Shown here piece after piece: positions 1 through 64,000 of a DNA stretch of 64,000 nt (its first letter is position 1; every line of letters begins with the position of its first letter). Made by a program: the position numbers and the translations under genes. Under the pieces are notes generated by a model that did not search any database, was not told the origin of the DNA, and was given only the letters and a program-made list of their open reading frames with translations. The stretch comes from a virus. The DNA lies in IMG/VR virus record IMGVR_UViG_3300020469_000020, positions 41,192 to 105,191 of that record; one strand, written 5' to 3'.

Positions 1-447
1 CGCTTCTTTTGTACCATCTGTAGATGCTGTTCCATCATATGCTCCACCAGCACCAGCAAGTCTTGCAGGTGACTCATAATGTGAGCGCATTGCAAAAATC
101 AATCCTGTAGGACCTGTAAGTGGCTGAACTCCACATACATCATATGCCAACAATTTTGGCATAGTTCTTCTTACAAGAGAAATAAGAACTGGATCTACAA
201 ATTCAATATGACCACCAGCAGAAGGTGTACCACCAGCAGCATCCATATTAGAAACCATCGCTCCTGGATTCTCTGTCAAGAACAATCCTTGTCCTGTTTG
301 AGTTTGTGCTTGTTGTCTTAGCATAGTCTCTTGATTTTCCAAAAGAATAGCTGTAACACTTTTTCTATAGGTATCGTCAATATTAGGCAGTTCATCATGC
401 TCTAATATCGGCTTCCATTTTTCCTGAACTTTTTCGTTAAGAACCAT
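1..447 (-). CDS. gp23: Major capsid protein gp23, N-terminal part (cut by window edge)
   Basis: The first 149 codons of the T4-type major capsid protein are present; the rest lies beyond base 1. The start ATG at 447-445 follows an AAAAGGAGAA ribosome site. Visible hallmarks are NEKWKPIL-type spacing near the N-terminus and the family block YDVCGVQPLTGPTGLIFAMR near residues 103-122. LTE at residues 57-59 fits the (L/I)xE site that gp21 cuts to remove the gp23 propeptide; that is inferred from T4. The gene is last in the T4-order block 17-18-19-20-67-68-21-22-23 and has its own late promoter box at 503-510. Confidence 0.93.
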   Translation of the reverse strand, partial: MVLNEKVQEKWKPILEHDELPNIDDTYRKSVTAILLENQETMLRQQAQTQTGQGLFLTENPGAMVSNMDAAGGTPSAGGHIEFVDPVLISLVRRTMPKLLAYDVCGVQPLTGPTGLIFAMRSHYESPARLAGAGGAYDGTASTDGTKEA

Positions 448-502
448 AACTTCTCCTTTTAATTTTTAAATATAATTGAAATTATAAAAATTTCTTTTAT
501 CT

Positions 503-510
503 TATTTATA
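503..510 (-). promoter_or_regulatory. T4-type late promoter box for gp23
   Basis: TATAAATA on the minus strand, 56 nt ahead of the gp23 ATG, in an otherwise empty gap. It is identical to the T4 late consensus recognised by gp55. Transcription by gp55 in this phage is inferred; the position is seen. Confidence 0.75.
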
Positions 511-530
511 TATATTCTCTTTTTCAAAAA

Positions 531-1772
531 TTAAACGTATTTTGAAATAGCTTGTGTGTATACATCCATTGCTGAAGGCGCAGCTGGCTCAGCATGATAA
601 TCTTCTACAAGTGTAGATGATTCAAACTGCTCATTCTCAATAATATCATCATTTTTAGTTTCATTATTTACTTCTTCTTTTGAAGAGAAATAATGTTCTT
701 TAATAATTTGAACCTTCTTTTCAAATTCTTGTTCGTCTTCAAAGTCAACTGATTCTGTTAGGTTCATCAATTGATCTTTTTCTGCCATAGTCAAATCTTC
801 AGACTTCTCACTAATGATATTTTTTCTCTTTTCTTCTTGAAGTTGCTTCTTCAATCGCATGTTTCTCTTTAGATGAGTATTGACTTGCTCTTGAAGTTCT
901 TCTGTTTTTTCTTCCAATGAAACAACAAGGTCTTCTTTTTCTTCTGGTACATCAATGTAATTTTCTGTGAAAAGATTTTTCAAACCAAAAATAAAGTTTT
1001 CTGTGATTTCAGTGCGAACACCTTTTTCAACAGCTAACTCATTTTCTTTCAACCACTCTTCCGCAACATATGTAACATACTCATCAACTTTAGAAGTTAG
1101 ATTATCAAGTTCTTCATGAAGTTGTTCAGCATGTGCCTCTACAGCTTCTTTCAGGTTTGCATTATATTGTTCTTCTAATTCTTCTTTTAATTCATTGACT
1201 TCTTCATTAATTCTCTGAGTGAGAACTGTTTCAAATAGCAATGCAGCTTTTTCTTTAAATTCTTCACTTAGAGTTTCATCTTGAGAAAATAAAGATTCAA
1301 TTTGCTCTTGCATTTCTTCTTTCTTTTTCTTTTTCTTCGCATGATACATTTCGTCTAGTTCCTCATCATCGTCATCATCTTTTTTATCATCATCGTCATC
1401 GTCATCATCTTTTTCCTCTTCATCATCATCATCATCTTTTTTCTTTTTCTTCTTTGCTGCTTCTTCTACAGTTTCATCTTCAGCAGCAACAACTTCTTCT
1501 TCAGCTACATCTTCTTTCATCGTTTCTTCCTTGTCCATAGCTTTCATTTCATCCATCATTTGTGTAGCCATAGTATCAATTGTAGTACCTTTGTCAATGG
1601 TAACTTGAGTAGCAGATGCATTCATTTTCATCTCCTTCATTAGAGCATTGATGCATGAATCCACTTTATCTTCAGGCACAACTGTGCTAAGATCAGTAGA
1701 ATTTTCAATTTCGTCTCCGTATCTTTTCTTCATAAATTCGGAAATCCTATTCTTTAATTCTGTTTTAGTCAT
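531..1772 (-). CDS. gp22: Prohead core scaffolding protein gp22
   Basis: A 413-aa, very acidic, coiled-coil-rich protein between the prohead protease and the capsid protein, exactly the T4 position of the gp22 scaffold. T4 gp22 is about 270 aa; the extra length here includes a low-complexity stretch (about residues 107-152) of alternating Lys and Asp/Glu blocks. Long Glu-rich heptad segments follow (about 155-345). The C-terminus (MDVYTQAISKYV) resembles the scaffold tail of T4-like phages. It builds the prohead core and is degraded by gp21 during maturation. The assignment rests on synteny and composition. Confidence 0.85.
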   Translation of the reverse strand: MTKTELKNRISEFMKKRYGDEIENSTDLSTVVPEDKVDSCINALMKEMKMNASATQVTIDKGTTIDTMATQMMDEMKAMDKEETMKEDVAEEEVVAAEDETVEEAAKKKKKKDDDDDEEEKDDDDDDDDKKDDDDDEELDEMYHAKKKKKKEEMQEQIESLFSQDETLSEEFKEKAALLFETVLTQRINEEVNELKEELEEQYNANLKEAVEAHAEQLHEELDNLTSKVDEYVTYVAEEWLKENELAVEKGVRTEITENFIFGLKNLFTENYIDVPEEKEDLVVSLEEKTEELQEQVNTHLKRNMRLKKQLQEEKRKNIISEKSEDLTMAEKDQLMNLTESVDFEDEQEFEKKVQIIKEHYFSSKEEVNNETKNDDIIENEQFESSTLVEDYHAEPAAPSAMDVYTQAISKYV

Positions 1773-1819
1773 TAGATTCCTTTTTATTTAATGTTAAACC
1801 TTTTGGTCTGTTTATATAT

Positions 1820-1827
1820 TATTTATA
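1820..1827 (-). promoter_or_regulatory. T4-type late promoter box for gp22
   Basis: TATAAATA on the minus strand in the gap between gp21 and gp22, 48 nt ahead of the gp22 start. Position and spacing match the other late boxes in this window. Confidence 0.7.
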
Positions 1828-1832
1828 TTATT

Positions 1833-2702
1833 TCAATTCTTTGCAACTTCTTTAAGAAAGTTATCAAATATTTTAAGTGTTTCTTGCTCTCTTTTTTCTT
1901 GTAATTTTTCTTTAACACTTTTTTCAACAGCTTCTTTAGTGCTTTCAAGAAGTTGCTCTAAATGCTTTTCTTTCTTGCTAATTTGGAAATTAACTTTTGA
2001 CTCAATCAATTTTTTCATAGATGTATTTTCATTATTGAGAGCATATATTTTATCTTGCATATTTTTAATTTCAGATTTCATTTCTACTAAAGTATCAAAC
2101 CAAAGCATAGGATTGTTAGAAGAATTTGTTTCTTCATTTACTTCAGCTTGCTTTCTAGTATATGATTTGGTATCAGCATTCCAAATCCAATCAACTGATT
2201 CCATTACCATTTCAACGAAAGCTTTTGGAGCAGAGGGATCATAAACAATATCTATTGCAGATAATTGAAAATCTTCTCCAACCAATTGATAATCATCTTT
2301 TTGAGTTAAAGACCCAACTCCTCTTGAAGAAACTCCAAGTTTAACTCCTCCATCCACAAGACCACGAACAATGTTTCCGCATGGTGTATCCAGTACCTTT
2401 GCTTTTCCCATGATATGATTGCCGTCAATATTAAGTTCAGTGACCATATGTGAAACTCTTTCAAGATTCACAGCAGGATCTGCAGGATGATTTAATTCAC
2501 CTAAAGCACGTTGAGTATTAACTTTTTCTGTGACGTATCTATCTGTTTCTTTTTGTAATGTGTCTATTGTGTAAACTCTACCATTCTTGTTCGTTTCTTC
2601 GGCTTGCATAAAAATTCCAGAAAGATAATGAGTTTTAATCCCTTCTTCATTAGCTTCCGTAATGGCTTTTACATTATCTGAACTTTCTACAAGTAGTTTC
2701 AT
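1833..2702 (-). CDS. gp21: Prohead core protease gp21
   Basis: A 289-aa T4-type prohead serine protease. The N-terminal 175 residues hold the fold, with the His-bearing motif ALGELNHPADPAVNLERVSH (about residues 85-104) and the Ser-bearing motif GVKLGVSSRGVGSL (about 118-131), as in the HK97/T4 prohead protease superfamily. The C-terminal 100 residues are a charged coiled-coil extension absent from the shorter T4 enzyme (about 212 aa). It cuts scaffold, capsid and internal proteins after (L/I)xE, which matters here because several other proteins in the window carry such sites near their N-termini. Confidence 0.92.
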   Translation of the reverse strand: MKLLVESSDNVKAITEANEEGIKTHYLSGIFMQAEETNKNGRVYTIDTLQKETDRYVTEKVNTQRALGELNHPADPAVNLERVSHMVTELNIDGNHIMGKAKVLDTPCGNIVRGLVDGGVKLGVSSRGVGSLTQKDDYQLVGEDFQLSAIDIVYDPSAPKAFVEMVMESVDWIWNADTKSYTRKQAEVNEETNSSNNPMLWFDTLVEMKSEIKNMQDKIYALNNENTSMKKLIESKVNFQISKKEKHLEQLLESTKEAVEKSVKEKLQEKREQETLKIFDNFLKEVAKN

Positions 2703-2709
2703 TTTTCCT

Positions 2710-4125
2710 CTATCTTAATGTTTGTGACCTAGCTTTGGTTTGTTGTCTTTTAACAAACATCTTTTTCATTTTACCAGGATTTGCTTTAATTTTTCGCCAT
2801 CTTTTCAAAGAGGCTTTACGATCTCTTTCTTTTTGTTTTGCTGGTTTTGTTGTTTTTGGTAAGCACATAACTTCTTTAACTTTTTTACCAGCAACAGTTA
2901 TTTCTCTATTTAGAGGTTTTTTATATTCATCACTCTTACATACCATTACAACTTTATTTAAACCTGTTCTTGGATTTCTTCTCCAGCGTACCTGAGCTAC
3001 CGATTCTGTTGTTGTTTCTATTTGTTTGGGATTCACTACTTTTGGTGAATTGCTTTTCTGTTTACGAAATTGATTTATTATTTTATCAGAAAAAGTTTCT
3101 GCTCTTTTTTTAACTTCTTTTTCTGGTAGACCTTTTAAAGAGTCTACAAAACTTTTAAGTATTTTCATAAATTTTTCTTTTTCTTCTGGATCTAATCCTC
3201 TAGGATCAATATTGGCTAAAACTGGTTTTCTTTTTTCTATTTCTGAACTTTTTTTATTTTCAATTCGTTTAGTATCTGATTTTTTTTCATCGGGTGATTC
3301 TTCATATTTTGCTGCTGTTTCATCGGTGTATTTCTTTATCATTTCTTCATGATGTTTTTTTGAATCAAAGTCATCATGGTCATTATCTTCTTGTCTGAGA
3401 TAGCTTTCAAATCTTAATATTAATCTATCTCTTTCATTTATAGTCTCAGTAAAACTATATTTTAAATTTTTTTCTTCAGCATCTATATCAGTATTTTCTT
3501 CTAAAGTCAATCTTGAAAGTCCAACATATACCATTGCCAATCTTTTTTCTATTCTAATTATAGTTTCTGCATCTATGATATCATCACTATTTAATTTTAC
3601 AATATCTAAGTTTTTACCTATATTTAATAAATCATTGTCTTTCAGTTTTTTATTTTCAATACCATATGCTAATAATATTAAAATTTTTGAAAATAAATTC
3701 AAATTTTTATGTAAATGTAAAAATGAAAAAGGTGCTAAGTTTTCATTACTTGGATTAACTTTAAATCTAGTATTGACTAAGTTCTTGTTTATTATACTTA
3801 TGCTTTTAGCCAATTCTTTTATTTTTTGATAATCATTATATTGTTCTTTATTTTTCAGAAAAAGATTTTCTGTTTTTTTAATATATTCTATATTATCAGT
3901 TGCAGTTTTTTTAACTGTAGATTTTAGAGACTTATAAAATTCTTTAGTTTTATTTTTTGTACCTTTGTAAAATGATTTAAGTTTTTTTTCTTTAGCTACT
4001 GTTGATATTGAATTCCCTGTAGCAACCATGGCTTTCTTAAAAGTATTTAATTTATCTTTTACAGAAAACGGTATTTTAAATACTTCATTTATTACAATAT
4101 CGTCTTCAGTTAAAAATCTTTTCAT
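2710..4125 (-). CDS. Unknown Lys-rich protein in the prohead gene block
   Basis: A 471-aa protein not recognised. The N-terminus reads MKRFLTEDD, a short stretch with an LTE tripeptide at residues 5-7 that gp21 could cut. The middle is charged and helical with no clear motif. The C-terminal 100 residues are extremely basic and include a VRWRRNPRTGLNKVVMVCKS segment with two Cys. It lies 7 nt from gp21 and 14 nt from the next gene upstream, so it is co-transcribed with core genes. An internal head or core protein is a reasonable guess but nothing here proves it. Confidence 0.6.
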   Translation of the reverse strand: MKRFLTEDDIVINEVFKIPFSVKDKLNTFKKAMVATGNSISTVAKEKKLKSFYKGTKNKTKEFYKSLKSTVKKTATDNIEYIKKTENLFLKNKEQYNDYQKIKELAKSISIINKNLVNTRFKVNPSNENLAPFSFLHLHKNLNLFSKILILLAYGIENKKLKDNDLLNIGKNLDIVKLNSDDIIDAETIIRIEKRLAMVYVGLSRLTLEENTDIDAEEKNLKYSFTETINERDRLILRFESYLRQEDNDHDDFDSKKHHEEMIKKYTDETAAKYEESPDEKKSDTKRIENKKSSEIEKRKPVLANIDPRGLDPEEKEKFMKILKSFVDSLKGLPEKEVKKRAETFSDKIINQFRKQKSNSPKVVNPKQIETTTESVAQVRWRRNPRTGLNKVVMVCKSDEYKKPLNREITVAGKKVKEVMCLPKTTKPAKQKERDRKASLKRWRKIKANPGKMKKMFVKRQQTKARSQTLR

Positions 4126-4139
4126 TTATTTTCTCGTTG

Positions 4140-4811
4140 CTATTTCGTAGTGTATTCTTGAAATGCACCTTTATCAACTAATTTACTACCAAGAACGTCT
4201 CTTTTTTGTTTCATTATTTTCGCTTTTGGATTATCTTCACCATATCGTTGAACATATTGTCCATATGCTTGACTTAAAACTGTATATTTTTCTATACCAC
4301 TTTCCTTTTTACCGGCATAGTTTAATACTTTTTTAACACTATCATTTGCAGTAAAAAATTTTATATCATCTAGTACAAACGGAGTTAATCTATCTTGTTC
4401 TTGACCAATTTTATTTAATTTATCTTGTAAATTAGCTATCTTTTCGTTAATGTCAAAATCATCTTCACTGGGATTTTTATCTTCTAAATCAAATATTTGT
4501 TTACTAATTTTTCCCTGCTCTTTTACATTTTTCTCAAATTGTTTAGTTGCTGCTAATTGTCTTCTACCATCTTGGGTAAGACGTTTTGCTCCACTGCGGA
4601 TTGTGTCTAATGCTTTATTACCTACTCTAGCAGCACCTTCTTTTGCTTTTCCAGTAAGATTTTCAATTGCATCATCAATAAAAGATCTTTCTTCTAAGTA
4701 AGAAAGAGAAACCCCTGAGTTTATATAATAACTTTGATAATCTTCATTGATTAAGTTCGTTAGTAAATTACTCTGCTTCTGCAGGTTGTTCTGCTTTTGG
4801 TTGTTCTTCAT
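4140..4811 (-). CDS. Putative prohead core protein in the gp68 position
   Basis: A 223-aa hydrophilic, helix-rich protein sitting where T4 has gp68 (141 aa), between gp67 and gp21. Sequence similarity to gp68 is not obvious by eye; the call is positional. The only good ATG lies inside the preceding small gene (44-nt overlap), which suggests translational coupling, although a later non-ATG start cannot be excluded. Confidence 0.5.
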   Translation of the reverse strand: MKNNQKQNNLQKQSNLLTNLINEDYQSYYINSGVSLSYLEERSFIDDAIENLTGKAKEGAARVGNKALDTIRSGAKRLTQDGRRQLAATKQFEKNVKEQGKISKQIFDLEDKNPSEDDFDINEKIANLQDKLNKIGQEQDRLTPFVLDDIKFFTANDSVKKVLNYAGKKESGIEKYTVLSQAYGQYVQRYGEDNPKAKIMKQKRDVLGSKLVDKGAFQEYTTK

Positions 4812-4971
4812 TTTCTACTTCTTTACTAAAAATTTTTTGAGAAAGTTCTTCTTTTTTATCTTGCAATTTATCATAGACTTTATTTGCAATTAAAGTTTCA
4901 AAGTTTTCTTTTGTGCCATTCATGTTTCCATCATTTACATTTTTAATTAATTCTTTTGCTACATTATCCAT
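4768..4971 (-). CDS. gp67: Prohead core protein gp67-like
   Basis: A 67-aa acidic protein starting on the last base of the portal stop (TAATG overlap). Size, acidic Glu/Pro-rich tail and position directly after gp20 match T4 gp67, the precursor of internal peptides and a prohead core component. FETLIANKVYDKLQDKK in the middle is typical of the gp67 families of marine T4-like phages as I recall them. Confidence 0.7.
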   Translation of the reverse strand: MDNVAKELIKNVNDGNMNGTKENFETLIANKVYDKLQDKKEELSQKIFSKEVENEEQPKAEQPAEAE

Positions 4972-6668
4972 TATAAGTCTCCTGTATCTGTTGTTACTGG
5001 AGTAGGTGTTGGTGTACCTCCTCCTAAATCATCAATCATTCCACCGCCTGTAGGTTCTGAAGCATCTGGACCTAAACCTCCTCCTAGACCCAATCCTAAA
5101 TTACCTCCACCAAGTCCTCCGAGTCCTCCATCCATTCCAAATCCTGGTTCACCTTCTTTTGGAGCAAATCTTTGGTCATATTTTTCTTCTTCAATTTCTT
5201 CATCTATTCTTTCTATATCATCATCGCTCAAAGAAAGTATATTCTTGCGTATGTAATTTGCAGAGAAATATTTACCTCTGTATTCTTCAGCATCTCTCAA
5301 TACATTCATTTTTTCTGTAAGTAACTCTAAATTTTTGAGTGCATTAAAATTACTATCTTGATCGTAAATAAAATGAATGTCTTCTCGCATATCATCCCAC
5401 TGTTTAATGGAAATGATATTTTTTAAAATTAACTGTTTCTTTAATAATTCTAAAAAGAAATTTGCAAAACGTGTTCTTAATCTTTCAATGAATCTTAAAA
5501 ATTTATATTCTTCTCTTGAAATTTCACTTGCTCTACCAAGTGAAAATCCACTTTCTGGTTGCATTCTAGAAATAGGAACATTTAGTGAACGAAATAATTG
5601 TCTTTGAAAAAATTCTAGTTCATCTAATTGTGTAAAATTTGCTTCACTTCCCTGTAGTGTATCTATTTCTGTAGTTGCACTTCCATTTCTTCTTGGCATC
5701 CAGTAATCTTCAAGCATAGCTTGAAATTTTCTATCATCTCTTAGTTGTCCTGTTTTACTATCATAAACCATTTTATTTCTATACTGATTCATCAATGAAT
5801 ACATATACTGTTCAGCTTTTGCTTTAGGTAAATTACCTACATCAACATAGAAAACTCTGCGAGACGGTGCACGGCTCAGTCTATAAATGATAGCGGCATC
5901 TTCTAACATTCTTATTTGATTTAAAGGACGAAATGCTTTGTGTAAATAAGATATTACGCTTTTTCTTCTTTCATCTAACAATCCGCTTGTTACGGCAGCA
6001 ATTGAATCTGGAGCGATTTTAATTACGTTTTTGTTATCAGATTCTGTTTCGCTGTTGAATACACCGTTTTCTGAATATAAATAATATTCATTATATTTTT
6101 GATTTATGTTTACATCGTCCATTCCAACACGAATTTTATATTCTTCAGACTTGACTCTTTCTCTTATCTTTTTTATCTTAAAAGGATCTATAGGTCTGAG
6201 TTCTAGAATACCTTTTTGTGGGTTTTTAATATCAATTAATACTTGGTAATAAATTCTTCCATCTACAAACCACTTACGAAATATTTCATAACCAGAATAT
6301 TTAAAGTTCAATTTATCTAATAACATATAAAATTCATCACTAATTTTATCTTTAATAAGAGATGAATAATCGCTCAAATAATCAAGTTCTATGTTTACTG
6401 GATAACTTTTTCTTCCCGAAATTATTGCTTCATTCACAATTTCATCAATAGCAAGTTCACATTCTGGTTGCATAGACATAGAACGATATCTAGCCATTAA
6501 ATCAAATTCATTACTAAAACTGCTATCTAAGTTTAAATAAGTTCCGTAAACTCCGGCCGAACCCACAATAGCAGAACCATCATCAAAATCAGGTGGTGTG
6601 AACGATTGTAAATTTGGTTCTTCTCTATCTTTCTGTTCTTCAAATTTCCATCCAAATAATGTAGCCAT
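4971..6668 (-). CDS. gp20: Portal vertex protein gp20
   Basis: A 565-aa portal protein (T4 gp20 is 524 aa). Characteristic stretches include YRSMSMQPECELAIDEIVNE (about 62-81), the RLSRAPSRRVFYVDVGNLPK block (about 263-282) and DYWMPRRNGSATTEIDTLQG (about 322-341), which are strongly conserved in T4-like portals. The last 70 residues are a Gly/Pro/Thr-rich tail specific to this phage group. It forms the dodecameric DNA channel on which the head is nucleated. A late box (GATAAATA) and an AAAAAAGGAG ribosome site precede the gene. Confidence 0.95.
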   Translation of the reverse strand: MATLFGWKFEEQKDREEPNLQSFTPPDFDDGSAIVGSAGVYGTYLNLDSSFSNEFDLMARYRSMSMQPECELAIDEIVNEAIISGRKSYPVNIELDYLSDYSSLIKDKISDEFYMLLDKLNFKYSGYEIFRKWFVDGRIYYQVLIDIKNPQKGILELRPIDPFKIKKIRERVKSEEYKIRVGMDDVNINQKYNEYYLYSENGVFNSETESDNKNVIKIAPDSIAAVTSGLLDERRKSVISYLHKAFRPLNQIRMLEDAAIIYRLSRAPSRRVFYVDVGNLPKAKAEQYMYSLMNQYRNKMVYDSKTGQLRDDRKFQAMLEDYWMPRRNGSATTEIDTLQGSEANFTQLDELEFFQRQLFRSLNVPISRMQPESGFSLGRASEISREEYKFLRFIERLRTRFANFFLELLKKQLILKNIISIKQWDDMREDIHFIYDQDSNFNALKNLELLTEKMNVLRDAEEYRGKYFSANYIRKNILSLSDDDIERIDEEIEEEKYDQRFAPKEGEPGFGMDGGLGGLGGGNLGLGLGGGLGPDASEPTGGGMIDDLGGGTPTPTPVTTDTGDL

Positions 6669-6712
6669 GAAACCAAACTCCTTTTTTATAAATTATAACA
6701 TTACGTTTCATT

Positions 6713-6720
6713 TATTTATC
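6713..6720 (-). promoter_or_regulatory. T4-type late promoter box (GATAAATA) for gp20
   Basis: GATAAATA on the minus strand, 45 nt ahead of the gp20 start and downstream of the gp19 terminator, so gp20 can be transcribed independently of gp19. Confidence 0.6.
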
Positions 6721-6730
6721 AATCAGAATA

Positions 6731-6768
6731 TTTAAAAACAAAAAACCCGCATGTATTAAATGCGGGTT
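6731..6768 (-). terminator. Intrinsic terminator after gp19
   Basis: A perfect 9-bp stem (AACCCGCAT / ATGCGGGTT, 6744-6752 and 6760-6768) with a 7-nt loop. Read on the minus strand it is followed by TTTTGTTTTT. It ends gp19 transcription before gp20. Confidence 0.85.
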
Positions 6769-6799
6769 CTAAGTTTTCAATTTTAAAAAATATTATATT

Positions 6800-7489
6800 T
6801 TAAGCGACTTCAGATGTTGCTCCACTCCAACCTTCTGCTCTCAATCCAGATAAATTGGTTTCAGAGAATGGATTATTTCCTGCCGGATCGTTTGCGGCTG
6901 CAGGTAATTTTTCCCAATACTGATAAGAGAATGTTACACTAAATTCTTCAATTGTGTCTTTATTATCCCAACTTAAATCAATAGGTGATACGTTGACAGG
7001 AAATGCATCTTTAAAATAGTAAGATGCTATGTAAGGACCAGTTGCGCTTTGCCCCTCTGCAATACCACCACTCTTTTTTAATTGATGTACTTCAAAATTT
7101 CCAAATATTGTTGGCGTTGTGCCAAATCCACTCTTAGATTCAAAGATAGCTTTACCTGGAGCCATGAATTCAATCCAAGTTTCAAAAACATGTCTTATTT
7201 TATAATCTTCATCATTAATCACAGTAACTGTCCAATCTGCAAATGTTCTATCAATAGAAGGTACTTTAAATTCTCTACCTAAAAAATTAATAGGTATACT
7301 AGCAATTGTGCTTTCTGGTATCTGTGCTGATTTTATGAAAAAAGAAATGTCTGGTGTAGTTAAACCAGTTGCATCTCTAAGTGCTGGTAATTCACCATTA
7401 TCTGGAAAATCTATTTTAGCATAAAACAAAGAGGGTCTTGCCCCTCCTTGTGCTAATTTATTTCTTAATGCGGTTACGCTAATTCCCAT
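6800..7489 (-). CDS. gp19: Tail tube protein gp19
   Basis: A 229-aa tail tube subunit, longer than T4 gp19 (163 aa) as in other marine T4-like phages. It contains the tube-fold signature of alternating beta strands: FFIKSAQIPESTIASIPINF near residues 50-70, DWTVTVINDEDYKIRHVFETW in the centre and WDNKDTIEEFSVTFSYQYWE near the C-terminus. It polymerises inside the sheath. It lies between gp18 and gp20, with its own late box at 7536-7543 and an intrinsic terminator downstream. Confidence 0.92.
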   Translation of the reverse strand: MGISVTALRNKLAQGGARPSLFYAKIDFPDNGELPALRDATGLTTPDISFFIKSAQIPESTIASIPINFLGREFKVPSIDRTFADWTVTVINDEDYKIRHVFETWIEFMAPGKAIFESKSGFGTTPTIFGNFEVHQLKKSGGIAEGQSATGPYIASYYFKDAFPVNVSPIDLSWDNKDTIEEFSVTFSYQYWEKLPAAANDPAGNNPFSETNLSGLRAEGWSGATSEVA

Positions 7490-7535
7490 TTTACTCCTTT
7501 AAAAGAAGGTGAAAAATACACCTTATTGTATTTCT

Positions 7536-7543
7536 TATTTATA
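7536..7543 (-). promoter_or_regulatory. T4-type late promoter box for gp19
   Basis: TATAAATA on the minus strand, 47 nt ahead of the gp19 ATG, overlapping the end of gp18. Confidence 0.7.
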
Positions 7544-9941
7544 CACCGAGATCTGAAAATTCTACAGATTGTCCAACTGCAGTAAAGTTTAACTGAATAA
7601 AATTGATAACATATGTTGGCTTGATATAAATATCAGCTACAAATTTATTTTGCTCAATAAGTAAATCAGTGTTATTTACCTCACTACAAACTACACGGAA
7701 ATCAGAAGCACCTTGTTCTGTAACAACAGTTTCAAGATATGCTTCAGTTACTCTTGCGAATTCAGCTCGAGTAGATGGAGTGTTAAATTCAAACAATCTT
7801 CTTCTTGCTTGAGCAACCACAAACTCTTTCAAAGTAATAAATAACCTTCTCACATTAATTCTATCAAAAGCACTTGCAAAATTTTGCAATGTTTTATCAC
7901 CATAAAGCATTGTTCCTTCACCTCTAAAGGTAATAACTGGATTTACTTGACTAACATAAAGCTCATCCCTTTGTGCTTGTGATGGATTATAAGCAAGTTT
8001 TACTACGTTTTTAATTACACCTCTTACAGCTCCGGCAGGTGAGAACCAAGGTTTAAAGTTTTCATCAGTTCTTGCCATTAAACCACCGATGTCTCCAGAC
8101 AATGGCAACCATCTATAAGTGTCTGCATATTGATCGTATTGATACTTAAAGTTTCCGTCCATAATAGCGTAAGAACTACTATAAACAGATTCTCTCCATG
8201 TTATCAAATTATCTGTTATTGTCTCAGGATTAGAAATACCTCTTGCTACAGTATTGTATTCTGGAGATACACATACCACACAATCTTTTCTATCTTCAGC
8301 AACTTGTATCATTTTAGAAATTGCTAATTGATAATTAATTGGTGCTGCACTATTATAAGTCCATCCAGTTAAAAAGAAATCTAATTCATATGTCTCTTTT
8401 GCTCTAAACAACTCTACGGCAGCTATTACATCTGCTGTACCCATAGCACTTCCGTTAACACCACCAGTGAAACTAGAAACACTAGCATCAGATGCTGCAG
8501 AACCCAAAGTATTGTTGTATGTTCCAAATACTGTTCCTAATGCAGTAGATCCCCAATTAGAAGTTGTTACTGGATGTATTGCCCAACGAACCCATGAAGA
8601 ATTAGTATTGATTCTTGAGACATAATAGGTAGGTACACCAAAATCATCTGTACCATCTTTTGCTAGTGAAAGGAAAGCATATGATTCTATAACTTCATTC
8701 ATTCTACCAGTTATCATTCCTTGCTCATCTAAAACTACCAAGTGCATTTGGTCATTGTAATCACCAGTTGGATTACCATTCAATGTTCTTATTGAAGTTG
8801 AAGTTGCAGGTTCTGCTGTGAAACTATCTGCATATCTCCATTTTCTACTCCAACTTACAGGTGTATCACTTGTATATGAACCAACTAGACTTCCGTTTAA
8901 TTTTAATTGAGTATCACTTACTACTTGTGTAACTCTTGATGTTTGACCATCTACTGTAATGTGATCACCAACACTAACTTGTTTTGTAAACACAGTTCCT
9001 GAACCATATAATACGTTTGTATTATTAGTAAAGTAAACCATACCCATTAGATTTTTTGGAGAATTTCTTCTAGCACCAGAAGCAAACTCTGCAAATTTAG
9101 ATCTTTCTCTAACTGTTATTTGAGTTACAAAAGCCGAAGCTGAATATTCTACAGCAGGAGGTGCAGTATGTGTTCCAACATTAACCCATGCTACTGCAGT
9201 TTTTGCTCCAGTATCCATAGATTGAAACAACATGTTATATTCTTTAGAATTAAAATCAAATGTTATGACTTTTTGCTGAGTCATAATATCATCTTCAGTA
9301 AAGTATCCGTTTGCTCCATCCATAAAGTTGTAGTAGGTATTTGCAACTCCATTATTATTTGCAAATCTAACAGTGTACTTATTACCACTGATAGGAGTTA
9401 ACTCAATTTGATTTAAATTATCATTAGCAGTATTAGCCAAACCTTGAGCGTGTGCTCTTTCAGTTGCAAAACACATGTCTACTTTTAAAGTATTTCCTAA
9501 AGTACCTGGAAACTTAGCTATCCATGGTCCATGTGTACTAGTGCTACCAAAAATACTTCCACCACCTGTACCATCACTCAAACCACCTTCTGAAATTAGA
9601 AGACTGTCATTATAACTTTCATCATTTGTAACTAAAACAGCAGTTCCTGAAAATGTAGCGTTCTTAGTGTTTGCACTGTCTACCATTCTTACTACATTTA
9701 AAGAAGTAGCGTAATCTAAAAAGTTTTTACCATTAAACCATTCTATATAATTGTCACTTTCAGGCTTTCCAAACTCAAGAGCAAGTTCTGTTTCACTTGC
9801 TACCATCGTAGGAATCATTGCAGGTCCCCATGAATAGCGACCAACTACACCACCAACGCTTAATTGAGGAACTGTCACGGTGGTTAGTGAGTTGTCAAAT
9901 TCTCTTGTAACTATTCCAGGAGAAAGTGAGAAATCTGCCAT
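7539..9941 (-). CDS. gp18: Tail sheath protein gp18
   Basis: An 800-aa contractile sheath subunit (T4 gp18 is 659 aa). The N-terminus SPGIVTREFDNSLTTVTV is the conserved sheath strand, followed by GRYSWGPAMIPT. The conserved C-terminal domain includes RRLFITLKEFVVAQARRRLF and FVADIYIKPTYVINFIQLNF. The central 400 residues hold variable surface insertions rich in Gly, Ser and Thr. It surrounds the gp19 tube and contracts on infection. Transcribed from a late box at 10025-10032. Confidence 0.95.
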   Translation of the reverse strand: MADFSLSPGIVTREFDNSLTTVTVPQLSVGGVVGRYSWGPAMIPTMVASETELALEFGKPESDNYIEWFNGKNFLDYATSLNVVRMVDSANTKNATFSGTAVLVTNDESYNDSLLISEGGLSDGTGGGSIFGSTSTHGPWIAKFPGTLGNTLKVDMCFATERAHAQGLANTANDNLNQIELTPISGNKYTVRFANNNGVANTYYNFMDGANGYFTEDDIMTQQKVITFDFNSKEYNMLFQSMDTGAKTAVAWVNVGTHTAPPAVEYSASAFVTQITVRERSKFAEFASGARRNSPKNLMGMVYFTNNTNVLYGSGTVFTKQVSVGDHITVDGQTSRVTQVVSDTQLKLNGSLVGSYTSDTPVSWSRKWRYADSFTAEPATSTSIRTLNGNPTGDYNDQMHLVVLDEQGMITGRMNEVIESYAFLSLAKDGTDDFGVPTYYVSRINTNSSWVRWAIHPVTTSNWGSTALGTVFGTYNNTLGSAASDASVSSFTGGVNGSAMGTADVIAAVELFRAKETYELDFFLTGWTYNSAAPINYQLAISKMIQVAEDRKDCVVCVSPEYNTVARGISNPETITDNLITWRESVYSSSYAIMDGNFKYQYDQYADTYRWLPLSGDIGGLMARTDENFKPWFSPAGAVRGVIKNVVKLAYNPSQAQRDELYVSQVNPVITFRGEGTMLYGDKTLQNFASAFDRINVRRLFITLKEFVVAQARRRLFEFNTPSTRAEFARVTEAYLETVVTEQGASDFRVVCSEVNNTDLLIEQNKFVADIYIKPTYVINFIQLNFTAVGQSVEFSDLGV

Positions 9942-10024
9942 ATCGTATCCTTTTATGATGTTTGTTATTATTAATTATACATCAGAAAAATAAATTATAT
10001 TTAATTAATTTTTTTATTTAAAAA

Positions 10025-10032
10025 TATTTATC
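10025..10032 (-). promoter_or_regulatory. T4-type late promoter box (GATAAATA) for gp18
   Basis: GATAAATA on the minus strand, 84 nt ahead of the gp18 ATG, overlapping the gp17 stop codon. The distance is longer than for the other late genes, so confidence is lower. Confidence 0.5.
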
Positions 10033-11704
10033 AATTTTGGCTTTTTTGAAGACCATCAAATAGCCACATGTTTTGTCTTAGAATTTCAATGTCTTGAGTT
10101 TCATCTTCTTCACCCGCAAATGCTGGTGAGACATAATCATCTATACCATTATTAAGAAATCCAAAAGGTAAATAATTTTCTTCATTTTCTTTTTCTTCAA
10201 CATACTTCATTAGATTTTCACGTATATTACTATCATATAATTCTTTAAAATATTCTTCATCTACTATCCATGAAAATAAAACTAATGTCATAATACAATC
10301 ATCATGTTTTCCATTTTCTGCTTTATAAGATCCTGATCTTGCATCAACCGAAAAAGTTAAAAATTCTCCTATTGTATCTGCATCTGTAACTATCAATTGA
10401 TCTTTTTCAATAAGCATTTTTAAATTTGAACAACCCATTCTTTTTATTCTTGCAGTTGTGGTAACTCCATATTTTGCATTTTTGTGAAATCCACTTGACA
10501 AAGTAGTTTTCATATCTTTTTTAACTGTAGTAAACATATTATCATATTCTAAATCTTGAATTAACACATCTGTTACTTGAGAACCTATATTATTTTCTTC
10601 AACTAAAACATATGCTTGATTATATTTTAACGCAACATTATGTATTGTTCTTGCATAGATTATCGGCTGTATTGTATTATCACGAAAAACTGCTACTACT
10701 TTAAATGGCCTCATAGAAACATCTATTACAGAAAATACTGAATAGTCTTTGTCCCTACCTTTTGAAACATCCGCTACAATTACATAATCATGTTCTTCTT
10801 CTACATCTTTGTATATTTTTAAATTCTCAGTCTCTTTCTTAGGTTTTTCAATTGCCATATCTTTCAATTTATGAGAAGCTATTAAAGTTGCGGTACTTCC
10901 CAAAAATTGACAACAGTGTTCTACTAAAAATTTTTCTTCTCCAAATTGTGCAATGGTTTTCTTTTTCCATTCTTCACCTCTATCAGGTCTTTGATGCCAC
11001 ATAACTTTGTATGGAATGAAATCATTTATACCAGATTCAGCTTCTGTCCAAAACTTATAGAAATGATTTAATCCTTTTGGTGTGGAAGTCATTACAACCT
11101 TAGATGATGTACCAGATGATATTGTGGGATAAGTCGCAGACCAAAATAGATCAAAGTTATCAACAAAAGCACACTCATCTACATAAAGAAAATTAATTGT
11201 TTCACCACGTATACTATCTCCTGTAGATGCTGATACCATCACCATACATCCATTTTCTAACTCAATTGAATTGACATTCCAAGATAACACACCTTGTTGC
11301 ATCCACAATGGAATATGCTCATAAGCTTGCTTAATAAGTCTTAAACTTTTTCTTGCCGTTTTCATGTAATTTGCTAATATAGCAACATTTTTAGAACTAT
11401 TAAATAAAATATAATGAAGAATATATCCACAAATAGTAGTTGTCTTAGAAATCTGTCTAGCTGATAAAACTATAGTGTTTCTATTTTGGTGAACAAGATT
11501 TATTATATCTTCCTGATAATCCCATAATTTTATTATTTGCTTTCCTTTATCAATAGTAACAATTTGAAAATAATTGTTTAGAAAATAAGTTACATCATTT
11601 TTACATTTAACATACTCTAATATTTGTTTTTTGGTAAAGGGAATGTCTTGTCCAACTCTTTTTAACTTTGGATTATTTTTATAATTTTGTAAATCTACTG
11701 TCAT
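10031..11704 (-). CDS. gp17: Terminase large subunit gp17
   Basis: A 557-aa packaging motor ATPase-nuclease (T4 gp17 is 610 aa). The ATPase domain shows an adenine/Walker A region LSARQISKTTT (about residues 79-89) and Walker B LYVDECAF (about 172-179). The nuclease domain shows its three acidic clusters: VADVSKGRDKDY, VEENNIGSQV and KHDDCIMTLV. The Walker A has Ser where T4 has the Gly before Lys (T4 reads RQLGKTT), so the usual GKT becomes SKT. It is transcribed opposite to its partner gp16, which lies 7 kb away. Confidence 0.95.
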   Translation of the reverse strand: MTVDLQNYKNNPKLKRVGQDIPFTKKQILEYVKCKNDVTYFLNNYFQIVTIDKGKQIIKLWDYQEDIINLVHQNRNTIVLSARQISKTTTICGYILHYILFNSSKNVAILANYMKTARKSLRLIKQAYEHIPLWMQQGVLSWNVNSIELENGCMVMVSASTGDSIRGETINFLYVDECAFVDNFDLFWSATYPTISSGTSSKVVMTSTPKGLNHFYKFWTEAESGINDFIPYKVMWHQRPDRGEEWKKKTIAQFGEEKFLVEHCCQFLGSTATLIASHKLKDMAIEKPKKETENLKIYKDVEEEHDYVIVADVSKGRDKDYSVFSVIDVSMRPFKVVAVFRDNTIQPIIYARTIHNVALKYNQAYVLVEENNIGSQVTDVLIQDLEYDNMFTTVKKDMKTTLSSGFHKNAKYGVTTTARIKRMGCSNLKMLIEKDQLIVTDADTIGEFLTFSVDARSGSYKAENGKHDDCIMTLVLFSWIVDEEYFKELYDSNIRENLMKYVEEKENEENYLPFGFLNNGIDDYVSPAFAGEEDETQDIEILRQNMWLFDGLQKSQN

Positions 11705-11727
11705 TTAAAACTACCTTTTTGTAATTG

Positions 11728-11735
11728 GATAAATA
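11728..11735 (+). promoter_or_regulatory. Late promoter box (GATAAATA) in the divergent gp17/11779 gap
   Basis: GATAAATA on the plus strand, 44 nt ahead of the 673-aa gene and the whole neck gene run. A weaker AATAAATA occurs on the minus strand at 11753-11760, 49 nt ahead of gp17, so the 74-bp gap may hold back-to-back late promoters. Confidence 0.55.
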
Positions 11736-11778
11736 ATATAAAACTGCATACTTATTTATTTTTAAAGGAAATTGTCAA

Positions 11779-13800
11779 ATGAAAAGTTTTTTAAATTTTT
11801 TAAAAGAGAACTCTACAATTGTTGATGAAGGTGTTTTTATAGGTGAAGATGTTCCTATGGGAAAGTTTGTTTCAACAAAAGAAAAAGACATATTAATTGG
11901 AAGTGATACTAAGCAAGGATTTTATTTATATTTTGTTGAGTATGATTCTTTAAACAAACCTGGTCAGAGTAATATATATTTTGGTATTAAATATAGACCT
12001 GGATCAGAAGGTGATCCTGATCTGTTTTGGGGTTCATTGAGAACACAGAATGAAAAACTGAATAAACCTTTGAAAATGTCTATGTGGAAAGACTTTGTAG
12101 TAAAATGTAATAGCAACGTATGCAAGCCAGAAAGTGAAAACATTGTAAAACCTGGAAACATATACATGTCTTCTGCTTCAGCACAAACACCTGAAAGTTT
12201 ACCAAGAACAATTTATCAAGGTTTGACAAATCCTAATAAGCAAAAATTTCATCCTTGGATTGTTAATACTACAACTCTAAAGTATGCAAAAAAGGCCGCT
12301 GGAGTAAAAGATGATTCTGATATCAAAATATATCCAATAGCTAAGAATAGAAATACAAGAATCCCTACAGGTAGTGAATATGCATATAGGATTTATGTTT
12401 TAGATGACATGAACAAACTTCAAGAGGTTTTAACTAAGATAAGAAAAAGTTCTTCAAAATTACCAGCAGAAGTTAAAACTTTTTTCAAACAAGCCGAAGA
12501 TAATAAAAAATATATTAAAGAAGTTTTGATTACAGAAAATGCTCAGGAGTTTATAGCAAAATTTTATCCTATTATAGAAGAGTATTACAAAGATAAGAAA
12601 AAACCCTCAGAATTAAGCACTAAAGAAAGTTATTTTAATTTTCTAAAAAAGTCTATAGAAAAGAACGCTTGGGTTTTAGTTGGTACATTTGAATCACTAG
12701 CTACTATAATGATGGACAATCTAATTAATGGGAAAAAAGAAGGTCCATATGATCATTTGAATAAACTGTATAATAAGAAAACTGATACAGGTGTAGCACT
12801 TCAAGTAAAATCAACACAAAAAATAATAAATTTTAAACCAGAACTATTTGATGTTTACTTACCGGCATCTTTGAATAAAGAAGCTAAAGATGAACTTGGA
12901 GCATATTTAACAGGTGATGATGCTAGTGCAATTAAAGAACGTGAAAAAAAGAAAAAAGAAGATGAGGAAAGAAAAATAGAAAATCAGAAAAAAAGAGAAG
13001 TTAGAAGTAAACTTATGTTTGTTCCTATTCGCTCTGATTTTATTGTAGATGATGTTGCAACAAACTTTTTAAAAGATATAGTTAATGCGGTTAACAACAA
13101 AAATGTAAGTGTGGTTGTTAAATTAAGAAAGTATTTTTTAACCAATGGCATAAAAGATATGATGTCTTTACATGCAGATAAACCACTGAATAAATTATTT
13201 ATAAAAAGTTCAACTAGAAATGAAGTTTATATAAAATCTCCTACGCCTATGAGTGCTGGAGATGAAAAGAAATTTTCAAAGAAAATTACAAAATTAACTG
13301 CATACGATTACATGAAACAAGTATTATCAATGACTACTTCTGATGCTGATATACTTAGAAGAATGTTTACTATGTATGATTTTGTTAATACATTTTTTGA
13401 TATTGATTTACCGGCAGAAGTTAAGTTTATGAAAGTTAGTGATTTCGTAAAAAGTGATTATATGAATGCATTAACTGGTAATAAAAAGAAAGAAGAAACT
13501 AAAGAAAAAGAACAAATAGCCGCATCATATATTGAGGATGTGAATGGTGAATTATTAAATGAAGCAGAAGTTTCTAAAGTTGATAAAGCAGCATTTACAC
13601 ATGTATTTGATCTTTTGAAAACTGAAAAAAATCCTTATGGAAATATATTTTTTGAATTCAATGGTAAAGTTTCGCAATTAAATAAAGGTGGTTTAAAAGA
13701 AGATACAAAAGGTGATGATAAGTCTTTTGATAAATTAAAAAAATTAGTTATTCTTTCTAGTGATTTTGGAATTACGCACCATAATTTAAGTAAAAAATAA
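11779..13800 (+). CDS. Unknown 673-aa protein with capsid-targeting-like N-terminus
   Basis: Function not recognised. The N-terminus MKSFLNFLKE matches the pattern MK(S/T)(F/Y)xxF(I/L)xE of the capsid-targeting sequence of T4 internal proteins, which gp21 cleaves after (L/I)xE. The protein is Lys-rich, with a charged helical linker (about residues 390-415, KEREKKKKEDEE) between an N-terminal half rich in aromatic residues and a second globular half. It starts the plus-strand late run 4 nt ahead of gp14. An internal head protein is inferred from the N-terminus and late context. Confidence 0.65.
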   Translation: MKSFLNFLKENSTIVDEGVFIGEDVPMGKFVSTKEKDILIGSDTKQGFYLYFVEYDSLNKPGQSNIYFGIKYRPGSEGDPDLFWGSLRTQNEKLNKPLKMSMWKDFVVKCNSNVCKPESENIVKPGNIYMSSASAQTPESLPRTIYQGLTNPNKQKFHPWIVNTTTLKYAKKAAGVKDDSDIKIYPIAKNRNTRIPTGSEYAYRIYVLDDMNKLQEVLTKIRKSSSKLPAEVKTFFKQAEDNKKYIKEVLITENAQEFIAKFYPIIEEYYKDKKKPSELSTKESYFNFLKKSIEKNAWVLVGTFESLATIMMDNLINGKKEGPYDHLNKLYNKKTDTGVALQVKSTQKIINFKPELFDVYLPASLNKEAKDELGAYLTGDDASAIKEREKKKKEDEERKIENQKKREVRSKLMFVPIRSDFIVDDVATNFLKDIVNAVNNKNVSVVVKLRKYFLTNGIKDMMSLHADKPLNKLFIKSSTRNEVYIKSPTPMSAGDEKKFSKKITKLTAYDYMKQVLSMTTSDADILRRMFTMYDFVNTFFDIDLPAEVKFMKVSDFVKSDYMNALTGNKKKEETKEKEQIAASYIEDVNGELLNEAEVSKVDKAAFTHVFDLLKTEKNPYGNIFFEFNGKVSQLNKGGLKEDTKGDDKSFDKLKKLVILSSDFGITHHNLSKK

Positions 13801-13803
13801 TAA

Positions 13804-14646
13804 ATGAAAGCAAACATACACTTTAATCATTATGCATATAAAGGTGAGCAAAATCTAGTACAAGATTTGCATGATGAAATAATACAAATTCTTGGTGTTA
13901 ATGTATCCTATTTACCTAAAGAAAGTTTTAATTATGATTTAATTTTTGGTTCAGATGATGATCAAAGATTTACAGAATCATACTTAATAGAAATGATGTT
14001 GGAACAACCTGATGATTATATGGGAGATGCGCTACTTGGTAAATTTGGTGTTCAAATAGAAGAGACAATTTCTTTAGTAGTATCTCAGAGAAGATTTGAT
14101 GAACTAAAAATAGAAAATTATAAAAGACCAAAAGAAGGAGACTTGATTTATTTTCCAATAGATGATAGACTTTATACAATTACTTTTGTTGATTATCAAG
14201 CTCCCGGATTTCTACAAGCTGGTATATTTCCAGGTTATAGATTGTCATGTGAATTATATACTCCAAGTCATGAGCAAATACATACTGATGTTAAACATAT
14301 TGATGAAGCTGATGAAGAAATACATACTCTAGAAATTCCAATTGTGGATATAGTAGGCAGATTTGCTGCTGGAGAACAAGTAATTGGACAAACAACAAAG
14401 TTTGAAGGTACTGTTAAAAAGTTCTATCCAAGAAAGAAAGTGTTGGCAGTAAACCATCTAAATGGTTTGTTCTCTGTTAATGAAATTGTCATTGGTCAAA
14501 AAACTAATGCTCAGGCAAAAATCTCAGAATTGATAGACCATATTGATAATAAAAATAGTGAATCTGTCAGACTTGAAACTAATAGACAATTTAGAGATGA
14601 AGGTGATCAATTACTTGACTGGGATCCAACAAATCCTTTAGCATAA
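13804..14646 (+). CDS. gp14: Neck protein gp14
   Basis: A 280-aa head-closure (neck) protein; T4 gp14 is 256 aa. Shared features with T4 gp14 are the NFNHY-type start (here HFNHYAYKGEQN), the YLPKESFNYDLIFG segment (T4 YVPREYVSPDLIFG), FGVQIEETISLVV (T4 FGMQVQDEVTLSI) and the very conserved KEGDLIYFP at about residues 112-120. It seals the filled head and joins gp15 and the tail. It directly precedes gp15, as in T4. Confidence 0.88.
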   Translation: MKANIHFNHYAYKGEQNLVQDLHDEIIQILGVNVSYLPKESFNYDLIFGSDDDQRFTESYLIEMMLEQPDDYMGDALLGKFGVQIEETISLVVSQRRFDELKIENYKRPKEGDLIYFPIDDRLYTITFVDYQAPGFLQAGIFPGYRLSCELYTPSHEQIHTDVKHIDEADEEIHTLEIPIVDIVGRFAAGEQVIGQTTKFEGTVKKFYPRKKVLAVNHLNGLFSVNEIVIGQKTNAQAKISELIDHIDNKNSESVRLETNRQFRDEGDQLLDWDPTNPLA

Positions 14647-14653
14647 GAGAAAA

Positions 14654-15595
14654 ATGTTTTTTACTAATTCTGTAAGCGAACAAGACCAGTACCACCAAAC
14701 TATAAGAAATTTGGTGGTTGTAATTGGTTCTTTGTTTTCTAAAATGTTACTTGTAAGAAAAAATCATAAAACAGATATAATTGAAGAGAAAATTAGTGTA
14801 CCAATAAATTTTTCAAATCGTGATAAATTGTTAACACTAGTAAGAGAAGTACCTGATATAGATTCTAAAAATACTAATTATACAATTCCTCGTATTGGAT
14901 TTTCTTTTGATGGGTTAAGTTATGACGGTCAGCGCCAGCTGCCAAAAACTGGTGGTAGAGGAAGACCTACAAAAGATGAAAAAAATAAAAAAGATGCACT
15001 TATAATGTACAACGGAGTTCCGTATAACTTTGATTTTACTGTTTCTATTGTAACTAAATATGCAGAGGACCTTACACAACTTGTTGAAAAGATTTTACCT
15101 TATTTTACACCTAATTTAAATATTACATACAAAGCTATACCAGAACTAAGTTTAAATATTGATGTTCCATTATTACTCAATGGAGTGAATTGGCAAGATG
15201 ATTACCAGGGATTGCAAGAAAGAAGATTATTAATAGCTGACCTTTCTCTAACTGCAAAATCTTATATTTTTCCACCAATAAAAAGCTATCCAAGAGTAAA
15301 TACTGTTTTTGTAGAAACACACACTCTTGCAACCGCCGGAGATTTATATACCAAAAATAAAGTAGCTTTAACTGATAACACAGGAAATACCGTTCAAACA
15401 GAATATGGTGGTAATTTACAAGACGAAAGAGCAAGTAATGCTATGACTGATCCAAGGAATGAGCATAGTTTAATAAAAATATATGGTTATGAAGATAGTG
15501 ATGACTTTGGTTTTAAAGAATTTATATATGAAGGAGTAACATACGATACACAAAGAGAAAGAGAAGAAGCATGGGCAAACAATGAAATCATTTAA
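14654..15595 (+). CDS. gp15: Tail sheath stabiliser and completion protein gp15
   Basis: A 313-aa T4 gp15 homologue (T4 272 aa). The order NSxxxQDQYHQTIRNLVVVIGSLFSKM at the start parallels T4 NSSFRRYATLMGDLFSNI. The block YNFDFTVSIVTKYAEDLTQL followed by VEKILPYFTPNLNIT matches T4 YELSIFTRYEDDMFQIVEQILPYFQPHFNTT. It caps the tail and joins it to the gp13/gp14 neck. It lies 7 nt after gp14 and overlaps the next gene by 14 nt. Confidence 0.88.
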   Translation: MFFTNSVSEQDQYHQTIRNLVVVIGSLFSKMLLVRKNHKTDIIEEKISVPINFSNRDKLLTLVREVPDIDSKNTNYTIPRIGFSFDGLSYDGQRQLPKTGGRGRPTKDEKNKKDALIMYNGVPYNFDFTVSIVTKYAEDLTQLVEKILPYFTPNLNITYKAIPELSLNIDVPLLLNGVNWQDDYQGLQERRLLIADLSLTAKSYIFPPIKSYPRVNTVFVETHTLATAGDLYTKNKVALTDNTGNTVQTEYGGNLQDERASNAMTDPRNEHSLIKIYGYEDSDDFGFKEFIYEGVTYDTQREREEAWANNEII

Positions 15596-16178
15596 ACAAT
15601 TTATAGTAGAAGAAGATTATAAAGGTGAACACAAAGCACCTTCAAAAAGTCAAGCGGCTCCTTTAAATGATTTAACGGATAATGGTATATATCCAAAAGA
15701 TGTATATTCTTCTAATGGATTAAGATATTATGGAACCGGAAGCAACCTTGATAATAAAGCATATGCTATAGTTGACAGTGTCAAAAATAAACCAGAAAGT
15801 AAAGTTAAAATGTATCGTGCGGTTCCGCATGTAAAATCAAAAGAAGAAAGATTAAGTATAATTAATACTGCTAAAAAAATGTGGATGAAAAGAGAAAAGG
15901 TTCATCCTGCTTTTGAAAGATTAAGTATTCCAAAGAAACAGTATTATGATTGGTTGCATAATGAAGCTGAAAAAATAGAAAAAGAAAAAGAGGAAAAAGA
16001 TAAGGAAATCACCGAAATTAATCCTGGTGACTGGGTAACAACAGTTTTAGGTTATGCAAAGGAACATGGCAAAGCGAATTTAAATGATGAATATAAAGTG
16101 TTAAGTAAAACAGTAAAAGCTAAAGAACTCTATACCGATGGTAATAGTTGGTTAGAGTGGGCGTATTTGCCAAACTAA
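15582..16178 (+). CDS. Putative capsid-cargo ADP-ribosyltransferase-like protein
   Basis: A 198-aa protein starting MKSFKQFIVEE, the capsid-targeting pattern of T4 internal proteins with a gp21 IVE site at residues 8-10. The body carries a layout I associate with phage ADP-ribosyltransferase-fold proteins: an Arg motif (KMYRAVPHVKS, about 75-85), a central NPGDWVTTVLGYAKEHG (about 144-160) and a C-terminal Glu in SWLEWAY (about 189-195), suggestive of the R-S-E triad. T4 Alt is the known packaged and injected ADP-ribosyltransferase, so an Alt-like role is inferred. Its start overlaps gp15 by 14 nt. The enzymatic call needs a profile search. Confidence 0.55.
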   Translation: MKSFKQFIVEEDYKGEHKAPSKSQAAPLNDLTDNGIYPKDVYSSNGLRYYGTGSNLDNKAYAIVDSVKNKPESKVKMYRAVPHVKSKEERLSIINTAKKMWMKREKVHPAFERLSIPKKQYYDWLHNEAEKIEKEKEEKDKEITEINPGDWVTTVLGYAKEHGKANLNDEYKVLSKTVKAKELYTDGNSWLEWAYLPN

Positions 16179-16191
16179 GTAAGGAGAATAG

Positions 16192-16674
16192 ATGAAATAT
16201 ATTAAAAGTATATTTGTAATGCTTTGTATATCTACGATTTTAGCATTTTCCACTCAGGCAGAACTTCATTCGGATACCTATATAGGAAATGGTAGAACAT
16301 TTGTAAACATTGTTAAACATATTGAAAGAGGTGGAAAAAAATATCCACTCTTTTATACATCTAAAGAAGATGTGTATGCTTTTTCATTTGATTATGTTGT
16401 AGCAGAAATGAAAAATATGGAAAAAGCAGAAGCAATAGCAAAAAAATATGGAGTTAAACTCACGGCATACAATGATTTACAAATTGCTCTTTTTATTGCT
16501 GACAGTCCAATGGAAGTTATGGATTTGTATAAAAAATTAAAAACTGAACCAATGATTGAATATTTGGAGTTAGCTTTATTTGAAGCACATCCAGACATGA
16601 AAAAATATGTCGTAAAGCTTCCTGGTGTTGAAACACCGATAGGTAATGTAATGCTTTGGTTTGATAAATGGTAA
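16192..16674 (+). CDS. Exported protein of the phage envelope cassette
   Basis: A 160-aa protein with a clear Sec signal peptide (MKYIKSIFVMLCISTILAFS then TQAE, cleavage near residues 23-25). The mature part is about 135 residues of mixed alpha/beta character with no Cys and the run MEVMDLYKKLKTEPMIEYLE. I do not recognise the family. A TAAGGAGAATAG ribosome site precedes the ATG. It lies 13 nt after the ADP-ribosyltransferase-like gene and 16 nt ahead of the ExbB-like gene, so it probably acts with that periplasm-facing channel pair. Confidence 0.65.
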   Translation: MKYIKSIFVMLCISTILAFSTQAELHSDTYIGNGRTFVNIVKHIERGGKKYPLFYTSKEDVYAFSFDYVVAEMKNMEKAEAIAKKYGVKLTAYNDLQIALFIADSPMEVMDLYKKLKTEPMIEYLELALFEAHPDMKKYVVKLPGVETPIGNVMLWFDKW

Positions 16675-16690
16675 TCTAAAGGAGAATCAA

Positions 16691-17152
16691 ATGAGTATTT
16701 TTTTGAAGTGGTGGTTGTTAATAACATTGACAGTTATGGGAATAGCAACTAGTATTTATTTTAATTTTCATATGTTTTTATTTAATAATGACCTTACAAA
16801 ATTAAGTTTAGTAATTTTATCTTTATTTATAATTAGCACTATAGTTATTGGTTACAAGATATGGTATGGAAAAATAAAGAAAATTAAAGAATATAGCTTT
16901 GAAAAAGAATGGTTTGTAAGTGAATTATTAATTAGTTTAGGAATGATTGGTACGGTTATTGGTTTTATATTCATGCTATATTCTGTGTTTGTGGATTTAA
17001 ATATAGAGGATGCACAAGCAGTTCAAGAAAGTTTAGGCGGAATGGCGCAGGGTATGGGTACTGCACTACTCACAACTTTAGTTGGTCTTATTGGTAGTGT
17101 GTTAATTAAAAGTCAATTAGTAATGGTAGAAGATGAGAAAATACAGCAGTAA
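16691..17152 (+). CDS. MotA/TolQ/ExbB-like membrane channel protein
   Basis: A 153-aa polytopic membrane protein. The ATG at 16691 was chosen over one 30 nt upstream because AAAGGAG lies 7 nt ahead of it. Predicted TM helices are near residues 6-24, 36-54, 75-96 and 116-136. The last two carry the family signature of the proton-channel superfamily: LGMIGTVIGFIFMLYS and GMGTALLTTLVGLIGSVL, compare ExbB/TolQ GTVxG and ALxxTxxGLxxAIP. The gene overlaps its ExbD/MotB-like partner by 20 nt. The family forms pentamers around two single-TM partners and uses ion flow to do work across the envelope. The role in a phage is unknown. Confidence 0.72.
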   Translation: MSIFLKWWLLITLTVMGIATSIYFNFHMFLFNNDLTKLSLVILSLFIISTIVIGYKIWYGKIKKIKEYSFEKEWFVSELLISLGMIGTVIGFIFMLYSVFVDLNIEDAQAVQESLGGMAQGMGTALLTTLVGLIGSVLIKSQLVMVEDEKIQQ

Positions 17153-17831
17153 TCTTGCTTTCATAGACCTGCTATTTAATCTCATACTTGGTTTTGTTTT
17201 TCTTTTTGTTGTAAGTTTTTTATTAATTAATGATCCAACAAAAAAAGATAACGTAGAAGCTAAAGCTGAGTATATGATTATAATGAGTTGGGATGCAGAT
17301 AAAGACGTTGATATTGATTTATGGGTACAAGGTCCAAGTGGTCTTGTAGGATTTAGACAACCTATGGCTGGATTTATGAACTTAGACCGTGATGATTTAG
17401 GTCATCGTAATGATAGAATTGTTCGTGGTCCAAATGCGGGAGAAATTGTCTACTTAAATCGTGAAGTTGTAAATATAAGAGGATTTCAGCCTGGCGAATA
17501 TGTTGTAAATGCACATTATTATTTTGGAAGAGGTCCATATCAAAGCGATTTATCAGTAGAAATAACAGTTGAGGTTTTAAAGTTAAATCCATATTCACAA
17601 GTTTATGTTGGTACTAAAAAAATATTTAAAAAAGGTGAAGAAAGAACTTTTACAAGATTTACAATGAAACCAAATGGATATTATACTAATGTAAATGAGT
17701 TACCAAAGGCACTAGTAATGGTAGGACATGACTTACCACCTTCAACAAGTTTTGGACAAAGCCTTCAAGGTTCACATCCTGGTCAACCTAAAACTGATGA
17801 TGATGATGATAACAATGATGATGGAACATAG
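17133..17831 (+). CDS. ExbD/MotB-like single-TM partner with periplasmic domain
   Basis: A 232-aa protein. The N-terminal TM helix (about residues 8-29) begins SNLAFIDLLFNLILGF, placing Asp12 at the cytoplasmic end of the helix like the proton-carrying Asp of ExbD, TolR and MotB. A periplasmic beta-rich domain follows, starting WDADKDVDIDLWVQGPSG (about 52-69), reminiscent of DUF2135-type beta-sandwiches, with conserved-looking LDRDDLGHRNDR. The C-terminus is an Asp/Asn tail. No OmpA peptidoglycan-binding domain is visible, unlike MotB. Overlap with the ExbB-like gene implies coupled translation. Confidence 0.7.
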   Translation: MRKYSSNLAFIDLLFNLILGFVFLFVVSFLLINDPTKKDNVEAKAEYMIIMSWDADKDVDIDLWVQGPSGLVGFRQPMAGFMNLDRDDLGHRNDRIVRGPNAGEIVYLNREVVNIRGFQPGEYVVNAHYYFGRGPYQSDLSVEITVEVLKLNPYSQVYVGTKKIFKKGEERTFTRFTMKPNGYYTNVNELPKALVMVGHDLPPSTSFGQSLQGSHPGQPKTDDDDDNNDDGT

Positions 17832-17840
17832 GAGAATATC

Positions 17841-18365
17841 ATGATATACTTAGTAACACTTTCTATATTTTTAGTTTCTGTATTTTTATATCTTTTGATA
17901 GAATTAAAAAGAAGTATACATTTAATATACGTTATACCTCTTAGTCTTATTTTTACAGCTGGAAGTTATTTTTATCTAGATTCTTTGTTTGGATATCCAG
18001 TTGCAAAAACTAATGAAGAGAAATTTTATTTATTGTCATATTATATTGCACCAGAAGAAACAACTATTAATATGTGGGTTATTTTAGAAAAGGAGACCGT
18101 TCCAAAGGCTATAGTTCTTCCATACGATCAAGAAACGCATGAAGCACTTGAAGAAGTAAGAAAAAGAATGGGTGAGGGTGATGCTGTAATGGGTGAATTT
18201 AATATCACAACTGACCCAGGAACAGAGTTGGAAGGAGCAACACAAGATGACAAACAATCATCAGGAGGAACTAGAAAATCAGCAGGCGGAGCTTTTAATA
18301 TACTAAACCTAGACTTATCATCAAAACTACCACCAAAAGACCAATATGTCATCGGCGATGATTAA
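17841..18365 (+). CDS. Two-TM membrane protein of the envelope cassette
   Basis: A 174-aa protein with TM helices near residues 2-20 and 27-46, then a soluble region with INMWVILEKETVPKAIVLPYDQETHEALEE and a Gly/Ser-rich tail. The family has no name I recognise, although similar short membrane proteins occur near terminase genes in marine T4-like phages as I remember them. GGAGAATATC precedes the ATG. It overlaps gp16 by 20 nt, which ties the cassette to the late virion operon. Confidence 0.6.
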   Translation: MIYLVTLSIFLVSVFLYLLIELKRSIHLIYVIPLSLIFTAGSYFYLDSLFGYPVAKTNEEKFYLLSYYIAPEETTINMWVILEKETVPKAIVLPYDQETHEALEEVRKRMGEGDAVMGEFNITTDPGTELEGATQDDKQSSGGTRKSAGGAFNILNLDLSSKLPPKDQYVIGDD

Positions 18366-18777
18366 ACCAGAAGAAGTTTGCTATGTTCCTGATGAATTAA
18401 TAGAAGAGGGACAAGAGAGAAAACTTCAAAAAGTTTCAAAATTTAATGATGTAGCAATACCTGAAGAAGAAAATTCCGTCGATGATGACTTTGATTTTGC
18501 CCAAGAAACTATACGTGAAACAATTATGAAATCAAATGAAGTTTTACAAGAACTTGGGCAAGCAGCAATTTTAAATGAAAATGGTAAATTATATGAATCA
18601 TATTCTCAACTAATGAAAAATATAATTGATGGCTCATCGCAACTTATTGATATACATTCCAAAAAGAAAAAAATTAAAGAAGTTAAAGGATCAAAACAAA
18701 AAAATACTCAAGTAAATAATTTGATTGTTGGTTCTACTAAAGAACTATTAGAAATGATAGAAAATCAGAAGTCTTAA
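18346..18777 (+). CDS. gp16: Terminase small subunit gp16-like
   Basis: A 143-aa protein matching the plan of T4 gp16 (164 aa). It has an acidic N-terminus, then a central pair of long helices (DFAQETIRETIMKSNEVLQE, about residues 45-64, and SYSQLMKNIIDGSSQLIDIHSKKK), and a C-terminal LIVGSTKELLEMIE resembling T4 VFMGSPTELMDEIG. Small terminase forms the ring that regulates gp17 and pac recognition. Here it is separated from gp17 and read on the opposite strand. Confidence 0.65.
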   Translation: MSSAMIKPEEVCYVPDELIEEGQERKLQKVSKFNDVAIPEEENSVDDDFDFAQETIRETIMKSNEVLQELGQAAILNENGKLYESYSQLMKNIIDGSSQLIDIHSKKKKIKEVKGSKQKNTQVNNLIVGSTKELLEMIENQKS

Positions 18778-18802
18778 ATTTCCCTCCTTCTTTTTGGAAT
18801 AA

Positions 18803-18810
18803 GATAAATA
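18803..18810 (+). promoter_or_regulatory. Late promoter box (GATAAATA) for the large fibre gene
   Basis: GATAAATA in the 100-bp gap after gp16, 68 nt ahead of the fibre ATG. Immediately after it lies an AT-only inverted repeat (18811-18820 with 18839-18848) followed by a T run, which could be a weak terminator or a leader hairpin. Confidence 0.5.
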
Positions 18811-18877
18811 AAAAAGAATAATTATATTCCCACAACTATATTCTTTTTTTAAAAAAAATAAAATAGCAGCACGTATC

Positions 18878-21800
18878 ATGCCTGAAACCGTTTCACGAAT
18901 ACTAATTAAAAGCTCAACCTCCAAACCAACTCCTAATACCGGTACTTTACAAAGAGCAGAATTAGCTTATTCATATTCTTCTGATAAATTATTCATAGGT
19001 GATGAATTAGGTCAAGAACCTCTTTTAATTGGTGGAAAGACATTTTTAAGTTTATTTGATAATGTATTAGATGATAATGGAACGGCAAAAGCTGGTCAAG
19101 TATTTGCTGGTAATGTTATTATAGCAGGCGCAAATAATACAATTGATGATTTAAATATTGAAAACTTAAAAGTAAATGGTGTACCATTAGCTACTGCTAA
19201 TATTACAGAAGTTATCACAAGCAACACTCTTCCAAATGTAGCCGATACAAAATTAGTTTCAGCTAAAGCAGTAAAAGACTATATTGGAAATGAGTGGTTA
19301 GATTATCTAGAAACAATTTCAGCAAACACAGTATCTTCTGGACAATTATTAATTGTAGGTGCAAATAATAAATTTGAAAATAAAAGCACCACCGGAGCCA
19401 TAAAATTTTTTGCAAATGGTCATTCCGAGATTAATAATAGTTATATAGAAAATTCTATGCTAAAGAATTTTTCTATTCGTTTAGGATCTCAAGATATAAA
19501 ACTTGGTGATGCGACTCTAGTAAATTTAAATTTGGATACATCCGGAGTATTAAATGTTAATCGTGGAGGTACAGATAGATATGACATAGAAAAAGATTAT
19601 GTGATGTTAGGAAATGGTACTAATTCAGTATCTACAACAAGTGATTTCGTTTTTAATATTGATACCGCTAATAACAATCTACTTTATGCAAACGCAAATG
19701 CACATATAACTAAAAGTGCAACAGTTGGTGAAACTCTTCAAGTGGCAAATGGATTATTTACATCCAATACTAATTTAAGATTCAAAGAATTTTTTCAAAT
19801 AATTAACATAGAAAATATAAGTTCATTTGATTCATCAATTGTATCTTACGATCTTATCAGTGAGTATTTCAGCTTTTCTACAGGAACAGTATTAAATGTA
19901 TCTGACGCTGGTCTTGTTAATATAAAATCACCTACATTATTTTTTGGTTCAGAATTAACAACATCCAACAATACAGTTACTACTTTAACAGGAAAATTAT
20001 TTGCAAATAATGATTCTTCTTTTAATGGTAATACATTAACTGTTTCTACAGACACAATTACTACCTTTGATGGACTTGTTACTTTAAACAATAATACATT
20101 TATTAATGGTAACAATCTTAATGTATCTACTAGTACAGTAACAACTGTTGACGGTCTTGTAACTCTAAACAATAACACATTTATTAATGGCAATACTTTA
20201 AATGTTTCAGTTGATACTACATCAACTTTTGAAGGTGTTGTTAATTTAGAAAATAATACTTTTGTCAATGGTAATACTTTAAATGTTTCTGCGAATACTT
20301 TATCTACGTTTGATGGACCAATTGTTCTTAATGGACAAGTTGATATAAATGGTGACGTAGTTTTTAGAGGCAATACTACCTATCTAGGAGAAAACTTCAC
20401 TGTATCAAATAATACTACAGTAGATATAAGTGGTAATGCTTTCTTCAAAGGTGATCAATTAAATGTATCTTCTAATACAATAACAACAGTTGATGGTGAA
20501 TCTGCATTTAACAAAAAAGTAGATATCAATGCTCCACTTACTGTATACGATAATGCAGAAGTAAAAGGAAATTTAGTTGTTGAACAAGACCTTTTTGTAT
20601 ATGGTAACTCAACTCAAATATTAACAGAAACATTAACTGTTGAAGATAATATTATTGTTCTTGCTGCGAATAATACTACAGACGTTGTTGATTTGGGATT
20701 TGCCGGTAGATACAATGAAAGCGGAACTCCTGCTTTTGCGGGGTTGTTTAGGGATGCAACAAATAATAAATTTTTCTTATTTGAAGATTATCCTACAGAA
20801 CCGCCTATAGTATCAATGACAGGTTTTGATAGTGCAACAATGTTAGCTACCTTATTTGCTGACATAGAAGCAAATACTATCATAGCACATAAAGGAACTC
20901 TAGATGATGTAGTTATTACGAATTCTCATTTAAATGATAGTTTTGCAAATAACTTAACAAGTAACAATGCTACTTTAAATACTGGAACAATAGATAGTTT
21001 CACGATAACTAATTCTCATTTGAATGATAGTTTTGCTAATAATTTAACAAGTAATAATGCAACTTTAAATAGTGCCGTTCTTAATAATGCCTCAATACAT
21101 GACTCATTTGCAAATAACATAACTGCAAATAATGTAGACATAAACTTTGGAACTATAAGAAGCGTAAGCATATATAATTCTACCATATATGATTCAAGTA
21201 TAGTAGATGATTCCACTGCAAATAATTTAACAAGCAATAATGCAACACTAAATTCTGTTGTTATTGAAACTGCAACCGCTAACAATATTACAAGTAATAA
21301 TGCTGTCTTAAATACAGCAACCATTTATAATGCAGTTGCAAATAATTTATTGAGTAATAATGCTACTTTATATTTTGCAAAAATATATGATTCTAATTTA
21401 TTTAATGCACATGCCACAACTTTAAGTGTTGATGTCCTTGATGCAGGTTCTATTAGTTTTAGAACTGCTATTGAAAATATAGATGCAAATAATTATATCG
21501 GTAATACAGCAACTATAGATAATATAGATGCAAATAATTACACCGGTAATACAGCAACTATTATAAATGTAGATGCAAATAATTATACTGGTAACACAGC
21601 AACTATAAATGATATAGTTGCAAACAATATTACAACAAATACGTTTACTTCATTAGTTAAAACAGAAGCTACTGAGGAAATAAAGGTATTAGGTGTTTCT
21701 GGTACAAGCGGTAAATTAGTATTAAATTGCTCTAATAATTCTCATGGCCAAACTGTTATTGCACAGCCACATTCAGCTAGTGTAACAAATATATTAACAT

Positions 21801-22903
21801 TACCGGCCGGTGCTGATCAAGAACTTGTTGGTACTGTTGCACAACAAACATTAACAAGTAAAACACTTGATGCTCCGAGTGTTAACAATCTATTAACACT
21901 TAGAGGAGATGGTTCTTCTGTTACAGGTCAACTTAAATTAAATTGTCATGATAATTCTCATGGACAGACTATTATTGCACAGCCGCATTCAGCTAGTGTA
22001 ACAAATATATTAACATTACCTCCTGGTGGTAATCAAGAGATAGTAGGAACTACTGCTACACAAACACTTGTTAGTAAAACACTTGATGCACCAAGTATAG
22101 AAAATTTATTAACTCTAAGAGGTGATGGTTCTTCTGTTACTGGTCAACTTAAATTAAATTGTCATGATAATTCTCATGGTCAAACCATAATAGCTCAACC
22201 ACATTCAGCTAGTGTAACAAATATATTAACACTACCAGCTGGCGCCGATCAAGAATTTGTCGGAACTCTTGCACAACAGACATTAACAAGTAAAACATTA
22301 ACATCTCCTCAAATTAATAATGCAACAATTGCTAATGCAGCAATAACTTCTGGTACAATGACTAGTACTGCATTAGATTCTGTTACTATTATAGATTCCA
22401 GTGCAAATAATTTAACAAGTAACAATACTACACTTGGTGGAACAACTACCTTTAATGGTAACACAACTATTACTGAAAATCTAACAGTTAATAAAGATTT
22501 AACGGTAGATGGTAATTTATTCTTAACGGGCAATACTGTTACACTAGATGCACAGACATTGACTGTGGAAGATAATATAATTCTACTTAGTTCAAATAAT
22601 GCTGCTGATGTTACAGATACAGGATTTGCAGGTAAATATAATAATGGAAGTTCCGATTTATATGCTGGTATCTTTAGAGATGCTACTGATGGGGTCTTTT
22701 ATATATTCAAAGACTACACCTCAGAGCCAGGAACAACAATGACAGGATTTAATACTGCTACAATGAGAGCCACTCTTGCTGGCGATTTTGAAGCTAACAA
22801 TATTGTAGTTGATTCCGGTAGTTTTGAAAATGTAACTTCAAATAATGCCACAATAACTAATAGCACAATCAGTGATACAGTCATTGATTGTGGAACATTC
22901 TAA
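18878..22903 (+). CDS. Large repeat-built tail fibre / virion adhesin
   Basis: A 1341-aa Asn/Thr-rich fibre protein. The N-terminus contains TLQRAELAYSYSSDKLFIGD (about residues 24-43), a virion-attachment motif widespread in marine T4-like fibre proteins. The shaft is a series of internal repeats: about 26-aa units (NGNTLNVSTxTxTTxDGLV) near 375-490, SHLNDSFANNLTSNNATLN-type units near 685-830, 16-aa IDANNYTGNTATI units near 866-913, and three 72-aa units near 933-1148. A block with LTVEDNIIxL and FRDATxxxFxxFxDY occurs twice (about 584-670 and 1227-1312). No S74 chaperone domain or lysozyme is fused. Confidence 0.8.
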   Translation: MPETVSRILIKSSTSKPTPNTGTLQRAELAYSYSSDKLFIGDELGQEPLLIGGKTFLSLFDNVLDDNGTAKAGQVFAGNVIIAGANNTIDDLNIENLKVNGVPLATANITEVITSNTLPNVADTKLVSAKAVKDYIGNEWLDYLETISANTVSSGQLLIVGANNKFENKSTTGAIKFFANGHSEINNSYIENSMLKNFSIRLGSQDIKLGDATLVNLNLDTSGVLNVNRGGTDRYDIEKDYVMLGNGTNSVSTTSDFVFNIDTANNNLLYANANAHITKSATVGETLQVANGLFTSNTNLRFKEFFQIINIENISSFDSSIVSYDLISEYFSFSTGTVLNVSDAGLVNIKSPTLFFGSELTTSNNTVTTLTGKLFANNDSSFNGNTLTVSTDTITTFDGLVTLNNNTFINGNNLNVSTSTVTTVDGLVTLNNNTFINGNTLNVSVDTTSTFEGVVNLENNTFVNGNTLNVSANTLSTFDGPIVLNGQVDINGDVVFRGNTTYLGENFTVSNNTTVDISGNAFFKGDQLNVSSNTITTVDGESAFNKKVDINAPLTVYDNAEVKGNLVVEQDLFVYGNSTQILTETLTVEDNIIVLAANNTTDVVDLGFAGRYNESGTPAFAGLFRDATNNKFFLFEDYPTEPPIVSMTGFDSATMLATLFADIEANTIIAHKGTLDDVVITNSHLNDSFANNLTSNNATLNTGTIDSFTITNSHLNDSFANNLTSNNATLNSAVLNNASIHDSFANNITANNVDINFGTIRSVSIYNSTIYDSSIVDDSTANNLTSNNATLNSVVIETATANNITSNNAVLNTATIYNAVANNLLSNNATLYFAKIYDSNLFNAHATTLSVDVLDAGSISFRTAIENIDANNYIGNTATIDNIDANNYTGNTATIINVDANNYTGNTATINDIVANNITTNTFTSLVKTEATEEIKVLGVSGTSGKLVLNCSNNSHGQTVIAQPHSASVTNILTLPAGADQELVGTVAQQTLTSKTLDAPSVNNLLTLRGDGSSVTGQLKLNCHDNSHGQTIIAQPHSASVTNILTLPPGGNQEIVGTTATQTLVSKTLDAPSIENLLTLRGDGSSVTGQLKLNCHDNSHGQTIIAQPHSASVTNILTLPAGADQEFVGTLAQQTLTSKTLTSPQINNATIANAAITSGTMTSTALDSVTIIDSSANNLTSNNTTLGGTTTFNGNTTITENLTVNKDLTVDGNLFLTGNTVTLDAQTLTVEDNIILLSSNNAADVTDTGFAGKYNNGSSDLYAGIFRDATDGVFYIFKDYTSEPGTTMTGFNTATMRATLAGDFEANNIVVDSGSFENVTSNNATITNSTISDTVIDCGTF
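20000..20330 (+). repeat. About 78-bp tandem coding repeats in the fibre shaft
   Basis: Four imperfect copies of a unit of about 26 codons (core NxTFxNGNTLNVS then TxTTxDGxVxL). They are conserved in protein more than in DNA, which indicates old shaft repeats and not a recent slippage product. Confidence 0.65.
21675..22322 (+). repeat. Three 216-bp tandem coding repeats in the fibre
   Basis: Three units of 72 codons, with core NSHGQTIIAQPHSASVTNI followed by LTLP. The second and third copies (from about 21891 and 22107) share long near-identical DNA runs such as the one coding LKLNCHDNSHGQTI, so this duplication is recent or kept uniform by recombination. The first copy is more divergent. 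Confidence 0.75.
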
Positions 22904-22910
22904 AATACAT

Positions 22911-23450
22911 ATGTCAAATATAGTACAAGAAATTTTAGAAAACGCCGCAATGACGGCTAATATGACAGTTTTATATAATGTATTTGTTGGTAAGCCAACT
23001 GAAACTGCTACCGTTGAAAATATAAATCAAGCAGTGAGCATGTTATCCGTTAACAATAAATTTACTAAAGAAGATATCAAAGATGATATTATGAACGCTC
23101 AAGCAATAGCAATGGTAGTTAATAAACAAAATAAAAAAACTATTGGATTTGGAATGATAAGAAAACCAAATCTAGAAAAGAAAATTCAAATATTTAAAGA
23201 TGCTGATAATGAAGAACTATCTTCAGAATATATATTTGAATTAGATAATATTGTTGTTGATAGAGAACATAGAGGAAAAGGAGTTGGTGAATATATAATA
23301 CAAAGATTAATAGGATTGAGAACTGGTAGAGGAACTACAATTTACTGTAGTACAAATAGTCAAGATATTAGTAGAGTTTTAAAGGTTAAGTGCAGATTTG
23401 AAAATCTAAAAGATAATGATGAACAACCTTTCTTATTGGGAGTTATGTGA
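22911..23450 (+). CDS. GNAT-family N-acetyltransferase
   Basis: A 179-aa GNAT protein. The ATG at 22911 was chosen because it follows the fibre stop by 7 nt; an upstream in-frame GTG lies inside the fibre gene. Motif A is clear: ELDNIVVDREHRGKGVGEYI with the acetyl-CoA loop RxxGxG (HRGKGVG, about residues 120-126). It sits inside the virion gene run, between the fibre and baseplate genes, and overlaps the next gene by 4 nt. The substrate is unknown; modification of a virion protein is possible given the location. Confidence 0.75.
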   Translation: MSNIVQEILENAAMTANMTVLYNVFVGKPTETATVENINQAVSMLSVNNKFTKEDIKDDIMNAQAIAMVVNKQNKKTIGFGMIRKPNLEKKIQIFKDADNEELSSEYIFELDNIVVDREHRGKGVGEYIIQRLIGLRTGRGTTIYCSTNSQDISRVLKVKCRFENLKDNDEQPFLLGVM

Positions 23451-24076
23451 GAAATATAAATCAACAAACTGATGATATATTACAAAGTGATAGTCAAGTA
23501 AAAAAGAATTTAATAGATACAAAAAATTGGTTTCGTGAAAAAATAAATCAGGTACTTTATCCTACAAATCGTATTGTTGGATTACGTGAAAGACCTACTA
23601 CTTTTTATAATGATAATTTAAATAGAAGAATTTATAGAGGTTCTGACATTAGACCAGGTTCTTTATATTGCTGGTTCTATGACCCAAAGTATAAAAGAAC
23701 ATTACCTTATTATGATGCGTTTCCAGTTGCGTTTATTATGAATATGAAAGAAAAAGGATTTCTTGGCATAAATATGCATTACTTACCACTACGTTCTAGG
23801 TCTATTTTACTTACTAGATTGTTTGATAATATGCTAAAAAAAACAACATATTCAACATATATGGATCTACAATACTCAACATTAAATGAAGCATCAAGGT
23901 ATCGTGAATTTAAACCATGTTTGAAAAGATATTTATTAAATAAGATTCGTGGACAAATGATAGAGATACCTCCAGATGAGTGGATACGTACAATATTCTT
24001 ACCACTAGAAAGTTTCCAGAAAAGAAGCAGTTCTTTTGTATGGAGAGATTCAGCAAGAAAGGCAAGAGGTTTATGA
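23447..24076 (+). CDS. Conserved T4-type virion protein, possible gp2-like DNA-end protector
   Basis: A 209-aa basic protein. The central block SLYCWFYDPKYKRTLPYYDAFP (split here as residues about 70-91), followed by GFLGINMHYLPLRSR, is a strong signature that I associate with conserved virion proteins of T4-like marine phages, sometimes labelled gp2 (protector of packaged DNA ends). I cannot verify the gp2 link by eye. The start is a GTG/ATG-region overlap (4 nt) with the GNAT gene and the end overlaps the next gene by ATGA, so it is a tightly coupled late operon member. Confidence 0.45.
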   Translation: MRNINQQTDDILQSDSQVKKNLIDTKNWFREKINQVLYPTNRIVGLRERPTTFYNDNLNRRIYRGSDIRPGSLYCWFYDPKYKRTLPYYDAFPVAFIMNMKEKGFLGINMHYLPLRSRSILLTRLFDNMLKKTTYSTYMDLQYSTLNEASRYREFKPCLKRYLLNKIRGQMIEIPPDEWIRTIFLPLESFQKRSSSFVWRDSARKARGL

Positions 24077-24813
24077 GCACTCCCTTTTCAAATCAAAAAA
24101 GATTTAATGTTTCGGACATTGGTAAAAAAATAACCGGAGTTAATTATCTATCTAAGTTTCATTTTGAAATAGATTTAAATAAAGGTGATATTGTTGGTGA
24201 TAATTGGAGAGCCACTCTTGATTTAGCTGAAGGAAATGATTTAGAAAATAAATTAAAAGATATATTCATATATTCAGAAAATATTACTATACCATCAAGA
24301 GGATTAAATACAGAAGCATATGTTTTTTCCAACGGCTTTCGTTTTGAGGTACCGACAGGAACTAACTATGGAGATGGAAATATTAGTGTAAACATAAGAG
24401 TAGATGAGAAATATGAACTATATAATTTTTTTATTAATTGGATGGATCTAATACATTCTAAAGAAACAGGATTTTTTGCTTTTCAAAATACATATGTAAC
24501 AGATATTCGTATAAGACAAATACACGATTCACAGCCAGCATCACGGTACAGTAAATTTATAGAAAATGTCAGCTTTAACAGTGATTCAAAGAAAGGTTTT
24601 GTATATGGAGTAGATTTAATTAATTGTTATCCAAAGTCAGTAGGAGCAATACAATTTAGACATGACGCTAAAGATTTTGTTAAGTTTAATGTAGATTTTA
24701 GTTATGAGAAAATAAATTATATTATGCCTAAGTTAAATGCTTTATCTATAGAGCAGGCTGCGGCTGCAGACTTAGACGCACAAGAATTATTTCTGGCAGC
24801 TGGAATTATATAG
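24073..24813 (+). CDS. Tail-tube-like baseplate protein (gp54/gp48 class)
   Basis: A 246-aa protein. The start ATG at 24073 forms an ATGA overlap with the previous stop; a longer in-frame reading would overlap that gene by nearly 100 nt and was rejected. The C-terminal half shows the tube-initiator fold: a strand pattern around FVYGVDLINCYPKSVGAIQF (about residues 178-197), then KFNVDFSYEKINY. In T4, gp54 is the tube-fold protein capping the baseplate on which gp19 polymerises, and gp48 lies under it. Which of these it represents cannot be decided by eye. Confidence 0.6.
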   Translation: MSTPFSNQKRFNVSDIGKKITGVNYLSKFHFEIDLNKGDIVGDNWRATLDLAEGNDLENKLKDIFIYSENITIPSRGLNTEAYVFSNGFRFEVPTGTNYGDGNISVNIRVDEKYELYNFFINWMDLIHSKETGFFAFQNTYVTDIRIRQIHDSQPASRYSKFIENVSFNSDSKKGFVYGVDLINCYPKSVGAIQFRHDAKDFVKFNVDFSYEKINYIMPKLNALSIEQAAAADLDAQELFLAAGII

Positions 24814-24841
24814 ATAATTTTTAAATACATGAGAGGATATA

Positions 24842-25564
24842 ATGATTTTACCAAAGTTGAATAGAATTACCTATTCATTGAGATTGCCTTCAAATGATAA
24901 AGAAATAGTTTTTAGACCATTTACAGTTGAAGAAGAAAAAATATTATTGACCGCACAAGAATCAACTGAAAGTGCGGATATTCTTCGTGCAATGAGACAG
25001 ATTATTAATAATTGTGTGCAGACCGAAATCAATGTTATGAAGCTTCCGACTTTTGATATTGAATATTTCTTTTTAAATATACGTGCAAAGTCAACAGGTG
25101 AAGAAATAGAGTTACTATTAAAACATCCAATGGAAACTAATAGTAAAGGTGAACAGTGTGAATATAAAGAAAAAGCTAAAATTAGTATAGAAGATATAAA
25201 GGTTAGCAAGCCAGAAAATACAAATAATAAATTTCAGCTTGATGAAAATGTTGGTGTGTTCATGAGATATCCAACAATTGAATCAGTTGCTGTTCAAGCA
25301 GATGATGATTTTGATGCTTTTATAAAACTAATTGCTAACTGTATAGAAACAATTTATGATAAAGAAGGTACTTATAATCCAGAAGATGTTTCTAATGAAG
25401 AGTTAATCAAGTTTGTTTATAGCATGAATCAAAATCAAATAGGTCAAATACAAGAATTTTTTGATAACATGCCAGTTTTAACTCACACTGTTAATTACAT
25501 ATGTTCACAGTGTGGATGTAAAGAGAAAGTTACAATAGAAGGATTCCAGAATTTTTTTTTATAG
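24842..25564 (+). CDS. gp26: Baseplate hub subunit, gp26-like
   Basis: A 240-aa protein of the T4 baseplate hub class. It has the opening LNRITYSLRLPSNDKEIVFRPF (residues about 5-26, given here as the PFTVEEEKILL context) and a C-terminal YICSQCGCKEKVTIEGFQNFF, with Cys pairs typical of this family in marine T4-like phages. It would act in hub assembly. AGAGGATATA precedes the ATG. It is followed 2 nt later by a very small gene. Confidence 0.62.
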   Translation: MILPKLNRITYSLRLPSNDKEIVFRPFTVEEEKILLTAQESTESADILRAMRQIINNCVQTEINVMKLPTFDIEYFFLNIRAKSTGEEIELLLKHPMETNSKGEQCEYKEKAKISIEDIKVSKPENTNNKFQLDENVGVFMRYPTIESVAVQADDDFDAFIKLIANCIETIYDKEGTYNPEDVSNEELIKFVYSMNQNQIGQIQEFFDNMPVLTHTVNYICSQCGCKEKVTIEGFQNFFL

Positions 25565-25566
25565 CT

Positions 25567-25746
25567 ATGAGTAATGATTCTTTGATTAATCATTATACTT
25601 TGAATTTTGAATTAATGTATCATCATAATTTTTCAATAACGGAACTAAATAATATGTTTCCTTATGAAAGAGCGGTGTACCTTGAGTTATTAAACAATTA
25701 CCTTGAGAAAAAACAACTAGAAGAACAACAAAGAAAAAATGCCTAG
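25567..25746 (+). CDS. 59-aa baseplate-associated small protein
   Basis: A 59-aa gene starting ATG at 25567, 2 nt after the gp26-like stop, and overlapping the next gene by 8 nt. The protein has a FELMYHHNFSITELNNMFPY core followed by ERAVYLELLNNYLEKK, the pattern of short baseplate or tail assembly factors that follow hub genes in T4-like phages. No gene name can be assigned. Tight overlaps on both sides argue that it is real. Confidence 0.7.
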   Translation: MSNDSLINHYTLNFELMYHHNFSITELNNMFPYERAVYLELLNNYLEKKQLEEQQRKNA

Positions 25747-28342
25747 CACTACACTACCAGTATTAAACGGGGGAATAGTTGAACTCAACACTACAGAACT
25801 TACTAAGAGTATTAAAGAATTAGCAGGTCAAGTAAAGGAGTTAGTTGAGGATAATAAAAAATCTTCAGAACAAGACGAAAAACAAACTCAGTCATTAGAA
25901 GCATTATCTAAAAACTTTTCTTCTAATAGAGGAGTATCTACTAGTCAAAGAAACGCAATCAACAATGCTTCCAATCCTACAAATAGAGCACAATCTTTAT
26001 TGAATCTTAGTGCTTCTGGTATCATGAGAGCAACTGCTGGTGATTTAAGGGAACGTGCCATAGACAGATTTCAAAATAATTCTCTTGTAAAATTTGGAAT
26101 GAATGCTGCTAATGCATATCGTGGATTTACTGGAAGATCGCCTGCTGGTTCAAGAAGAGAATTAACTCAATCTCAGCTTGAAGATAAAAGAGAGAATACA
26201 GAAAGACAGGAGACAACTAATGATTTGTTAAAAAAGATTTTAGAGGCTTTATCAGGCAAAGGAAGTGGAGTTTTAGATCCAAAAAAAGAAGGTGGTATAA
26301 TTTCTAGTATACTTGGTACAATTGGCTCTGCTCTTTTAATACCAAAATTACTAAAGGCGTTAGGTTTAGCAGCAATTGCTGGTTTAGGTGCATACCTTGT
26401 TGATAATGCACCAGAATTACGTTCAGTTATTAAATCCATTAAAAGTTTTATTGATATTTTTAAAACTCTTGAAATGCCAAAGGGGTTTGCCGGTTTAAAA
26501 ACTAGTTTTAAAAATATTAGCACTTGGATTAGTGAAACTACAGATAAATTATCTAAATTAAAGTTAACAAACATAACAAATGCATTTACTACAAATTTAA
26601 CAAAACTTACTGATTTTTTAAAATCTATTAAAACAAACATTTTTGAAAAATTTCCTAAAATAGATAAAATAGTTACCCCTTCATTCACGGATAAATTAAG
26701 AGCAGTTACTACATTTTTTAAAAATATATCAAATTTTATAAAAATAGATGATATGCCTTCTCCTAAAATTATGAGTGGGATTGGAACTTTAATTAAAGAT
26801 TTTGGTATCAGATTTAATTCAGTATTTGATTCTGTTAAAACTGCGGTTTCTAATTTAAAAAATTTAATTCCTAATTTACCCAAAAGTTTACTACCATCAC
26901 CTTCTTCTATTCCACCTTCAGTAATGGGTCAAGTAAAGTCGAGTGATATATTGTCTAAATCGGCAAAAACTATTGTAGATAGTGGTCCTAAATCAATATT
27001 GTCAAGGATTGGAAAGAGTGTAGGTTCTACAGGTTTAAGTGTTGCTAATAAAGGTTTGGGTATTGTTGCTGCCATCGATGTGGCTAGAAATTACATAGAG
27101 GATGATAAAGTAAGAGATAATTTAATGTTAGGTCCTGAAGAAAAACTAACAAAAGGACAAAGAATCCGATCTTCTGCCCAGCAGACTCTTGTAAATTTTG
27201 GTTTTCGTGGTGTATTATCACTAATGGGTTTAACGGATATTAACGCAAATAAACTTTTAACAGCAAAAATGGCATACGGTGGTAAATACGGGACTTGGCT
27301 TGGAGATCTTATGCTATTACGGGATATCCGTTTGGGTAACATAGATTTTTCAAATAAAAAAACAGACACTTCTAAACCAACTGAAGATAATGTTTTATCT
27401 TTGGCGGAAAGGATAATAAAAACAGAAGAAGGTTTTGAACCTGATCCTTATCCAGATGGGAACGGTTATGCTGTAGGATATGGATTTAATTTTGGTAAAG
27501 AAAATGTTCTTCCTTTAGACAGTACAAAAGGATTTAAATCAACAAATGAAAGAACAAAGGGTATGAGATTTGATGAAAAATATTTTTATAGAGGTGATGA
27601 GGGTAAATCTAGAGCATTAACTAAATTACGAAAAATAATAAAAGAAAGATATGATAGACTAAGTGCTAATAGTGTTTTTGCCAATTTAGCTGGTGAAGGT
27701 TCTGCAGTTAGAAAGGCTGTTATGTTATCACTAGCGTATCAAGTAGGTACGGATGGTGTGCTTAATAAAACAGATGGTTATGTAAAAATGCTTGAAGCCA
27801 TATCAAAAGGAGACTTTGATGCTGCTGGATATGAAATCATAAATTCTGATACATATGAGCAATCACCAGAAAGACAAGAAAAAGCCAGTAAAATGATGAA
27901 AAGTGGAATATTATTGAAAAAGGAATATCCAGAATCAGCAAGTGCTGGTAACATAGCATTTTCCAGACAAAGATTAATTGTTGGAGATTATACAGGTGTT
28001 AAACAAAATCCAGAATTGACTTTAGCATTAAGTGATCTAAGAGATAATGCAGTAGCTACTGTTCAAAAAATGAATGATAAAAATAAAAAAAATGCGATTA
28101 GAGATATAGAAATACAAAAAATAGCTTATGAAAAATCAGTGGAATTGGCAGTTAAAAAATCTCTAGATTCTGAAATGAGAATTAGAACTGCCGAGGGGAG
28201 GTCAAATGGAGGAATCAACGGTGCTACAATTCCGTTTATTAATAATGTAGTTGATAATACTCAAATCTCAAGTATAAATCAATCAGTCTTATTAAAGGAT
28301 GGTCCTATTAATAAAAATAATTCTTACTTAATGCTCAGTTAA
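25739..28342 (+). CDS. Virion-associated lysozyme-domain protein
   Basis: An 867-aa protein. N-terminal coiled coil (about residues 10-50), a hydrophobic segment with GLAAIAGLGAYLVDN (about 208-222), helical repeats to about 500, then a T4-lysozyme-like domain (about 548-730) with the catalytic Glu and Asp in KTEEGFEPDPYPDGNGYAVGYG. The Thr of T4 lysozyme (Thr26) is replaced by Ala. The context, in the baseplate hub region, suggests a tail-carried peptidoglycan hydrolase for DNA entry and not the lysis endolysin. T4 uses gp5 for this; the architecture here is different. The 3' end converges with a minus-strand gene (15-nt overlap). Confidence 0.75.
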   Translation: MPSTTLPVLNGGIVELNTTELTKSIKELAGQVKELVEDNKKSSEQDEKQTQSLEALSKNFSSNRGVSTSQRNAINNASNPTNRAQSLLNLSASGIMRATAGDLRERAIDRFQNNSLVKFGMNAANAYRGFTGRSPAGSRRELTQSQLEDKRENTERQETTNDLLKKILEALSGKGSGVLDPKKEGGIISSILGTIGSALLIPKLLKALGLAAIAGLGAYLVDNAPELRSVIKSIKSFIDIFKTLEMPKGFAGLKTSFKNISTWISETTDKLSKLKLTNITNAFTTNLTKLTDFLKSIKTNIFEKFPKIDKIVTPSFTDKLRAVTTFFKNISNFIKIDDMPSPKIMSGIGTLIKDFGIRFNSVFDSVKTAVSNLKNLIPNLPKSLLPSPSSIPPSVMGQVKSSDILSKSAKTIVDSGPKSILSRIGKSVGSTGLSVANKGLGIVAAIDVARNYIEDDKVRDNLMLGPEEKLTKGQRIRSSAQQTLVNFGFRGVLSLMGLTDINANKLLTAKMAYGGKYGTWLGDLMLLRDIRLGNIDFSNKKTDTSKPTEDNVLSLAERIIKTEEGFEPDPYPDGNGYAVGYGFNFGKENVLPLDSTKGFKSTNERTKGMRFDEKYFYRGDEGKSRALTKLRKIIKERYDRLSANSVFANLAGEGSAVRKAVMLSLAYQVGTDGVLNKTDGYVKMLEAISKGDFDAAGYEIINSDTYEQSPERQEKASKMMKSGILLKKEYPESASAGNIAFSRQRLIVGDYTGVKQNPELTLALSDLRDNAVATVQKMNDKNKKNAIRDIEIQKIAYEKSVELAVKKSLDSEMRIRTAEGRSNGGINGATIPFINNVVDNTQISSINQSVLLKDGPINKNNSYLMLS

Positions 28343-28687
28343 AACATTATCTTCAGTATCTACTATTATTACTTTTCTTCTACGTGCTTCGGTTTCAGTA
28401 AAGCCAGCACGTTCACTCCCATTCTTAACTGACTTATACATTTTATCTACAGTTTTTTTATTTCTTGGTCTGTAAATAACTTTACCGTCTTTCAATGTAT
28501 ATTTTGTCGCAACAAGTAAATTATAAAATTCATTCATTGTCAGTTTGCGTGACTTGGTTGGTGCTGATACAGTAGAAGGTTTTGAAATAGATTTCTTTTT
28601 GCTTTTAGCTTTTAGCTTTTTCTCTTCTACTGCTTCCCAAGTTACAATAATTTCAAAGTCAGTGTCTGTAAGATGATTAATAATCAT
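28328..28687 (-). CDS. Unknown basic early protein (119 aa)
   Basis: A Lys/Arg-rich 119-aa protein with a KKLKAKSKKKSISK segment and a C-terminal RRKVIIVDTEDN. No recognised family. The start overlaps the upstream gene by ATGA, so it is the last gene of an early minus-strand run from the promoter at 29227-29254. Confidence 0.6.
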   Translation of the reverse strand: MIINHLTDTDFEIIVTWEAVEEKKLKAKSKKKSISKPSTVSAPTKSRKLTMNEFYNLLVATKYTLKDGKVIYRPRNKKTVDKMYKSVKNGSERAGFTETEARRRKVIIVDTEDNVLTEH

Positions 28688-28863
28688 AGTTCACTTTCTG
28701 GCTGAGAGGCAAAACGGTCTTGTTCATTTTCATATATCCAAGCAAGAGTGTGAGCATCCCACTCTTCCTCAGTAATTTCTGGATATTCTAAAACATTAGA
28801 ATAAATGTTAAAGTCTTCCAATTCTATAGGATTAACATTAGGTTTAGTTTGATGAATACTCAT
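28684..28863 (-). CDS. Unknown small acidic protein (59 aa)
   Basis: A 59-aa acidic protein (MSIHQTKPNVNPIELEDF...). ATGA overlaps link it on both sides: its stop is embedded in the next start (28684-28687) and its start in the previous stop (28860-28863). Function unknown. The double coupling makes it convincing despite its size. Confidence 0.65.
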   Translation of the reverse strand: MSIHQTKPNVNPIELEDFNIYSNVLEYPEITEEEWDAHTLAWIYENEQDRFASQPESEL

Positions 28864-29183
28864 TTTATTCTCCCAATGAGGTATTGGCGGCGTGTGTCAT
28901 CACTTCCTTCAAAAGCGGCGACTTGTTCTTCAACTTTGTCGGTCAACTTTGAATAGTTACAACCCCAAGCATATGGCTTGATGGCTTCCCCATTCTTGTC
29001 AATGTAGCGAAAGCCTTGATACTGACCTGTTGAAAACAGAATTTGCTCAATGGCAGCACAGATGCCTTGGCGAAATGCTCTACCCTCTGTTCTATCCAAA
29101 TCTACCCCAAAATCAGAGTTGAGCAGGTTCTTGTTCAACTGGTTGACTGTCTCTGCTACTGAAATTGTCTTGCGCTTTGACAT
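28860..29183 (-). CDS. Conserved small phage protein (107 aa), early
   Basis: The ATG at 29183 was chosen because the promoter at 29227-29254 would start RNA near 29220, leaving a short leader. The sequence contains RAFRQGICAAIEQILFSTGQ, then QGFRYIDKNG and DDTRRQYLIGRI, a pattern seen in conserved small proteins of unrelated phages as I recall. Function unknown. Base composition looks less AT-rich than the virion genes. Confidence 0.65.
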   Translation of the reverse strand: MSKRKTISVAETVNQLNKNLLNSDFGVDLDRTEGRAFRQGICAAIEQILFSTGQYQGFRYIDKNGEAIKPYAWGCNYSKLTDKVEEQVAAFEGSDDTRRQYLIGRIK

Positions 29184-29226
29184 TGCGATTCTCGCTGAAG
29201 GTTTATGTCTCACTCACTCTGATCAG

Positions 29227-29254
29227 ATCATAACAGACTTGACGATAATGTCAA
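29227..29254 (-). promoter_or_regulatory. Early sigma70-like promoter, paired-GATC type
   Basis: -35 TTGACA (29249-29254), 16-bp spacer, -10 TATGAT (29227-29232) on the minus strand, followed by CTGATC so that two GATC sites 5 bp apart span the -10/start region. It drives the 107-, 59- and 119-aa genes. Confidence 0.8.
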
Positions 29255-29264
29255 GTCTTTTTTT
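29235..29264 (+). terminator. Plus-strand intrinsic terminator overlapping the early promoter
   Basis: Perfect 9-bp stem AGACTTGAC/GTCAAGTCT (29235-29243 and 29250-29258), 6-nt loop, then six T. It would stop plus-strand read-through from the lysozyme gene, while the same bases hold the minus-strand -35. No plus-strand gene lies just before it. Confidence 0.55.
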
Positions 29265-29271
29265 AAGATTT

Positions 29272-29664
29272 TTATAGAGTTGCGATTGCTGCTTCTACTT
29301 CTTCGAAGATTTCTTTGCCGGCCGGAATGTAGGGATTGATACCATTGTTGAAGCAGATGTAATCCGCATTCTCAGGGCTCTCATCGTAGCCCTGTGCTTG
29401 GAGCATCCAACGGATTGCGGTGGTTCGGTTGGCAGCACCTTGCCGAAGGAAGGTTGTGATTTCATCGTTGAAGAGAGTGATGCACTTGGCATCAATCATC
29501 TTCTCATGCTCAACAGCCTCATCAACTAGCGGTTGCAGGCGATCGATCTCTGCGAGAAGTTCTGTCTCGGTTTGGGAGTTGAACTGGGCGAGTGAGGGAC
29601 GAAAGCCTGCAATTTCTTTGTTCATATCGCTGATGATTTGTAGAAGGTCATCTCGCTTGTTCAT
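29272..29664 (-). CDS. Unknown early protein (130 aa)
   Basis: The start at 29664 (MNKRDDLL) was chosen over an upstream reading because that would begin inside the promoter -10 element. The N-terminal half is a coiled coil (to about residue 65), followed by AANRTTAIRWMLQAQGYD and DYICFNNGINPY. Family not recognised. A single-gene unit with its own promoter at 29713-29740 and a leader that is duplicated ahead of the next gene. Confidence 0.65.
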   Translation of the reverse strand: MNKRDDLLQIISDMNKEIAGFRPSLAQFNSQTETELLAEIDRLQPLVDEAVEHEKMIDAKCITLFNDEITTFLRQGAANRTTAIRWMLQAQGYDESPENADYICFNNGINPYIPAGKEIFEEVEAAIATL

Positions 29665-29686
29665 AGTCAGTCTCACTGAGGTTGCT

Positions 29687-29741
29687 GTTGCTGTCTCAAT
29701 CACTATGATCAGATCTTAGCACATCTGAAGAAAAAGTCAAG
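29687..29741. repeat. 55-bp direct repeat, copy 1 (promoter plus leader)
   Basis: Identical base for base to 29927-29981. It covers the -35, -10, paired GATC and the first part of the 5' leader, so the whole regulatory cassette was duplicated while the downstream genes differ. Confidence 0.9.
29713..29740 (-). promoter_or_regulatory. Early sigma70-like promoter, paired-GATC type
   Basis: -35 TTGACT (29735-29740), 16-bp spacer, -10 TAAGAT (29713-29718), then CTGATCA. Drives the 130-aa gene. Confidence 0.8.
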
Positions 29742-29748
29742 CACTTTT

Positions 29749-29910
29749 TTAAATATTTTTTGGCTTGAAGGTCACTTCTGAGAATCGTCCTGTGCTTTCC
29801 CATAAAGCTGAGATATTTCTTGCTGCAACGATTCCTTTGACTTCTGTCACATCAAGCAATTGTCTGTTTGCGTAGCCGTAGATTGTGAACTTCTTGTTTC
29901 TTGCTGTCAT
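29749..29910 (-). CDS. Unknown 53-aa early protein
   Basis: Begins MTARNKKFTIYGYANRQL at 29910. An upstream in-frame reading would start in the promoter and was rejected. A beta-rich small protein with TEVKGIVAARNISALW in the middle. Function unknown. A monocistronic unit between two copies of the 55-bp promoter repeat, a layout typical of early host-takeover genes. Confidence 0.55.
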   Translation of the reverse strand: MTARNKKFTIYGYANRQLLDVTEVKGIVAARNISALWESTGRFSEVTFKPKNI

Positions 29911-29926
29911 GCTGAATCTCGTTGGA

Positions 29927-29981
29927 GTTGCTGTCTCAATCACTATGATCAGATCTTAGCACATCTGAAGAAAAAGTCAAG
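29927..29981. repeat. 55-bp direct repeat, copy 2 (promoter plus leader)
   Basis: Perfect copy of 29687-29741 at a 240-bp distance, ahead of the 53-aa gene. Confidence 0.9.
29953..29980 (-). promoter_or_regulatory. Early sigma70-like promoter, paired-GATC type
   Basis: -35 TTGACT (29975-29980), 16-bp spacer, -10 TAAGAT (29953-29958), then CTGATCA. Drives the 53-aa gene. Confidence 0.8.
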
Positions 29982-29989
29982 GGATTTTT

Positions 29990-30229
29990 TTAATTTGTTC
30001 CTAAAGCACTAAGTTCGTTCTCAAGTGCCTCAAGGTCATTTAAGTCATCACCACTCATTGCCATTCTTTCAAGAATTTTTTCAACTTTATCTTGATCAAC
30101 ATTTGTGTGTTTGTCAGCCAATTCAAAGGCTCTTTCTTCTACTTTCTTTTTCATTTCTGTTGTCAACGGCTTGTTTCCTTCGTTAACTATGCGGTGTACA
30201 TCTTGAACAAGTTTTTTACTGATTTCCAT
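29990..30229 (-). CDS. Unknown helical 79-aa protein with late promoter
   Basis: An all-helical acidic protein (MEISKKLVQDVHRIVNEGNK..., ending DLEALENELSALGTN). No family recognised. Unlike its early neighbours it has a late-type GATAAATA box 39 nt upstream and a leader hairpin (AAGTGTAA/TTACACTT, 30244-30267), so it may be expressed late or at both times. Confidence 0.6.
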   Translation of the reverse strand: MEISKKLVQDVHRIVNEGNKPLTTEMKKKVEERAFELADKHTNVDQDKVEKILERMAMSGDDLNDLEALENELSALGTN

Positions 30230-30266
30230 TAGTTTTTCCTTATAAGTGTAAATAAATAATTACACT

Positions 30267-30428
30267 TTATTTATCTATTTCTTTTAGTTTCCCAAGAAGC
30301 ATCAAGACCATTGTTTGAAACTGCTCGGATATTTCTTTCTCCTTGACCAACTTCTCTTGCATTTCTTCCATTGCGTCTTTCCATCCTGCGGTATAGACTT
30401 TATCGTAATCAAAATTTTGCTTTGCCAT
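30267..30428 (-). CDS. Unknown 53-aa helical protein
   Basis: MAKQNFDYDKVYTAGWKD start, then a long charged helix MEEMQEKLVKEKEISEQFQT and a hydrophobic VLMLLGKLKEI end. The ATG is at 30428. It lies 27 nt after the 91-aa gene and is probably co-transcribed from the promoter at 30776-30803. No known function. Confidence 0.55.
   Translation of the reverse strand: MAKQNFDYDKVYTAGWKDAMEEMQEKLVKEKEISEQFQTMVLMLLGKLKEIDK
30268..30275 (-). promoter_or_regulatory. Late promoter box (GATAAATA) ahead of the 79-aa gene
   Basis: Minus-strand GATAAATA, 39 nt from the 79-aa start, inside the end of the 53-aa gene. Followed by an 8-bp perfect inverted repeat in the leader. Confidence 0.45.
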
Positions 30429-30455
30429 GATTAATCTCGGTTAGAGTAAAGTTTT

Positions 30456-30731
30456 TCAACAATCTGGATCAAAATCATGCCATTCTTGAAGTTCAGATGG
30501 TTGTCCATCATCTTCATCATCATTTTCATCATGCCTATAACAATCTGCTTCCGTGGCAATGACAAGACCGTTTAAATTTTTGAAAAGATTATTTACTTCT
30601 TCATCGGCCCAATCATCTGCAAGATATCCTTTTAAAATACTCTGGGCTTCTTCAATCATTTCAAGGTCACCAGTATCTATTGCTCTTGTGACTAAGGGGA
30701 GGATTTCATTGACTATTGATATGGGAAGCAT
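30456..30731 (-). CDS. Unknown acidic early protein (91 aa)
   Basis: A 91-aa protein with helical N-terminal half (IVNEILPLVTRAIDTGDLEM) and a very acidic C-terminus (RHDENDDEDDG). Such acidity occurs in DNA-mimic and RNA-polymerase-binding early proteins, but that is only a thought. It has an own strong paired-GATC promoter. Confidence 0.6.
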   Translation of the reverse strand: MLPISIVNEILPLVTRAIDTGDLEMIEEAQSILKGYLADDWADEEVNNLFKNLNGLVIATEADCYRHDENDDEDDGQPSELQEWHDFDPDC

Positions 30732-30775
30732 GAGGAATCTCTTTGGAGGGTTGCTGTCTCAATCACTATGATCAG

Positions 30776-30803
30776 ATCTTACCATCTCTGACAGAAAAGT
30801 CAA
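30776..30803 (-). promoter_or_regulatory. Early sigma70-like promoter, paired-GATC type
   Basis: -35 TTGACT (30798-30803), 16-bp spacer, -10 TAAGAT (30776-30781), then CTGATCA and the same leader start as the 55-bp repeats. A palindrome TCCGAATAAATTCGGA lies just upstream of the -35 (30811-30826). Confidence 0.8.
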
Positions 30804-30835
30804 GGGATATTCCGAATAAATTCGGATTTCCCAAA

Positions 30836-31225
30836 TCAGCAAGAACCATAGTATTCTGAATTTATTTCATTTTTTCCAAAGAGGAATTTTTTTAGGTCAT
30901 GCTCTTCATTGGTATTATGATTATATACAATCCATTTACCATCTTCATATAGATAGCTATAATCTATATGCATAGAACCGTCATTTGAAAAGTAATCTTC
31001 TCTAACATCAACATAAACATCTTCACGATATGCGGTTAATGCAGTGCTTTCAATTGTATCTTTTAATGAAGATATACCACCTAAATCTAATAATTTATCT
31101 AATTCTTTTTCTCCATAATGATTTAATAGAGTTTGACCAACTCCTTCTGGATAGCCATCATAATGACAGTAAATTGAACGTACACTATTGTTAATCATTT
31201 TACCAATGTATGACCGAGTTGACAT
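30836..31225 (-). CDS. Conserved small phage protein (MSTRSYIG family)
   Basis: A 129-aa protein starting MSTRSYIGKMI with YCHYDGYPEGVGQTLLNHY (about residues 19-37). This opening is shared by a widespread family of uncharacterised phage and plasmid proteins as I recall it. Function unknown. It is the last gene of the run from the promoter at 31657-31684. Confidence 0.75.
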   Translation of the reverse strand: MSTRSYIGKMINNSVRSIYCHYDGYPEGVGQTLLNHYGEKELDKLLDLGGISSLKDTIESTALTAYREDVYVDVREDYFSNDGSMHIDYSYLYEDGKWIVYNHNTNEEHDLKKFLFGKNEINSEYYGSC

Positions 31226-31237
31226 ATAAACTCCTAA

Positions 31238-31330
31238 TTAAATAAGTGCGGCTTCTATAAAAGGAAACGTAATTAAAAAAACAGAAATACTAAAAATCCA
31301 CAAACCAAGATTTTTTAAATCATTTCTCAT
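31238..31330 (-). CDS. 30-aa single-TM small protein
   Basis: MRNDLKNLGLWIFSISVF then a hydrophobic end: one predicted TM helix (about residues 8-27). AAAAGG lies 5 nt ahead of the ATG. It fills the gap between two genes of one transcript. Small and unproven. Confidence 0.45.
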   Translation of the reverse strand: MRNDLKNLGLWIFSISVFLITFPFIEAALI

Positions 31331-31332
31331 AT

Positions 31333-31611
31333 TTACCTTTTCTCAATATAAACAGCAACATATGCCGCTTTGTCTAAAGGAATAGAACACCGATACTCAC
31401 GATTGTAACTTTCATGCATTTTTCTTGGACCTCTACCTCTTCTACGAACATGATATCTTCCAGGATTAATGCTTTTAATTTCTTCAACAAGCTCATGAAT
31501 ATCTTCTAGTTCATCCCAAGAATGACGTTCATCAACTTTAACTGATCGGTTATCGTGTAGATAATAATTAACTAGGTGGGAAACAAAAGATGCAGAAGAT
31601 TTTTCTTTCAT
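31333..31611 (-). CDS. Unknown basic early protein (92 aa)
   Basis: The ATG at 31611 was preferred to an upstream GTG, which would leave almost no leader after the promoter. It contains HLVNYYLHDNRSVKVDERHS and an Arg-rich YHVRRRGRGPRKMHESY, which suggests nucleic-acid binding. Family not recognised. Confidence 0.55.
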   Translation of the reverse strand: MKEKSSASFVSHLVNYYLHDNRSVKVDERHSWDELEDIHELVEEIKSINPGRYHVRRRGRGPRKMHESYNREYRCSIPLDKAAYVAVYIEKR

Positions 31612-31656
31612 ATTGTCTCTATTGGGTAAGAAATCAATCACTCATTCAATAAGATC

Positions 31657-31684
31657 AGTATATCAGATAGGAAGGAAATGTCAA
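31657..31684 (-). promoter_or_regulatory. Early sigma70-like promoter
   Basis: -35 TTGACA (31679-31684), 16-bp spacer, -10 TATACT (31657-31662), followed by GATC (one copy only). Drives the 92-, 30- and 129-aa genes. Confidence 0.8.
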
Positions 31685-31715
31685 GGGGAAAATGCCCCAT
31701 TTTTTCTATGGGGCA
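31685..31715 (-). terminator. Intrinsic terminator after the 100-aa gene
   Basis: Stem TGCCCCAT/ATGGGGCA (31693-31700 and 31708-31715) with a 7-nt loop; on the minus strand it is followed by TTTT. It separates the lipoprotein operon from the next promoter. Confidence 0.7.
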
Positions 31716-31721
31716 GGAATT

Positions 31722-32024
31722 TTAGAAATTGACTACATACTGAGGAGTATCATAACCACTTTGGAGGAGGTCAACTACAGCAGACAAATACATAGTTTGA
31801 TCTTCTGCATTATTTGTAGTTCCAAACCCAATTGAACTTGGGGTAACAGAAGCCGAGCTTCCTTTCACATAACCAGACTGATTCAAGGCATCATCAATGT
31901 AGTAATAAACTTCATCGGCATCATCTGGCTGCAAATCATTAACATCAATAACAGCATCACCCGTTTGTTCCCGCATATTATTCATTTGACTAACTACGGT
32001 AGTAAGTGAAGTTGACATAGCCAT
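31722..32024 (-). CDS. Unknown 100-aa protein
   Basis: A 100-aa acidic protein with a strong AAGGAG site 6-7 nt ahead of the ATG. DLQPDDADEVYYYIDDALNQ in the middle and a Ser/Gly-rich stretch. Not recognised. It is the last gene of the lipoprotein operon (33044 to 31722) before an intrinsic terminator. Confidence 0.6.
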   Translation of the reverse strand: MAMSTSLTTVVSQMNNMREQTGDAVIDVNDLQPDDADEVYYYIDDALNQSGYVKGSSASVTPSSIGFGTTNNAEDQTMYLSAVVDLLQSGYDTPQYVVNF

Positions 32025-32035
32025 AAATTTCTCCT

Positions 32036-32512
32036 TTATTTAAAAGAAAGTAGATTTTTGATTTCAACAAACCATCTTGTAAAATCAAACCAATCTTCCG
32101 AAGGAAGAACTTGAAGAAGAACGAATACACGATGCAAACCAGATACTCTCTCTTCTTCACCAAAAGAATCTTTAATCACAATTTCACCAAAATCATTTGA
32201 AGACTTTATTGTAGAAAATTCTTCAGAAGTGACTTTTCCATTATATGCTTTTTCAATATAAGTTGTTTCAATCTCGGTATTTTGCATAACATTAATCTTA
32301 TTTAAACCATCAAGAAATGCTGATTGAAACGCATCATATTTATTTTCAAACCATTCGCTTTCCCCAATCACAAATGTATCATTATCTATACTGTACACTA
32401 ATCTTTCAGTCCATGATGGATTAGCATACACGGGAAAAGCTATGGTTGTTGATAAAAAATTAAAGGTCATCAACAGAGGCAACACTACCTTGCGGTTGAT
32501 TAGATTTTTCAT
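32036..32512 (-). CDS. Exported protein paired with the lipoprotein
   Basis: A 158-aa protein with a signal peptide (LINRKVVLPLLMTFNFLSTT, cleavage near YANP at about residue 31). The mature part contains FENKYDAFQSAFLDGLNKIN and a DFTRWFVEIKNLL tail. Family not recognised. It overlaps the upstream lipoprotein gene by 53 nt, so the two are probably translated together and act in the same compartment. Confidence 0.6.
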   Translation of the reverse strand: MKNLINRKVVLPLLMTFNFLSTTIAFPVYANPSWTERLVYSIDNDTFVIGESEWFENKYDAFQSAFLDGLNKINVMQNTEIETTYIEKAYNGKVTSEEFSTIKSSNDFGEIVIKDSFGEEERVSGLHRVFVLLQVLPSEDWFDFTRWFVEIKNLLSFK

Positions 32513-33044
32513 AAGAATTTTTAACCATCTTTGCTGCTGTTTTCATTGATTTTTTAGAAACACGGACTACAGCAAAAGCCGTATATCCGATTACTTCTTC
32601 ATCATCAATGTTTACTTCAACATAGGATTCATGAGGAGCAATTGTAGAAATAATAGAATTGCTCACGGTTTTAGAAACTTCTTTTGAAGCGGTGCTTTGC
32701 TTGATAGTGTTTGTGCTAGTGCTATTAGCAACAAGCATTTCAGAAAATTCAACATTCAATTGTTGAGTTACATACTCACTCAAACGGAATGACGCATCAC
32801 GGTAAGCATGTTTTTTTGCTTCACGTTCTGTATCATAAACCATTGACTGACCAACCTGAAAGATATAGTCATCTTCTTCCCAAAGACCTTTGTTTGCCCA
32901 ATCTGGTCGGTTTTCTTTTAGTTCTTGTTGATAAGCAAGTTGCTCTAATGGATTGCTTGGATCATTAGGCAAAGCAATACTACCTGAACATGATGCAACA
33001 GAAAGAGCAACAGCAGTAAGAGCAATCATGAATAGACTTCTCAT
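32460..33044 (-). CDS. LPP20-like lipoprotein
   Basis: A 194-aa lipoprotein; the ATG at 33044 was chosen because GAGG lies 6 nt upstream. Signal with lipobox SVASC at about residues 15-19 (LTAVALSVASCSG). The mature region has FQVGQSMVYDTEREAKKHAYR and a following DASFRLSEYV stretch. This GxS...EAxxxAxxxA pattern resembles LPP20/LpoB-type lipoproteins. It would be anchored in the envelope. Expressed from a strong sigma70-type promoter, so probably early: superinfection exclusion or envelope alteration are possible roles but not shown. Confidence 0.65.
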   Translation of the reverse strand: MRSLFMIALTAVALSVASCSGSIALPNDPSNPLEQLAYQQELKENRPDWANKGLWEEDDYIFQVGQSMVYDTEREAKKHAYRDASFRLSEYVTQQLNVEFSEMLVANSTSTNTIKQSTASKEVSKTVSNSIISTIAPHESYVEVNIDDEEVIGYTAFAVVRVSKKSMKTAAKMVKNSYEKSNQPQGSVASVDDL

Positions 33045-33106
33045 TTCATACCTCATCATTGAGTTGAAGAATCTGACAAGACACTCTTGTCAACTAATAT
33101 AATAAT

Positions 33107-33135
33107 AGTATAGCAGAAACAAAATCAAAAGTCAA
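33107..33135 (-). promoter_or_regulatory. Early sigma70-like promoter of the lipoprotein operon
   Basis: -35 TTGACT (33130-33135), 17-bp spacer, -10 TATACT (33107-33112) with GC ahead (GCTATACT). A perfect inverted repeat TGACAAG-ACACT-CTTGTCA (33074-33092) lies in the leader and may be an operator or hairpin. Confidence 0.8.
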
Positions 33136-33250
33136 GTTTTTTATTTTTTCTACGGTCTTTTTTTGAATATTTCTTGGAATTTTCTTTTTTCTCAGCATAC
33201 CTTGAGCGCATGAGAAGAGCATAATTTTTTCCAAGTCTGACTTTCTTCAC
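33125..33250 (-). CDS. 41-aa very basic small protein
   Basis: GTG start at 33250 with a perfect AAGGAGG 5 nt upstream. The protein MKKVRLGKNYALLMRSRY is followed by a Lys/Arg tail, 16 or more basic residues in 41. Its stop lies inside the promoter of the lipoprotein operon. It has its own promoter at 33276-33303. Nucleic-acid binding is plausible; no family known. Confidence 0.6.
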   Translation of the reverse strand: MKKVRLGKNYALLMRSRYAEKKENSKKYSKKDRRKNKKLDF

Positions 33251-33275
33251 AGTTCCTCCTTAATTGTTAAATACC

Positions 33276-33303
33276 AGTATAGCAGAATTTTTGAAAAAGT
33301 CAA
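33276..33303 (-). promoter_or_regulatory. Early sigma70-like promoter
   Basis: -35 TTGACT (33298-33303), 16-bp spacer, -10 TATACT (33276-33281) within CTGCTATACT, the same extended -10 as the lipoprotein operon. Drives the 41-aa basic gene. Confidence 0.8.
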
Positions 33304-33314
33304 GGTTTTTTTTA

Positions 33315-33322
33315 TATAAATA
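33315..33322 (+). promoter_or_regulatory. T4-type late promoter box for the 102-aa plus gene
   Basis: TATAAATA on the plus strand, 73 nt ahead of the ATG at 33395, back-to-back with the early minus-strand promoter. Confidence 0.6.
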
Positions 33323-33394
33323 TAAAAAAGAATTACTTATCTCTTAGATAAGGTATATTACCAATCGGAAAATCAATTAAAAAATAAAGGTTTC

Positions 33395-33703
33395 ATGGAT
33401 TTAAGAAAGATGTCAGAAGTGGTTAACAAAATTGTAAATCCTGTTGAGGAAAACAATGAAGAAGAAATCAATCAAAAGATTGATGATATTGTTAGCGAAG
33501 CCGTAGCACCAGATATGAAAGAAGTAATGAAAAAACTCACTAAAGCCGTAGAGTCTGGAGAAGAAGGTATGGCTAAAGACTTGAGAAAAATGGCTGATGA
33601 AATGTCAGATGAAGATATGAAAAAAGCATTGCACGGTCTAATGGATGCTTGCAAACTTCCGATGGCTGATAAAGAAGAAGAAATGCCAGCAGAAGAAAAA
33701 TAA
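33395..33703 (+). CDS. Unknown acidic 102-aa late protein
   Basis: A Glu/Lys-rich, helical 102-aa protein (MDLRKMSEVVNKIVNPVEEN..., with MKEVMKKLTKAVESGEEGMA and DEMSDEDMKKALHGLMD). It is the only plus-strand gene between 28.3 and 60 kb and has a consensus late box. The late signal and isolated orientation suggest a virion or assembly role. Not recognised. Confidence 0.65.
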   Translation: MDLRKMSEVVNKIVNPVEENNEEEINQKIDDIVSEAVAPDMKEVMKKLTKAVESGEEGMAKDLRKMADEMSDEDMKKALHGLMDACKLPMADKEEEMPAEEK

Positions 33704-33708
33704 TTTTT

Positions 33709-34086
33709 TTAGGCTTTATTTGGCATAGTGAATAAAGCCTTTACATTATTCTCTGTAGGTTTTCTTGCAAAGACACACCATTGCAAAACTTCTTCATTTG
33801 GAAAGTTATTGGCATAATCTCTAAAACTTTTTCCTGTAGTATAAACATCATCTGCAATTAAAACAGGATCATTTGGATCTTTGGTACTGTATCTGTCTAG
33901 TGCTACACCCAAAGAAACTCCTCCTCTTGGTATACCTATAGCAAATCTCCAATTTCTTGGCTCATACTCCCTAATAATTTTAGCTAGTGTTTCCCATTCC
34001 TCTTTTTTGATTGCATCACATTCAATTTTCCATTTGAGAGGAAGTCCTGCGTGACTAATAAAATCACCATCTTGAAATAAATTCAT
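33709..34086 (-). CDS. Phosphoribosyltransferase-like protein
   Basis: A compact 125-aa type I PRTase-fold protein. The PRPP loop is VLIADDVYTTGKSF (about residues 74-87), the DDxxTTG motif. GIPRGGVSLG (about 50-59) fits the pyrophosphate-binding loop region. Substrate base unknown; hypoxanthine, xanthine or orotate class cannot be told by eye. Given prs, purF and pyrF in the window, use of phage-made PRPP is an attractive inference. Confidence 0.7.
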   Translation of the reverse strand: MNLFQDGDFISHAGLPLKWKIECDAIKKEEWETLAKIIREYEPRNWRFAIGIPRGGVSLGVALDRYSTKDPNDPVLIADDVYTTGKSFRDYANNFPNEEVLQWCVFARKPTENNVKALFTMPNKA

Positions 34087-34095
34087 AATTACTCT

Positions 34096-34410
34096 CTATT
34101 GGTATTCATAAGTTTCTTGTGAATGTCTGAGTAGATTGCTTATTCTGTAATTCATCTCTAGAAATTTCATTCTACACTGAAAAAACAATCCACAAAATAA
34201 AACACAATTACTTTGATTATACTGGTCTTCTTTATCAATCTGCATACATGCAAATTGCAACTCGGAGTGATTGTATTCAGCTACAATATCTCTAACCATT
34301 GCTTGCATTTCTACAGAATCTGGCCGAGGAACCGGAGTTTCTGCTGTTTCTCCGAATAATGGAATAGCAATTACACTTGCGAATAATAATATTAATAATA
34401 ATTTTTTCAT
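34096..34410 (-). CDS. Small exported Cys-containing protein
   Basis: A 104-aa protein with a signal peptide (MKKLLLILLFASVIAIPLFG, cleavage near residue 20). The mature region has four Cys (FACMQ, NCVLFCGLFFQC), which could form disulphides in the periplasm. No family recognised. It lies 1 nt from the putative capsid-cargo gene and 9 nt from the PRTase gene. Confidence 0.55.
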   Translation of the reverse strand: MKKLLLILLFASVIAIPLFGETAETPVPRPDSVEMQAMVRDIVAEYNHSELQFACMQIDKEDQYNQSNCVLFCGLFFQCRMKFLEMNYRISNLLRHSQETYEYQ

Positions 34411-34411
34411 G

Positions 34412-35467
34412 TTACATTATGTATATTTTTCCCTTTGCTGCTTCAAACATGTCTTCAACATTTTTTATACCATTTGAAATCATCAGTTTCATATAGTCTT
34501 CTGCTTGTTGCGCAACATAATCATCAGACAACGCAAGGCTATAGTTTAAAAATTTTATCTTCCTTGGTAAATTATCTACAAAATTAAAAGGAAGTTTTCT
34601 TGGTTCATCTTCTTCATCCCAAACATTTTTACTATTTTCAGCATACCATACAAATGCTACAAATAAGTCATACAAAAATTCATAATATCTCTCTAATTTT
34701 ACAACTGCTTTTGTTCTTTTGGATTCACCTTTTGCATGTTGCATAGTTTTTCTTGCTGAATTAAAATTTCCAAATAATTTAAAAAATTCATACAATCCTT
34801 CATTTGGAAACTTATCTTTCATAATATTTCTCAGACTATTATAATATTTGTTCTGTACTGCTGCAAATTGATTTTCATTTAAATTATCATAGACATCTTC
34901 ATCTAAACTATAATTATCTCTCATAAAATTAAATATTTCTGGCTGAATAGCTTCTGTAAATTTATCAGTGAAAACTCTACCAAATCTAGTTGAACCTCTA
35001 TTTAAAGCGTGACCCATTCTATGCAAAATAATCCAAGGAGTCAATCCTACTTTTGAATCTCCGATATTTGTAGTATATACAATAGAAATAGATTTTTTAG
35101 CTTTTTCTGTTAACTTATTATTTTCTCCAATTAAATCTTTACTTTGAAGATATTCGGTCATCTTTTTATTATAATCTTCTTTAAAAGAATATTCTATAAA
35201 TTCTCCAGTTTCATGAAACTTTCTACTTCCTTGAAAATCAGCAAAGTAGATGCGAAAATCTTCTTTAAATATTTTTAAAACTTTTTCTAATTTATCTTTT
35301 GTTTTAGAATTTTTTACTAGCTTACGATCTATTTTACTAAAAGAAGATAGTGTTTCGCCTTTTTTATTAACTGCTGATTTTCCAGATTTGGTTTTTCTCT
35401 CTCCTACATCACTATCATCATAGTCTGCAAGAGGTGCTTCTGTTAAAAATTGTTGAAATGATTTCAT
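34412..35467 (-). CDS. Putative internal head protein with capsid-targeting-like N-terminus
   Basis: A 351-aa protein starting MKSFQQFLTEAP, closely matching the T4 internal-protein targeting peptide (pattern MKTYQEFIAEA) with a gp21 LTE/A site at residues 8-11. The centre holds TPWIILHRMGHALNRG, which looks like an HExxH zinc-protease helix but has Arg at the catalytic Glu position. The remainder is helical. A late box overlaps the purT stop 39 nt upstream. It is likely packaged with DNA; activity unknown. Confidence 0.65.
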   Translation of the reverse strand: MKSFQQFLTEAPLADYDDSDVGERKTKSGKSAVNKKGETLSSFSKIDRKLVKNSKTKDKLEKVLKIFKEDFRIYFADFQGSRKFHETGEFIEYSFKEDYNKKMTEYLQSKDLIGENNKLTEKAKKSISIVYTTNIGDSKVGLTPWIILHRMGHALNRGSTRFGRVFTDKFTEAIQPEIFNFMRDNYSLDEDVYDNLNENQFAAVQNKYYNSLRNIMKDKFPNEGLYEFFKLFGNFNSARKTMQHAKGESKRTKAVVKLERYYEFLYDLFVAFVWYAENSKNVWDEEDEPRKLPFNFVDNLPRKIKFLNYSLALSDDYVAQQAEDYMKLMISNGIKNVEDMFEAAKGKIYIM

Positions 35468-35505
35468 TGTTAACTTAGAATATAATTAAAAAGAATTGTT
35501 TTAAT

Positions 35506-35513
35506 TATTTATC
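35506..35513 (-). promoter_or_regulatory. Late promoter box (GATAAATA) for the 351-aa cargo candidate
   Basis: Minus-strand GATAAATA, 39 nt ahead of the ATG at 35467, overlapping the purT stop codon. It gives this gene late timing distinct from the purT-purA operon. Confidence 0.6.
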
Positions 35514-36648
35514 TTTCTATAATTTTTATTTTATTTGCTGCACGTTTGGCAATATCAACATTCTTAGCTAAAACAACTGCCATTCTACGATTTTTTCTTG
35601 TAGTTGGCTTTCCAAAGATTCGCACATCATCTGCAATTTCAAGAGATTCTTTTATGCCGGTTATATCAAAATTATTACTTTCTTTGTTAGCTAATACAAC
35701 ATGACTAGCACCTTCTCTAAGAAATTCAATATTTGGAATTGGTAAACCTAGTAATGCTCTAGCGTGTAAATCAAATTCACTTAAATTTTGAGTATATAAC
35801 GTAACCATTCCAGTATCATGTGGTCTTGGACTTAACTCACTAAAAATTACATCTTCACCCTTAACAAAAAATTCAACACCAAATAATCCAGCACCACCTA
35901 AATCATCAGTAATGATTTTAGCCATTTCTTTTGCTTTATCTAAACTTTGATCTTTCATTGGTTGTGGTTGCCAACTATATTGATAATCTCCGCTTTTTTG
36001 AACATGTCCAATAGGATTACAGAATAGCGTAGGCCAATCATTTTGTTGTTTAATTGTTAATAGTGTAATTTCATAATCAAAATTAACAAACTCTTCTACA
36101 ATAACTTTTTTACGGTCTCCTCTCATACCTTCTATTGCATAATTCCATGCCATTACAATACCTAAACTATTCATGCAAGAACTTTGTCCTTTACCACTTG
36201 AACTCATAACAGGTTTGACAATAACTGGATATCCAATATTTTTAGCAGCCTTTTTTAATTCTTCTAAACTTTCTGCATATTCAAATTTAGCTGTTCTTAA
36301 ACCTATTTCTTTTGCTCTGTCACGTATTCTATCTCTGTTCATAGTAAGATCTACAGCGTTTCCACTAGGAGTAACTTTTATTCCTTTTTCTTCAATATCA
36401 AGTAAAACTGATGTACGAATAGCTTCTACTTCGGGAACAATAATATCTGGTTTTACATCTTCAATAATATATTTTAACAATTCTCCATTTAACATGTCTA
36501 AATGAACTCTTTCATCTGCAACCTGCATCGCTGGAGCTTCTGAATAATTATCACAAACAGTCACACGATGACCTAATCTTTTTAAACTTATTGTTAATTC
36601 TTTACCTAGTTCTCCACCACCAAGTAATAATATTTTTTTATAATTCAA
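35509..36648 (-). CDS. purT: Formate-dependent GAR transformylase (PurT)
   Basis: ATP-grasp enzyme making formylglycinamide ribonucleotide from GAR, formate and ATP, purine step 3. From residue 6 it reads [20 protein letters not shown], closely matching E. coli PurT RVMLLGSGELGKEV, with [19 protein letters not shown]-type ATP loop (here [19 protein letters not shown]) and [20 protein letters not shown], plus PHDTGMVT. About 379 aa from TTG at 36648 (E. coli 392). An ATG at 36711 would add 21 residues read out of frame through conserved purA codons, so the TTG (11-nt overlap with purA) is preferred. Confidence 0.93.
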
Positions 36649-37906
36649 CTGTCTCTTCTCTTTTAGGCCCTGTTGATAATGTTCCAACTTTGCATTGTGT
36701 ATACCACTCAATTTGTTCTATGTAGTATTTCATTTGGTCTGGAACGTCTTTGTAATTGGTAATTCCCCTTGTTCTTTTTTTCCAACCTGGTATAACGTGA
36801 TAAAAGGGTTTAACATCTGATAAATTGTCAATGGGAAATTCTTCACATGGACCTCCGTCTATCCAATTATAACCGGAACATATTTTAATTTCTTCAAAAT
36901 TATCTAAAACATCTAATTTCATTAATGCCAATTCTGTAATGCCATTTAATTCAACAGCACGTTTAACTAGCACAGCATCAAACCATCCGCACCTTCTTGG
37001 TCTTCCAGTAGTTGCTCCATACTCATCTCCCATCTGTCTTAGATATTCACCTTTTTCACTTGTAATTTCAGTTGGAAAAGGACCACTTCCTACTCTAGTT
37101 GTATATGCTTTTGTTATTCCAATTACACGATTAATTTTAGTTGGTCCTATTCCACTACCTGTACATGCAGCACCCGCTAATGTATTTGAACTGGTTACGT
37201 AAGGATATGTCCCATGATCTACATCTAAAAAAGTTCCTTGTGCTCCCTCAAATAAAATATTTTTATTTTTATTAATTGTATTATTAATTACACTTGAACA
37301 ATCTATTAAGAAAGATTTGATTTCTTTATAATAACTATGATACTTTTCAACCATTTTATCAATATCAAAGTCAGACTTTTTACCTGTATAGTAAACAACA
37401 TCAGCATTTTTCTTTGGTAGTATACATTCTAATTTAGACCTTAAAATATCAGTACTTTTTAAATCACAAATTCTTAATCCAGTTCTTGCAACTTTGTCTT
37501 CATATACAGGACCAATACCTTTACAAGTTGTACCTATTTTTGTAGAATGGTTTTTTTCCTTTTCACTATCAAACAGTAAATGATAGTCAAGTATTACGTG
37601 TGCCTGTGAGCTAATTCTTAATTTATTAAATACATCATATCCAGCAGATTCTAGATCTTTTATTTCTTTCATTAAACTTGATAGTTCAATGACTGTTCCG
37701 TTTCCTAAAATACATTCTTTACCTTGTAAAATACCACTTGGAACTAGATGTAGAACAACTTTTTTGTCTTCATACATAACAGTGTGACCTGCATTATTTC
37801 CACCTTGATATCTTACAACTAAATCAGATTCTTGAGTTAATAAATCAACAATCTTACCTTTACCTTCATCACCCCACTGAGTTCCAACAACAACTGTGCA
37901 TGACAT
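36638..37906 (-). CDS. purA: Adenylosuccinate synthase (PurA)
   Basis: A 422-aa enzyme converting IMP, aspartate and GTP to adenylosuccinate, first committed step to AMP. The N-terminal GTP loop [19 protein letters not shown] (residues about 5-23) and GGNNAGHTV are intact. The catalytic Asp14/His42 equivalents are present, as are the [20 protein letters not shown] block and the [11 protein letters not shown] block. Full length. It overlaps purT and follows the 104-aa gene closely. Confidence 0.97.
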
Positions 37907-37914
37907 AATAACCT

Positions 37915-38229
37915 TTATGTAATTTTATATCCGTATGTTTTAACAAATATGTCAAATGGTTTTATATTTTTATATTTTTCTTGATATAAAAGATGAAAAG
38001 CTGAACTAATTATTTTTGGAGGATATTTACGAATTGAAAAACCAGAACCTTCACTACCTAAAGATTTTTCAATTAAGTCTTTATAGATACAATCTACACT
38101 ACTATCTATCATACTTTTTAAATCTACACATATCTTATCATATTCATAATCTTCTATAATAGATTCATCTAATTTATAATATAGAAAACTATGAACCAAA
38201 AACTGACGTATTTTTCTATCAAGTTCCAT
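37915..38229 (-). CDS. Unknown 104-aa protein with ligase-Ia-like motif
   Basis: A 104-aa protein with [20 protein letters not shown] (about residues 15-34), resembling the YYxxDxPxxxDxEYDxL helix of domain Ia of NAD-dependent DNA ligases, which binds NMN. The rest shows no ligase domain. Similar short proteins occur in phages as I recall. It overlaps rpe by 11 nt. Function unknown; NMN/NAD binding is only a hint. Confidence 0.5.
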
Positions 38230-38863
38230 TGTTTTTTAATTCCCTAATAATATTAACATAATTATTATGTTTGAAAACACTACTTCCAACAACAGCAACA
38301 TCAGCGCCAGCTTTAGAAATTTCTTTTATATTAATTAAATTGATGCCCCCATCTACAACTATTTTTATATCTTTATCTCCTATAATCTCTCTTACATTTT
38401 TAATTTTTTTTACTTGATCTGATATAAAAGCTTGACCTCCGAAACCGGGATTCACAGTCATAATTAAAACAATATCAATATCATTAATAACGTATTTTAA
38501 AACACTTTCATTTGTACCAGGATTTAAACTAACACCAGCTTTTCTTCCAAAATTTTTGATACTTTGAATACCTTTATGTAAATGATTACCTGCTTCTGCA
38601 TGAATTGTAATATGATTAGCACCTGCTTCTACAAAAGATTCTATGTAATTTTCATATGGTTCAATCATTAGATGAACATCAAAAGGTTTAATAGTAAAAC
38701 TTCTTATTGATTTCATAACATCAGGACCAAAGGATATATTTGGTACATAATGCCCATCCATAATATCTACATGAATCCAATCGGCACCTGCTTCATCTAC
38801 ATCTTTTACTTCTTGTCCTAATTTACTAAAATCTGCTGCTAAAATACTTGGCGCAATTAACAT
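38219..38863 (-). CDS. rpe: Ribulose-phosphate 3-epimerase (Rpe)
   Basis: A 214-aa TIM-barrel enzyme interconverting ribulose-5-P and xylulose-5-P. It opens [19 protein letters not shown] and has the metal and catalytic motif [20 protein letters not shown] (about residues 31-50), [22 protein letters not shown] and VDGGIN. All are intact, and length equals the family norm. It shares its ATG base with the stop of the upstream gene. With RpiB it channels pentose-phosphate intermediates toward ribose-5-P and PRPP. Confidence 0.96.
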
Positions 38864-39510
38864 TACAACTTTTCCTCTGCTAAAGATTTATATTGCCATT
38901 CATCTGTATGACCAACTTTCCATTTGGCTTCTGTTTCAACACTATAATTTTGACTACAAACTTTAAAGTCTGGTTGTTTTAGTTTTTCAGATGTCAAACT
39001 GCTGTCATGCCAAATGATTCTATTATTAGGTTGTGCGGCAAATTGACCATTATCTAATTGTAGAATGTTAAATGATTTGTGTTCTGGGTCATGTTCACTG
39101 AAATTTATATCAATTGTAGAGTGTTCACTATGACAATTATCTACAGTAAACATGTAAACACCTTTATACATTTTTCTATCTTTTGCAAAATATTCACATC
39201 TTGATAAAATAGGTTTTCTAATAATAGTTATACTATAATCAAAACAATCCCAAAGTTGTAGTGCATCTAATGGTAACTGATCTTCAAGGTCAATATCTGT
39301 TTTCCAAACAAATGCACTAATTGGTAGTTTATCAAACAATGCTCCATATTCTGTCAATAGAGTTTCAAAATACAAGGCTTTACCCTGCACACTTTTTAAA
39401 CTTATCCAAACACCTGGTGTATATTCTCCATAACCTTTTTCCAAATCATATAGATATTCTTTTTTAACATAAAGATTAGTTAAGGGTAAATTATGAACTA
39501 AGAACGCCAT
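38863..39510 (-). CDS. Conserved hypothetical protein of T4-like marine phages
   Basis: A 215-aa protein starting [20 protein letters not shown], with [33 protein letters not shown] and [15 protein letters not shown] recall this as one of the most conserved unknown proteins of T4-like cyanophages. No catalytic motif is evident. It overlaps the SbmA-like gene by 20 nt. Confidence 0.75.
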
Positions 39511-40483
39511 CTTTTACTCCAAACTGTTTTTCAAATTCACGCAATCTTTTATACACACTCATAAGTTCTACAATTTGTAGCCATGAACGTATAATATACT
39601 GTAAACTTTCAGCTACTTTACTAAAGGCTCTTACTGTTTGACTTACTATACCTAATGTAATTCCACCTGCAACGATTGTCGGTCCCAATGCAGAGTACGG
39701 AACAATTACCATACCTTGAAGGTAACTCCATTTGGCAATGTTGAAATAAAAGTAATGTAGATAAGAACGGAAGTGAATGGCTCTAACATTAGCAAATAAG
39801 TTAGTAACGCTGTCTTGGTCTGCACGGTATTCATTGTCTTCTCCATGTACAAGTTCTTTGCGATATGCAGCTTCTTCCTTTTGTATATCATATTCTATAC
39901 CAGGTAGTTTGCAACCTACCAAACTTAATACAACAGTTCCTCCTAGTGCTGTTAATAAAACAACCCAAACAAGTCCATGATCAACTTGTCCAACGATAGG
40001 AAATTCTGTTACACTCTTACTTAATCCCCAAAGAATAGGAATAAAAGCTATTAACATTAAAACGGATTCTAGTAATCCAACACCGAGGTTTTCTGTGAGG
40101 CGGGCGAATTTTAAAGTGTCTTCTTGTACACGTTGACTTGCACCTTCAATATTTCTTACACGATTCCAATTCTCATGATAATATTCTGCCATACTTTGCC
40201 GCCAACGAAATGTCCAGTGATTTACTAAAAATCCGTTGAAAATAACATTGACAACAATGTATATACCTGCGATACTAAAAAAGTCATACATGTATCCATA
40301 ATATTCTTCAAGTGTCACACTTCCAGGTTGTGACAAAGCACGTTGTAACGCATCATAAAATCTTCCAAACCACTCATTTATTTGTACATCTAACTGAACA
40401 GTATACCATATTGCAAGAACAATTGTTAATGTTCCAAGAGTACTCCACAATCTCCAGCGACTATCATAGAAAAAACGAAACAT
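39491..40483 (-). CDS. SbmA/BacA-like inner-membrane peptide transporter
   Basis: A 330-aa polytopic protein highly similar to E. coli SbmA along its length. Matching stretches include RWRLWSTLGTLTIVLAIWYT, the GASQRVQEDTLKFARLTENL block (E. coli GAAQRVQEDTMRFASTLENM), AAYRKELVHGEDNEYRA and VELMSVYKRLREFE. It lacks about the first 80 residues of E. coli SbmA (406 aa), that is the first TM hairpin. SbmA/BacA imports peptides such as microcins and modified antibiotics by proton motive force. A phage copy could change peptide uptake or nutrient import. Confidence 0.9.
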   Translation of the reverse strand: MFRFFYDSRWRLWSTLGTLTIVLAIWYTVQLDVQINEWFGRFYDALQRALSQPGSVTLEEYYGYMYDFFSIAGIYIVVNVIFNGFLVNHWTFRWRQSMAEYYHENWNRVRNIEGASQRVQEDTLKFARLTENLGVGLLESVLMLIAFIPILWGLSKSVTEFPIVGQVDHGLVWVVLLTALGGTVVLSLVGCKLPGIEYDIQKEEAAYRKELVHGEDNEYRADQDSVTNLFANVRAIHFRSYLHYFYFNIAKWSYLQGMVIVPYSALGPTIVAGGITLGIVSQTVRAFSKVAESLQYIIRSWLQIVELMSVYKRLREFEKQFGVKDGVLSS

Positions 40484-40514
40484 AATATTTCCTTATTATA
40501 ATATTTCATAAAAT

Positions 40515-40682
40515 TTAAAACTCAAATCTATTATCTAAATTAGCCAATGATTGTGCGTTACACTCTATAATCGGATAAACAATGTTTTCAAAATCAATAA
40601 GTGCTTTTTCATAAATTTGAGGATTCATGATTCCTACAGAGAGAATTACACCCGAAAAGAAACAAAATAATTTTGCTAACAT
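40515..40682 (-). CDS. 55-aa small membrane or exported protein
   Basis: MLAKLFCFFSGVILSVGI start (hydrophobic, residues 4-19), then IYEKALIDFENIVYPIIE. AGGAG lies 6 nt ahead of the ATG at 40682. It fills the gap between the SbmA-like gene and its upstream neighbour. Unknown function. Confidence 0.55.
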   Translation of the reverse strand: MLAKLFCFFSGVILSVGIMNPQIYEKALIDFENIVYPIIECNAQSLANLDNRFEF

Positions 40683-40696
40683 AAAAATCTCCTATT

Positions 40697-41329
40697 TCAA
40701 TTTTTAAAATAAAAACCTTTTCTTAGATAAGAAGGCGAACTAGTATATGTATAATCTATATATTCAATATTCTCCATACCTTCAAAAATAGGAATCATTT
40801 CAGACGTTTGATAATAGTCCATTTCTACCCAATTTGAATTTAACCTCAAATGAATTTCAATAATTTTGCCGTCAATCATCTCTATATTAGAGTATTTGTA
40901 TTTACCTTTCAAGTTTTTAAGAATGTTTGGAAATTTTACTTTATCAGTTGTTCTAACCCATTTATCCCATTTCCAAATGGGATTGTTTGTATTGCGAAAT
41001 CCTTCTACACATAGGATTTGTTCACCGTCTTCATAATCAATACTTAAATGTCTTCCTTTAAAAATTTCACACCAAAAATATCCTTCTGGTATTTCATCAT
41101 TCATAGATGGAGAAAGTTCTTTAAAAAAAGCACCTCTTCCCATTGACATTAAATTAACACAGGGTCTAATTATATAATTATTTTTTTGAGGAACTGAAAC
41201 TCCATGAGGACCACACACATAACCTAATCTTCTAGCAAGAATCAATTTATCAAATATCCATAAATCATCTAAGTGACATTTATTCCATGTCTCATCATCA
41301 TCTATATAATGTTCACTAATATTATACAT
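40697..41329 (-). CDS. Conserved phage protein, unknown (210 aa)
   Basis: Contains LWIFDKLILARRLGYVCGPHG (positions about 23-43), NNYIIRPCVNLMSMGRGA and GYFWCEIFKGRHLSIDYEDG. This layout is conserved in many phages of unrelated hosts as I recall; the RPCVN...GxGA segment is faintly ATP-grasp-like. No assigned function. Between rpiB and the small membrane gene in the rpiB-purT transcript. Confidence 0.65.
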   Translation of the reverse strand: MYNISEHYIDDDETWNKCHLDDLWIFDKLILARRLGYVCGPHGVSVPQKNNYIIRPCVNLMSMGRGAFFKELSPSMNDEIPEGYFWCEIFKGRHLSIDYEDGEQILCVEGFRNTNNPIWKWDKWVRTTDKVKFPNILKNLKGKYKYSNIEMIDGKIIEIHLRLNSNWVEMDYYQTSEMIPIFEGMENIEYIDYTYTSSPSYLRKGFYFKN

Positions 41330-41335
41330 ATATAC

Positions 41336-41824
41336 TTATACTAAAAGTTTATTCTCAGTTGGAAAATCATAATTCATTTCAATACTATAAGTAGAAAACT
41401 TTTTTATTCTTGCTTCATGCCTACCACCTTCAAATTCAGTATTTAAGAAAGCATCTACAATATCTGTTATAATATTAGGGTCAGTATTTCTTGCACCTAA
41501 ACATAAAACATTTGCATTGTTATGTTTTCTTGTCATAATAGCAGATTCAACATCTTTACATAATGCTGCACGTATAGCCCAAATTTTATTTGCCGCCATA
41601 CTCATTCCAATACCAGTACCACAAACTAAAATACCGTACTGACATTTACCTTCCATAATTTCAGAGCAAACTTTTTTTGAATAATCAGGATAGTCTACAG
41701 ATTCTGAACTATTGCATCCTAAATTAAGAACCATATCACCTAGCTTTAATGTATCAGCAAGGAAAGATGCTATCATATCTTTGACTATATACCCTGCATG
41801 ATCGCTTGCAATTGCTATTTCCAT
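41336..41824 (-). CDS. rpiB: Ribose-5-phosphate isomerase B (RpiB/LacAB family)
   Basis: A 162-aa isomerase of ribulose-5-P and ribose-5-P. SDHAG at residues 7-11 binds the substrate phosphate/ring region, and the active-site Cys lies in GILVCGTGIGMSMAANK (E. coli GILICGTGVGISIAANK). ALCKDVESAIMTRKHNNANV matches the family. Length is normal. It is first gene of the rpiB to purT run, with a candidate promoter 48-75 nt upstream. Confidence 0.95.
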   Translation of the reverse strand: MEIAIASDHAGYIVKDMIASFLADTLKLGDMVLNLGCNSSESVDYPDYSKKVCSEIMEGKCQYGILVCGTGIGMSMAANKIWAIRAALCKDVESAIMTRKHNNANVLCLGARNTDPNIITDIVDAFLNTEFEGGRHEARIKKFSTYSIEMNYDFPTENKLLV

Positions 41825-41871
41825 ATATTTTTATCTATAAAAATTTTAATAAATGTTTTGATTCATCCATA

Positions 41872-41899
41872 ACTATAAAAAGTACAACATTAATATCAA
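41872..41899 (-). promoter_or_regulatory. Candidate promoter for the rpiB-purT operon
   Basis: Minus-strand TTGATA (41894-41899), 16-bp spacer, TATAGT (41872-41877). Weaker than the other promoters here, but it lies in the 170-bp gap between the gp32 terminator and rpiB, where a promoter is needed. Nothing else in 41825-41995 is convincing. Confidence 0.4.
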
Positions 41900-41995
41900 T
41901 CATTAATTTGTCAATTATTTCTGGATAAGAATATGCGATAATGAGTATAGAATTTATTAAGTAAAATATGTAATCAGATGACATTAAACATTTTA

Positions 41996-42020
41996 GAAAA
42001 AGAGCGGATTAATCCGCTCT
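41996..42020 (-). terminator. Intrinsic terminator after gp32
   Basis: Perfect palindrome AGAGCGGATTAATCCGCTCT (42001-42020) followed on the minus strand by TTTTC. It separates gp32 from the rpiB operon and allows high, independent gp32 expression. Confidence 0.8.
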
Positions 42021-42029
42021 AGTTTTAGT

Positions 42030-42953
42030 TTATTCGCTTGCTAGTTTTTCAAAAAAGGCAAGTTCATCATCTTCGGCTGCAGGCGTTGTTACTCTATCAG
42101 ATTTAGCTACAAAGTCGGGAACAGACTTTCTAACTGGTTGTTCAACAGGTTCAGAAGAAGTTTCTGTTACTGTATGATCTACTTCAGTTTGAGAGTTATT
42201 AGGTTTACTACCAAACATTACAGACTGAAATCTTTTATTCAAATCATCATAAGACTTGTAATAATCACTTGCTGTAAATTCGCTTAACGAATATTGAGAA
42301 CGCCAAATTTTTTCCATTTCACCATCAGTTTCTGCCAACTGAGTTGGAGTATCAAATGAAGATTTATCATAAGTGATATAACCTTTTTCTCTTCTCATTC
42401 TCAATCGAAAATTACAACCTTCCAAAAAGTCAAACACATAAATTGGCTCTTCTGGTTTCATATCTGCAAATTCAGGTGCAGGAGGATTAATTTTCTCCTG
42501 AATAAATTCAAAGATTTTAGGACCGTATTGAAATAAAAATACTTTTCCTTCATTATCAGGATTTGTTGGATCTGAAATAACTAAAACATTAGAAACATAT
42601 TTCAATTTCTTTTTACGCAATCTTGCTAGAGTTTCGTTTTCAGTTCCACCTTCTGCCCACAATTGATTATTTGCTTCACAAATAGGACACTCTTTACCAA
42701 TACTTTTTGGACAATTATCAATTAACCAGCCATGAGGACCTTTAAATTCATGACGATGGTATTTTACATACTCTTCTTGTTCATCTGGACTTGGTGGCAA
42801 AAAACGAATGATAGCAGAACCTACACCATCTTTTGCTTCTAGTCTCCAAAATCTATTATCATCATAAGATGTATTTTTAGATTCTTTTTCCAACTTTTGT
42901 TGCATTGAAGCAAGTCTAGTTGTTCTAGATTTTAAAGCTGACTTGAAATCCAT
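42030..42953 (-). CDS. gp32: Single-stranded DNA-binding protein gp32
   Basis: A 307-aa T4-type SSB (T4 301 aa). N-terminal LAST-like basic motif, OB core with zinc site residues His (HGWLID context) and Cys in NCPKSIGKECPICEANN (about 79-95), and an acidic C-terminal tail DDELAFFEKLASE that recruits gp59 and other partners. An AAGGAG site, its own strong promoter and a terminator on both ends make it a separate unit. Confidence 0.95.
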   Translation of the reverse strand: MDFKSALKSRTTRLASMQQKLEKESKNTSYDDNRFWRLEAKDGVGSAIIRFLPPSPDEQEEYVKYHRHEFKGPHGWLIDNCPKSIGKECPICEANNQLWAEGGTENETLARLRKKKLKYVSNVLVISDPTNPDNEGKVFLFQYGPKIFEFIQEKINPPAPEFADMKPEEPIYVFDFLEGCNFRLRMRREKGYITYDKSSFDTPTQLAETDGEMEKIWRSQYSLSEFTASDYYKSYDDLNKRFQSVMFGSKPNNSQTEVDHTVTETSSEPVEQPVRKSVPDFVAKSDRVTTPAAEDDELAFFEKLASE

Positions 42954-43014
42954 AAATTATACTCTCCTTGAAAATGTTAATAAAAGCATTTTGATACAAA
43001 ATTCACTCTCAAAG

Positions 43015-43043
43015 ATCTTAACACACTTAAATAATTTTGTCAA
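43015..43043 (-). promoter_or_regulatory. Strong sigma70-like promoter for gp32
   Basis: -35 TTGACA (43038-43043), 17-bp spacer, -10 TAAGAT (43015-43020), with one GATC at the -10. The -35 overlaps the gp59 stop codon. Confidence 0.82.
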
Positions 43044-43684
43044 GTGCAAAAAATCTCTTTAACGATTTTTTTCAAACTTGTTGTCTCTTGCTCCTTTAAA
43101 AAGGTTTTCATTTTCTTCAGTCTTTGATTTATGATTGGAAAAAGAACATTTTCAGAAACTCTTGTTTCCATTATTTTTGAAAAATTTAAGACTTGATCCA
43201 AATATAAAACTGTTTGTGGTGATACTTGACTTTTTATTATAAACTTATAAATCATAGGAACTATATTTTCTTCAATTAAAAACATCGTGTTCATATTAGA
43301 TTTTTTTTTCTCTAGATATAATTTTATTTCATTTAACTCTTTTTCAAAAAAGTATTTTGGAGAATTTTGATAACTTGTCCAATATTTCCATGAAGAGACA
43401 TAATCTTCTGACATAAAGTATTCTATTTTTATTTTCGGATTATGGAATAAACCTGGAATAAAAAAATCTGGAAAGTCTTTTTTATCTTTTCCTTTTGCAA
43501 TAATACTATATGGTACAATATCATTAAAGTTGTGCTTTTTTATTTTTCCGTTATATTTCAAATAATTATAATTTTTAGAACTAAAATGTAATTTAATAGC
43601 TTGATATTTTTCTTTTACTTCCTCTGGTGTTACCAAAGATGTCTGGAAATTTCCTCGTTTTTGGTAAGAAGTTAAGTTGTTCAA
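43040..43684 (-). CDS. gp59: Helicase loader gp59
   Basis: T4 gp59 family protein loading gp41 helicase on gp32-coated DNA. EVKEKYQAIKLHFSSKNYNY with LKYNGKIK following is the conserved N-terminal HMG-like start, compare T4 VYKLYLMIKQHMNGKYDVIKYN. The C-terminal domain is helical with SQVSPQTVLYLDQVLNFS. No ATG is available: TTG at 43684 gives 214 aa but overlaps the upstream gene by 92 nt; a TTG at 43636 gives 198 aa and starts closer to the family consensus. Synteny 32-59-33 matches T4. Confidence 0.8.
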   Translation of the reverse strand: MNNLTSYQKRGNFQTSLVTPEEVKEKYQAIKLHFSSKNYNYLKYNGKIKKHNFNDIVPYSIIAKGKDKKDFPDFFIPGLFHNPKIKIEYFMSEDYVSSWKYWTSYQNSPKYFFEKELNEIKLYLEKKKSNMNTMFLIEENIVPMIYKFIIKSQVSPQTVLYLDQVLNFSKIMETRVSENVLFPIINQRLKKMKTFLKEQETTSLKKIVKEIFCT

Positions 43685-43853
43685 ATTCCTCTCTTATATC
43701 TGATTTAAGTTTTCCTGAAATAAAAGGAGCAACACTTTCATATTCAATACGTCTTTCATCACAAAATTGAATTATAGTTTCAATTAAACTTTGATTTGTT
43801 TTTTGTCTTAAAACATAAATTTTTTTTTGAAAACTTTCAACAGTTTCAAACAT
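43593..43853 (-). CDS. gp33: Late transcription co-activator gp33-like
   Basis: An 86-aa protein in the T4 gp33 position. The helical segment SLIETIIQFCDERRIEYESV then APFISGKLKSDIREEFEQLN resembles the gp33 proteins of marine T4-like phages as I recall them. In T4, gp33 bridges the sliding clamp and RNA polymerase to activate late promoters, which fits the many (T/G)ATAAATA boxes in this window. gp55 is not in the window. Confidence 0.6.
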   Translation of the reverse strand: MFETVESFQKKIYVLRQKTNQSLIETIIQFCDERRIEYESVAPFISGKLKSDIREEFEQLNFLPKTRKFPDIFGNTRGSKRKISSY

Positions 43854-44273
43854 TTAATTTTCCTTTTGAGTTACGTTATCTTGTACAGAATTTTCATAAT
43901 ACTCTATAATATTTTTTTGTTGTATGATATAACGTCTAATTTCGGCTACATTCAATGATAGTCTTTCATAATCTTTAACTTCTATAGCATAAAATACCCA
44001 CTCCTTTCCTTGTTCTTTGTTTATTTTTTCATTAAAAGCATCTATTGTATCCGGTGTTATTACATACCATGTAATATTTTTATTAAGTTTTAATCCCTTT
44101 GGCCTAGCTTGAATGGGAATATTCTTTTCAATAACTTTTGTTTTTATAATAACTTCTGGTTCTTTTTGAACAGAAGGTTGTTTGTTACTACAACTGTTTA
44201 ATAAAAAACTAATTGGTAGTATCAGTAGAAGTAATTTCTTCCAACTCTGCAAAAATTTTAGAGGTAGCTTCAT
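43854..44273 (-). CDS. o-spanin lipoprotein (Rz1-like)
   Basis: A 139-aa lipoprotein with signal and lipobox LLNSC (LLLLILPISFLLNSCSNKQ, Cys at about residue 28). The mature part has ITWYVITPDTIDAFNEKI and DYERLSLNVAEIRRYIIQQK, a block I recall next to spanin genes in marine T4-like phages. Its start lies 65 nt inside the i-spanin gene in another frame, the classic Rz/Rz1 overlap. The outer-membrane half of the spanin pair that fuses membranes at lysis. Confidence 0.75.
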   Translation of the reverse strand: MKLPLKFLQSWKKLLLLILPISFLLNSCSNKQPSVQKEPEVIIKTKVIEKNIPIQARPKGLKLNKNITWYVITPDTIDAFNEKINKEQGKEWVFYAIEVKDYERLSLNVAEIRRYIIQQKNIIEYYENSVQDNVTQKEN

Positions 44274-44610
44274 TTATACGTTTTTCAATAAGACCAGGTT
44301 TCTTTGAAGAAAGTTTTGTGAGATTATGATCATTCAATTTTTTCTGAAGGTCAATATTATAATTCTCTGCTTTCTGCAAAGACTTTTGAAGTTGTAATGT
44401 TTCTTTTTGTATTTTGGAATTTTGCTCACTTAAAACATTTACAGTAGTTTCTACATCTTTTAGACTGGATTTATACTTAGATGCTTCAGAAGTTTTAATT
44501 TCTAACTGATTTTTTAAATTTATGTAATGATTATATCCATAATATATACTTCCAGATACACTTAATAATAGTATTACTATTGTGTATAATTTGGTTAACA
44601 TATACTTCAA
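44209..44610 (-). CDS. i-spanin (Rz-like)
   Basis: A 133-aa protein with one N-terminal TM helix (LYTIVILLLSVSGSIYYGY, about residues 7-25) and a long periplasmic coiled coil (about 30-105), the plan of inner-membrane spanins. It overlaps the lipoprotein gene by 65 nt. A late box lies 33 nt upstream. No holin or endolysin gene was recognised adjacent. Confidence 0.75.
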   Translation of the reverse strand: MKYMLTKLYTIVILLLSVSGSIYYGYNHYINLKNQLEIKTSEASKYKSSLKDVETTVNVLSEQNSKIQKETLQLQKSLQKAENYNIDLQKKLNDHNLTKLSSKKPGLIEKRINEATSKIFAELEEITSTDTTN

Positions 44611-44642
44611 TCTTTAATTTGAAATGATTTATCTTAATATTA

Positions 44643-44650
44643 TATTTATC
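44643..44650 (-). promoter_or_regulatory. Late promoter box (GATAAATA) for the spanin pair
   Basis: Minus-strand GATAAATA, 33 nt ahead of the i-spanin ATG. Late timing suits lysis genes. Confidence 0.6.
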
Positions 44651-44865
44651 GTGTGCGGAATGTGGAAAAGAAAAAGAAAAGAAACTTAAACAAAAAACAA
44701 ACTTCAAAATACAAAAAACAGACAAGCACGGTGTTCAATATTCTCGGAGCAATGAACAAATTTTACTTTACCGAGGAGCAGTGAACAGTCAGGTTTAGAG
44801 TAGTTTTAAGGCCGCATTAGATGCGTGGAGTTTCTTAGTACATTCTCTTTTCCACTACGAACAAA
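44651..44865. other. Non-coding gap with repeated motif, possible small RNA or operator region
   Basis: No convincing gene in 215 bp. Minus strand carries two related blocks, TGTTCACTGCTCCTCGG (44771-44787) and TGTTCATTGCTCCGAG (44741-44757 region), about 30 bp apart, and a hairpin around CCGCATTAGATGCGTGG (44812-44828). Local G+C is higher than in the flanks. Could be a structured leader or terminator of the 192-aa gene transcript, a small RNA, or protein-binding sites. Confidence 0.35.
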
Positions 44866-45444
44866 TTAGATCAAGTCTTCCTCCTGGAGGACCTTTTCCT
44901 CTTTGTCCGATAAACGAATAGTTGTTGAAACATTTAGTTCCAATAACTTATCGGTTATTTTTTGACGATGTTTTTTACATGTACGAATTTCTTTACGATA
45001 TTCTTCTACCTCTTCTTTTGAAATAAGAACAGTAGATACCGACATTCCTCTCAAATAGCGAGGAGAATCTTCTCCCTGTTTTTCAAGTTTTTCCATTCGA
45101 TTAATAATTTCTTCCGCAGTATATCTACGAACAGATTTACTATCATCTACCAGTTCGGATAACCAGTTAACGATATTTGTGACTTCACGTTCTTCAGTTA
45201 ATAATTTGGAAATACCAATTTCCATATTTTTATGTGCAACTTTTTCTCTCATAGAAAAAAGAACACTATTTAACACACGAAGACGTATTAAATTATTTTT
45301 CCATAATTCGGTGTTCTCCTTCATTTCTTCTACTACACGGTCTTTATCATCAAAAGATGATTGTACGTTAAGGTTAATGTCACGGATTATACCGTTGATT
45401 TCACTTTGAAGTGCGGCCGCTTTTCTTAAATTAACTTCTGTCAT
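44866..45444 (-). CDS. Unknown coiled-coil protein (192 aa)
   Basis: A charged, almost entirely helical 192-aa protein (NLRKAAALQSEINGIIRDIN ... EEVEEYRKEIRTCKKHRQKI). AAGGAG lies 8 nt ahead of the ATG. It follows the tRNA-Leu gene by 22 nt and may share its promoter. No family recognised. Confidence 0.65.
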   Translation of the reverse strand: MTEVNLRKAAALQSEINGIIRDINLNVQSSFDDKDRVVEEMKENTELWKNNLIRLRVLNSVLFSMREKVAHKNMEIGISKLLTEEREVTNIVNWLSELVDDSKSVRRYTAEEIINRMEKLEKQGEDSPRYLRGMSVSTVLISKEEVEEYRKEIRTCKKHRQKITDKLLELNVSTTIRLSDKEEKVLQEEDLI

Positions 45445-45466
45445 AATATACTCCTTAATTGCAAAT

Positions 45467-45553
45467 TGGTGCGGCAGGTCGGACTTGAACCGACAAGACT
45501 ATTAAGTCGACGGATTTTAAGTCCGTTGTGTTTACCATTTTCACCACAGCCGC
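45467..45553 (-). tRNA. tRNA-Leu (anticodon UAA)
   Basis: 87 nt including encoded CCA. The anticodon arm ACGGA-CTTAAAA-TCCGT gives UAA in the 7-nt loop, read as UUA leucine. There is a long class II variable arm (GACTTAATAGTC region) and a T arm GTCGG-TTCAAGT-CCGAC. Acceptor GCGGCTG/CTGCCGC has one U-U mismatch at the sixth pair. UUA is frequent in these AT-rich genes, so the tRNA suits phage codon use. Confidence 0.93.
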
Positions 45554-45578
45554 TTTTTTATAATTTTACTATGAGATC

Positions 45579-45607
45579 AGTATAACACAACTGTTTTAAA
45601 ATGTCAA
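45579..45607 (-). promoter_or_regulatory. Sigma70-like promoter for tRNA-Leu
   Basis: -35 TTGACA (45602-45607), 17-bp spacer, -10 TATACT (45579-45584), one GATC just after. RNA would begin about 20 nt ahead of the tRNA. Confidence 0.82.
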
Positions 45608-45816
45608 GGTTTTTTTATTAATTCTTTCAAACCAAAAATATCATATCCATAATATAAAGTTACATATAACAACATAAAAACGATTGTGTTTACTAAACCG
45701 CCCCAAAATAATAATATAATTAGAACTTTGCGTATAATAGGTTTAACATAAATTGTGCATGGTAATTTATATATGCAGGAATCAATAAAATTATATATGC
45801 GGTTCTTGATTGCCAT
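45604..45816 (-). CDS. Small membrane protein (70 aa)
   Basis: The ATG at 45816 has GGAGAAGATC directly upstream. Predicted TM helix VLIILLFWGGLVNTIVFML (about residues 31-49) and a second hydrophobic stretch VTLYYGYDIFGL. Overlaps the upstream 58-aa gene by 26 nt, so they are a coupled membrane pair. Its end overlaps the tRNA promoter -35. Confidence 0.6.
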   Translation of the reverse strand: MAIKNRIYNFIDSCIYKLPCTIYVKPIIRKVLIILLFWGGLVNTIVFMLLYVTLYYGYDIFGLKELIKKP

Positions 45817-45967
45817 GATCTTCTCCAATTGGAATATTTTGACGATGACACCAGTAATCATGTAAATGTCTTCTTCTCATCGGCCATAATACAAAGAAAG
45901 TTAATACTAGACAAATACCTAAACCTACTACTAAAAATAATAAGCCTCCAAATACTATATCAAACAT
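45791..45967 (-). CDS. Small single-TM protein (58 aa)
   Basis: MFDIVFGGLLFLVVGLGI, then LVLTFFVLW forms one long TM segment (about residues 5-29), then basic RRRHLHDYWCHRQ. An AAGG site 6 nt ahead of the ATG at 45967. Unknown role. Confidence 0.6.
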   Translation of the reverse strand: MFDIVFGGLLFLVVGLGICLVLTFFVLWPMRRRHLHDYWCHRQNIPIGEDHGNQEPHI

Positions 45968-45980
45968 ATCTAACCTTATT

Positions 45981-46529
45981 TTACATCATAAAATTATTTA
46001 ATTGCAAAACTTTATCTATATGAATTGGTTTGTAATCTGTCCATTCAACACATACACAACGATGATGTTTAGTTGGACTAAAATTTTGATGAATATGTCC
46101 ATGTACATTTATATGCGATCTATAAATTCCATCTTTTGAATAACTTCTTAAACCACTTATATCAATAGGAACATGAGTAAGTAATAAGTTATGCTCACGT
46201 AGTAAACGTAACATCATGACTTCTTTAAATAATTCGTTTTTAACAATCCATTTAATATTATCATGATTACCAACAATAAGTTTTTTCTTGCCGTTTAATG
46301 TTTTGAATTTGTCTGCAAAAGCAGAATTATTATTCCATGTAAGATCTCCAAGATGATATACTTCATCTTTTGGTTTTATAGTCTCATTCCAATTATCAAA
46401 CATGCAATTGTCCATTTCTTCGGCAGAAGAAAATTTATTTCCACGTATTAGATTACCATTAAAATCAATAAAGTTCAAGATATTTCTGTGACCAAAATGA
46501 GTGTCACTAATTAACCATATATCATTCAT
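45981..46529 (-). CDS. Calcineurin-like metallophosphoesterase
   Basis: A 182-aa enzyme from the ATG at 46529 (8-nt overlap with the methyltransferase gene). All metal motifs are present: SDTHFGH (residues about 7-13), YHLGDLTWN, VGNHD, LTHVPID and VHGHIHQN. These hold the two-metal site of the family. The substrate could be nucleotides, cyclic nucleotides or protein phosphate. Adjacent to the RM pair on one transcript. Confidence 0.88.
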   Translation of the reverse strand: MNDIWLISDTHFGHRNILNFIDFNGNLIRGNKFSSAEEMDNCMFDNWNETIKPKDEVYHLGDLTWNNNSAFADKFKTLNGKKKLIVGNHDNIKWIVKNELFKEVMMLRLLREHNLLLTHVPIDISGLRSYSKDGIYRSHINVHGHIHQNFSPTKHHRCVCVEWTDYKPIHIDKVLQLNNFMM

Positions 46530-47589
46530 AATAATAATCTCTAGTTGATGGACCTTTTTCAAAAATGCGAGTTAAATCAGAGTTTTTCTTTTTATGAGTT
46601 TTATCATTAGATTGTCTTTTAGGAGAAGTCAAACCAATATCATAAGTATGCTCCCATTCTTGTTTTTTATGATAATCATATACATCTGAAATTAATTTCA
46701 TTTTCCCTATATCATGCACATTCCAGGCAGAAGAGCCATATTCATATAGTCTATCTAAACAATTTTGAATAACAGGAAATAACCATTTATCACGCCAATC
46801 TTCATATGTAGTAAACATATTTTCTGATTGCTTTTCAGAATCAGAATAAATTTCTAAATTAAAATATGGAGGTGAAGTTAAAACTAGATGTACTTTTTCA
46901 AAATCATAGTTGGGTATATTTTCAGCACCATCACAATATAATTGATATCTGCTTTTGTCAATATTTAAAAAAGAAAGCATCCTATTTAAATTTTCAAAAG
47001 TTTCTTCATTTGGCTCAAATCCAATATATTTTTGATTTTTTGCTAATGTACCGAGCAATCTTCCACCCCAACCACAACAAGGATCTAAAACAACAGGATT
47101 ACTTATTGTAAGATTTTGACGGAAACAAATTGATTTTGCTAGGTGTGGCCTGTACATAGTGTTTTTCGTCAAGCCACAACAGAAATAGATACCTCTCCGA
47201 AGTTCTGAGAGATACGGAGTTGAATGACTCTTACGATTCCATTTCAGAACTTTGACAAGATTTTCTTTAGTCCAACTATTTTCAAAACTAACACCCTTAT
47301 TATTTTTAATTTTAAAATAATTTGGAAAGAAATGTTCACATAATTTCATACCAACACGTACAGTTGAAGAACTGTGCTTACCTATACCTATTGCGGTGCC
47401 ATTATGTCGGTAACTAGAAACATCATATTCACATAATTTTAGCCAGTCTTTATGTAAATTTTGGTTATCATAACTATGTTTATAATCTATATGATATAAT
47501 TCTTCTGCTAAATTTTCTACAATATCTTCAAACTGTTGATCTGATAACTGTCTAAGTGAATTTTTTTTATTCAAAAATTGTAAAATCAT
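46522..47589 (-). CDS. DNA methyltransferase, SPPY type
   Basis: A 355-aa putative modification methylase. Motif I (SAM binding) VLDPCCGWGGRLLGTLA and motif IV LVLTSPPYFNLE are clear. TSPPY is typical of N4-cytosine and some N6-adenine enzymes, and motif I before motif IV indicates the gamma/beta-like order to be tested. The N-terminal 160 residues with PYLSELRRGIYFCCGLTKNT may recognise the target. It overlaps the nuclease-like gene by 23 nt. Confidence 0.82.
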   Translation of the reverse strand: MILQFLNKKNSLRQLSDQQFEDIVENLAEELYHIDYKHSYDNQNLHKDWLKLCEYDVSSYRHNGTAIGIGKHSSSTVRVGMKLCEHFFPNYFKIKNNKGVSFENSWTKENLVKVLKWNRKSHSTPYLSELRRGIYFCCGLTKNTMYRPHLAKSICFRQNLTISNPVVLDPCCGWGGRLLGTLAKNQKYIGFEPNEETFENLNRMLSFLNIDKSRYQLYCDGAENIPNYDFEKVHLVLTSPPYFNLEIYSDSEKQSENMFTTYEDWRDKWLFPVIQNCLDRLYEYGSSAWNVHDIGKMKLISDVYDYHKKQEWEHTYDIGLTSPKRQSNDKTHKKKNSDLTRIFEKGPSTRDYYYE

Positions 47590-48124
47590 AATAAAGATTC
47601 TTTTCTAAAAATTCTTGATAATCCAAATCAAACCATAATTGGTCTGACATTTTTTTCTGAATTCTGGCTTTATTTTTTCTTAAATTACCGCTCCAACCAG
47701 ATGTGGTCCTTTTCCAATCATATTCTTTAAAATTGGGTTTTTTAAAAATATGAAGACGATATTTATTTTCATTAATTTGAACAAGTGACCAAATTTCATC
47801 TTCATGATTTTCTGAAATATAATTTAGTTTTTCTGTTAGAGTTTCATATTTTGTAGTTCTGTGAGAAGAAATGGTAAGTTTGGGAGTTCTCTTACCCTCA
47901 ATACTTCCGCCTTTACAAGATATTTTTAAGTTTTCACATACAATATCAACACCTTGACTATGACTTCCCGCATTCCAAGTTGAATTTAAATCACATGCCA
48001 AAAAAGATTTGTGCAGAATATTTTCCCATGCTTGAGAATCTATTTTAAATTGATATCCACTGTGATGCCAGTGTATCCATTTTTGAATTTCAGAAAGCAA
48101 TTTCTCAGAAATATTAATAGACAT
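47567..48124 (-). CDS. Putative type II restriction endonuclease
   Basis: A 185-aa protein from ATG 48124, with AAAGGAG 7 nt upstream. SHSQGVDIVCENLKISCKGG (about residues 55-74) fits a PD-(D/E)xK nuclease core, with Asp in GVDI and SCK as the xK element. SSHRTTKYETLTEKLNYI follows. It lies directly upstream of and overlaps a DNA methyltransferase gene, the standard layout of a compact type II RM system. Specificity unknown. It may restrict competing phage or host DNA. Confidence 0.65.
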   Translation of the reverse strand: MSINISEKLLSEIQKWIHWHHSGYQFKIDSQAWENILHKSFLACDLNSTWNAGSHSQGVDIVCENLKISCKGGSIEGKRTPKLTISSHRTTKYETLTEKLNYISENHEDEIWSLVQINENKYRLHIFKKPNFKEYDWKRTTSGWSGNLRKNKARIQKKMSDQLWFDLDYQEFLEKNLYYDFTIFE

Positions 48125-48129
48125 AGAGG

Positions 48130-48176
48130 AATCTCCTTTGCTATTTGTATTTCGAATTAGTATAGCAAAGGAGATT
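48130..48176. repeat. Perfect 15-bp inverted repeat over the RM promoter
   Basis: AATCTCCTTTGCTAT (48130-48144) and ATAGCAAAGGAGATT (48162-48176), 17 bp apart. One arm covers the ribosome site of the nuclease gene, the other covers most of the -10 and spacer. It looks like an operator or a self-pairing control element. Confidence 0.85.
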
Positions 48177-48187
48177 GAAAATGTCAA
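48159..48187 (-). promoter_or_regulatory. Sigma70-like promoter of the RM operon
   Basis: -35 TTGACA (48182-48187), 17-bp spacer, -10 TATACT (48159-48164) in a GCTATACT context. Embedded in the inverted repeat 48130-48176. Confidence 0.82.
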
Positions 48188-48199
48188 GTAAAAAATCTA

Positions 48200-49192
48200 T
48201 TATTTATTAAATTTTTTCACATAATCTGTAACTACTTTGTATTTTCTGACTACCTCATCCATAGACTCTCCGTCTCTAAATGACTGTTTATCAAGTTGTT
48301 TTTGAGAATCTCCGTTCGGCCATATTCTCCAACTATCATTATCTATAACGTCAGACACTAATATTTCATTAGTTTGCTTACACTTACCCATTTCTATTTT
48401 GAGATCAACTAACTCTACATCAAACTCTTCCCAAGATTTTTCTAACAACATAAATGTATCAAACATTAATTTTATCATTATTTGATATTCATAAGGTGTA
48501 ATCAAACTATCTATTGTACAAAGTTTATTTTTATGTGTGGGTTCTTCTTTAGCAGAATATAAATCCATTTTAAATCCTGTTTTATCATTTTCATTTCCAT
48601 TTTTTTCTCTCCAATCACCCCAATTAAAAATAGCATATGGGTCGGTATAAACAGGTAAAATCCACTCACCATCTTTCATATATTTTTTTCTTGCAGTATC
48701 TTCTGGAACTAATCCCCAATCAAAATCTTTATCTTCTTCATCTGAGTGTAAAAAGTGATCATATTTTACATAAGAATACTTATGAAAAAATTCATATAAT
48801 GGTTTTCCTTTTACTCCTCTATCACTAAGTCCAAATTTAAATCCTTTTTTTATTTGTGGATTTCTTTTCAAATAACTTCCAAATGCTGTTCTTCTTATTA
48901 CACATTCATATGGAATCATATCACAATTACGTGCAATAAAACTTGAATTATCTAATTGTCTAACAAATGAATTTGCTATATTATTTTTAGTTAATAATTT
49001 AAATATTTCACAATTTTGTATAGTTTTTTCTTCTGCTACTTCTACTTCTGTTTTTTTCGCAGCATCATAAGCAGTTAACACATTTTTAGTAGAAATTTTC
49101 AACAGATTTTTAAACTCATCACTATGCTCTTCGTAGCGAACATTTGTAAATGGTGTAAGTATTTTAGTTTTTCCCTCTATTGTTTCCGACAT
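48200..49192 (-). CDS. purC: SAICAR synthetase (PurC)
   Basis: A 330-aa enzyme joining CAIR and aspartate, purine step 8. It starts with IEGKTKILTPF (compare family EGKTKxxY), contains STKNVLTAYDAAKK (ATP site DxxTA-like), SFIARNCDMIPYECVIRRTA (about 107-126) with the R-R-A block and a C-terminal VDLKIEMGK and SDVIDNDSWRIWP, the catalytic (V/S)D(E)(I/V)xxDSxR region. It is longer than bacterial PurC (about 240), owing to insertions. Last gene of the pur operon. Confidence 0.94.
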   Translation of the reverse strand: MSETIEGKTKILTPFTNVRYEEHSDEFKNLLKISTKNVLTAYDAAKKTEVEVAEEKTIQNCEIFKLLTKNNIANSFVRQLDNSSFIARNCDMIPYECVIRRTAFGSYLKRNPQIKKGFKFGLSDRGVKGKPLYEFFHKYSYVKYDHFLHSDEEDKDFDWGLVPEDTARKKYMKDGEWILPVYTDPYAIFNWGDWREKNGNENDKTGFKMDLYSAKEEPTHKNKLCTIDSLITPYEYQIMIKLMFDTFMLLEKSWEEFDVELVDLKIEMGKCKQTNEILVSDVIDNDSWRIWPNGDSQKQLDKQSFRDGESMDEVVRKYKVVTDYVKKFNK

Positions 49193-49196
49193 ATTG

Positions 49197-49817
49197 CTAA
49201 TCTCTTTTAAAAAAGCTTCTACCCATTACTAGGTAATCTGCTCCGTTTTTTATTGCTTCTTCTGGTGTGGATACTCTAATTTGATCTTGTTTATCATCAA
49301 TATCATATCTTATTCCAGGACAAATTTTTTTAAGTTCATGCGAATCCAATATATCTTCTTTAAGAAGTAACAAATCTTTTGGTGAGCATATCATTCCCCA
49401 AAATCCATTATCCTTCATTAACATTGTGGATCTTTTGTAAAGATTGTATGCACTCTTATTATAAACAGTCCGAGTGTCATCATAGTCCCAACTTGTTAGA
49501 AATGTTACACCTAGTAATTTAATTTTGTCTGCATATTTTTTTAACGATTCAATTGCTTTTAAATTATTATTCATATGAACTGTTACCATATCGGCACCAG
49601 TATCTATCAAATGTTCAACTACACTACACATTGTATTTGGTATATCATATAATTTGTAATCACAGAATATAGTTCTATGATTAGTTTTTGTATATGGATA
49701 TAAAATATGATTTAATTTAAATGCATATACTTTATATTTCCACTCTTGAATTATTTTATCAGCCTCTTCTACAGTATAATTATCTAAAGCGACTATAGTT
49801 TTTGAATTAATATTCAT
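49197..49817 (-). CDS. pyrF: Orotidine 5'-phosphate decarboxylase (PyrF)
   Basis: A 206-aa TIM-barrel decarboxylase making UMP. The catalytic tetrad sequence FCDYKLYDIPNT (about residues 50-61; D-K-D) is intact, preceded by FKLNHILYPY and followed by TVHMNNN. The phosphate-binding CPGIRYD and MGRSFF blocks are present. It starts 4 nt inside the stop of the aminotransferase gene. It is the only de novo pyrimidine enzyme recognised here. Confidence 0.93.
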   Translation of the reverse strand: MNINSKTIVALDNYTVEEADKIIQEWKYKVYAFKLNHILYPYTKTNHRTIFCDYKLYDIPNTMCSVVEHLIDTGADMVTVHMNNNLKAIESLKKYADKIKLLGVTFLTSWDYDDTRTVYNKSAYNLYKRSTMLMKDNGFWGMICSPKDLLLLKEDILDSHELKKICPGIRYDIDDKQDQIRVSTPEEAIKNGADYLVMGRSFFKRD

Positions 49818-51085
49818 TTTTTACCGATATAATATTGAACACTTGTCAAATAAACACAATTTATAAATACATCCATTGCTTTTTCAAGTTCTTTTATTTG
49901 TGGAAATGTAGGAGATATTCTAATATTTTTATTTTCTGGATCTATTCCATATGGAAATGTTGAACCTGCTGGTGTTAATTTAACTCCGGCTTCTGCAGAT
50001 AATTCTACAACTTTTTTTGCAAGTCCTGGAATAGTATCAAAAGAAATAAAATAACCTCCGACAGGTTTAGTCCAAGTTCCGATGCCGTAATTATTTAAAC
50101 CATAATATAGTTTTTTCAAAACAGTTTCAAACTTGTAACGAATAATTGATGCATGTTCTTTCATTTGATTCCTTACTGATACGATATTAGGAAACATTTT
50201 AGAATGTCTCAATTGATTTACCTTATTAGGACATATTCTGAACACTGTTAAATGATCAAGCATGGTTTGTATATTATTTTTAGAAGCACCTAAAAAGCTT
50301 ATACCACTTCCAGCATGTGTTACTTTACTTGTAGAACCAAAAAGAAAAACATTATCTTCTGTATTATATGACTTACAGAATTTCATAATACTTGCTAATT
50401 CTTTTTTATCAAAATGGTCATGAACGGCATATGCATTATCCCATATAACAAAGAAATCATCACCTGTTATCGTTCCTAGTTTAGCAATTCTATTTACAGT
50501 TTTTTCATCATAAACAGTACCTGTTGGATTTGAATATTTTGGAACTGTAAAGATTCCTTTTACATTTTTTTCCTTTACTAATTTCTCTACTAAATCCATA
50601 TCAGGACCAGATTCCAGTAGAGGAACATTTATCATAGGAATACCAAGTTTTTCAGCAATACCAAAATGTCTATCATAACCAGGAACTACAGCAATAAAAA
50701 CAGGATCTTCTTGTTGTAGCCAAGGTTTATTTTCACCGTATCCATAATGTGCTCCTACATGCATGACCTGATACATTAATGTTAATGAACTATTATCACT
50801 AGCAATTACTTCATCTATCTCTAAATCCAACCAATCTGCTCCTAGTCTTCTCGCTTCTAATATACCTTCTTGATTACCATAATTTCTTGTATCTATACCA
50901 GTTTCAGAAATATAATTTCCTCCTAATATTCCATCTATATGGTCAGACAAATTTAACTGATTTACAGATGGTTTACCTCTTGTTAGGTCTAATTTCAATC
51001 CGCTATTTTTAAATTCATTATGTCTTGTTAAAAACTTTTCTTCCAATTCAGATAAGAATTCTTTATCATGATCTTTAATCATCAT
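49814..51085 (-). CDS. PLP-dependent aspartate-type aminotransferase
   Basis: A 423-aa fold-type I aminotransferase of the family with signature LTRGKPSVNQLNLS near the start. PLP Lys lies in FGSTSKVTHAGSGISFLG (about 248-265), preceded by VPKYSNPTGTVY and WDNAYAVHD. It resembles the bacterial aspartate aminotransferase class related to MocR-type enzymes. Making aspartate from oxaloacetate would feed PurC and PurA, which both consume aspartate; that link is inferred from operon membership. Confidence 0.9.
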   Translation of the reverse strand: MMIKDHDKEFLSELEEKFLTRHNEFKNSGLKLDLTRGKPSVNQLNLSDHIDGILGGNYISETGIDTRNYGNQEGILEARRLGADWLDLEIDEVIASDNSSLTLMYQVMHVGAHYGYGENKPWLQQEDPVFIAVVPGYDRHFGIAEKLGIPMINVPLLESGPDMDLVEKLVKEKNVKGIFTVPKYSNPTGTVYDEKTVNRIAKLGTITGDDFFVIWDNAYAVHDHFDKKELASIMKFCKSYNTEDNVFLFGSTSKVTHAGSGISFLGASKNNIQTMLDHLTVFRICPNKVNQLRHSKMFPNIVSVRNQMKEHASIIRYKFETVLKKLYYGLNNYGIGTWTKPVGGYFISFDTIPGLAKKVVELSAEAGVKLTPAGSTFPYGIDPENKNIRISPTFPQIKELEKAMDVFINCVYLTSVQYYIGKK

Positions 51086-51369
51086 ACTAATTCACTCCAT
51101 ATTTTAAGTTTATCTTTTTTAACTTTTACTCTGGCATTTAATTCTTCCCAATCTGTAATATTATGTTCTACCATTAAATTTATCATACATAAAACATCAC
51201 CAACTTCCTCTATTAATTTTATTCTTTGTTCTTCTTCTATTTGATCTATTTTTTCATATTTGCGAATTATTTTACTACATCTTTGTGTAAGTTCTCCGCA
51301 TTCTTCAGCGGTAATAATCATTAATTGTTGAAGAGTATTGATAGGATTTTTTTGCAAATTATTTCTCAA
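51082..51369 (-). CDS. MazG-like NTP pyrophosphohydrolase
   Basis: A 95-aa all-alpha protein with the two Mg-binding acidic helices: ITAEECGELTQRCSKI (about residues 19-34) and KLIEEVGDVLCMINLM (about 55-70), the ExxE...ExxD pattern. Such proteins hydrolyse (d)NTPs or alarmones. MazG-type genes are common in marine phages and are thought to tune nucleotide or ppGpp pools. ATGA overlap on both sides. Confidence 0.85.
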   Translation of the reverse strand: MRNNLQKNPINTLQQLMIITAEECGELTQRCSKIIRKYEKIDQIEEEQRIKLIEEVGDVLCMINLMVEHNITDWEELNARVKVKKDKLKIWSELV

Positions 51370-51722
51370 TTAAATGTTTCATCTTTTTTAGGACCAGTCA
51401 TAAAAAACATTTTTCTTTTAGAAGCTTCCAATAACATATGTTGTTTATAAACTCTTTTACTTTGTATGTCTTTTATTAATTCAAATCCATCATTAGGATT
51501 ATCATACCACGTAGAGTGATATGAACACTTACCATCATTTCCACGTTTCCATCTCAAGTGAAGTATTCCAATAATATCTCCTGTTTCTGGATTTTTAAAT
51601 CCTTGCATAATATCTGTCATTCCAAGAGAAGGTAAAAACTTATATTTAATATCTGATTTTATCATTAAGCGATATTGTTCTTCACAAACTTTTCTAAACT
51701 CCTGTTTTTCTTCCTCACTCAT
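51366..51722 (-). CDS. Unknown 118-aa protein in the pur operon
   Basis: Not recognised. It contains LGMTDIMQGFKNPETGDIIG and HLRWKRGNDGKCSYHSTWYD, beta-rich with several aromatics. Starts and ends in 4-nt overlaps with purB and the MazG-like gene, so it is a true operon member. Confidence 0.6.
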   Translation of the reverse strand: MSEEEKQEFRKVCEEQYRLMIKSDIKYKFLPSLGMTDIMQGFKNPETGDIIGILHLRWKRGNDGKCSYHSTWYDNPNDGFELIKDIQSKRVYKQHMLLEASKRKMFFMTGPKKDETFN

Positions 51723-53008
51723 TTTTTAAAAACTTTATCGTAGATATAATCTATATTTTTTATATATCTTTTGGGATTAAATATTAAATCAATTTCATCT
51801 AAGCTGAGTATTCCTCTATCTTTAAAAGATATTTTAAAATAATCTTCATTATGTGCAGCCTCTTGAACCACTTTATATGCTTCTTCTCTTGTGTAATTTT
51901 TTTCCTTAATCAAATATAATAACACTTGTTGGGAATAAACTAAACCATTTGAACTATTTAAATTTTCAAACATGCGTTTTTCGTTAACAACCATATTATC
52001 TACAACACTTTTAGTTCTATTCAGTGCAAAAGCTAAGTGAACAAAAGTATCTGGTAATATAATTCTTTCTGCACTAGAATGACTAATATCTCTTTCATGC
52101 CATAAGGCAACATTTTCAAGGGCAGGAACAATTGCCATTCTTATTACTCTACACAATCCAGTTAAATTTTCAGTTAATATTGGATTCTTTTTATGAGGCA
52201 TAGCACTAGAACCTTTTTGTCCAGCAGTAAAAGATTCTATTACTTCATTAACTTCTGTTCTTTGTAAATGTCTAATTTCTACTGCAAATCTTTCAATACA
52301 ACTTGCTGTTATGGATAGATGAGATATTAATAACGCAATTCTATCTCTTGGTATTACTTGTGTAGAAATATCTTCAGGATATATTTGAATTTTATTTGCA
52401 AGAGTTTCTTCAACAACTGGGTCAATCATAGAAAAAGTTCCTACAGCGCCACTACACTTTATTCTCAACATGTTATCAATATTATCGCTCAATAACTTTT
52501 CACATCTATCAAATGCTGTATAATGACTTAAAAGCTTTAATCCAAATGTCATTGGTTCGGCATGTATTCCATGTGAACGTCCAACACAATATGTATTCTT
52601 GTGTTTTAAAGCTTGCTTTTTTAAAGATTCTTTTAGTTCTTTTAATTTTTCTATTATTATTTTTAGAGAACTTCTTATCTGAATTGCAAGACCTGTATCA
52701 ATTAGATCTTGACTTGTCATACCGTAATGAACATATTTACTAGGTTCACCTAGTATTTTTGCTAGATGAGTTAAAAAAGCAATTATATCATGCTTAGTTA
52801 CTGATTCTATTTCAGAGATTTTTTCAACAAATCCTTCGTGTAAACACTCATCTTTTTTCAGATGCATATATTTGCTTACAGAAGACGGTATATGTCCTAG
52901 ATTACCGTTTATTTCACAAACGGCATTTTCAATATCAAACCAAATTTTAAATTTATTTTCTTCACTCCATATCTCAGCAACTTCTTTATCTGTATATCTT
53001 TCATGCAT
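51719..53008 (-). CDS. purB: Adenylosuccinate lyase (PurB)
   Basis: A 429-aa fumarase/aspartase superfamily enzyme catalysing two purine steps: SAICAR to AICAR, and adenylosuccinate to AMP. Signature GQKGSSAMPHKKNPILTENL (about residues 265-284) holds the catalytic Ser loop; GRSHGIHAEPMTFG holds the catalytic His; HYGMTSQDLIDTG binds substrate. Full length. It has partners on both sides of its reactions in the window (PurC and PurA). Confidence 0.97.
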   Translation of the reverse strand: MHERYTDKEVAEIWSEENKFKIWFDIENAVCEINGNLGHIPSSVSKYMHLKKDECLHEGFVEKISEIESVTKHDIIAFLTHLAKILGEPSKYVHYGMTSQDLIDTGLAIQIRSSLKIIIEKLKELKESLKKQALKHKNTYCVGRSHGIHAEPMTFGLKLLSHYTAFDRCEKLLSDNIDNMLRIKCSGAVGTFSMIDPVVEETLANKIQIYPEDISTQVIPRDRIALLISHLSITASCIERFAVEIRHLQRTEVNEVIESFTAGQKGSSAMPHKKNPILTENLTGLCRVIRMAIVPALENVALWHERDISHSSAERIILPDTFVHLAFALNRTKSVVDNMVVNEKRMFENLNSSNGLVYSQQVLLYLIKEKNYTREEAYKVVQEAAHNEDYFKISFKDRGILSLDEIDLIFNPKRYIKNIDYIYDKVFKK

Positions 53009-53009
53009 A

Positions 53010-54446
53010 TTACACCATTTTCATTATTCTTTTTTTACCATTTTCAGTAGGATAATTACCATCAATACATGCTAAACATAATTCTTTTTCTGTCTTAATA
53101 TTAATACTATCTAAAAGTCCAGTATAAGAAAGATATTTAAGACTGTCAGCATCAAAATCATTATGACTAGGTAATGACTTTCCTGCATATAACTCCTGTA
53201 TTGTAGGAAAATCTATACCATAAAAACATGGTGAAACTATGGGAGGTGAACCTATTCTCAAATGTATTTCTTTTACTTCACACCATTCCCTTAAAATTTT
53301 AACAAGTTCATATAAAGTAGAACCTCTAACAATACTATCATCAACAAGTATTATTTTTTTATCTTTTAGTATTTCTTTTATAAAACTAAATTTTTGACGA
53401 ACACGGGTCTTTCTATCATCACTGGAAATAAATGTTCTGCCTATTTGATGATTTTTTATAATACCCAACACATAAGGAAGTTTCATAGCATTTGCATACT
53501 TATTTCCTGCTACATAAGAAGTATCAGGAACAGGCACTACGATCCAATCATCTCCTTTAAAATCACCTGTTTCTTCTCTTGCTAAATTTTCACCAATTCT
53601 TGTTCTTGTATTATACATATTTATTTCATCCATAACACTGGCGTTATGAGCAAAATAAATGTACTCAAAAAAACAATGATTTATTTTAATTGGTTTAGCA
53701 TATTCTTTTAAATAAAATTCCTTATCATTTGCTATAAGAACATTTCCAGGTGGAATATCATATGATTCTATTTGCAAATTAGATAAGACACAACTTTCAC
53801 TCGCTACAACTAATAAATCATCTTTAAATCCATAACATAATGGATGAAAGCCATCTACATCTCTACTCGCAAAAAAGTTTCCTTCTGCATTTACAAATGA
53901 TAAATTCCAAGCACCATCAAAAACAGTGTTTAATGACTTTAATATTTCTATAAAATCTAAATCTTCTTTTGGACTATTCTTTTGAATATAGCGACTAATA
54001 TAATGCATTATAATTTCAGTGTCACTATCATAGGTCATATTATAACCTATTTTTTCTAAGTCATTCTTTAGTTGATCAAAGTTACTAAGATTACCATTAT
54101 ATGCAATACTAAACCATTTGTTTAATCTTCCATGAGGTCTTTCAAATGGTTGCGCTAACGTATCAGAATCATCACCACTTGTGGCGTATCTTGAATGACC
54201 AATGCCTATATTTCCTGAATAATTTTCTTTAATTTTATCTAACTTATATCTATGATTTACTCTGAATACTTCATCTACTTTTCCGTTTTCTTTATAGGTC
54301 TGAAGTATTCTTTTTCTGTTTTTATTATAAGTTGTGATACCAGCACTAAGTTGTCCTCTATGCTGTAAGTCCATTAAAGATTTTATTAAGTCAGAAACAA
54401 CATTATAATCTTTGTTATACGAATAAAATCCTACAATTCCACACAA
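53010..54446 (-). CDS. purF: Amidophosphoribosyltransferase (PurF), Fe-S type
   Basis: A 478-aa enzyme converting PRPP and glutamine to phosphoribosylamine, the committed purine step. MCGIVGFYSY puts the Ntn nucleophile Cys directly after Met with no propeptide. PRPP loop KKIILVDDSIVRGSTLYE (about 349-366). All four Cys that bind the 4Fe-4S cluster in B. subtilis PurF have counterparts: HCFFEYIYFA, SPCFYGID, and CLAC in LCLACIDGNYP. Confidence 0.97.
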   Translation of the reverse strand: MCGIVGFYSYNKDYNVVSDLIKSLMDLQHRGQLSAGITTYNKNRKRILQTYKENGKVDEVFRVNHRYKLDKIKENYSGNIGIGHSRYATSGDDSDTLAQPFERPHGRLNKWFSIAYNGNLSNFDQLKNDLEKIGYNMTYDSDTEIIMHYISRYIQKNSPKEDLDFIEILKSLNTVFDGAWNLSFVNAEGNFFASRDVDGFHPLCYGFKDDLLVVASESCVLSNLQIESYDIPPGNVLIANDKEFYLKEYAKPIKINHCFFEYIYFAHNASVMDEINMYNTRTRIGENLAREETGDFKGDDWIVVPVPDTSYVAGNKYANAMKLPYVLGIIKNHQIGRTFISSDDRKTRVRQKFSFIKEILKDKKIILVDDSIVRGSTLYELVKILREWCEVKEIHLRIGSPPIVSPCFYGIDFPTIQELYAGKSLPSHNDFDADSLKYLSYTGLLDSINIKTEKELCLACIDGNYPTENGKKRIMKMV

Positions 54447-54461
54447 TATTATTCTCTATAA

Positions 54462-55388
54462 TTAGTAAAATAAAGAAGATACACTTTCCTTATTATGAAC
54501 TCTTCTTACCGTTTCTCCTAACAAGTTATTCAAACTAATTTGTCTGACTTTAGTGTTTGAAACTTGAGATTTCTTTTGAATAGAATTACTAATTACAAGT
54601 TCTTCAATACTACTATTAATAATTCTTTGCTCGGCATCACTACTTAAAACACCGTGAGTAATATATGCTCTAACAGATGCAGCACCGTCCTCAATAAGAG
54701 CATTTGCACAATTGATTAATGTACCACAAGTATCGGCAATATCATCTACAATAATGCAATTTTTATCTTTAACATCTCCTACAATATGTAATACTTCACT
54801 TTTGTTTTTTTCTTCTCTTCTTTTATCTATAATAGCTATTGGAGAATTTAAATGTTTTGCAAAGTGTCTAGTTCTCACAGCACCACCAACATCTGGCGAT
54901 ACAATGCACATATCTTGTATCCAACAATCTTTTATATCTTTTAGAAATACAGGTCTTGCAGTTAAGTCATCAACAGGTATGTCAAAGAATCCTTGAATTT
55001 GTCCAGCATGTAAATCAACTGTTACAATACGGTCTGCGCCAGCTACTTGCAACATATCAGCAATAAGTTTAGCACTAATAGGAGTTCTTGAGCGAGGTTT
55101 ACGATCTTGTCTTGCGTATCCGAAGTAAGGTATGATAACTGTGATTTCTTGTACACTTGCACGTTTACAAGCGTCAATAATCACAAGAAGTTCCATAATA
55201 TTTGCATCACCTAATGTGGATTGAATTATAAATATTTCTTTGCCACGTATGTTTCTGTTTATTTCAACATATACTTCACCGTCTGCAAATCTAGATATTT
55301 CAATATCACATAAAGTTGTTTCACAATAGTTAGCAATTTCACTTGCCATTAATTGATTTTGAGAACCGCTGATTATAACCATGTTCAA
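54462..55388 (-). CDS. prs: Ribose-phosphate pyrophosphokinase (Prs, PRPP synthase)
   Basis: A 308-aa class I PRPP synthase. It has SRFADGEVYVEI (ATP flexible region), PYFGYARQDRKPRSRTPIS with the Lys-Arg catalytic loop, VDLHAGQIQGFFDIPVD, and the ribose-5-P binding loop CIIVDDIADTCGTLINC (DDIxDTxGT). Length matches cellular enzymes (about 310). It makes PRPP for PurF, PRTases and PyrF substrate formation, directly upstream of purF in the operon. Confidence 0.97.
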   Translation of the reverse strand: MNMVIISGSQNQLMASEIANYCETTLCDIEISRFADGEVYVEINRNIRGKEIFIIQSTLGDANIMELLVIIDACKRASVQEITVIIPYFGYARQDRKPRSRTPISAKLIADMLQVAGADRIVTVDLHAGQIQGFFDIPVDDLTARPVFLKDIKDCWIQDMCIVSPDVGGAVRTRHFAKHLNSPIAIIDKRREEKNKSEVLHIVGDVKDKNCIIVDDIADTCGTLINCANALIEDGAASVRAYITHGVLSSDAEQRIINSSIEELVISNSIQKKSQVSNTKVRQISLNNLLGETVRRVHNKESVSSLFY

Positions 55389-55399
55389 TCCATGTAAAA

Positions 55400-55765
55400 T
55401 TATCTTCTCATAGAGGCTAAATCTTTAGCTTGATTAGAATTGATAACAGGAACAGCATTAGATTTATGCATTGTAGCCACTCCCGTTACCAAAGACCCAG
55501 TGTATTCACGATTTTCTGTATTTACAATGGGTACGAAACCACTATTTAAACTAGGTATTTTTTGTTCTGGTCTAATATATGGTTTCTCTTCAGAGGGCAA
55601 CTTTCTATTCTTTACCCTTGAATAACCGTATTTATATGCTAGGAATTCATCATATGTTTTTTGCATATGATGACAATGTAGTTGACGCATTTCTTTATTG
55701 TATTGACGATGCTCTTGTTCTAATTTTTGTTTTGGAGTTTGTTTTCCACCTTTAATTCTTCTCAT
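55400..55765 (-). CDS. Conserved T4-like marine phage protein (121 aa)
   Basis: ATG at 55765 with GGTGAAAA upstream; a longer in-frame reading into the previous gene was rejected. MRRIKGGKQTPKQKLEQEHR, HMQKTYDEFLAYKYGYSRVK and the C-terminal TGVATMHKSNAVPV are a combination I recall as widely conserved in T4-like cyanophages. Function unknown. It precedes prs. Confidence 0.72.
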   Translation of the reverse strand: MRRIKGGKQTPKQKLEQEHRQYNKEMRQLHCHHMQKTYDEFLAYKYGYSRVKNRKLPSEEKPYIRPEQKIPSLNSGFVPIVNTENREYTGSLVTGVATMHKSNAVPVINSNQAKDLASMRR

Positions 55766-55769
55766 TTTT

Positions 55770-56240
55770 TCACCAAGATGAAGTGTAATAGATAAGAGAA
55801 CCTTTTGAAAGAGCATCAAGCATTGTGTTTGCTTTTTCAAGGTCATTTTCTTTTAACAAACCTTCAGATGAACCAAAAAAGAAACCAGATGTTGATGGAA
55901 GATTGTCTTTTTCAATATCTTCTTTTAATCTCTTAATATCTTCTTCAAATAAAAATACTACATCGTGATTGAAATCCGAATTAGAAGAACCATTTTTTTC
56001 ATAAAATAGTGTTTTCATCCAACCATGTAAATCTGGATGTTTTCTCCAATAACAAAGTTCATCACTCATTCCGTATGGAATACCTGTTGTTGGATATTGC
56101 TTAAAATAATTATCAATATTAAACTCAACAGGTTTTCCATTAACTGAATACGCATTTGATTCCATTACTGATGATACAAAGTTTGACAGTGTTTTTTTAT
56201 TCCACTTATCAACTTTTCTTACATACATATCAAGTCCCAT
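55770..56240 (-). CDS. Conserved phage protein (MGLDMYV family)
   Basis: A 156-aa protein beginning MGLDMYVRKVDKW, with ELCYWRKHPDLHGWMKTLFY and NLPSTSGFFFGSSEG. This is a frequent uncharacterised phage and bacterial protein family as I recall, with conserved YWRKxxxLHxWM. Unknown function; operon member between the 61- and 121-aa genes. Confidence 0.72.
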   Translation of the reverse strand: MGLDMYVRKVDKWNKKTLSNFVSSVMESNAYSVNGKPVEFNIDNYFKQYPTTGIPYGMSDELCYWRKHPDLHGWMKTLFYEKNGSSNSDFNHDVVFLFEEDIKRLKEDIEKDNLPSTSGFFFGSSEGLLKENDLEKANTMLDALSKGSLIYYTSSW

Positions 56241-56248
56241 AATTCCTC

Positions 56249-56434
56249 TTATCGTGAATAGATTTTTTTACCAGATTCACTGTAAACAGTGGCAGATACA
56301 AATCCAGGATCAGAGAGTTCTTCTCTTGCTATTTGTTCTGCTGCACGTTTAGTTAATCTACCATTTGCTTGATACCCATCAATAACAACAGTTTGATCAT
56401 CAACTGTTCTGATTTTTAATTTATACTCAAACAT
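56249..56434 (-). CDS. Unknown 61-aa protein
   Basis: A small protein with IRTVDDQTVVIDGYQANGRL and RAAEQIAREELSDPGF. Not recognised. 17 nt after the ATPase gene and 8 nt before the next, so it is within the pur operon. Confidence 0.6.
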   Translation of the reverse strand: MFEYKLKIRTVDDQTVVIDGYQANGRLTKRAAEQIAREELSDPGFVSATVYSESGKKIYSR

Positions 56435-56450
56435 TATAACCTTTTTTTGT

Positions 56451-57428
56451 TTAGCAATACTTACTCAAACGGTCAGCATTTTTAACACCAGAAGAAAGAA
56501 CATTTGCATAATTTAAAACAGTTCTCATGTTTGGCATTGCAAGAGAACCATCATTATACTTGTCAATAATACTTGTCAGTGCCTTTTCTGCAATTCTGGC
56601 ATTTGTCAATTTATGAACAATATTCTTCATCCGTGTGAATACTTGTGTATCATTCAAAGTCAAATCAATACAAACTGAACGTGATTGCACTGCTTTATCA
56701 AAACTATCTGCAGACCTGTTAGAGATGAAAACAATTTGACCTTTGAAGGTAAATCTGTTTGGAAGTGCAACGTCAGTTTCACCGTTCATCAAAGCGGCTC
56801 TGGCTTCTCTCTCTACAGTGTTCTTTGTATCTTTTTGCATACCAACAACATTGACCATTTTTTTAGAAGACCATGATATTTCACGGACATCATATGAATC
56901 TAGTGCGGCTTTTAAAATAGAAGCACAATCTTCATTCGTAAACAAATCATCTAAGTCATCAAAAACAATCACTTTATCATGATGAAGAAATAGTGTCATA
57001 TACAATCCAAGCGGAGAAATCTTGGACTTGAGAACAATATAATCACGGTCTTTTGACATTTTCTTTTTAGTGAGTGAATCTAAAACGGTATGTGTTTTTC
57101 CAATACCAGCATTACCAGTGACAATCAAAGAATTGATTTTTTTTGTTGAAACAACATCCATCAACATTTCCAAATCTTCAAAAATTTCTTCTGTTGCTTG
57201 ATCTTGACCAAGTGAGGAATAGACAACTTTTGTTCTACCTGCACGGGCTACATTTATAGCGGAAAACTGATATTGATTTCGGCCGACAACATTATCATTC
57301 CATCCACCTGGACGGGCTACTCCTCTATATGCTGCATAAGATTTAATCTCTGCTCTTGAGAAAACATCTTTACCATAATGTGAAATGATACCTTTGCCAA
57401 ATGCGTCAAGTGTGATTCGCTTTGCCAT
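56451..57428 (-). CDS. AAA-type ATPase of T4-like marine phages
   Basis: A 325-aa ATPase from ATG 57428. Walker A VTGNAGIGKTHT (about residues 98-109), Walker B VIVFDDLDDLF, sensor-like IVFISNRSAD, and Arg in VQSRSVCIDL. Homologues occur in T4-like marine phages as an unknown AAA protein. First gene after the strong promoter at 57494-57521, so it and the whole pur operon downstream can be transcribed early. Confidence 0.8.
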   Translation of the reverse strand: MAKRITLDAFGKGIISHYGKDVFSRAEIKSYAAYRGVARPGGWNDNVVGRNQYQFSAINVARAGRTKVVYSSLGQDQATEEIFEDLEMLMDVVSTKKINSLIVTGNAGIGKTHTVLDSLTKKKMSKDRDYIVLKSKISPLGLYMTLFLHHDKVIVFDDLDDLFTNEDCASILKAALDSYDVREISWSSKKMVNVVGMQKDTKNTVEREARAALMNGETDVALPNRFTFKGQIVFISNRSADSFDKAVQSRSVCIDLTLNDTQVFTRMKNIVHKLTNARIAEKALTSIIDKYNDGSLAMPNMRTVLNYANVLSSGVKNADRLSKYC

Positions 57429-57493
57429 TGTCAATCTCTCTTGCGAGGGTCAGTAATCTGAGGAGTGTCGCTCACTCCTCACTCAATGATCAG

Positions 57494-57521
57494 ATCGTAT
57501 CAGATGGGAAGAAAATGTCAA
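57494..57521 (-). promoter_or_regulatory. Early sigma70-like promoter, paired-GATC type, ahead of the pur operon
   Basis: -35 TTGACA (57516-57521), 16-bp spacer, -10 TACGAT (57494-57499), then CTGATCA. No other promoter or terminator of similar quality is seen between here and purC, 9 kb downstream. Confidence 0.8.
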
Positions 57522-57535
57522 GGGGAAAACCAGAT

Positions 57536-57886
57536 TTAAGCGGTTTTTACAAATGCCTTATTCCACTTACCTACACTCCAATGAGTATAGTAACCGCAGC
57601 AGAAATAATCAATTTGGGGATTGGAGTTGTCAAAATTTGGAACTGCTTTGTCAACAGCTTTAATCATTTTTTTGAAGATTTTTCCATCAGTGTGATTTTC
57701 GGGATAATACTCATTCAACTGAAGATATCCACTATAGCTTGATGCTCCAAAATCTTTTGGACCACTGAGGATAGAGATGTTGACCCCAGTGTGATTGGAG
57801 TTGGTTACTGAAAATTTGAATTGCTTGAATTCTGATTTGAGTGTAGTGCGAATCTTCTTGGTATCGTCTGCGCTTAGATATGCCAT
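57536..57886 (-). CDS. LPD29-like early protein
   Basis: A 116-aa protein: MAYLSADDTKKIRTTLKSEF, QFKFSVTNSNHTGVNISILS, and YYPENH...GKIFKKMIKAVD. The layout (KxIRxxLKxxF, FSVxxxxHxGVNISIxSGP) fits the LPD29 domain of mobile-element and phage polyvalent proteins, as I recall it. Its function is unproven; some relatives lie in anti-restriction loci. Own paired-GATC promoter. Confidence 0.6.
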   Translation of the reverse strand: MAYLSADDTKKIRTTLKSEFKQFKFSVTNSNHTGVNISILSGPKDFGASSYSGYLQLNEYYPENHTDGKIFKKMIKAVDKAVPNFDNSNPQIDYFCCGYYTHWSVGKWNKAFVKTA

Positions 57887-57937
57887 TTTGAATCTCTTTG
57901 GGGTTGGGAATCAAACTGTCTCGCTCACCATGATCAG

Positions 57938-57965
57938 ATCATATCACCCTTGACAGAAATGTCAA
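57938..57965 (-). promoter_or_regulatory. Early sigma70-like promoter, paired-GATC type
   Basis: -35 TTGACA (57960-57965), 16-bp spacer, -10 TATGAT (57938-57943), then CTGATCA. The -35 lies in a perfect hairpin CCCTTGAC-AGAAAT-GTCAAGGG (57947-57968). Confidence 0.8.
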
Positions 57966-57989
57966 GGGATATTCCAGTTAAATTCGGAA

Positions 57990-58271
57990 TTAATTATCTG
58001 TGCAGGTGTGACGGGGATTAAAAGGAAGACCGATAGTCTTCTCATACCACTGAGGATTCTTGGTAGCAAGAATATTAATGGGAGTATCTTTCTCAAGTGA
58101 GGAGAAGTAGCTTGCTGGCTTGTGGTTCTTCAGTAATTCCTTCTTGAAGACAGTGAGACCGAAAGGACTTCTGCGATACTTGAAGCGGGCTACAAACTTC
58201 TCTTCACCGTTGTGTCGGTAGTAAAGTAATCGTGAATGACTGTCAAATCGAAAGTTGCTCTTGATCCACAT
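57990..58271 (-). CDS. Unknown basic early protein (93 aa)
   Basis: A 93-aa protein with SRLLYYRHNGEEKFVARFKY and RRSPFGLTVFKKELLKNHKP, ending in NPQWYEKTIGLPFNPRHT. Basic and beta-rich, not recognised. One-gene unit under the promoter 58315-58342. Base composition is less AT-rich than neighbours. Confidence 0.6.
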   Translation of the reverse strand: MWIKSNFRFDSHSRLLYYRHNGEEKFVARFKYRRSPFGLTVFKKELLKNHKPASYFSSLEKDTPINILATKNPQWYEKTIGLPFNPRHTCTDN

Positions 58272-58314
58272 GTGCTGTTCTCTTTGGGGTTAGCAATCAA
58301 CTCAACATGATCAG

Positions 58315-58342
58315 ATCCTACAGCATCATGAGAAAATGTCAA
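58315..58342 (-). promoter_or_regulatory. Early sigma70-like promoter, paired-GATC type
   Basis: -35 TTGACA (58337-58342), 16-bp spacer, -10 TAGGAT (58315-58320), then CTGATCA. Overlaps the end of the Mom-like gene. Confidence 0.75.
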
Positions 58343-59132
58343 GGGGAAAATTCGGAGTTTTAGAAATTTTTTTGCTTTGAGGATTATACTCTGCAGTTTC
58401 AAAAGTGAAGGGAGGTTTATCAATTTTGATTTTTGGTTTTTGAGTTTTGTCAAACCATATCAAATCTCTATCTTTTGGATAATTTTTATCCCAAACCAAT
58501 GTTGATTTATTAGTCATAATATATTTTGCTTTTTTTGATAAAGGATATACATAGCGAAACATTAAACCTTCTATTAATTTTATATTTTCCTTCTTCATAA
58601 AATCTTTTGTCAGCCATGCAGGAATATGGGATAGCTTTGAAAATGCACGATTAACTTTTAGTAACTTTTTAACACTTCTTGGGTGTATTTTTTCTCCATT
58701 ATCCATCATATAAGATTGTGTAAAATATCCTTCACCAAAATAAAAATTTGATGCTTGATATACATAACCAACTTTTCCCATAATTCCATCAGCCATTGTG
58801 TACAAAAAAAGCCTTTCTTTAAGATTTGATTTCATCCATGAAATTGTTTTTGAAATCATTTGTGATTCTGAATTTTTTGGCATATCCTCAGACATACACA
58901 TTTTACCAATTTCATAATAATCTCCAGTTCCAAGATCAGGAAACATTTTCTTTATAGTGTTCAACGGTTGTGTACCCCAACCTAAAGTTAAAACACCTTT
59001 CAGTTCTTTACCGAGATAAAAACCTAAAAAATATTTTGTATGTATTGGCATGATAGGAGAGTAATGATATTTCTCTACAAAAGAAACTGCTAAAGATTTT
59101 GATATTTTTTCAACCTTATAATCAAACTTCAT
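58326..59132 (-). CDS. Mom-like GNAT-fold DNA modification candidate
   Basis: A 268-aa protein. EKYHYSPIMP at about 20-29, FLGFYLGKELKGVLTLGWGT, YYEIGKMCMSEDMPKNSESQ (about 92-111), LFLYTMADGIMGKVGYVYQA and SNFYFGEGYFTQS follow in the order of the phage Mu Mom family: a HYS motif, EL-x-R-L-like helix, NSES, SYAD-like and GxxYQAxNW blocks. Mom makes a modified adenine that blocks restriction. Similarity is judged by eye, and the DNA-modifying activity is inferred. Confidence 0.55.
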   Translation of the reverse strand: MKFDYKVEKISKSLAVSFVEKYHYSPIMPIHTKYFLGFYLGKELKGVLTLGWGTQPLNTIKKMFPDLGTGDYYEIGKMCMSEDMPKNSESQMISKTISWMKSNLKERLFLYTMADGIMGKVGYVYQASNFYFGEGYFTQSYMMDNGEKIHPRSVKKLLKVNRAFSKLSHIPAWLTKDFMKKENIKLIEGLMFRYVYPLSKKAKYIMTNKSTLVWDKNYPKDRDLIWFDKTQKPKIKIDKPPFTFETAEYNPQSKKISKTPNFPLDIFS

Positions 59133-59139
59133 ATTATAA

Positions 59140-59331
59140 TTATCCTAACCAACATTGTTTATTTAAAATAGAAACTAAACTCACAGAAGTAACAACTCCA
59201 TATCCACGTTGTTTAATTGGTAACACTAGTGGATTATCTTGTTCATCCCAATGTATATAAACTGTACTATTTGTTGGTAATGATTTCACAAGATGTTTAG
59301 CTTGTTTATAAATCAATTGATTTTTGCTCAT
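59140..59331 (-). CDS. Unknown 63-aa protein
   Basis: MSKNQLIYKQAKHLVKSLPT then TVYIHWDEQDNPLVLPIKQR. Small alpha/beta protein, not recognised. It overlaps the nuclease gene by 26 nt and lies 7 nt ahead of the Mom-like gene. Confidence 0.55.
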   Translation of the reverse strand: MSKNQLIYKQAKHLVKSLPTNSTVYIHWDEQDNPLVLPIKQRGYGVVTSVSLVSILNKQCWLG

Positions 59332-59992
59332 GAAAGATATCCTTATATTCTTTAATTTTTGAATGTAGGGGTTTCATCCAATTTCCAACTTTCTCATGAA
59401 ACACCTGGAAGTCTTCTCCTTTATTAACCGAAATTAAAATTACAATATCTTTGATTGGGTAATTTGTCAATTCATAAAATGCCATACTATAAAATGCGGC
59501 TTGCATAAAATAATCTTCAATCCATTGTTTCTTTTTCCATTTGCGAGAGGTTTTAAAATCTATAATCGCTGGTGCATCATCATGAACACCTATTAAATCT
59601 ACTCTACCTGCGACACCTAATTGATTGGAATATAATGGTACTTCTTGATACCATGTTTCTTGAAGATGTTTATCAAGATGATCTTTTACACGATCAAATT
59701 GAACTTCTTCATCTTTGGTTTCAACGTATTTTTTATGATCTTTCCCGTCAAGGTATAGCTCAAGACCGGAATGCATTCTAGTGCCGTTTGAACTTGACTC
59801 GGAAGTAATTCTGTTTGCCTCCGCTTCTCCGACTTTTTTTCTCCATTGTGCAATTGATTTTTTCTTGAAGTGTCCAAGTAATGTAGTAATTGAGATGAAC
59901 TTGTTATCTTCAGGTGTGACATAATATCTTTTACCATCTATTGTTTTAGTTTTTAAATCCCAAAAATCGTATGTAGGTTTTTCTATAATCAT
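59306..59992 (-). CDS. RecB-like PD-(D/E)xK exonuclease
   Basis: A 228-aa nuclease of the RecB/Cas4-like class. GTRMHSGLELYLDGKD (His), the GVAGRVDLIGVHDDAPAIID block and DFKTSRKWKKKQWIEDYFMQ give the GxxDxxxxxxxxxxxxDxKT core; QAAFYSMAFYEL supplies the QxxxY motif IV. Found in many marine T4-like phages. Probably degrades or processes DNA during takeover or recombination. Confidence 0.85.
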   Translation of the reverse strand: MIIEKPTYDFWDLKTKTIDGKRYYVTPEDNKFISITTLLGHFKKKSIAQWRKKVGEAEANRITSESSSNGTRMHSGLELYLDGKDHKKYVETKDEEVQFDRVKDHLDKHLQETWYQEVPLYSNQLGVAGRVDLIGVHDDAPAIIDFKTSRKWKKKQWIEDYFMQAAFYSMAFYELTNYPIKDIVILISVNKGEDFQVFHEKVGNWMKPLHSKIKEYKDIFHEQKSIDL

Positions 59993-60003
59993 AATCTATC
60001 ATT

Positions 60004-60011
60004 GATAAATA
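60004..60011 (+). promoter_or_regulatory. Late promoter box (GATAAATA) for the plus-strand fibre-associated genes
   Basis: Plus-strand GATAAATA, 61 nt ahead of the ATG at 60072, in the divergent 79-bp gap with the exonuclease gene. Confidence 0.6.
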
Positions 60012-60071
60012 ATTTAAAGCATAAATATTCTAAGAATTATAATCAATAACATTCAATCAGAGTAAATTGAA

Positions 60072-60467
60072 ATGTCTGAAACTTTAATGGATCGTGATTT
60101 AAATCTTAGTAATTTTCGTATAAAAAATGTAGGAACAGCAGTTGAACCAACTGACGCAATTTCTAAAAGAGATTTAGATTTAGCTAAACCTAAAATATTC
60201 AATAATATTGAATCATTTGTCATGGCAGATTCTGATCCTGACGATGAAAACAAAGTCACTCTTGCTCACCCTACAGATATTTATAGTGCTTTAGTTTTTG
60301 TAAATGGATTAGCAAAAGCACCCTCGGCTACTCACCCAACAACTGGAAATTTTGTAGTAAGAGATTATCAGATAATTGCATATTCTACATACTCTGTAGT
60401 ACAATTTCAAACTGGATATCCAGATGGAACTAATGTTATTGTACTCTATAATACAGTATCTAATTAG
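60072..60467 (+). CDS. Small fibre-type virion protein
   Basis: A 131-aa protein with NLSNFRIKNVGTAVEPTDAI then SKRDLDLA, the shape of the fibre motif xIxNVGxPxxxxDAxxKxYVD at the distal end of many tail fibres. The remainder is beta-rich (ALVFVNGLAKAP, VIVLYN). First gene of a late plus-strand group. Confidence 0.7.
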   Translation: MSETLMDRDLNLSNFRIKNVGTAVEPTDAISKRDLDLAKPKIFNNIESFVMADSDPDDENKVTLAHPTDIYSALVFVNGLAKAPSATHPTTGNFVVRDYQIIAYSTYSVVQFQTGYPDGTNVIVLYNTVSN

Positions 60468-60507
60468 AAAAGTCAAGTTTTTTTTCAATTTTTCTTAAAA
60501 AAATATT

Positions 60508-60873
60508 ATGTCAGTCAATAGTCTTGAGACAAAAGAAAACATTAAATCTTTAAAAAATGGATTAGAGCTAACACGTAAATTTAATCCTATTACTTATGAT
60601 ACAACAGATTCTTTATTTAAAAATCAAAAAAATTTACCTGGATTAATAGCCGAGGATGTATTGCAATTTTATCCAGAAATAGTTAAATTGAATGAGAAAA
60701 AAGAAATTATTGGTATCAACTATATAAAAATAATTCCTTTATTGTTATCTGCTATTAAAGAGTTAGATAATTCTTTAAAAATTTCAAATAATAAAATAAA
60801 AGAATTGGATGCTAAAACAAAAAATAATTATTCTGATTCAGAATTATCTTTTTTAAATATATTTAAAAAATAA
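60508..60873 (+). CDS. Free-standing S74-type intramolecular chaperone domain
   Basis: A 121-aa protein that is almost only the chaperone domain usually fused to the C-terminus of tail fibres. LETKENIKSL (residues 6-15, family (D)xRxKxNI), NPITYDTT, NLPGLIAEDVLQFYPEIVKL (family GxIAQEVxxxxPExV), INYIKIIPLLLSAIKELDNS, then a coiled coil. Normally Ser of SDxRxK is the self-cutting residue; here the aligned position is Asn4 at the very N-terminus, as if the gene begins at the processed product. May fold a fibre in trans. Confidence 0.75.
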   Translation: MSVNSLETKENIKSLKNGLELTRKFNPITYDTTDSLFKNQKNLPGLIAEDVLQFYPEIVKLNEKKEIIGINYIKIIPLLLSAIKELDNSLKISNNKIKELDAKTKNNYSDSELSFLNIFKK

Positions 60874-60875
60874 TA

Positions 60876-61484
60876 ATGGCAAATATTGTCAAGATAAAAA
60901 ATTCTAATATAGCAGGTAGAGTACCTAGTTCTCTAGAAACAGGTGAACTTGCAATTAATATTAATGATGGTAAACTTTTTTACAAAAATTCAAGTAATAC
61001 TATACAATCCATTTCAAATACAGGTGGCGGTGGTGGTGTTACTGTACAAAATGCAGGTAGTAATCTAGGTACAGCAACTACTATAAACTTTACTGGTAGT
61101 GGGGTAACTGCTAGTGGCACCGGTACCATAGAAGTTAATGTTCCTGGAGGAGGTGGTGGTAGTAGTCCATATACAAACCTGACAGAAACTACTTATTCTC
61201 CACAAGCTAATACTGCAATAAATAATACAAATATAAGTAGTTTTCAAAAAATTAATACTGGAGAATACAAATTCTTTTTTACTTCTAATTTTAGTAGTAA
61301 CACTTATAGCACAGAAATAAATGTCCAATCATTTGAAGATTTTGGTGAACCCCCTAACTTTGGAATAATTTCTGAGAAAGCAATTAATTACGTTATTGTA
61401 AAAACAGGTAGAACAAATATTAATGACATTAACATTATTGATAGATTTGATATATCACAATTTAAGATTAAACTTTTTGAATAG
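60876..61484 (+). CDS. Fibre-type structural protein with GELAIN motif
   Basis: A 202-aa protein: NSNIAGRVPSSLETGELAIN then DGKLFYKNSSN (about residues 9-40) is a common attachment module at the start of marine phage fibres. Gly runs at about 51-55 and 90-95 flank a beta-rich VTVQNAGSNLGTATTINFTG segment. Starts 2 nt after the chaperone-like gene. Confidence 0.7.
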   Translation: MANIVKIKNSNIAGRVPSSLETGELAININDGKLFYKNSSNTIQSISNTGGGGGVTVQNAGSNLGTATTINFTGSGVTASGTGTIEVNVPGGGGGSSPYTNLTETTYSPQANTAINNTNISSFQKINTGEYKFFFTSNFSSNTYSTEINVQSFEDFGEPPNFGIISEKAINYVIVKTGRTNINDINIIDRFDISQFKIKLFE

Positions 61485-61493
61485 GATTTTTTA

Positions 61494-61682
61494 ATGATAG
61501 TTACAATAGAATGGTTAGATGAGAAATTTGGAACGATTAAAAAAATGCAAGAAGAAATAGACGAAAGAATTGAACAATTAAAAAAACAACAATTAATAAA
61601 TTATGGTGCGATAGCTATGATCAATGAAATGAGAAAAGAAGTGGAAAATGAAAAAGATGTAGAAGGAAACAACACTTTTTAA
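61494..61682 (+). CDS. 62-aa coiled-coil protein
   Basis: A small helical protein (DEKFGTIKKMQEEIDERIEQ, then MINEMRKEVENEK). It resembles short coiled-coil tail-fibre companions. ATAGGATTTTT precedes the ATG. Not recognised. Confidence 0.55.
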   Translation: MIVTIEWLDEKFGTIKKMQEEIDERIEQLKKQQLINYGAIAMINEMRKEVENEKDVEGNNTF

Positions 61683-61693
61683 AGAAGGTATAA

Positions 61694-62035
61694 GTGGCAA
61701 CACCACAAACTGATCTATCTATATTAGATTTATACATAGGCACTGATTTTGTAAAAGGCATACAGTGTTCCCAAATACAAGCAGCGCCGGAGTCTCTTGT
61801 TGGTTATGCCTTATTTGCTCAGATGAGAAAGAATCATGAGTCGGTACAATACTGGACTTTTGAGATATTGAAAAATACAACAGATTTTGTATTATTCATG
61901 GATTCTAAACTCACTAAAACTATTCCTCCCGGATATTATAATTATGATGTAGTATTATTACACACAACAAACGTGCGTTCTGTATTATTACAAGGACAAG
62001 TAAACGCATTACCAACTTTCACGTTTGCATCATAA
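61694..62035 (+). CDS. Small beta-rich virion protein (113 aa)
   Basis: GTG start with AAGAAGG 7 nt upstream. ILDLYIGTDFVKGIQC, APESLVGYALFAQMRKNHES and PPGYYNYDVVLLHTTNVRSV form the pattern of small structural proteins near fibres in T4-like marine phages and of baseplate BppU-type immunoglobulin-like domains. Not functionally proven. Confidence 0.6.
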   Translation: MATPQTDLSILDLYIGTDFVKGIQCSQIQAAPESLVGYALFAQMRKNHESVQYWTFEILKNTTDFVLFMDSKLTKTIPPGYYNYDVVLLHTTNVRSVLLQGQVNALPTFTFAS

Positions 62036-62041
62036 AAAAAT

Positions 62042-62833
62042 ATGGTCACCGATAAAATAAAATCTGCTCTTCTTTTTAGTTCCAATTTAGATAGAGTAAC
62101 TAGAAGTTTAGATTTAGTTGACAATATTCGTAGTAATACTGACACTACTCAAATGGAAACCGCAACAATGGATGCTATTAATTCATTGTCTGCTATAAGT
62201 AAACAATTTAATATTGATGCAGATTTTGTCAATATTGATATACCAACAAACAACAGAATAGATAATGATGAACTAGTTAAAATTAAAAACGCTAGTGTTT
62301 TTACAACTGGTATTACAGATGATGAAAAGACAGAAAATCTTTCTTTAGTAAACAACATTTTTAATGCAGTCACAGCAAATCTTGTACCTGCTGATTTATC
62401 CAATCATGGATTTGTTGGATTTAAAGTTGAATCTGGTGGTTTTAGTGAAACAGGATTTGATACATTAAATTTTGAAGCCAACTCAGGATTTCAAGTTTCA
62501 AGAAGTGGTGCTGATAGAACTATTGTTGATATTGATCATAATGCATTTTCATCAATATCTGTAGATGGTTTTGGGGGCAATACTGTTGATGCAACATTTT
62601 CTGATACACTATATCTTGTAGGAGATGGAATAAAATTAGAAACAAGTGTTGATGAGCTTAACAGAAAATTCTTAAAACTTACAAATCTTCATCAATCTGT
62701 TTCATCATTAGAAGATGTAACATTAAGTTCAACTATACAAACAGATGATATATTGATAAGAAAAGATAATGAGTTTCAAAACATACCAAGTCAAAATGTC
62801 AGACCATCTATCATATACGGAGGCGAATTTTAA
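62042..62833 (+). CDS. Virion structural protein candidate (263 aa)
   Basis: A 263-aa Ser/Thr/Asp-rich, beta-rich protein with GFVGFKVESGGFSETGFDTL and SVSSLEDVTLSSTIQTDDIL, then RKDNEFQNIPSQNVR. The final LxDVxxxxxxxxDxLxxxxNxxFxxxPS pattern is typical of phage fibre shafts. It starts 6 nt after the previous gene, in the same late group. Confidence 0.6.
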   Translation: MVTDKIKSALLFSSNLDRVTRSLDLVDNIRSNTDTTQMETATMDAINSLSAISKQFNIDADFVNIDIPTNNRIDNDELVKIKNASVFTTGITDDEKTENLSLVNNIFNAVTANLVPADLSNHGFVGFKVESGGFSETGFDTLNFEANSGFQVSRSGADRTIVDIDHNAFSSISVDGFGGNTVDATFSDTLYLVGDGIKLETSVDELNRKFLKLTNLHQSVSSLEDVTLSSTIQTDDILIRKDNEFQNIPSQNVRPSIIYGGEF

Positions 62834-62874
62834 ATTATTAATATCATAACACTCACACACAAATAGAAAAACAT

Positions 62875-63282
62875 ATGAAAGAGACTAATTTACGTATATT
62901 GATCAAAACAATATCACACTTACTAGTAGTCACTTCAACTTTATTATTTACCAGTGTATTATTAGACTTATCTAAATTTCAAACAATATTAATGGTTTCA
63001 TCTGGATTAACAGTTGGCTGGGTACTTTACATTATTCATGAAAAAATATGGAATGTGATAAATTGGAAAAGAGAGAATGGCATAGATAAAAAAATCAGAA
63101 GTATTGCTAAAGTTCTAACATGGAGAACAATAGCAATATTTTCTGTTTTTATATGTGCATTGTTAGCAAACATAGAAATTAATAGTGGTCTAATTTTTAC
63201 ATTTGTTTTTAATACACTTATTATTATCTTACACTTTATTCATGAAAGAATATGGAATAGAATAAGATTAGGTTTTCACTAG
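62875..63282 (+). CDS. DUF2061-type membrane protein, duplicated domain
   Basis: A 135-aa protein of two related halves, each with two TM helices and an end of IIHEKIWNVINW (residues about 53-64) or FIHERIWNRIRL (about 122-133). The second half has the family signature SIAKVLTWRTIAI. The family is common in marine bacteria and phages; function unknown. Confidence 0.8.
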   Translation: MKETNLRILIKTISHLLVVTSTLLFTSVLLDLSKFQTILMVSSGLTVGWVLYIIHEKIWNVINWKRENGIDKKIRSIAKVLTWRTIAIFSVFICALLANIEINSGLIFTFVFNTLIIILHFIHERIWNRIRLGFH

Positions 63283-63371
63283 TTATCTTTTCCATATAAT
63301 AAAATAATAACTAGTACTATTGCAAAACCCAATATAAGATTGATTCCTAATAATATCACTAAGTCTAGCAT
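63279..63371 (-). CDS. 30-aa single-TM small protein
   Basis: MLDLVILLGINLILGFAI then VLVIILLYGKDN, a single TM span. The ribosome site is weak, and the end overlaps the DUF2061 gene by 4 nt convergently. Nothing else is visible in 63283-63418. Uncertain. Confidence 0.35.
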   Translation of the reverse strand: MLDLVILLGINLILGFAIVLVIILLYGKDN

Positions 63372-63418
63372 TATTTTTTGTAATTTCCTTTAATTAAGAG
63401 TTTTTAAACTTGTATTAA

Positions 63419-64000
63419 TTAAAAATTTGCAAATCCGTCAAATGCGAATCCATGAATTGCTAAGACAATAACTACTGACAATGCCAGTCCAATCATCATC
63501 TTAAAGAAGTCTTTCCCAACCAAAGGAAAGACAGTTTTGAACTTGTATTTTCCAGTTACTGATGCAAATGCAAGTTCTCTTCCTGCTAGTAACCCCACAA
63601 AAACCCATGTTGTTGACATTGGAATATTATTATATCCTTTAAAATACCATAATATAATTGAGTAAATTAAATCTACTAAGGTGGCAGAACGCACATAACT
63701 TACGTTTGTTTTGCTTAAAACAATCTCTTGAATCTTACCTCCCTTTTCATGAAACATATATGCTAATCCAATTACAAATACTCCACTAATTAGCAACATA
63801 ACTTCAACAGATATTTGTCTTGGTAGAAATACAGCAATGTTTGCCATATCATGACTTAACCATGTAAACCAAAGCCACCCTGTGGTACACCATTGTGCAA
63901 CCCTCCACCATTTTTCATGTGATTCGGGTATTTCTTTTTTAGTTTCCCAAAATTTAGATACTGCTAACCAGATCAAATATGCGGCCGCTGCAGCAACCAT
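63419..64000 (-). CDS. PHO4/Pit-type phosphate transporter, C-terminal part (cut by window edge)
   Basis: 193 residues of a polytopic membrane protein running off the right edge; an ATG coincides with base 64000 but is probably internal. TTGWLWFTWLSHDMANIAVF and the NNIPMSTTWVFVGLLAGREL block fit the PHO4/PitA family, whose repeats carry (S/N)xDxANxxxP and PxSTTWxxVG. About five TM helices. Phosphate supply limits marine phage DNA synthesis, so import is a sensible role. Assigned by motif only. Confidence 0.7.
   Translation of the reverse strand: MVAAAAAYLIWLAVSKFWETKKEIPESHEKWWRVAQWCTTGWLWFTWLSHDMANIAVFLPRQISVEVMLLISGVFVIGLAYMFHEKGGKIQEIVLSKTNVSYVRSATLVDLIYSIILWYFKGYNNIPMSTTWVFVGLLAGRELAFASVTGKYKFKTVFPLVGKDFFKMMIGLALSVVIVLAIHGFAFDGFANF

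What the first reader, a model, noticed from the sequence alone, without database searches (positions are those of the whole stretch)
46522..48187. Phage-encoded restriction-modification pair with a 15-bp perfect inverted repeat on its promoter
A GVDI...SCK nuclease candidate and an SPPY methylase overlap by 23 nt. The promoter (TTGACA-17-TATACT) is embedded in a perfect 15-bp inverted repeat whose arms also cover the ribosome site. Compact RM systems need tight control; no separate C protein gene is next to them, so the methylase, the nuclease, or RNA pairing may act on the repeat.
Basis: partly seen in the sequence, partly recalled or inferred. Interest (0 to 1): 0.7.

Follow-up and report, generated by a model that had tools for sequence, protein, structure and literature searches.

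The report
Phage restriction-modification pair with hairpin-masked start
An uncultured virus of bacteria appears to carry its own DNA-cutting enzyme and the matching DNA-protecting enzyme, and the cutter's start signal sits in a mirror repeat that should hide it in long messages but expose it in messages started from its own promoter.

Summary
ORFs 46522-47589 (methyltransferase, M) and 47567-48124 (185 aa, R), both on the minus strand, overlap by 23 nt. A perfect 15-bp inverted repeat (48130-48144 / 48162-48176) spans the promoter spacer and the ribosome site and is the longest close-set perfect repeat in the window.

The pair is very probably a Type II restriction-modification system. R matches nothing in Pfam, PHROGs, NCBIfam or the PDB by sequence. 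Its AlphaFold model (pLDDT 90) has PD-(D/E)XK-like topology, and all confident Foldseek matches are restriction enzymes, though none reaches E 0.001. R homologues lie beside DNA methyltransferases in 29 of 33 loci, from four divergent groups. M homologues sit beside R or two other nuclease-like families. R keeps an invariant E, D and K; the usual second acid is Ser or Gln.

Most likely role of the repeat: in read-through RNA the 5' arm masks R's Shine-Dalgarno; RNA from the own promoter starts inside the loop and lacks that arm, as in T4 gene e and I-TevI. Predicted opening cost falls from 20 to 7 kcal/mol. The hairpin is not conserved in most relatives; an own sigma70-type promoter is common. 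No activity was tested.

The parts
46522..47589 (-). M: DNA amino-methyltransferase, 355 aa, motif I DPCCGWGGR then motif IV TSPPY
   Evidence: Pfam N6_N4_Mtase and N6_Mtase above cut-off; 56 viral homologues at 43-60% identity; model pLDDT 86.5 matching methyltransferases
47567..48124 (-). R: candidate Type II restriction endonuclease, 185 aa, PD-(D/E)XK-like with D...SCK
   Evidence: 27-member alignment with invariant E, H, D, K; model pLDDT 89.9; Foldseek matches NhoI, Eco15I, EcoRV, 3ndh; methyltransferase neighbours
47567..47589 (-). 23-nt overlap of the end of R and the start of M
   Evidence: ORF coordinates; most relatives with an R homologue beside the same kind of M overlap by 8-11 nt, a few do not overlap
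48182..48187 (-). -35 box TTGACA of the R promoter
48159..48164 (-). -10 box TATACT (extended, TG before it) of the R promoter
48162..48176 (-). 5' arm of the inverted repeat (AATCTCCTTTGCTAT), in the promoter spacer and the first half of the -10; absent from RNA started at this promoter
48130..48144 (-). 3' arm of the inverted repeat (ATAGCAAAGGAGATT), covering the Shine-Dalgarno
48133..48138 (-). Shine-Dalgarno AAGGAG of R, 8 nt before the ATG
   Evidence: sequence
48200..49192 (-). Upstream purC-like gene (SAICAR synthetase), same direction, ends 12 nt before the -35; assumed source of read-through RNA
   Evidence: no terminator-like site on this strand in the scan

Best explanation
46522-48187 is a compact Type II restriction-modification module of an uncultured tailed phage: a small PD-(D/E)XK-type endonuclease (R) followed by an amino-methyltransferase (M) in overlapping frames. 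M would mark the phage genome and R would cut unmarked DNA (competing phages, possibly the host chromosome). R has its own sigma70-type promoter, placed so that the 5' arm of a 15-bp inverted repeat lies upstream of the RNA start. RNA reading through from the upstream purine operon carries both arms and folds into a stem that buries R's Shine-Dalgarno, so R is not made from it. RNA from the own promoter lacks the 5' arm and its Shine-Dalgarno is held only by a weak local stem, so R is made. Shown by computation: the anatomy, the homology links, the predicted fold and the energy difference. Inferred: enzyme activities, shared specificity, read-through, the RNA switch and the biological role. 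My estimates: restriction-modification pair 0.9; RNA masking as the main role of the repeat 0.5.
For: R model pLDDT 89.9 and restriction-enzyme matches; invariant E, D, K; R homologues beside methyltransferases of four groups in 29 of 33 locus rows; M homologues beside three families of upstream genes, two of them matching PADLOC REase_II models, and 5 of 27 R-family members matching another REase_II model, best 1.1e-5. Repeat: unique in the window, RNA z -6.2, SD opening cost 20.3 kcal/mol in read-through RNA against 6.7 from the own start, no shuffle of 100 as high. Same layout known in T4 genes e, soc, 49 and I-TevI (PMC3014915).
Against: Foldseek E-values are 4.5e-3 or worse and TM-scores 0.34-0.54. 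The R sequence itself matches no family or solved structure. The second acid of the motif is replaced by Ser or Gln. The hairpin is not conserved: only L007 of 26 homologous loci shows significant masking. The SD is not free in the own-promoter RNA (4-bp stem). RBS-occluding hairpins before pvuIIR had no effect when disrupted (PMC2997769), though they were predicted at only -4.6 kcal/mol. Masking R may also lower M if M is translationally coupled, which would not give M before R.
Confidence: 0.55

Rival explanations
1. The restriction-modification pair is real, but the inverted repeat is a DNA operator: a dimeric protein (M, R, or a phage or host repressor) binds the two arms, 32 bp apart centre to centre, and controls the promoter, as M.SsoII and M.Ecl18kI regulate their own systems.
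For: The 5' arm lies between -35 and -10, an ideal repressor position; no C gene is adjacent; methyltransferases are known to act as regulators in C-less systems (PMC3978073, PMC3695355, listed).
Against: The arm has no further copies in the record beyond chance and is not shared by relatives of R or M. The 3' arm coincides with the Shine-Dalgarno, which RNA masking explains and an operator does not need. M has no recognised DNA-binding regulatory domain; the N-terminal part is kept in relatives whatever their partner.
Confidence: 0.25
2. The repeat mainly shapes the fate of the upstream operon's RNA (an RNase processing site, 3'-end stabiliser or weak attenuator after purC), with any effect on R secondary.
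For: The repeat begins just downstream of the purC stop codon and makes a 15-bp stem.
Against: No U-tract follows, and no terminator was called on this strand. It does not explain why the arm matches the Shine-Dalgarno exactly or why the promoter sits between the arms.
Confidence: 0.12
3. R is not an active restriction enzyme: a degenerate or repurposed nuclease-fold protein, with M acting alone as a self-protecting orphan methyltransferase.
For: The usual second acid of the motif is Ser or Gln across the family. Sister phages L001 and L008 carry M without R. R itself has no database match.
Against: E, D and K are invariant across a very divergent set, which points to a retained active site. 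From general knowledge, SxK in place of (D/E)xK occurs in active enzymes of the NgoMIV/Cfr10I group, though with other spacing. R has a strong promoter and Shine-Dalgarno and a consistent methyltransferase neighbour.
Confidence: 0.1

Closest known systems
Type II restriction-modification systems with EcoRV-, NhoI/Eco15I- or ThaI-like endonucleases
   Same: Small nuclease-fold protein next to an amino-methyltransferase; best structural matches of the R model
   Different: No detectable sequence similarity of R to solved structures; Ser/Gln in place of the second acidic residue; carried by a phage
T4 gene e, soc, 49 and I-TevI early-RNA hairpins (PMC3014915)
   Same: Promoter inside the 5' arm of a stem that buries the Shine-Dalgarno; RNA started there lacks that arm
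   Different: sigma70-type promoter here, not a T4 late promoter; target is a restriction enzyme gene; effect not tested
RBS-occluding hairpins before R genes of C-controlled systems, e.g. PvuII (PMC2997769)
   Same: Predicted stem hides the ribosome site of the endonuclease gene; overlap of neighbouring frames
   Different: Those stems are weak (-4.6 kcal/mol for PvuII), lie inside the C gene, and had no effect when disrupted; here there is no C gene, the stem is much stronger and the promoter lies in it
M.SsoII / M.Ecl18kI autoregulated systems (PMC3978073, PMC3695355)
   Same: Inverted repeat in the control region of a system without a C gene
   Different: Cytosine-5 enzymes with a regulatory N-terminus; here an amino-methyltransferase and no operator copies conserved in relatives
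Restriction-modification systems of marseilleviruses and chloroviruses (PMC7253447)
   Same: Complete pair carried by a virus; the R gene product had no recognisable domain by standard tools
   Different: Viruses of eukaryotes with a GATC enzyme; unrelated control region

Membership tests
Type II restriction-modification system | Adjacent DNA methyltransferase with intact catalytic motifs | tested here: met
   Pfam cut-offs passed; motifs I and IV invariant among 19 homologues
Type II restriction-modification system | Adjacent gene encodes a nuclease-fold protein that goes with methyltransferases across genomes | tested here: met
   Model and Foldseek, of modest E-value; 29 of 33 locus rows beside a methyltransferase
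Type II restriction-modification system | R cuts, and M protects, the same DNA site | not testable with these tools
   No activity or specificity data; needs purified proteins or a methylome
PD-(D/E)XK nuclease superfamily | Alpha-beta-beta-beta-alpha-beta core with helix Glu, strand Asp and strand (D/E)xK | tested here: inconclusive
   Topology and invariant E, D, K fit, but the (D/E) of the last motif is Ser, Gln or rarely Gly, and no match reached E 0.001
C-protein-controlled restriction-modification system | Small helix-turn-helix C gene beside R | tested here: not met
   Neighbours are a phosphoesterase and purC; no C-like ORF between them
T4 gene e type translational hairpin | Stem buries the Shine-Dalgarno in read-through RNA | tested here: met
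   Predicted: SD unpaired probability 0.0, opening cost 20.3 kcal/mol
T4 gene e type translational hairpin | Promoter located so that its RNA lacks the 5' arm | tested here: met
   5' arm at -52 to -38, -10 box ends at -35 relative to the ATG; the start point is predicted, not mapped
T4 gene e type translational hairpin | Lowered translation of the long RNA in vivo | not testable with these tools
   Needs reporter fusions
T4 gene e type translational hairpin | Structure kept in related phages | tested here: not met
   Only L007 of 26 homologous R loci shows significant masking; shorter SD-covering repeats with p of 0.05 or less in L004, L007, L068, L081

The most novel reading that the evidence does not exclude
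A virus-borne restriction enzyme of an undescribed family that exchanges methyltransferase partners, whose synthesis is timed by a promoter-embedded RNA hairpin instead of a controller protein: silent in long phage transcripts, on only from its own promoter.
Probability: 0.4. Interest if true: 0.65.

Novelty: new variant of a known kind. Interest (0 to 1): 0.5.

Why it matters
Restriction-modification pairs need the protecting enzyme before the cutter. Known solutions are controller proteins, methyltransferase autoregulation and promoter arrangement; RNA masking of the endonuclease gene was proposed for PvuII-type systems but failed its test there. This locus offers a far stronger version that one set of reporter plasmids could test. 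It also exposes a small endonuclease family without a curated family or solved relative, absent from the cultured-phage and plasmid collections for the members queried, that exchanges methyltransferase partners: a source of possibly new specificities and evidence that phages in nature carry complete restriction systems.

Tried and rejected
Sequence searches of R against Pfam, PHROGs, NCBIfam, PADLOC, PDB, cultured phages, plasmids and exact-peptide viral scans gave nothing; the link came only through neighbours of M relatives. Profile searches of the PDB gave only chance matches. Queries with other R members against phages and plasmids found nothing. A controller gene was looked for and not found. 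A genome-wide operator reading of the arm was tested and not supported. The TTG start at 48187 was rejected, since it lies in the promoter. Conservation of the hairpin across the family was tested and not found; L068 shares the repeat layout, but its RNA stem is too weak to mask. A genus-wide search from L090 failed on its handle and was not repeated.

Full report
WHAT IS THERE. The window lies in a 105,191-base virus record. On the minus strand, M (46522-47589, 355 aa) and R (47567-48124, 185 aa from ATG) overlap by 23 nt. A consensus-like promoter, TTGACA-17-TATACT with an extended -10, scores 11 of 12 and is the best of 42 hits in 5 kb. A perfect 15-bp inverted repeat with a 17-nt loop has one arm in the promoter spacer, running into the -10, and the other over the Shine-Dalgarno AAGGAG. 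It is the longest perfect repeat of its kind in 64 kb, with none of 15 bp in ten shuffles, and the extreme outlier among 107 ORF starts, 15 bp against a next best of 9.

M. Pfam N6_N4_Mtase and N6_Mtase pass their cut-offs. 56 viral loci carry a homologue, at 43-60% identity. Motif I precedes motif IV, and the core of both is invariant in 19 aligned members. The model (pLDDT 86.5) matches methyltransferases. Base and site specificity are unknown.

R. By itself R matches nothing in Pfam, PHROGs, NCBIfam, PADLOC, the PDB, cultured phages or plasmids. Reading the gene upstream of M in the viral loci gave the lead: several hold a homologue of R, mostly overlapping M by 8-11 nt. A profile from these found 32 viral loci (some on contigs already seen) and one bacterial single-cell contig. 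In 27 aligned homologues E35, H56, D61, K72, R90, T92, T96, K100, W138, I156, S161, Q163 and W165 are invariant (the numbering includes one residue before the ATG, so subtract 1 for the protein). The order helix-Glu, Asp, x-x-Lys is that of PD-(D/E)XK nucleases, but the acidic residue two before Lys is Ser, Gln or rarely Gly. The model (pLDDT 89.9, pTM 0.84) shows two helices, strands carrying Asp and Lys, a helix, then strands. All listed Foldseek matches with probability above 0.5 are restriction enzymes (NhoI, Eco15I, EcoRV, 3ndh), though E-values are only 4.5e-3 and worse and TM-scores 0.34-0.54. That 3ndh is ThaI is from general knowledge. Five of 27 members match a PADLOC Type II restriction-enzyme model, best 1.1e-5.

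PARTNER EXCHANGE. The upstream neighbours of M homologues cluster into three families of 22, 17 and 11 members, the last including R, with few exceptions. Four tested members of the first match PADLOC REase_II, down to 1.8e-12, and one member of the second does so at 3.1e-5. Conversely R homologues lie beside one of four methyltransferase groups in 29 of 33 locus rows; some rows are near-identical contigs. Groups ii-iv are distantly related to each other, and group i (this M) only marginally to them. In L001 and L008, which share neighbouring genes with the window, M lies upstream of the same phosphoesterase without R, so R comes and goes. This two-way linkage is the strongest evidence for a restriction-modification pair.

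THE REPEAT. In read-through RNA the SD is fully paired (unpaired probability 0.0); in RNA from the expected start (about 48152) it is held only by a 4-bp stem. Opening the SD region costs 20.3 against 6.7 kcal/mol. No shuffle of the upstream part reached the read-through value: p 0.01, the minimum possible with 100 shuffles. The upstream purC-like gene runs in the same direction, ends 12 nt before the -35, and no terminator-like site was reported on that strand. This is the layout described for T4 genes e, soc, 49 and I-TevI, where the 5' strand of the stem is removed by starting transcription inside it; for gene e the effect is 100-fold (PMC3014915). Read-through and repression are not shown here.

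HOW GENERAL. Own promoters of at least 10 of 12 consensus matches lie within 80 nt of 14 of 27 R-family genes but of 0 of 20 genes from the other two partner families (the loci are not fully independent). In L015, L063 and L065 the -10 ends only 4-8 nt before the ATG, hinting at leaderless messages. Strong RNA masking, by contrast, is seen only in the window and, more weakly, in L007. L068, with a different methyltransferase, repeats the layout (TTGACA-17-TATACT, 9-bp arms TAATTCCTT/AAGGAATTA), but its stem is too weak to mask. So the promoter is a frequent family feature and the long hairpin is local.

RIVALS. A DNA operator is possible, since M.SsoII and M.Ecl18kI regulate their own genes (abstracts), but the arm has no further copies in the record beyond chance and is not shared by relatives. 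RNA processing and a degenerate R are less likely. Earlier work on PvuII found RBS-occluding hairpins before R genes and no effect on disrupting them (PMC2997769), which lowers my confidence in the switch, although the PvuII stem is far weaker (-4.6 kcal/mol).

ROLE. By analogy with marseilleviruses, whose enzyme cuts other viruses' DNA but not the host genome (PMC7253447), exclusion of competitors is the likeliest role. Host DNA breakdown is possible, since here host DNA shares a compartment with the enzyme. Both are inference.

VERDICT. Restriction-modification pair: 0.9. RNA masking as the main role of the repeat: 0.5. A new variant of a known kind; interest 0.5.

Noticed in passing
35509-55388 (minus strand): The phage carries many nucleotide and pentose genes: PurT-like, PurA, ribulose-phosphate epimerase, RpiB, PurC, PyrF, aspartate aminotransferase, PurB, PurF-like and PRPP synthetase, an unusually full purine set.
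   Followed up: partly
11779, 15582 (+) and 35467 (-), ORF starts: Three predicted proteins begin MKSFxxF(L/I)xE, resembling the T4 capsid-targeting sequence as I recall it; they may be packaged internal proteins.
   Followed up: no
L001 and L008, around 5000-6000: Related phages carry the methyltransferase near the same phosphoesterase gene but without R, so R is gained or lost independently of M.
   Followed up: partly
L015, L063, L065, upstream of the R homologue: The -10 box ends 4-8 nt before the start codon, which suggests leaderless endonuclease messages.
   Followed up: no
L055 3684-4681 and L056 4983-5980: The methyltransferase homologue is split into two overlapping-frame ORFs (171 and 154 aa), apparently a frameshift beside an intact R homologue; could be an assembly error.
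   Followed up: no
L081-L083, 3186-6077: Gene order M then R, with an 8-bp repeat whose 3' arm ends just before the R start codon, and a second methyltransferase frame lacking its 5' part downstream.
   Followed up: no
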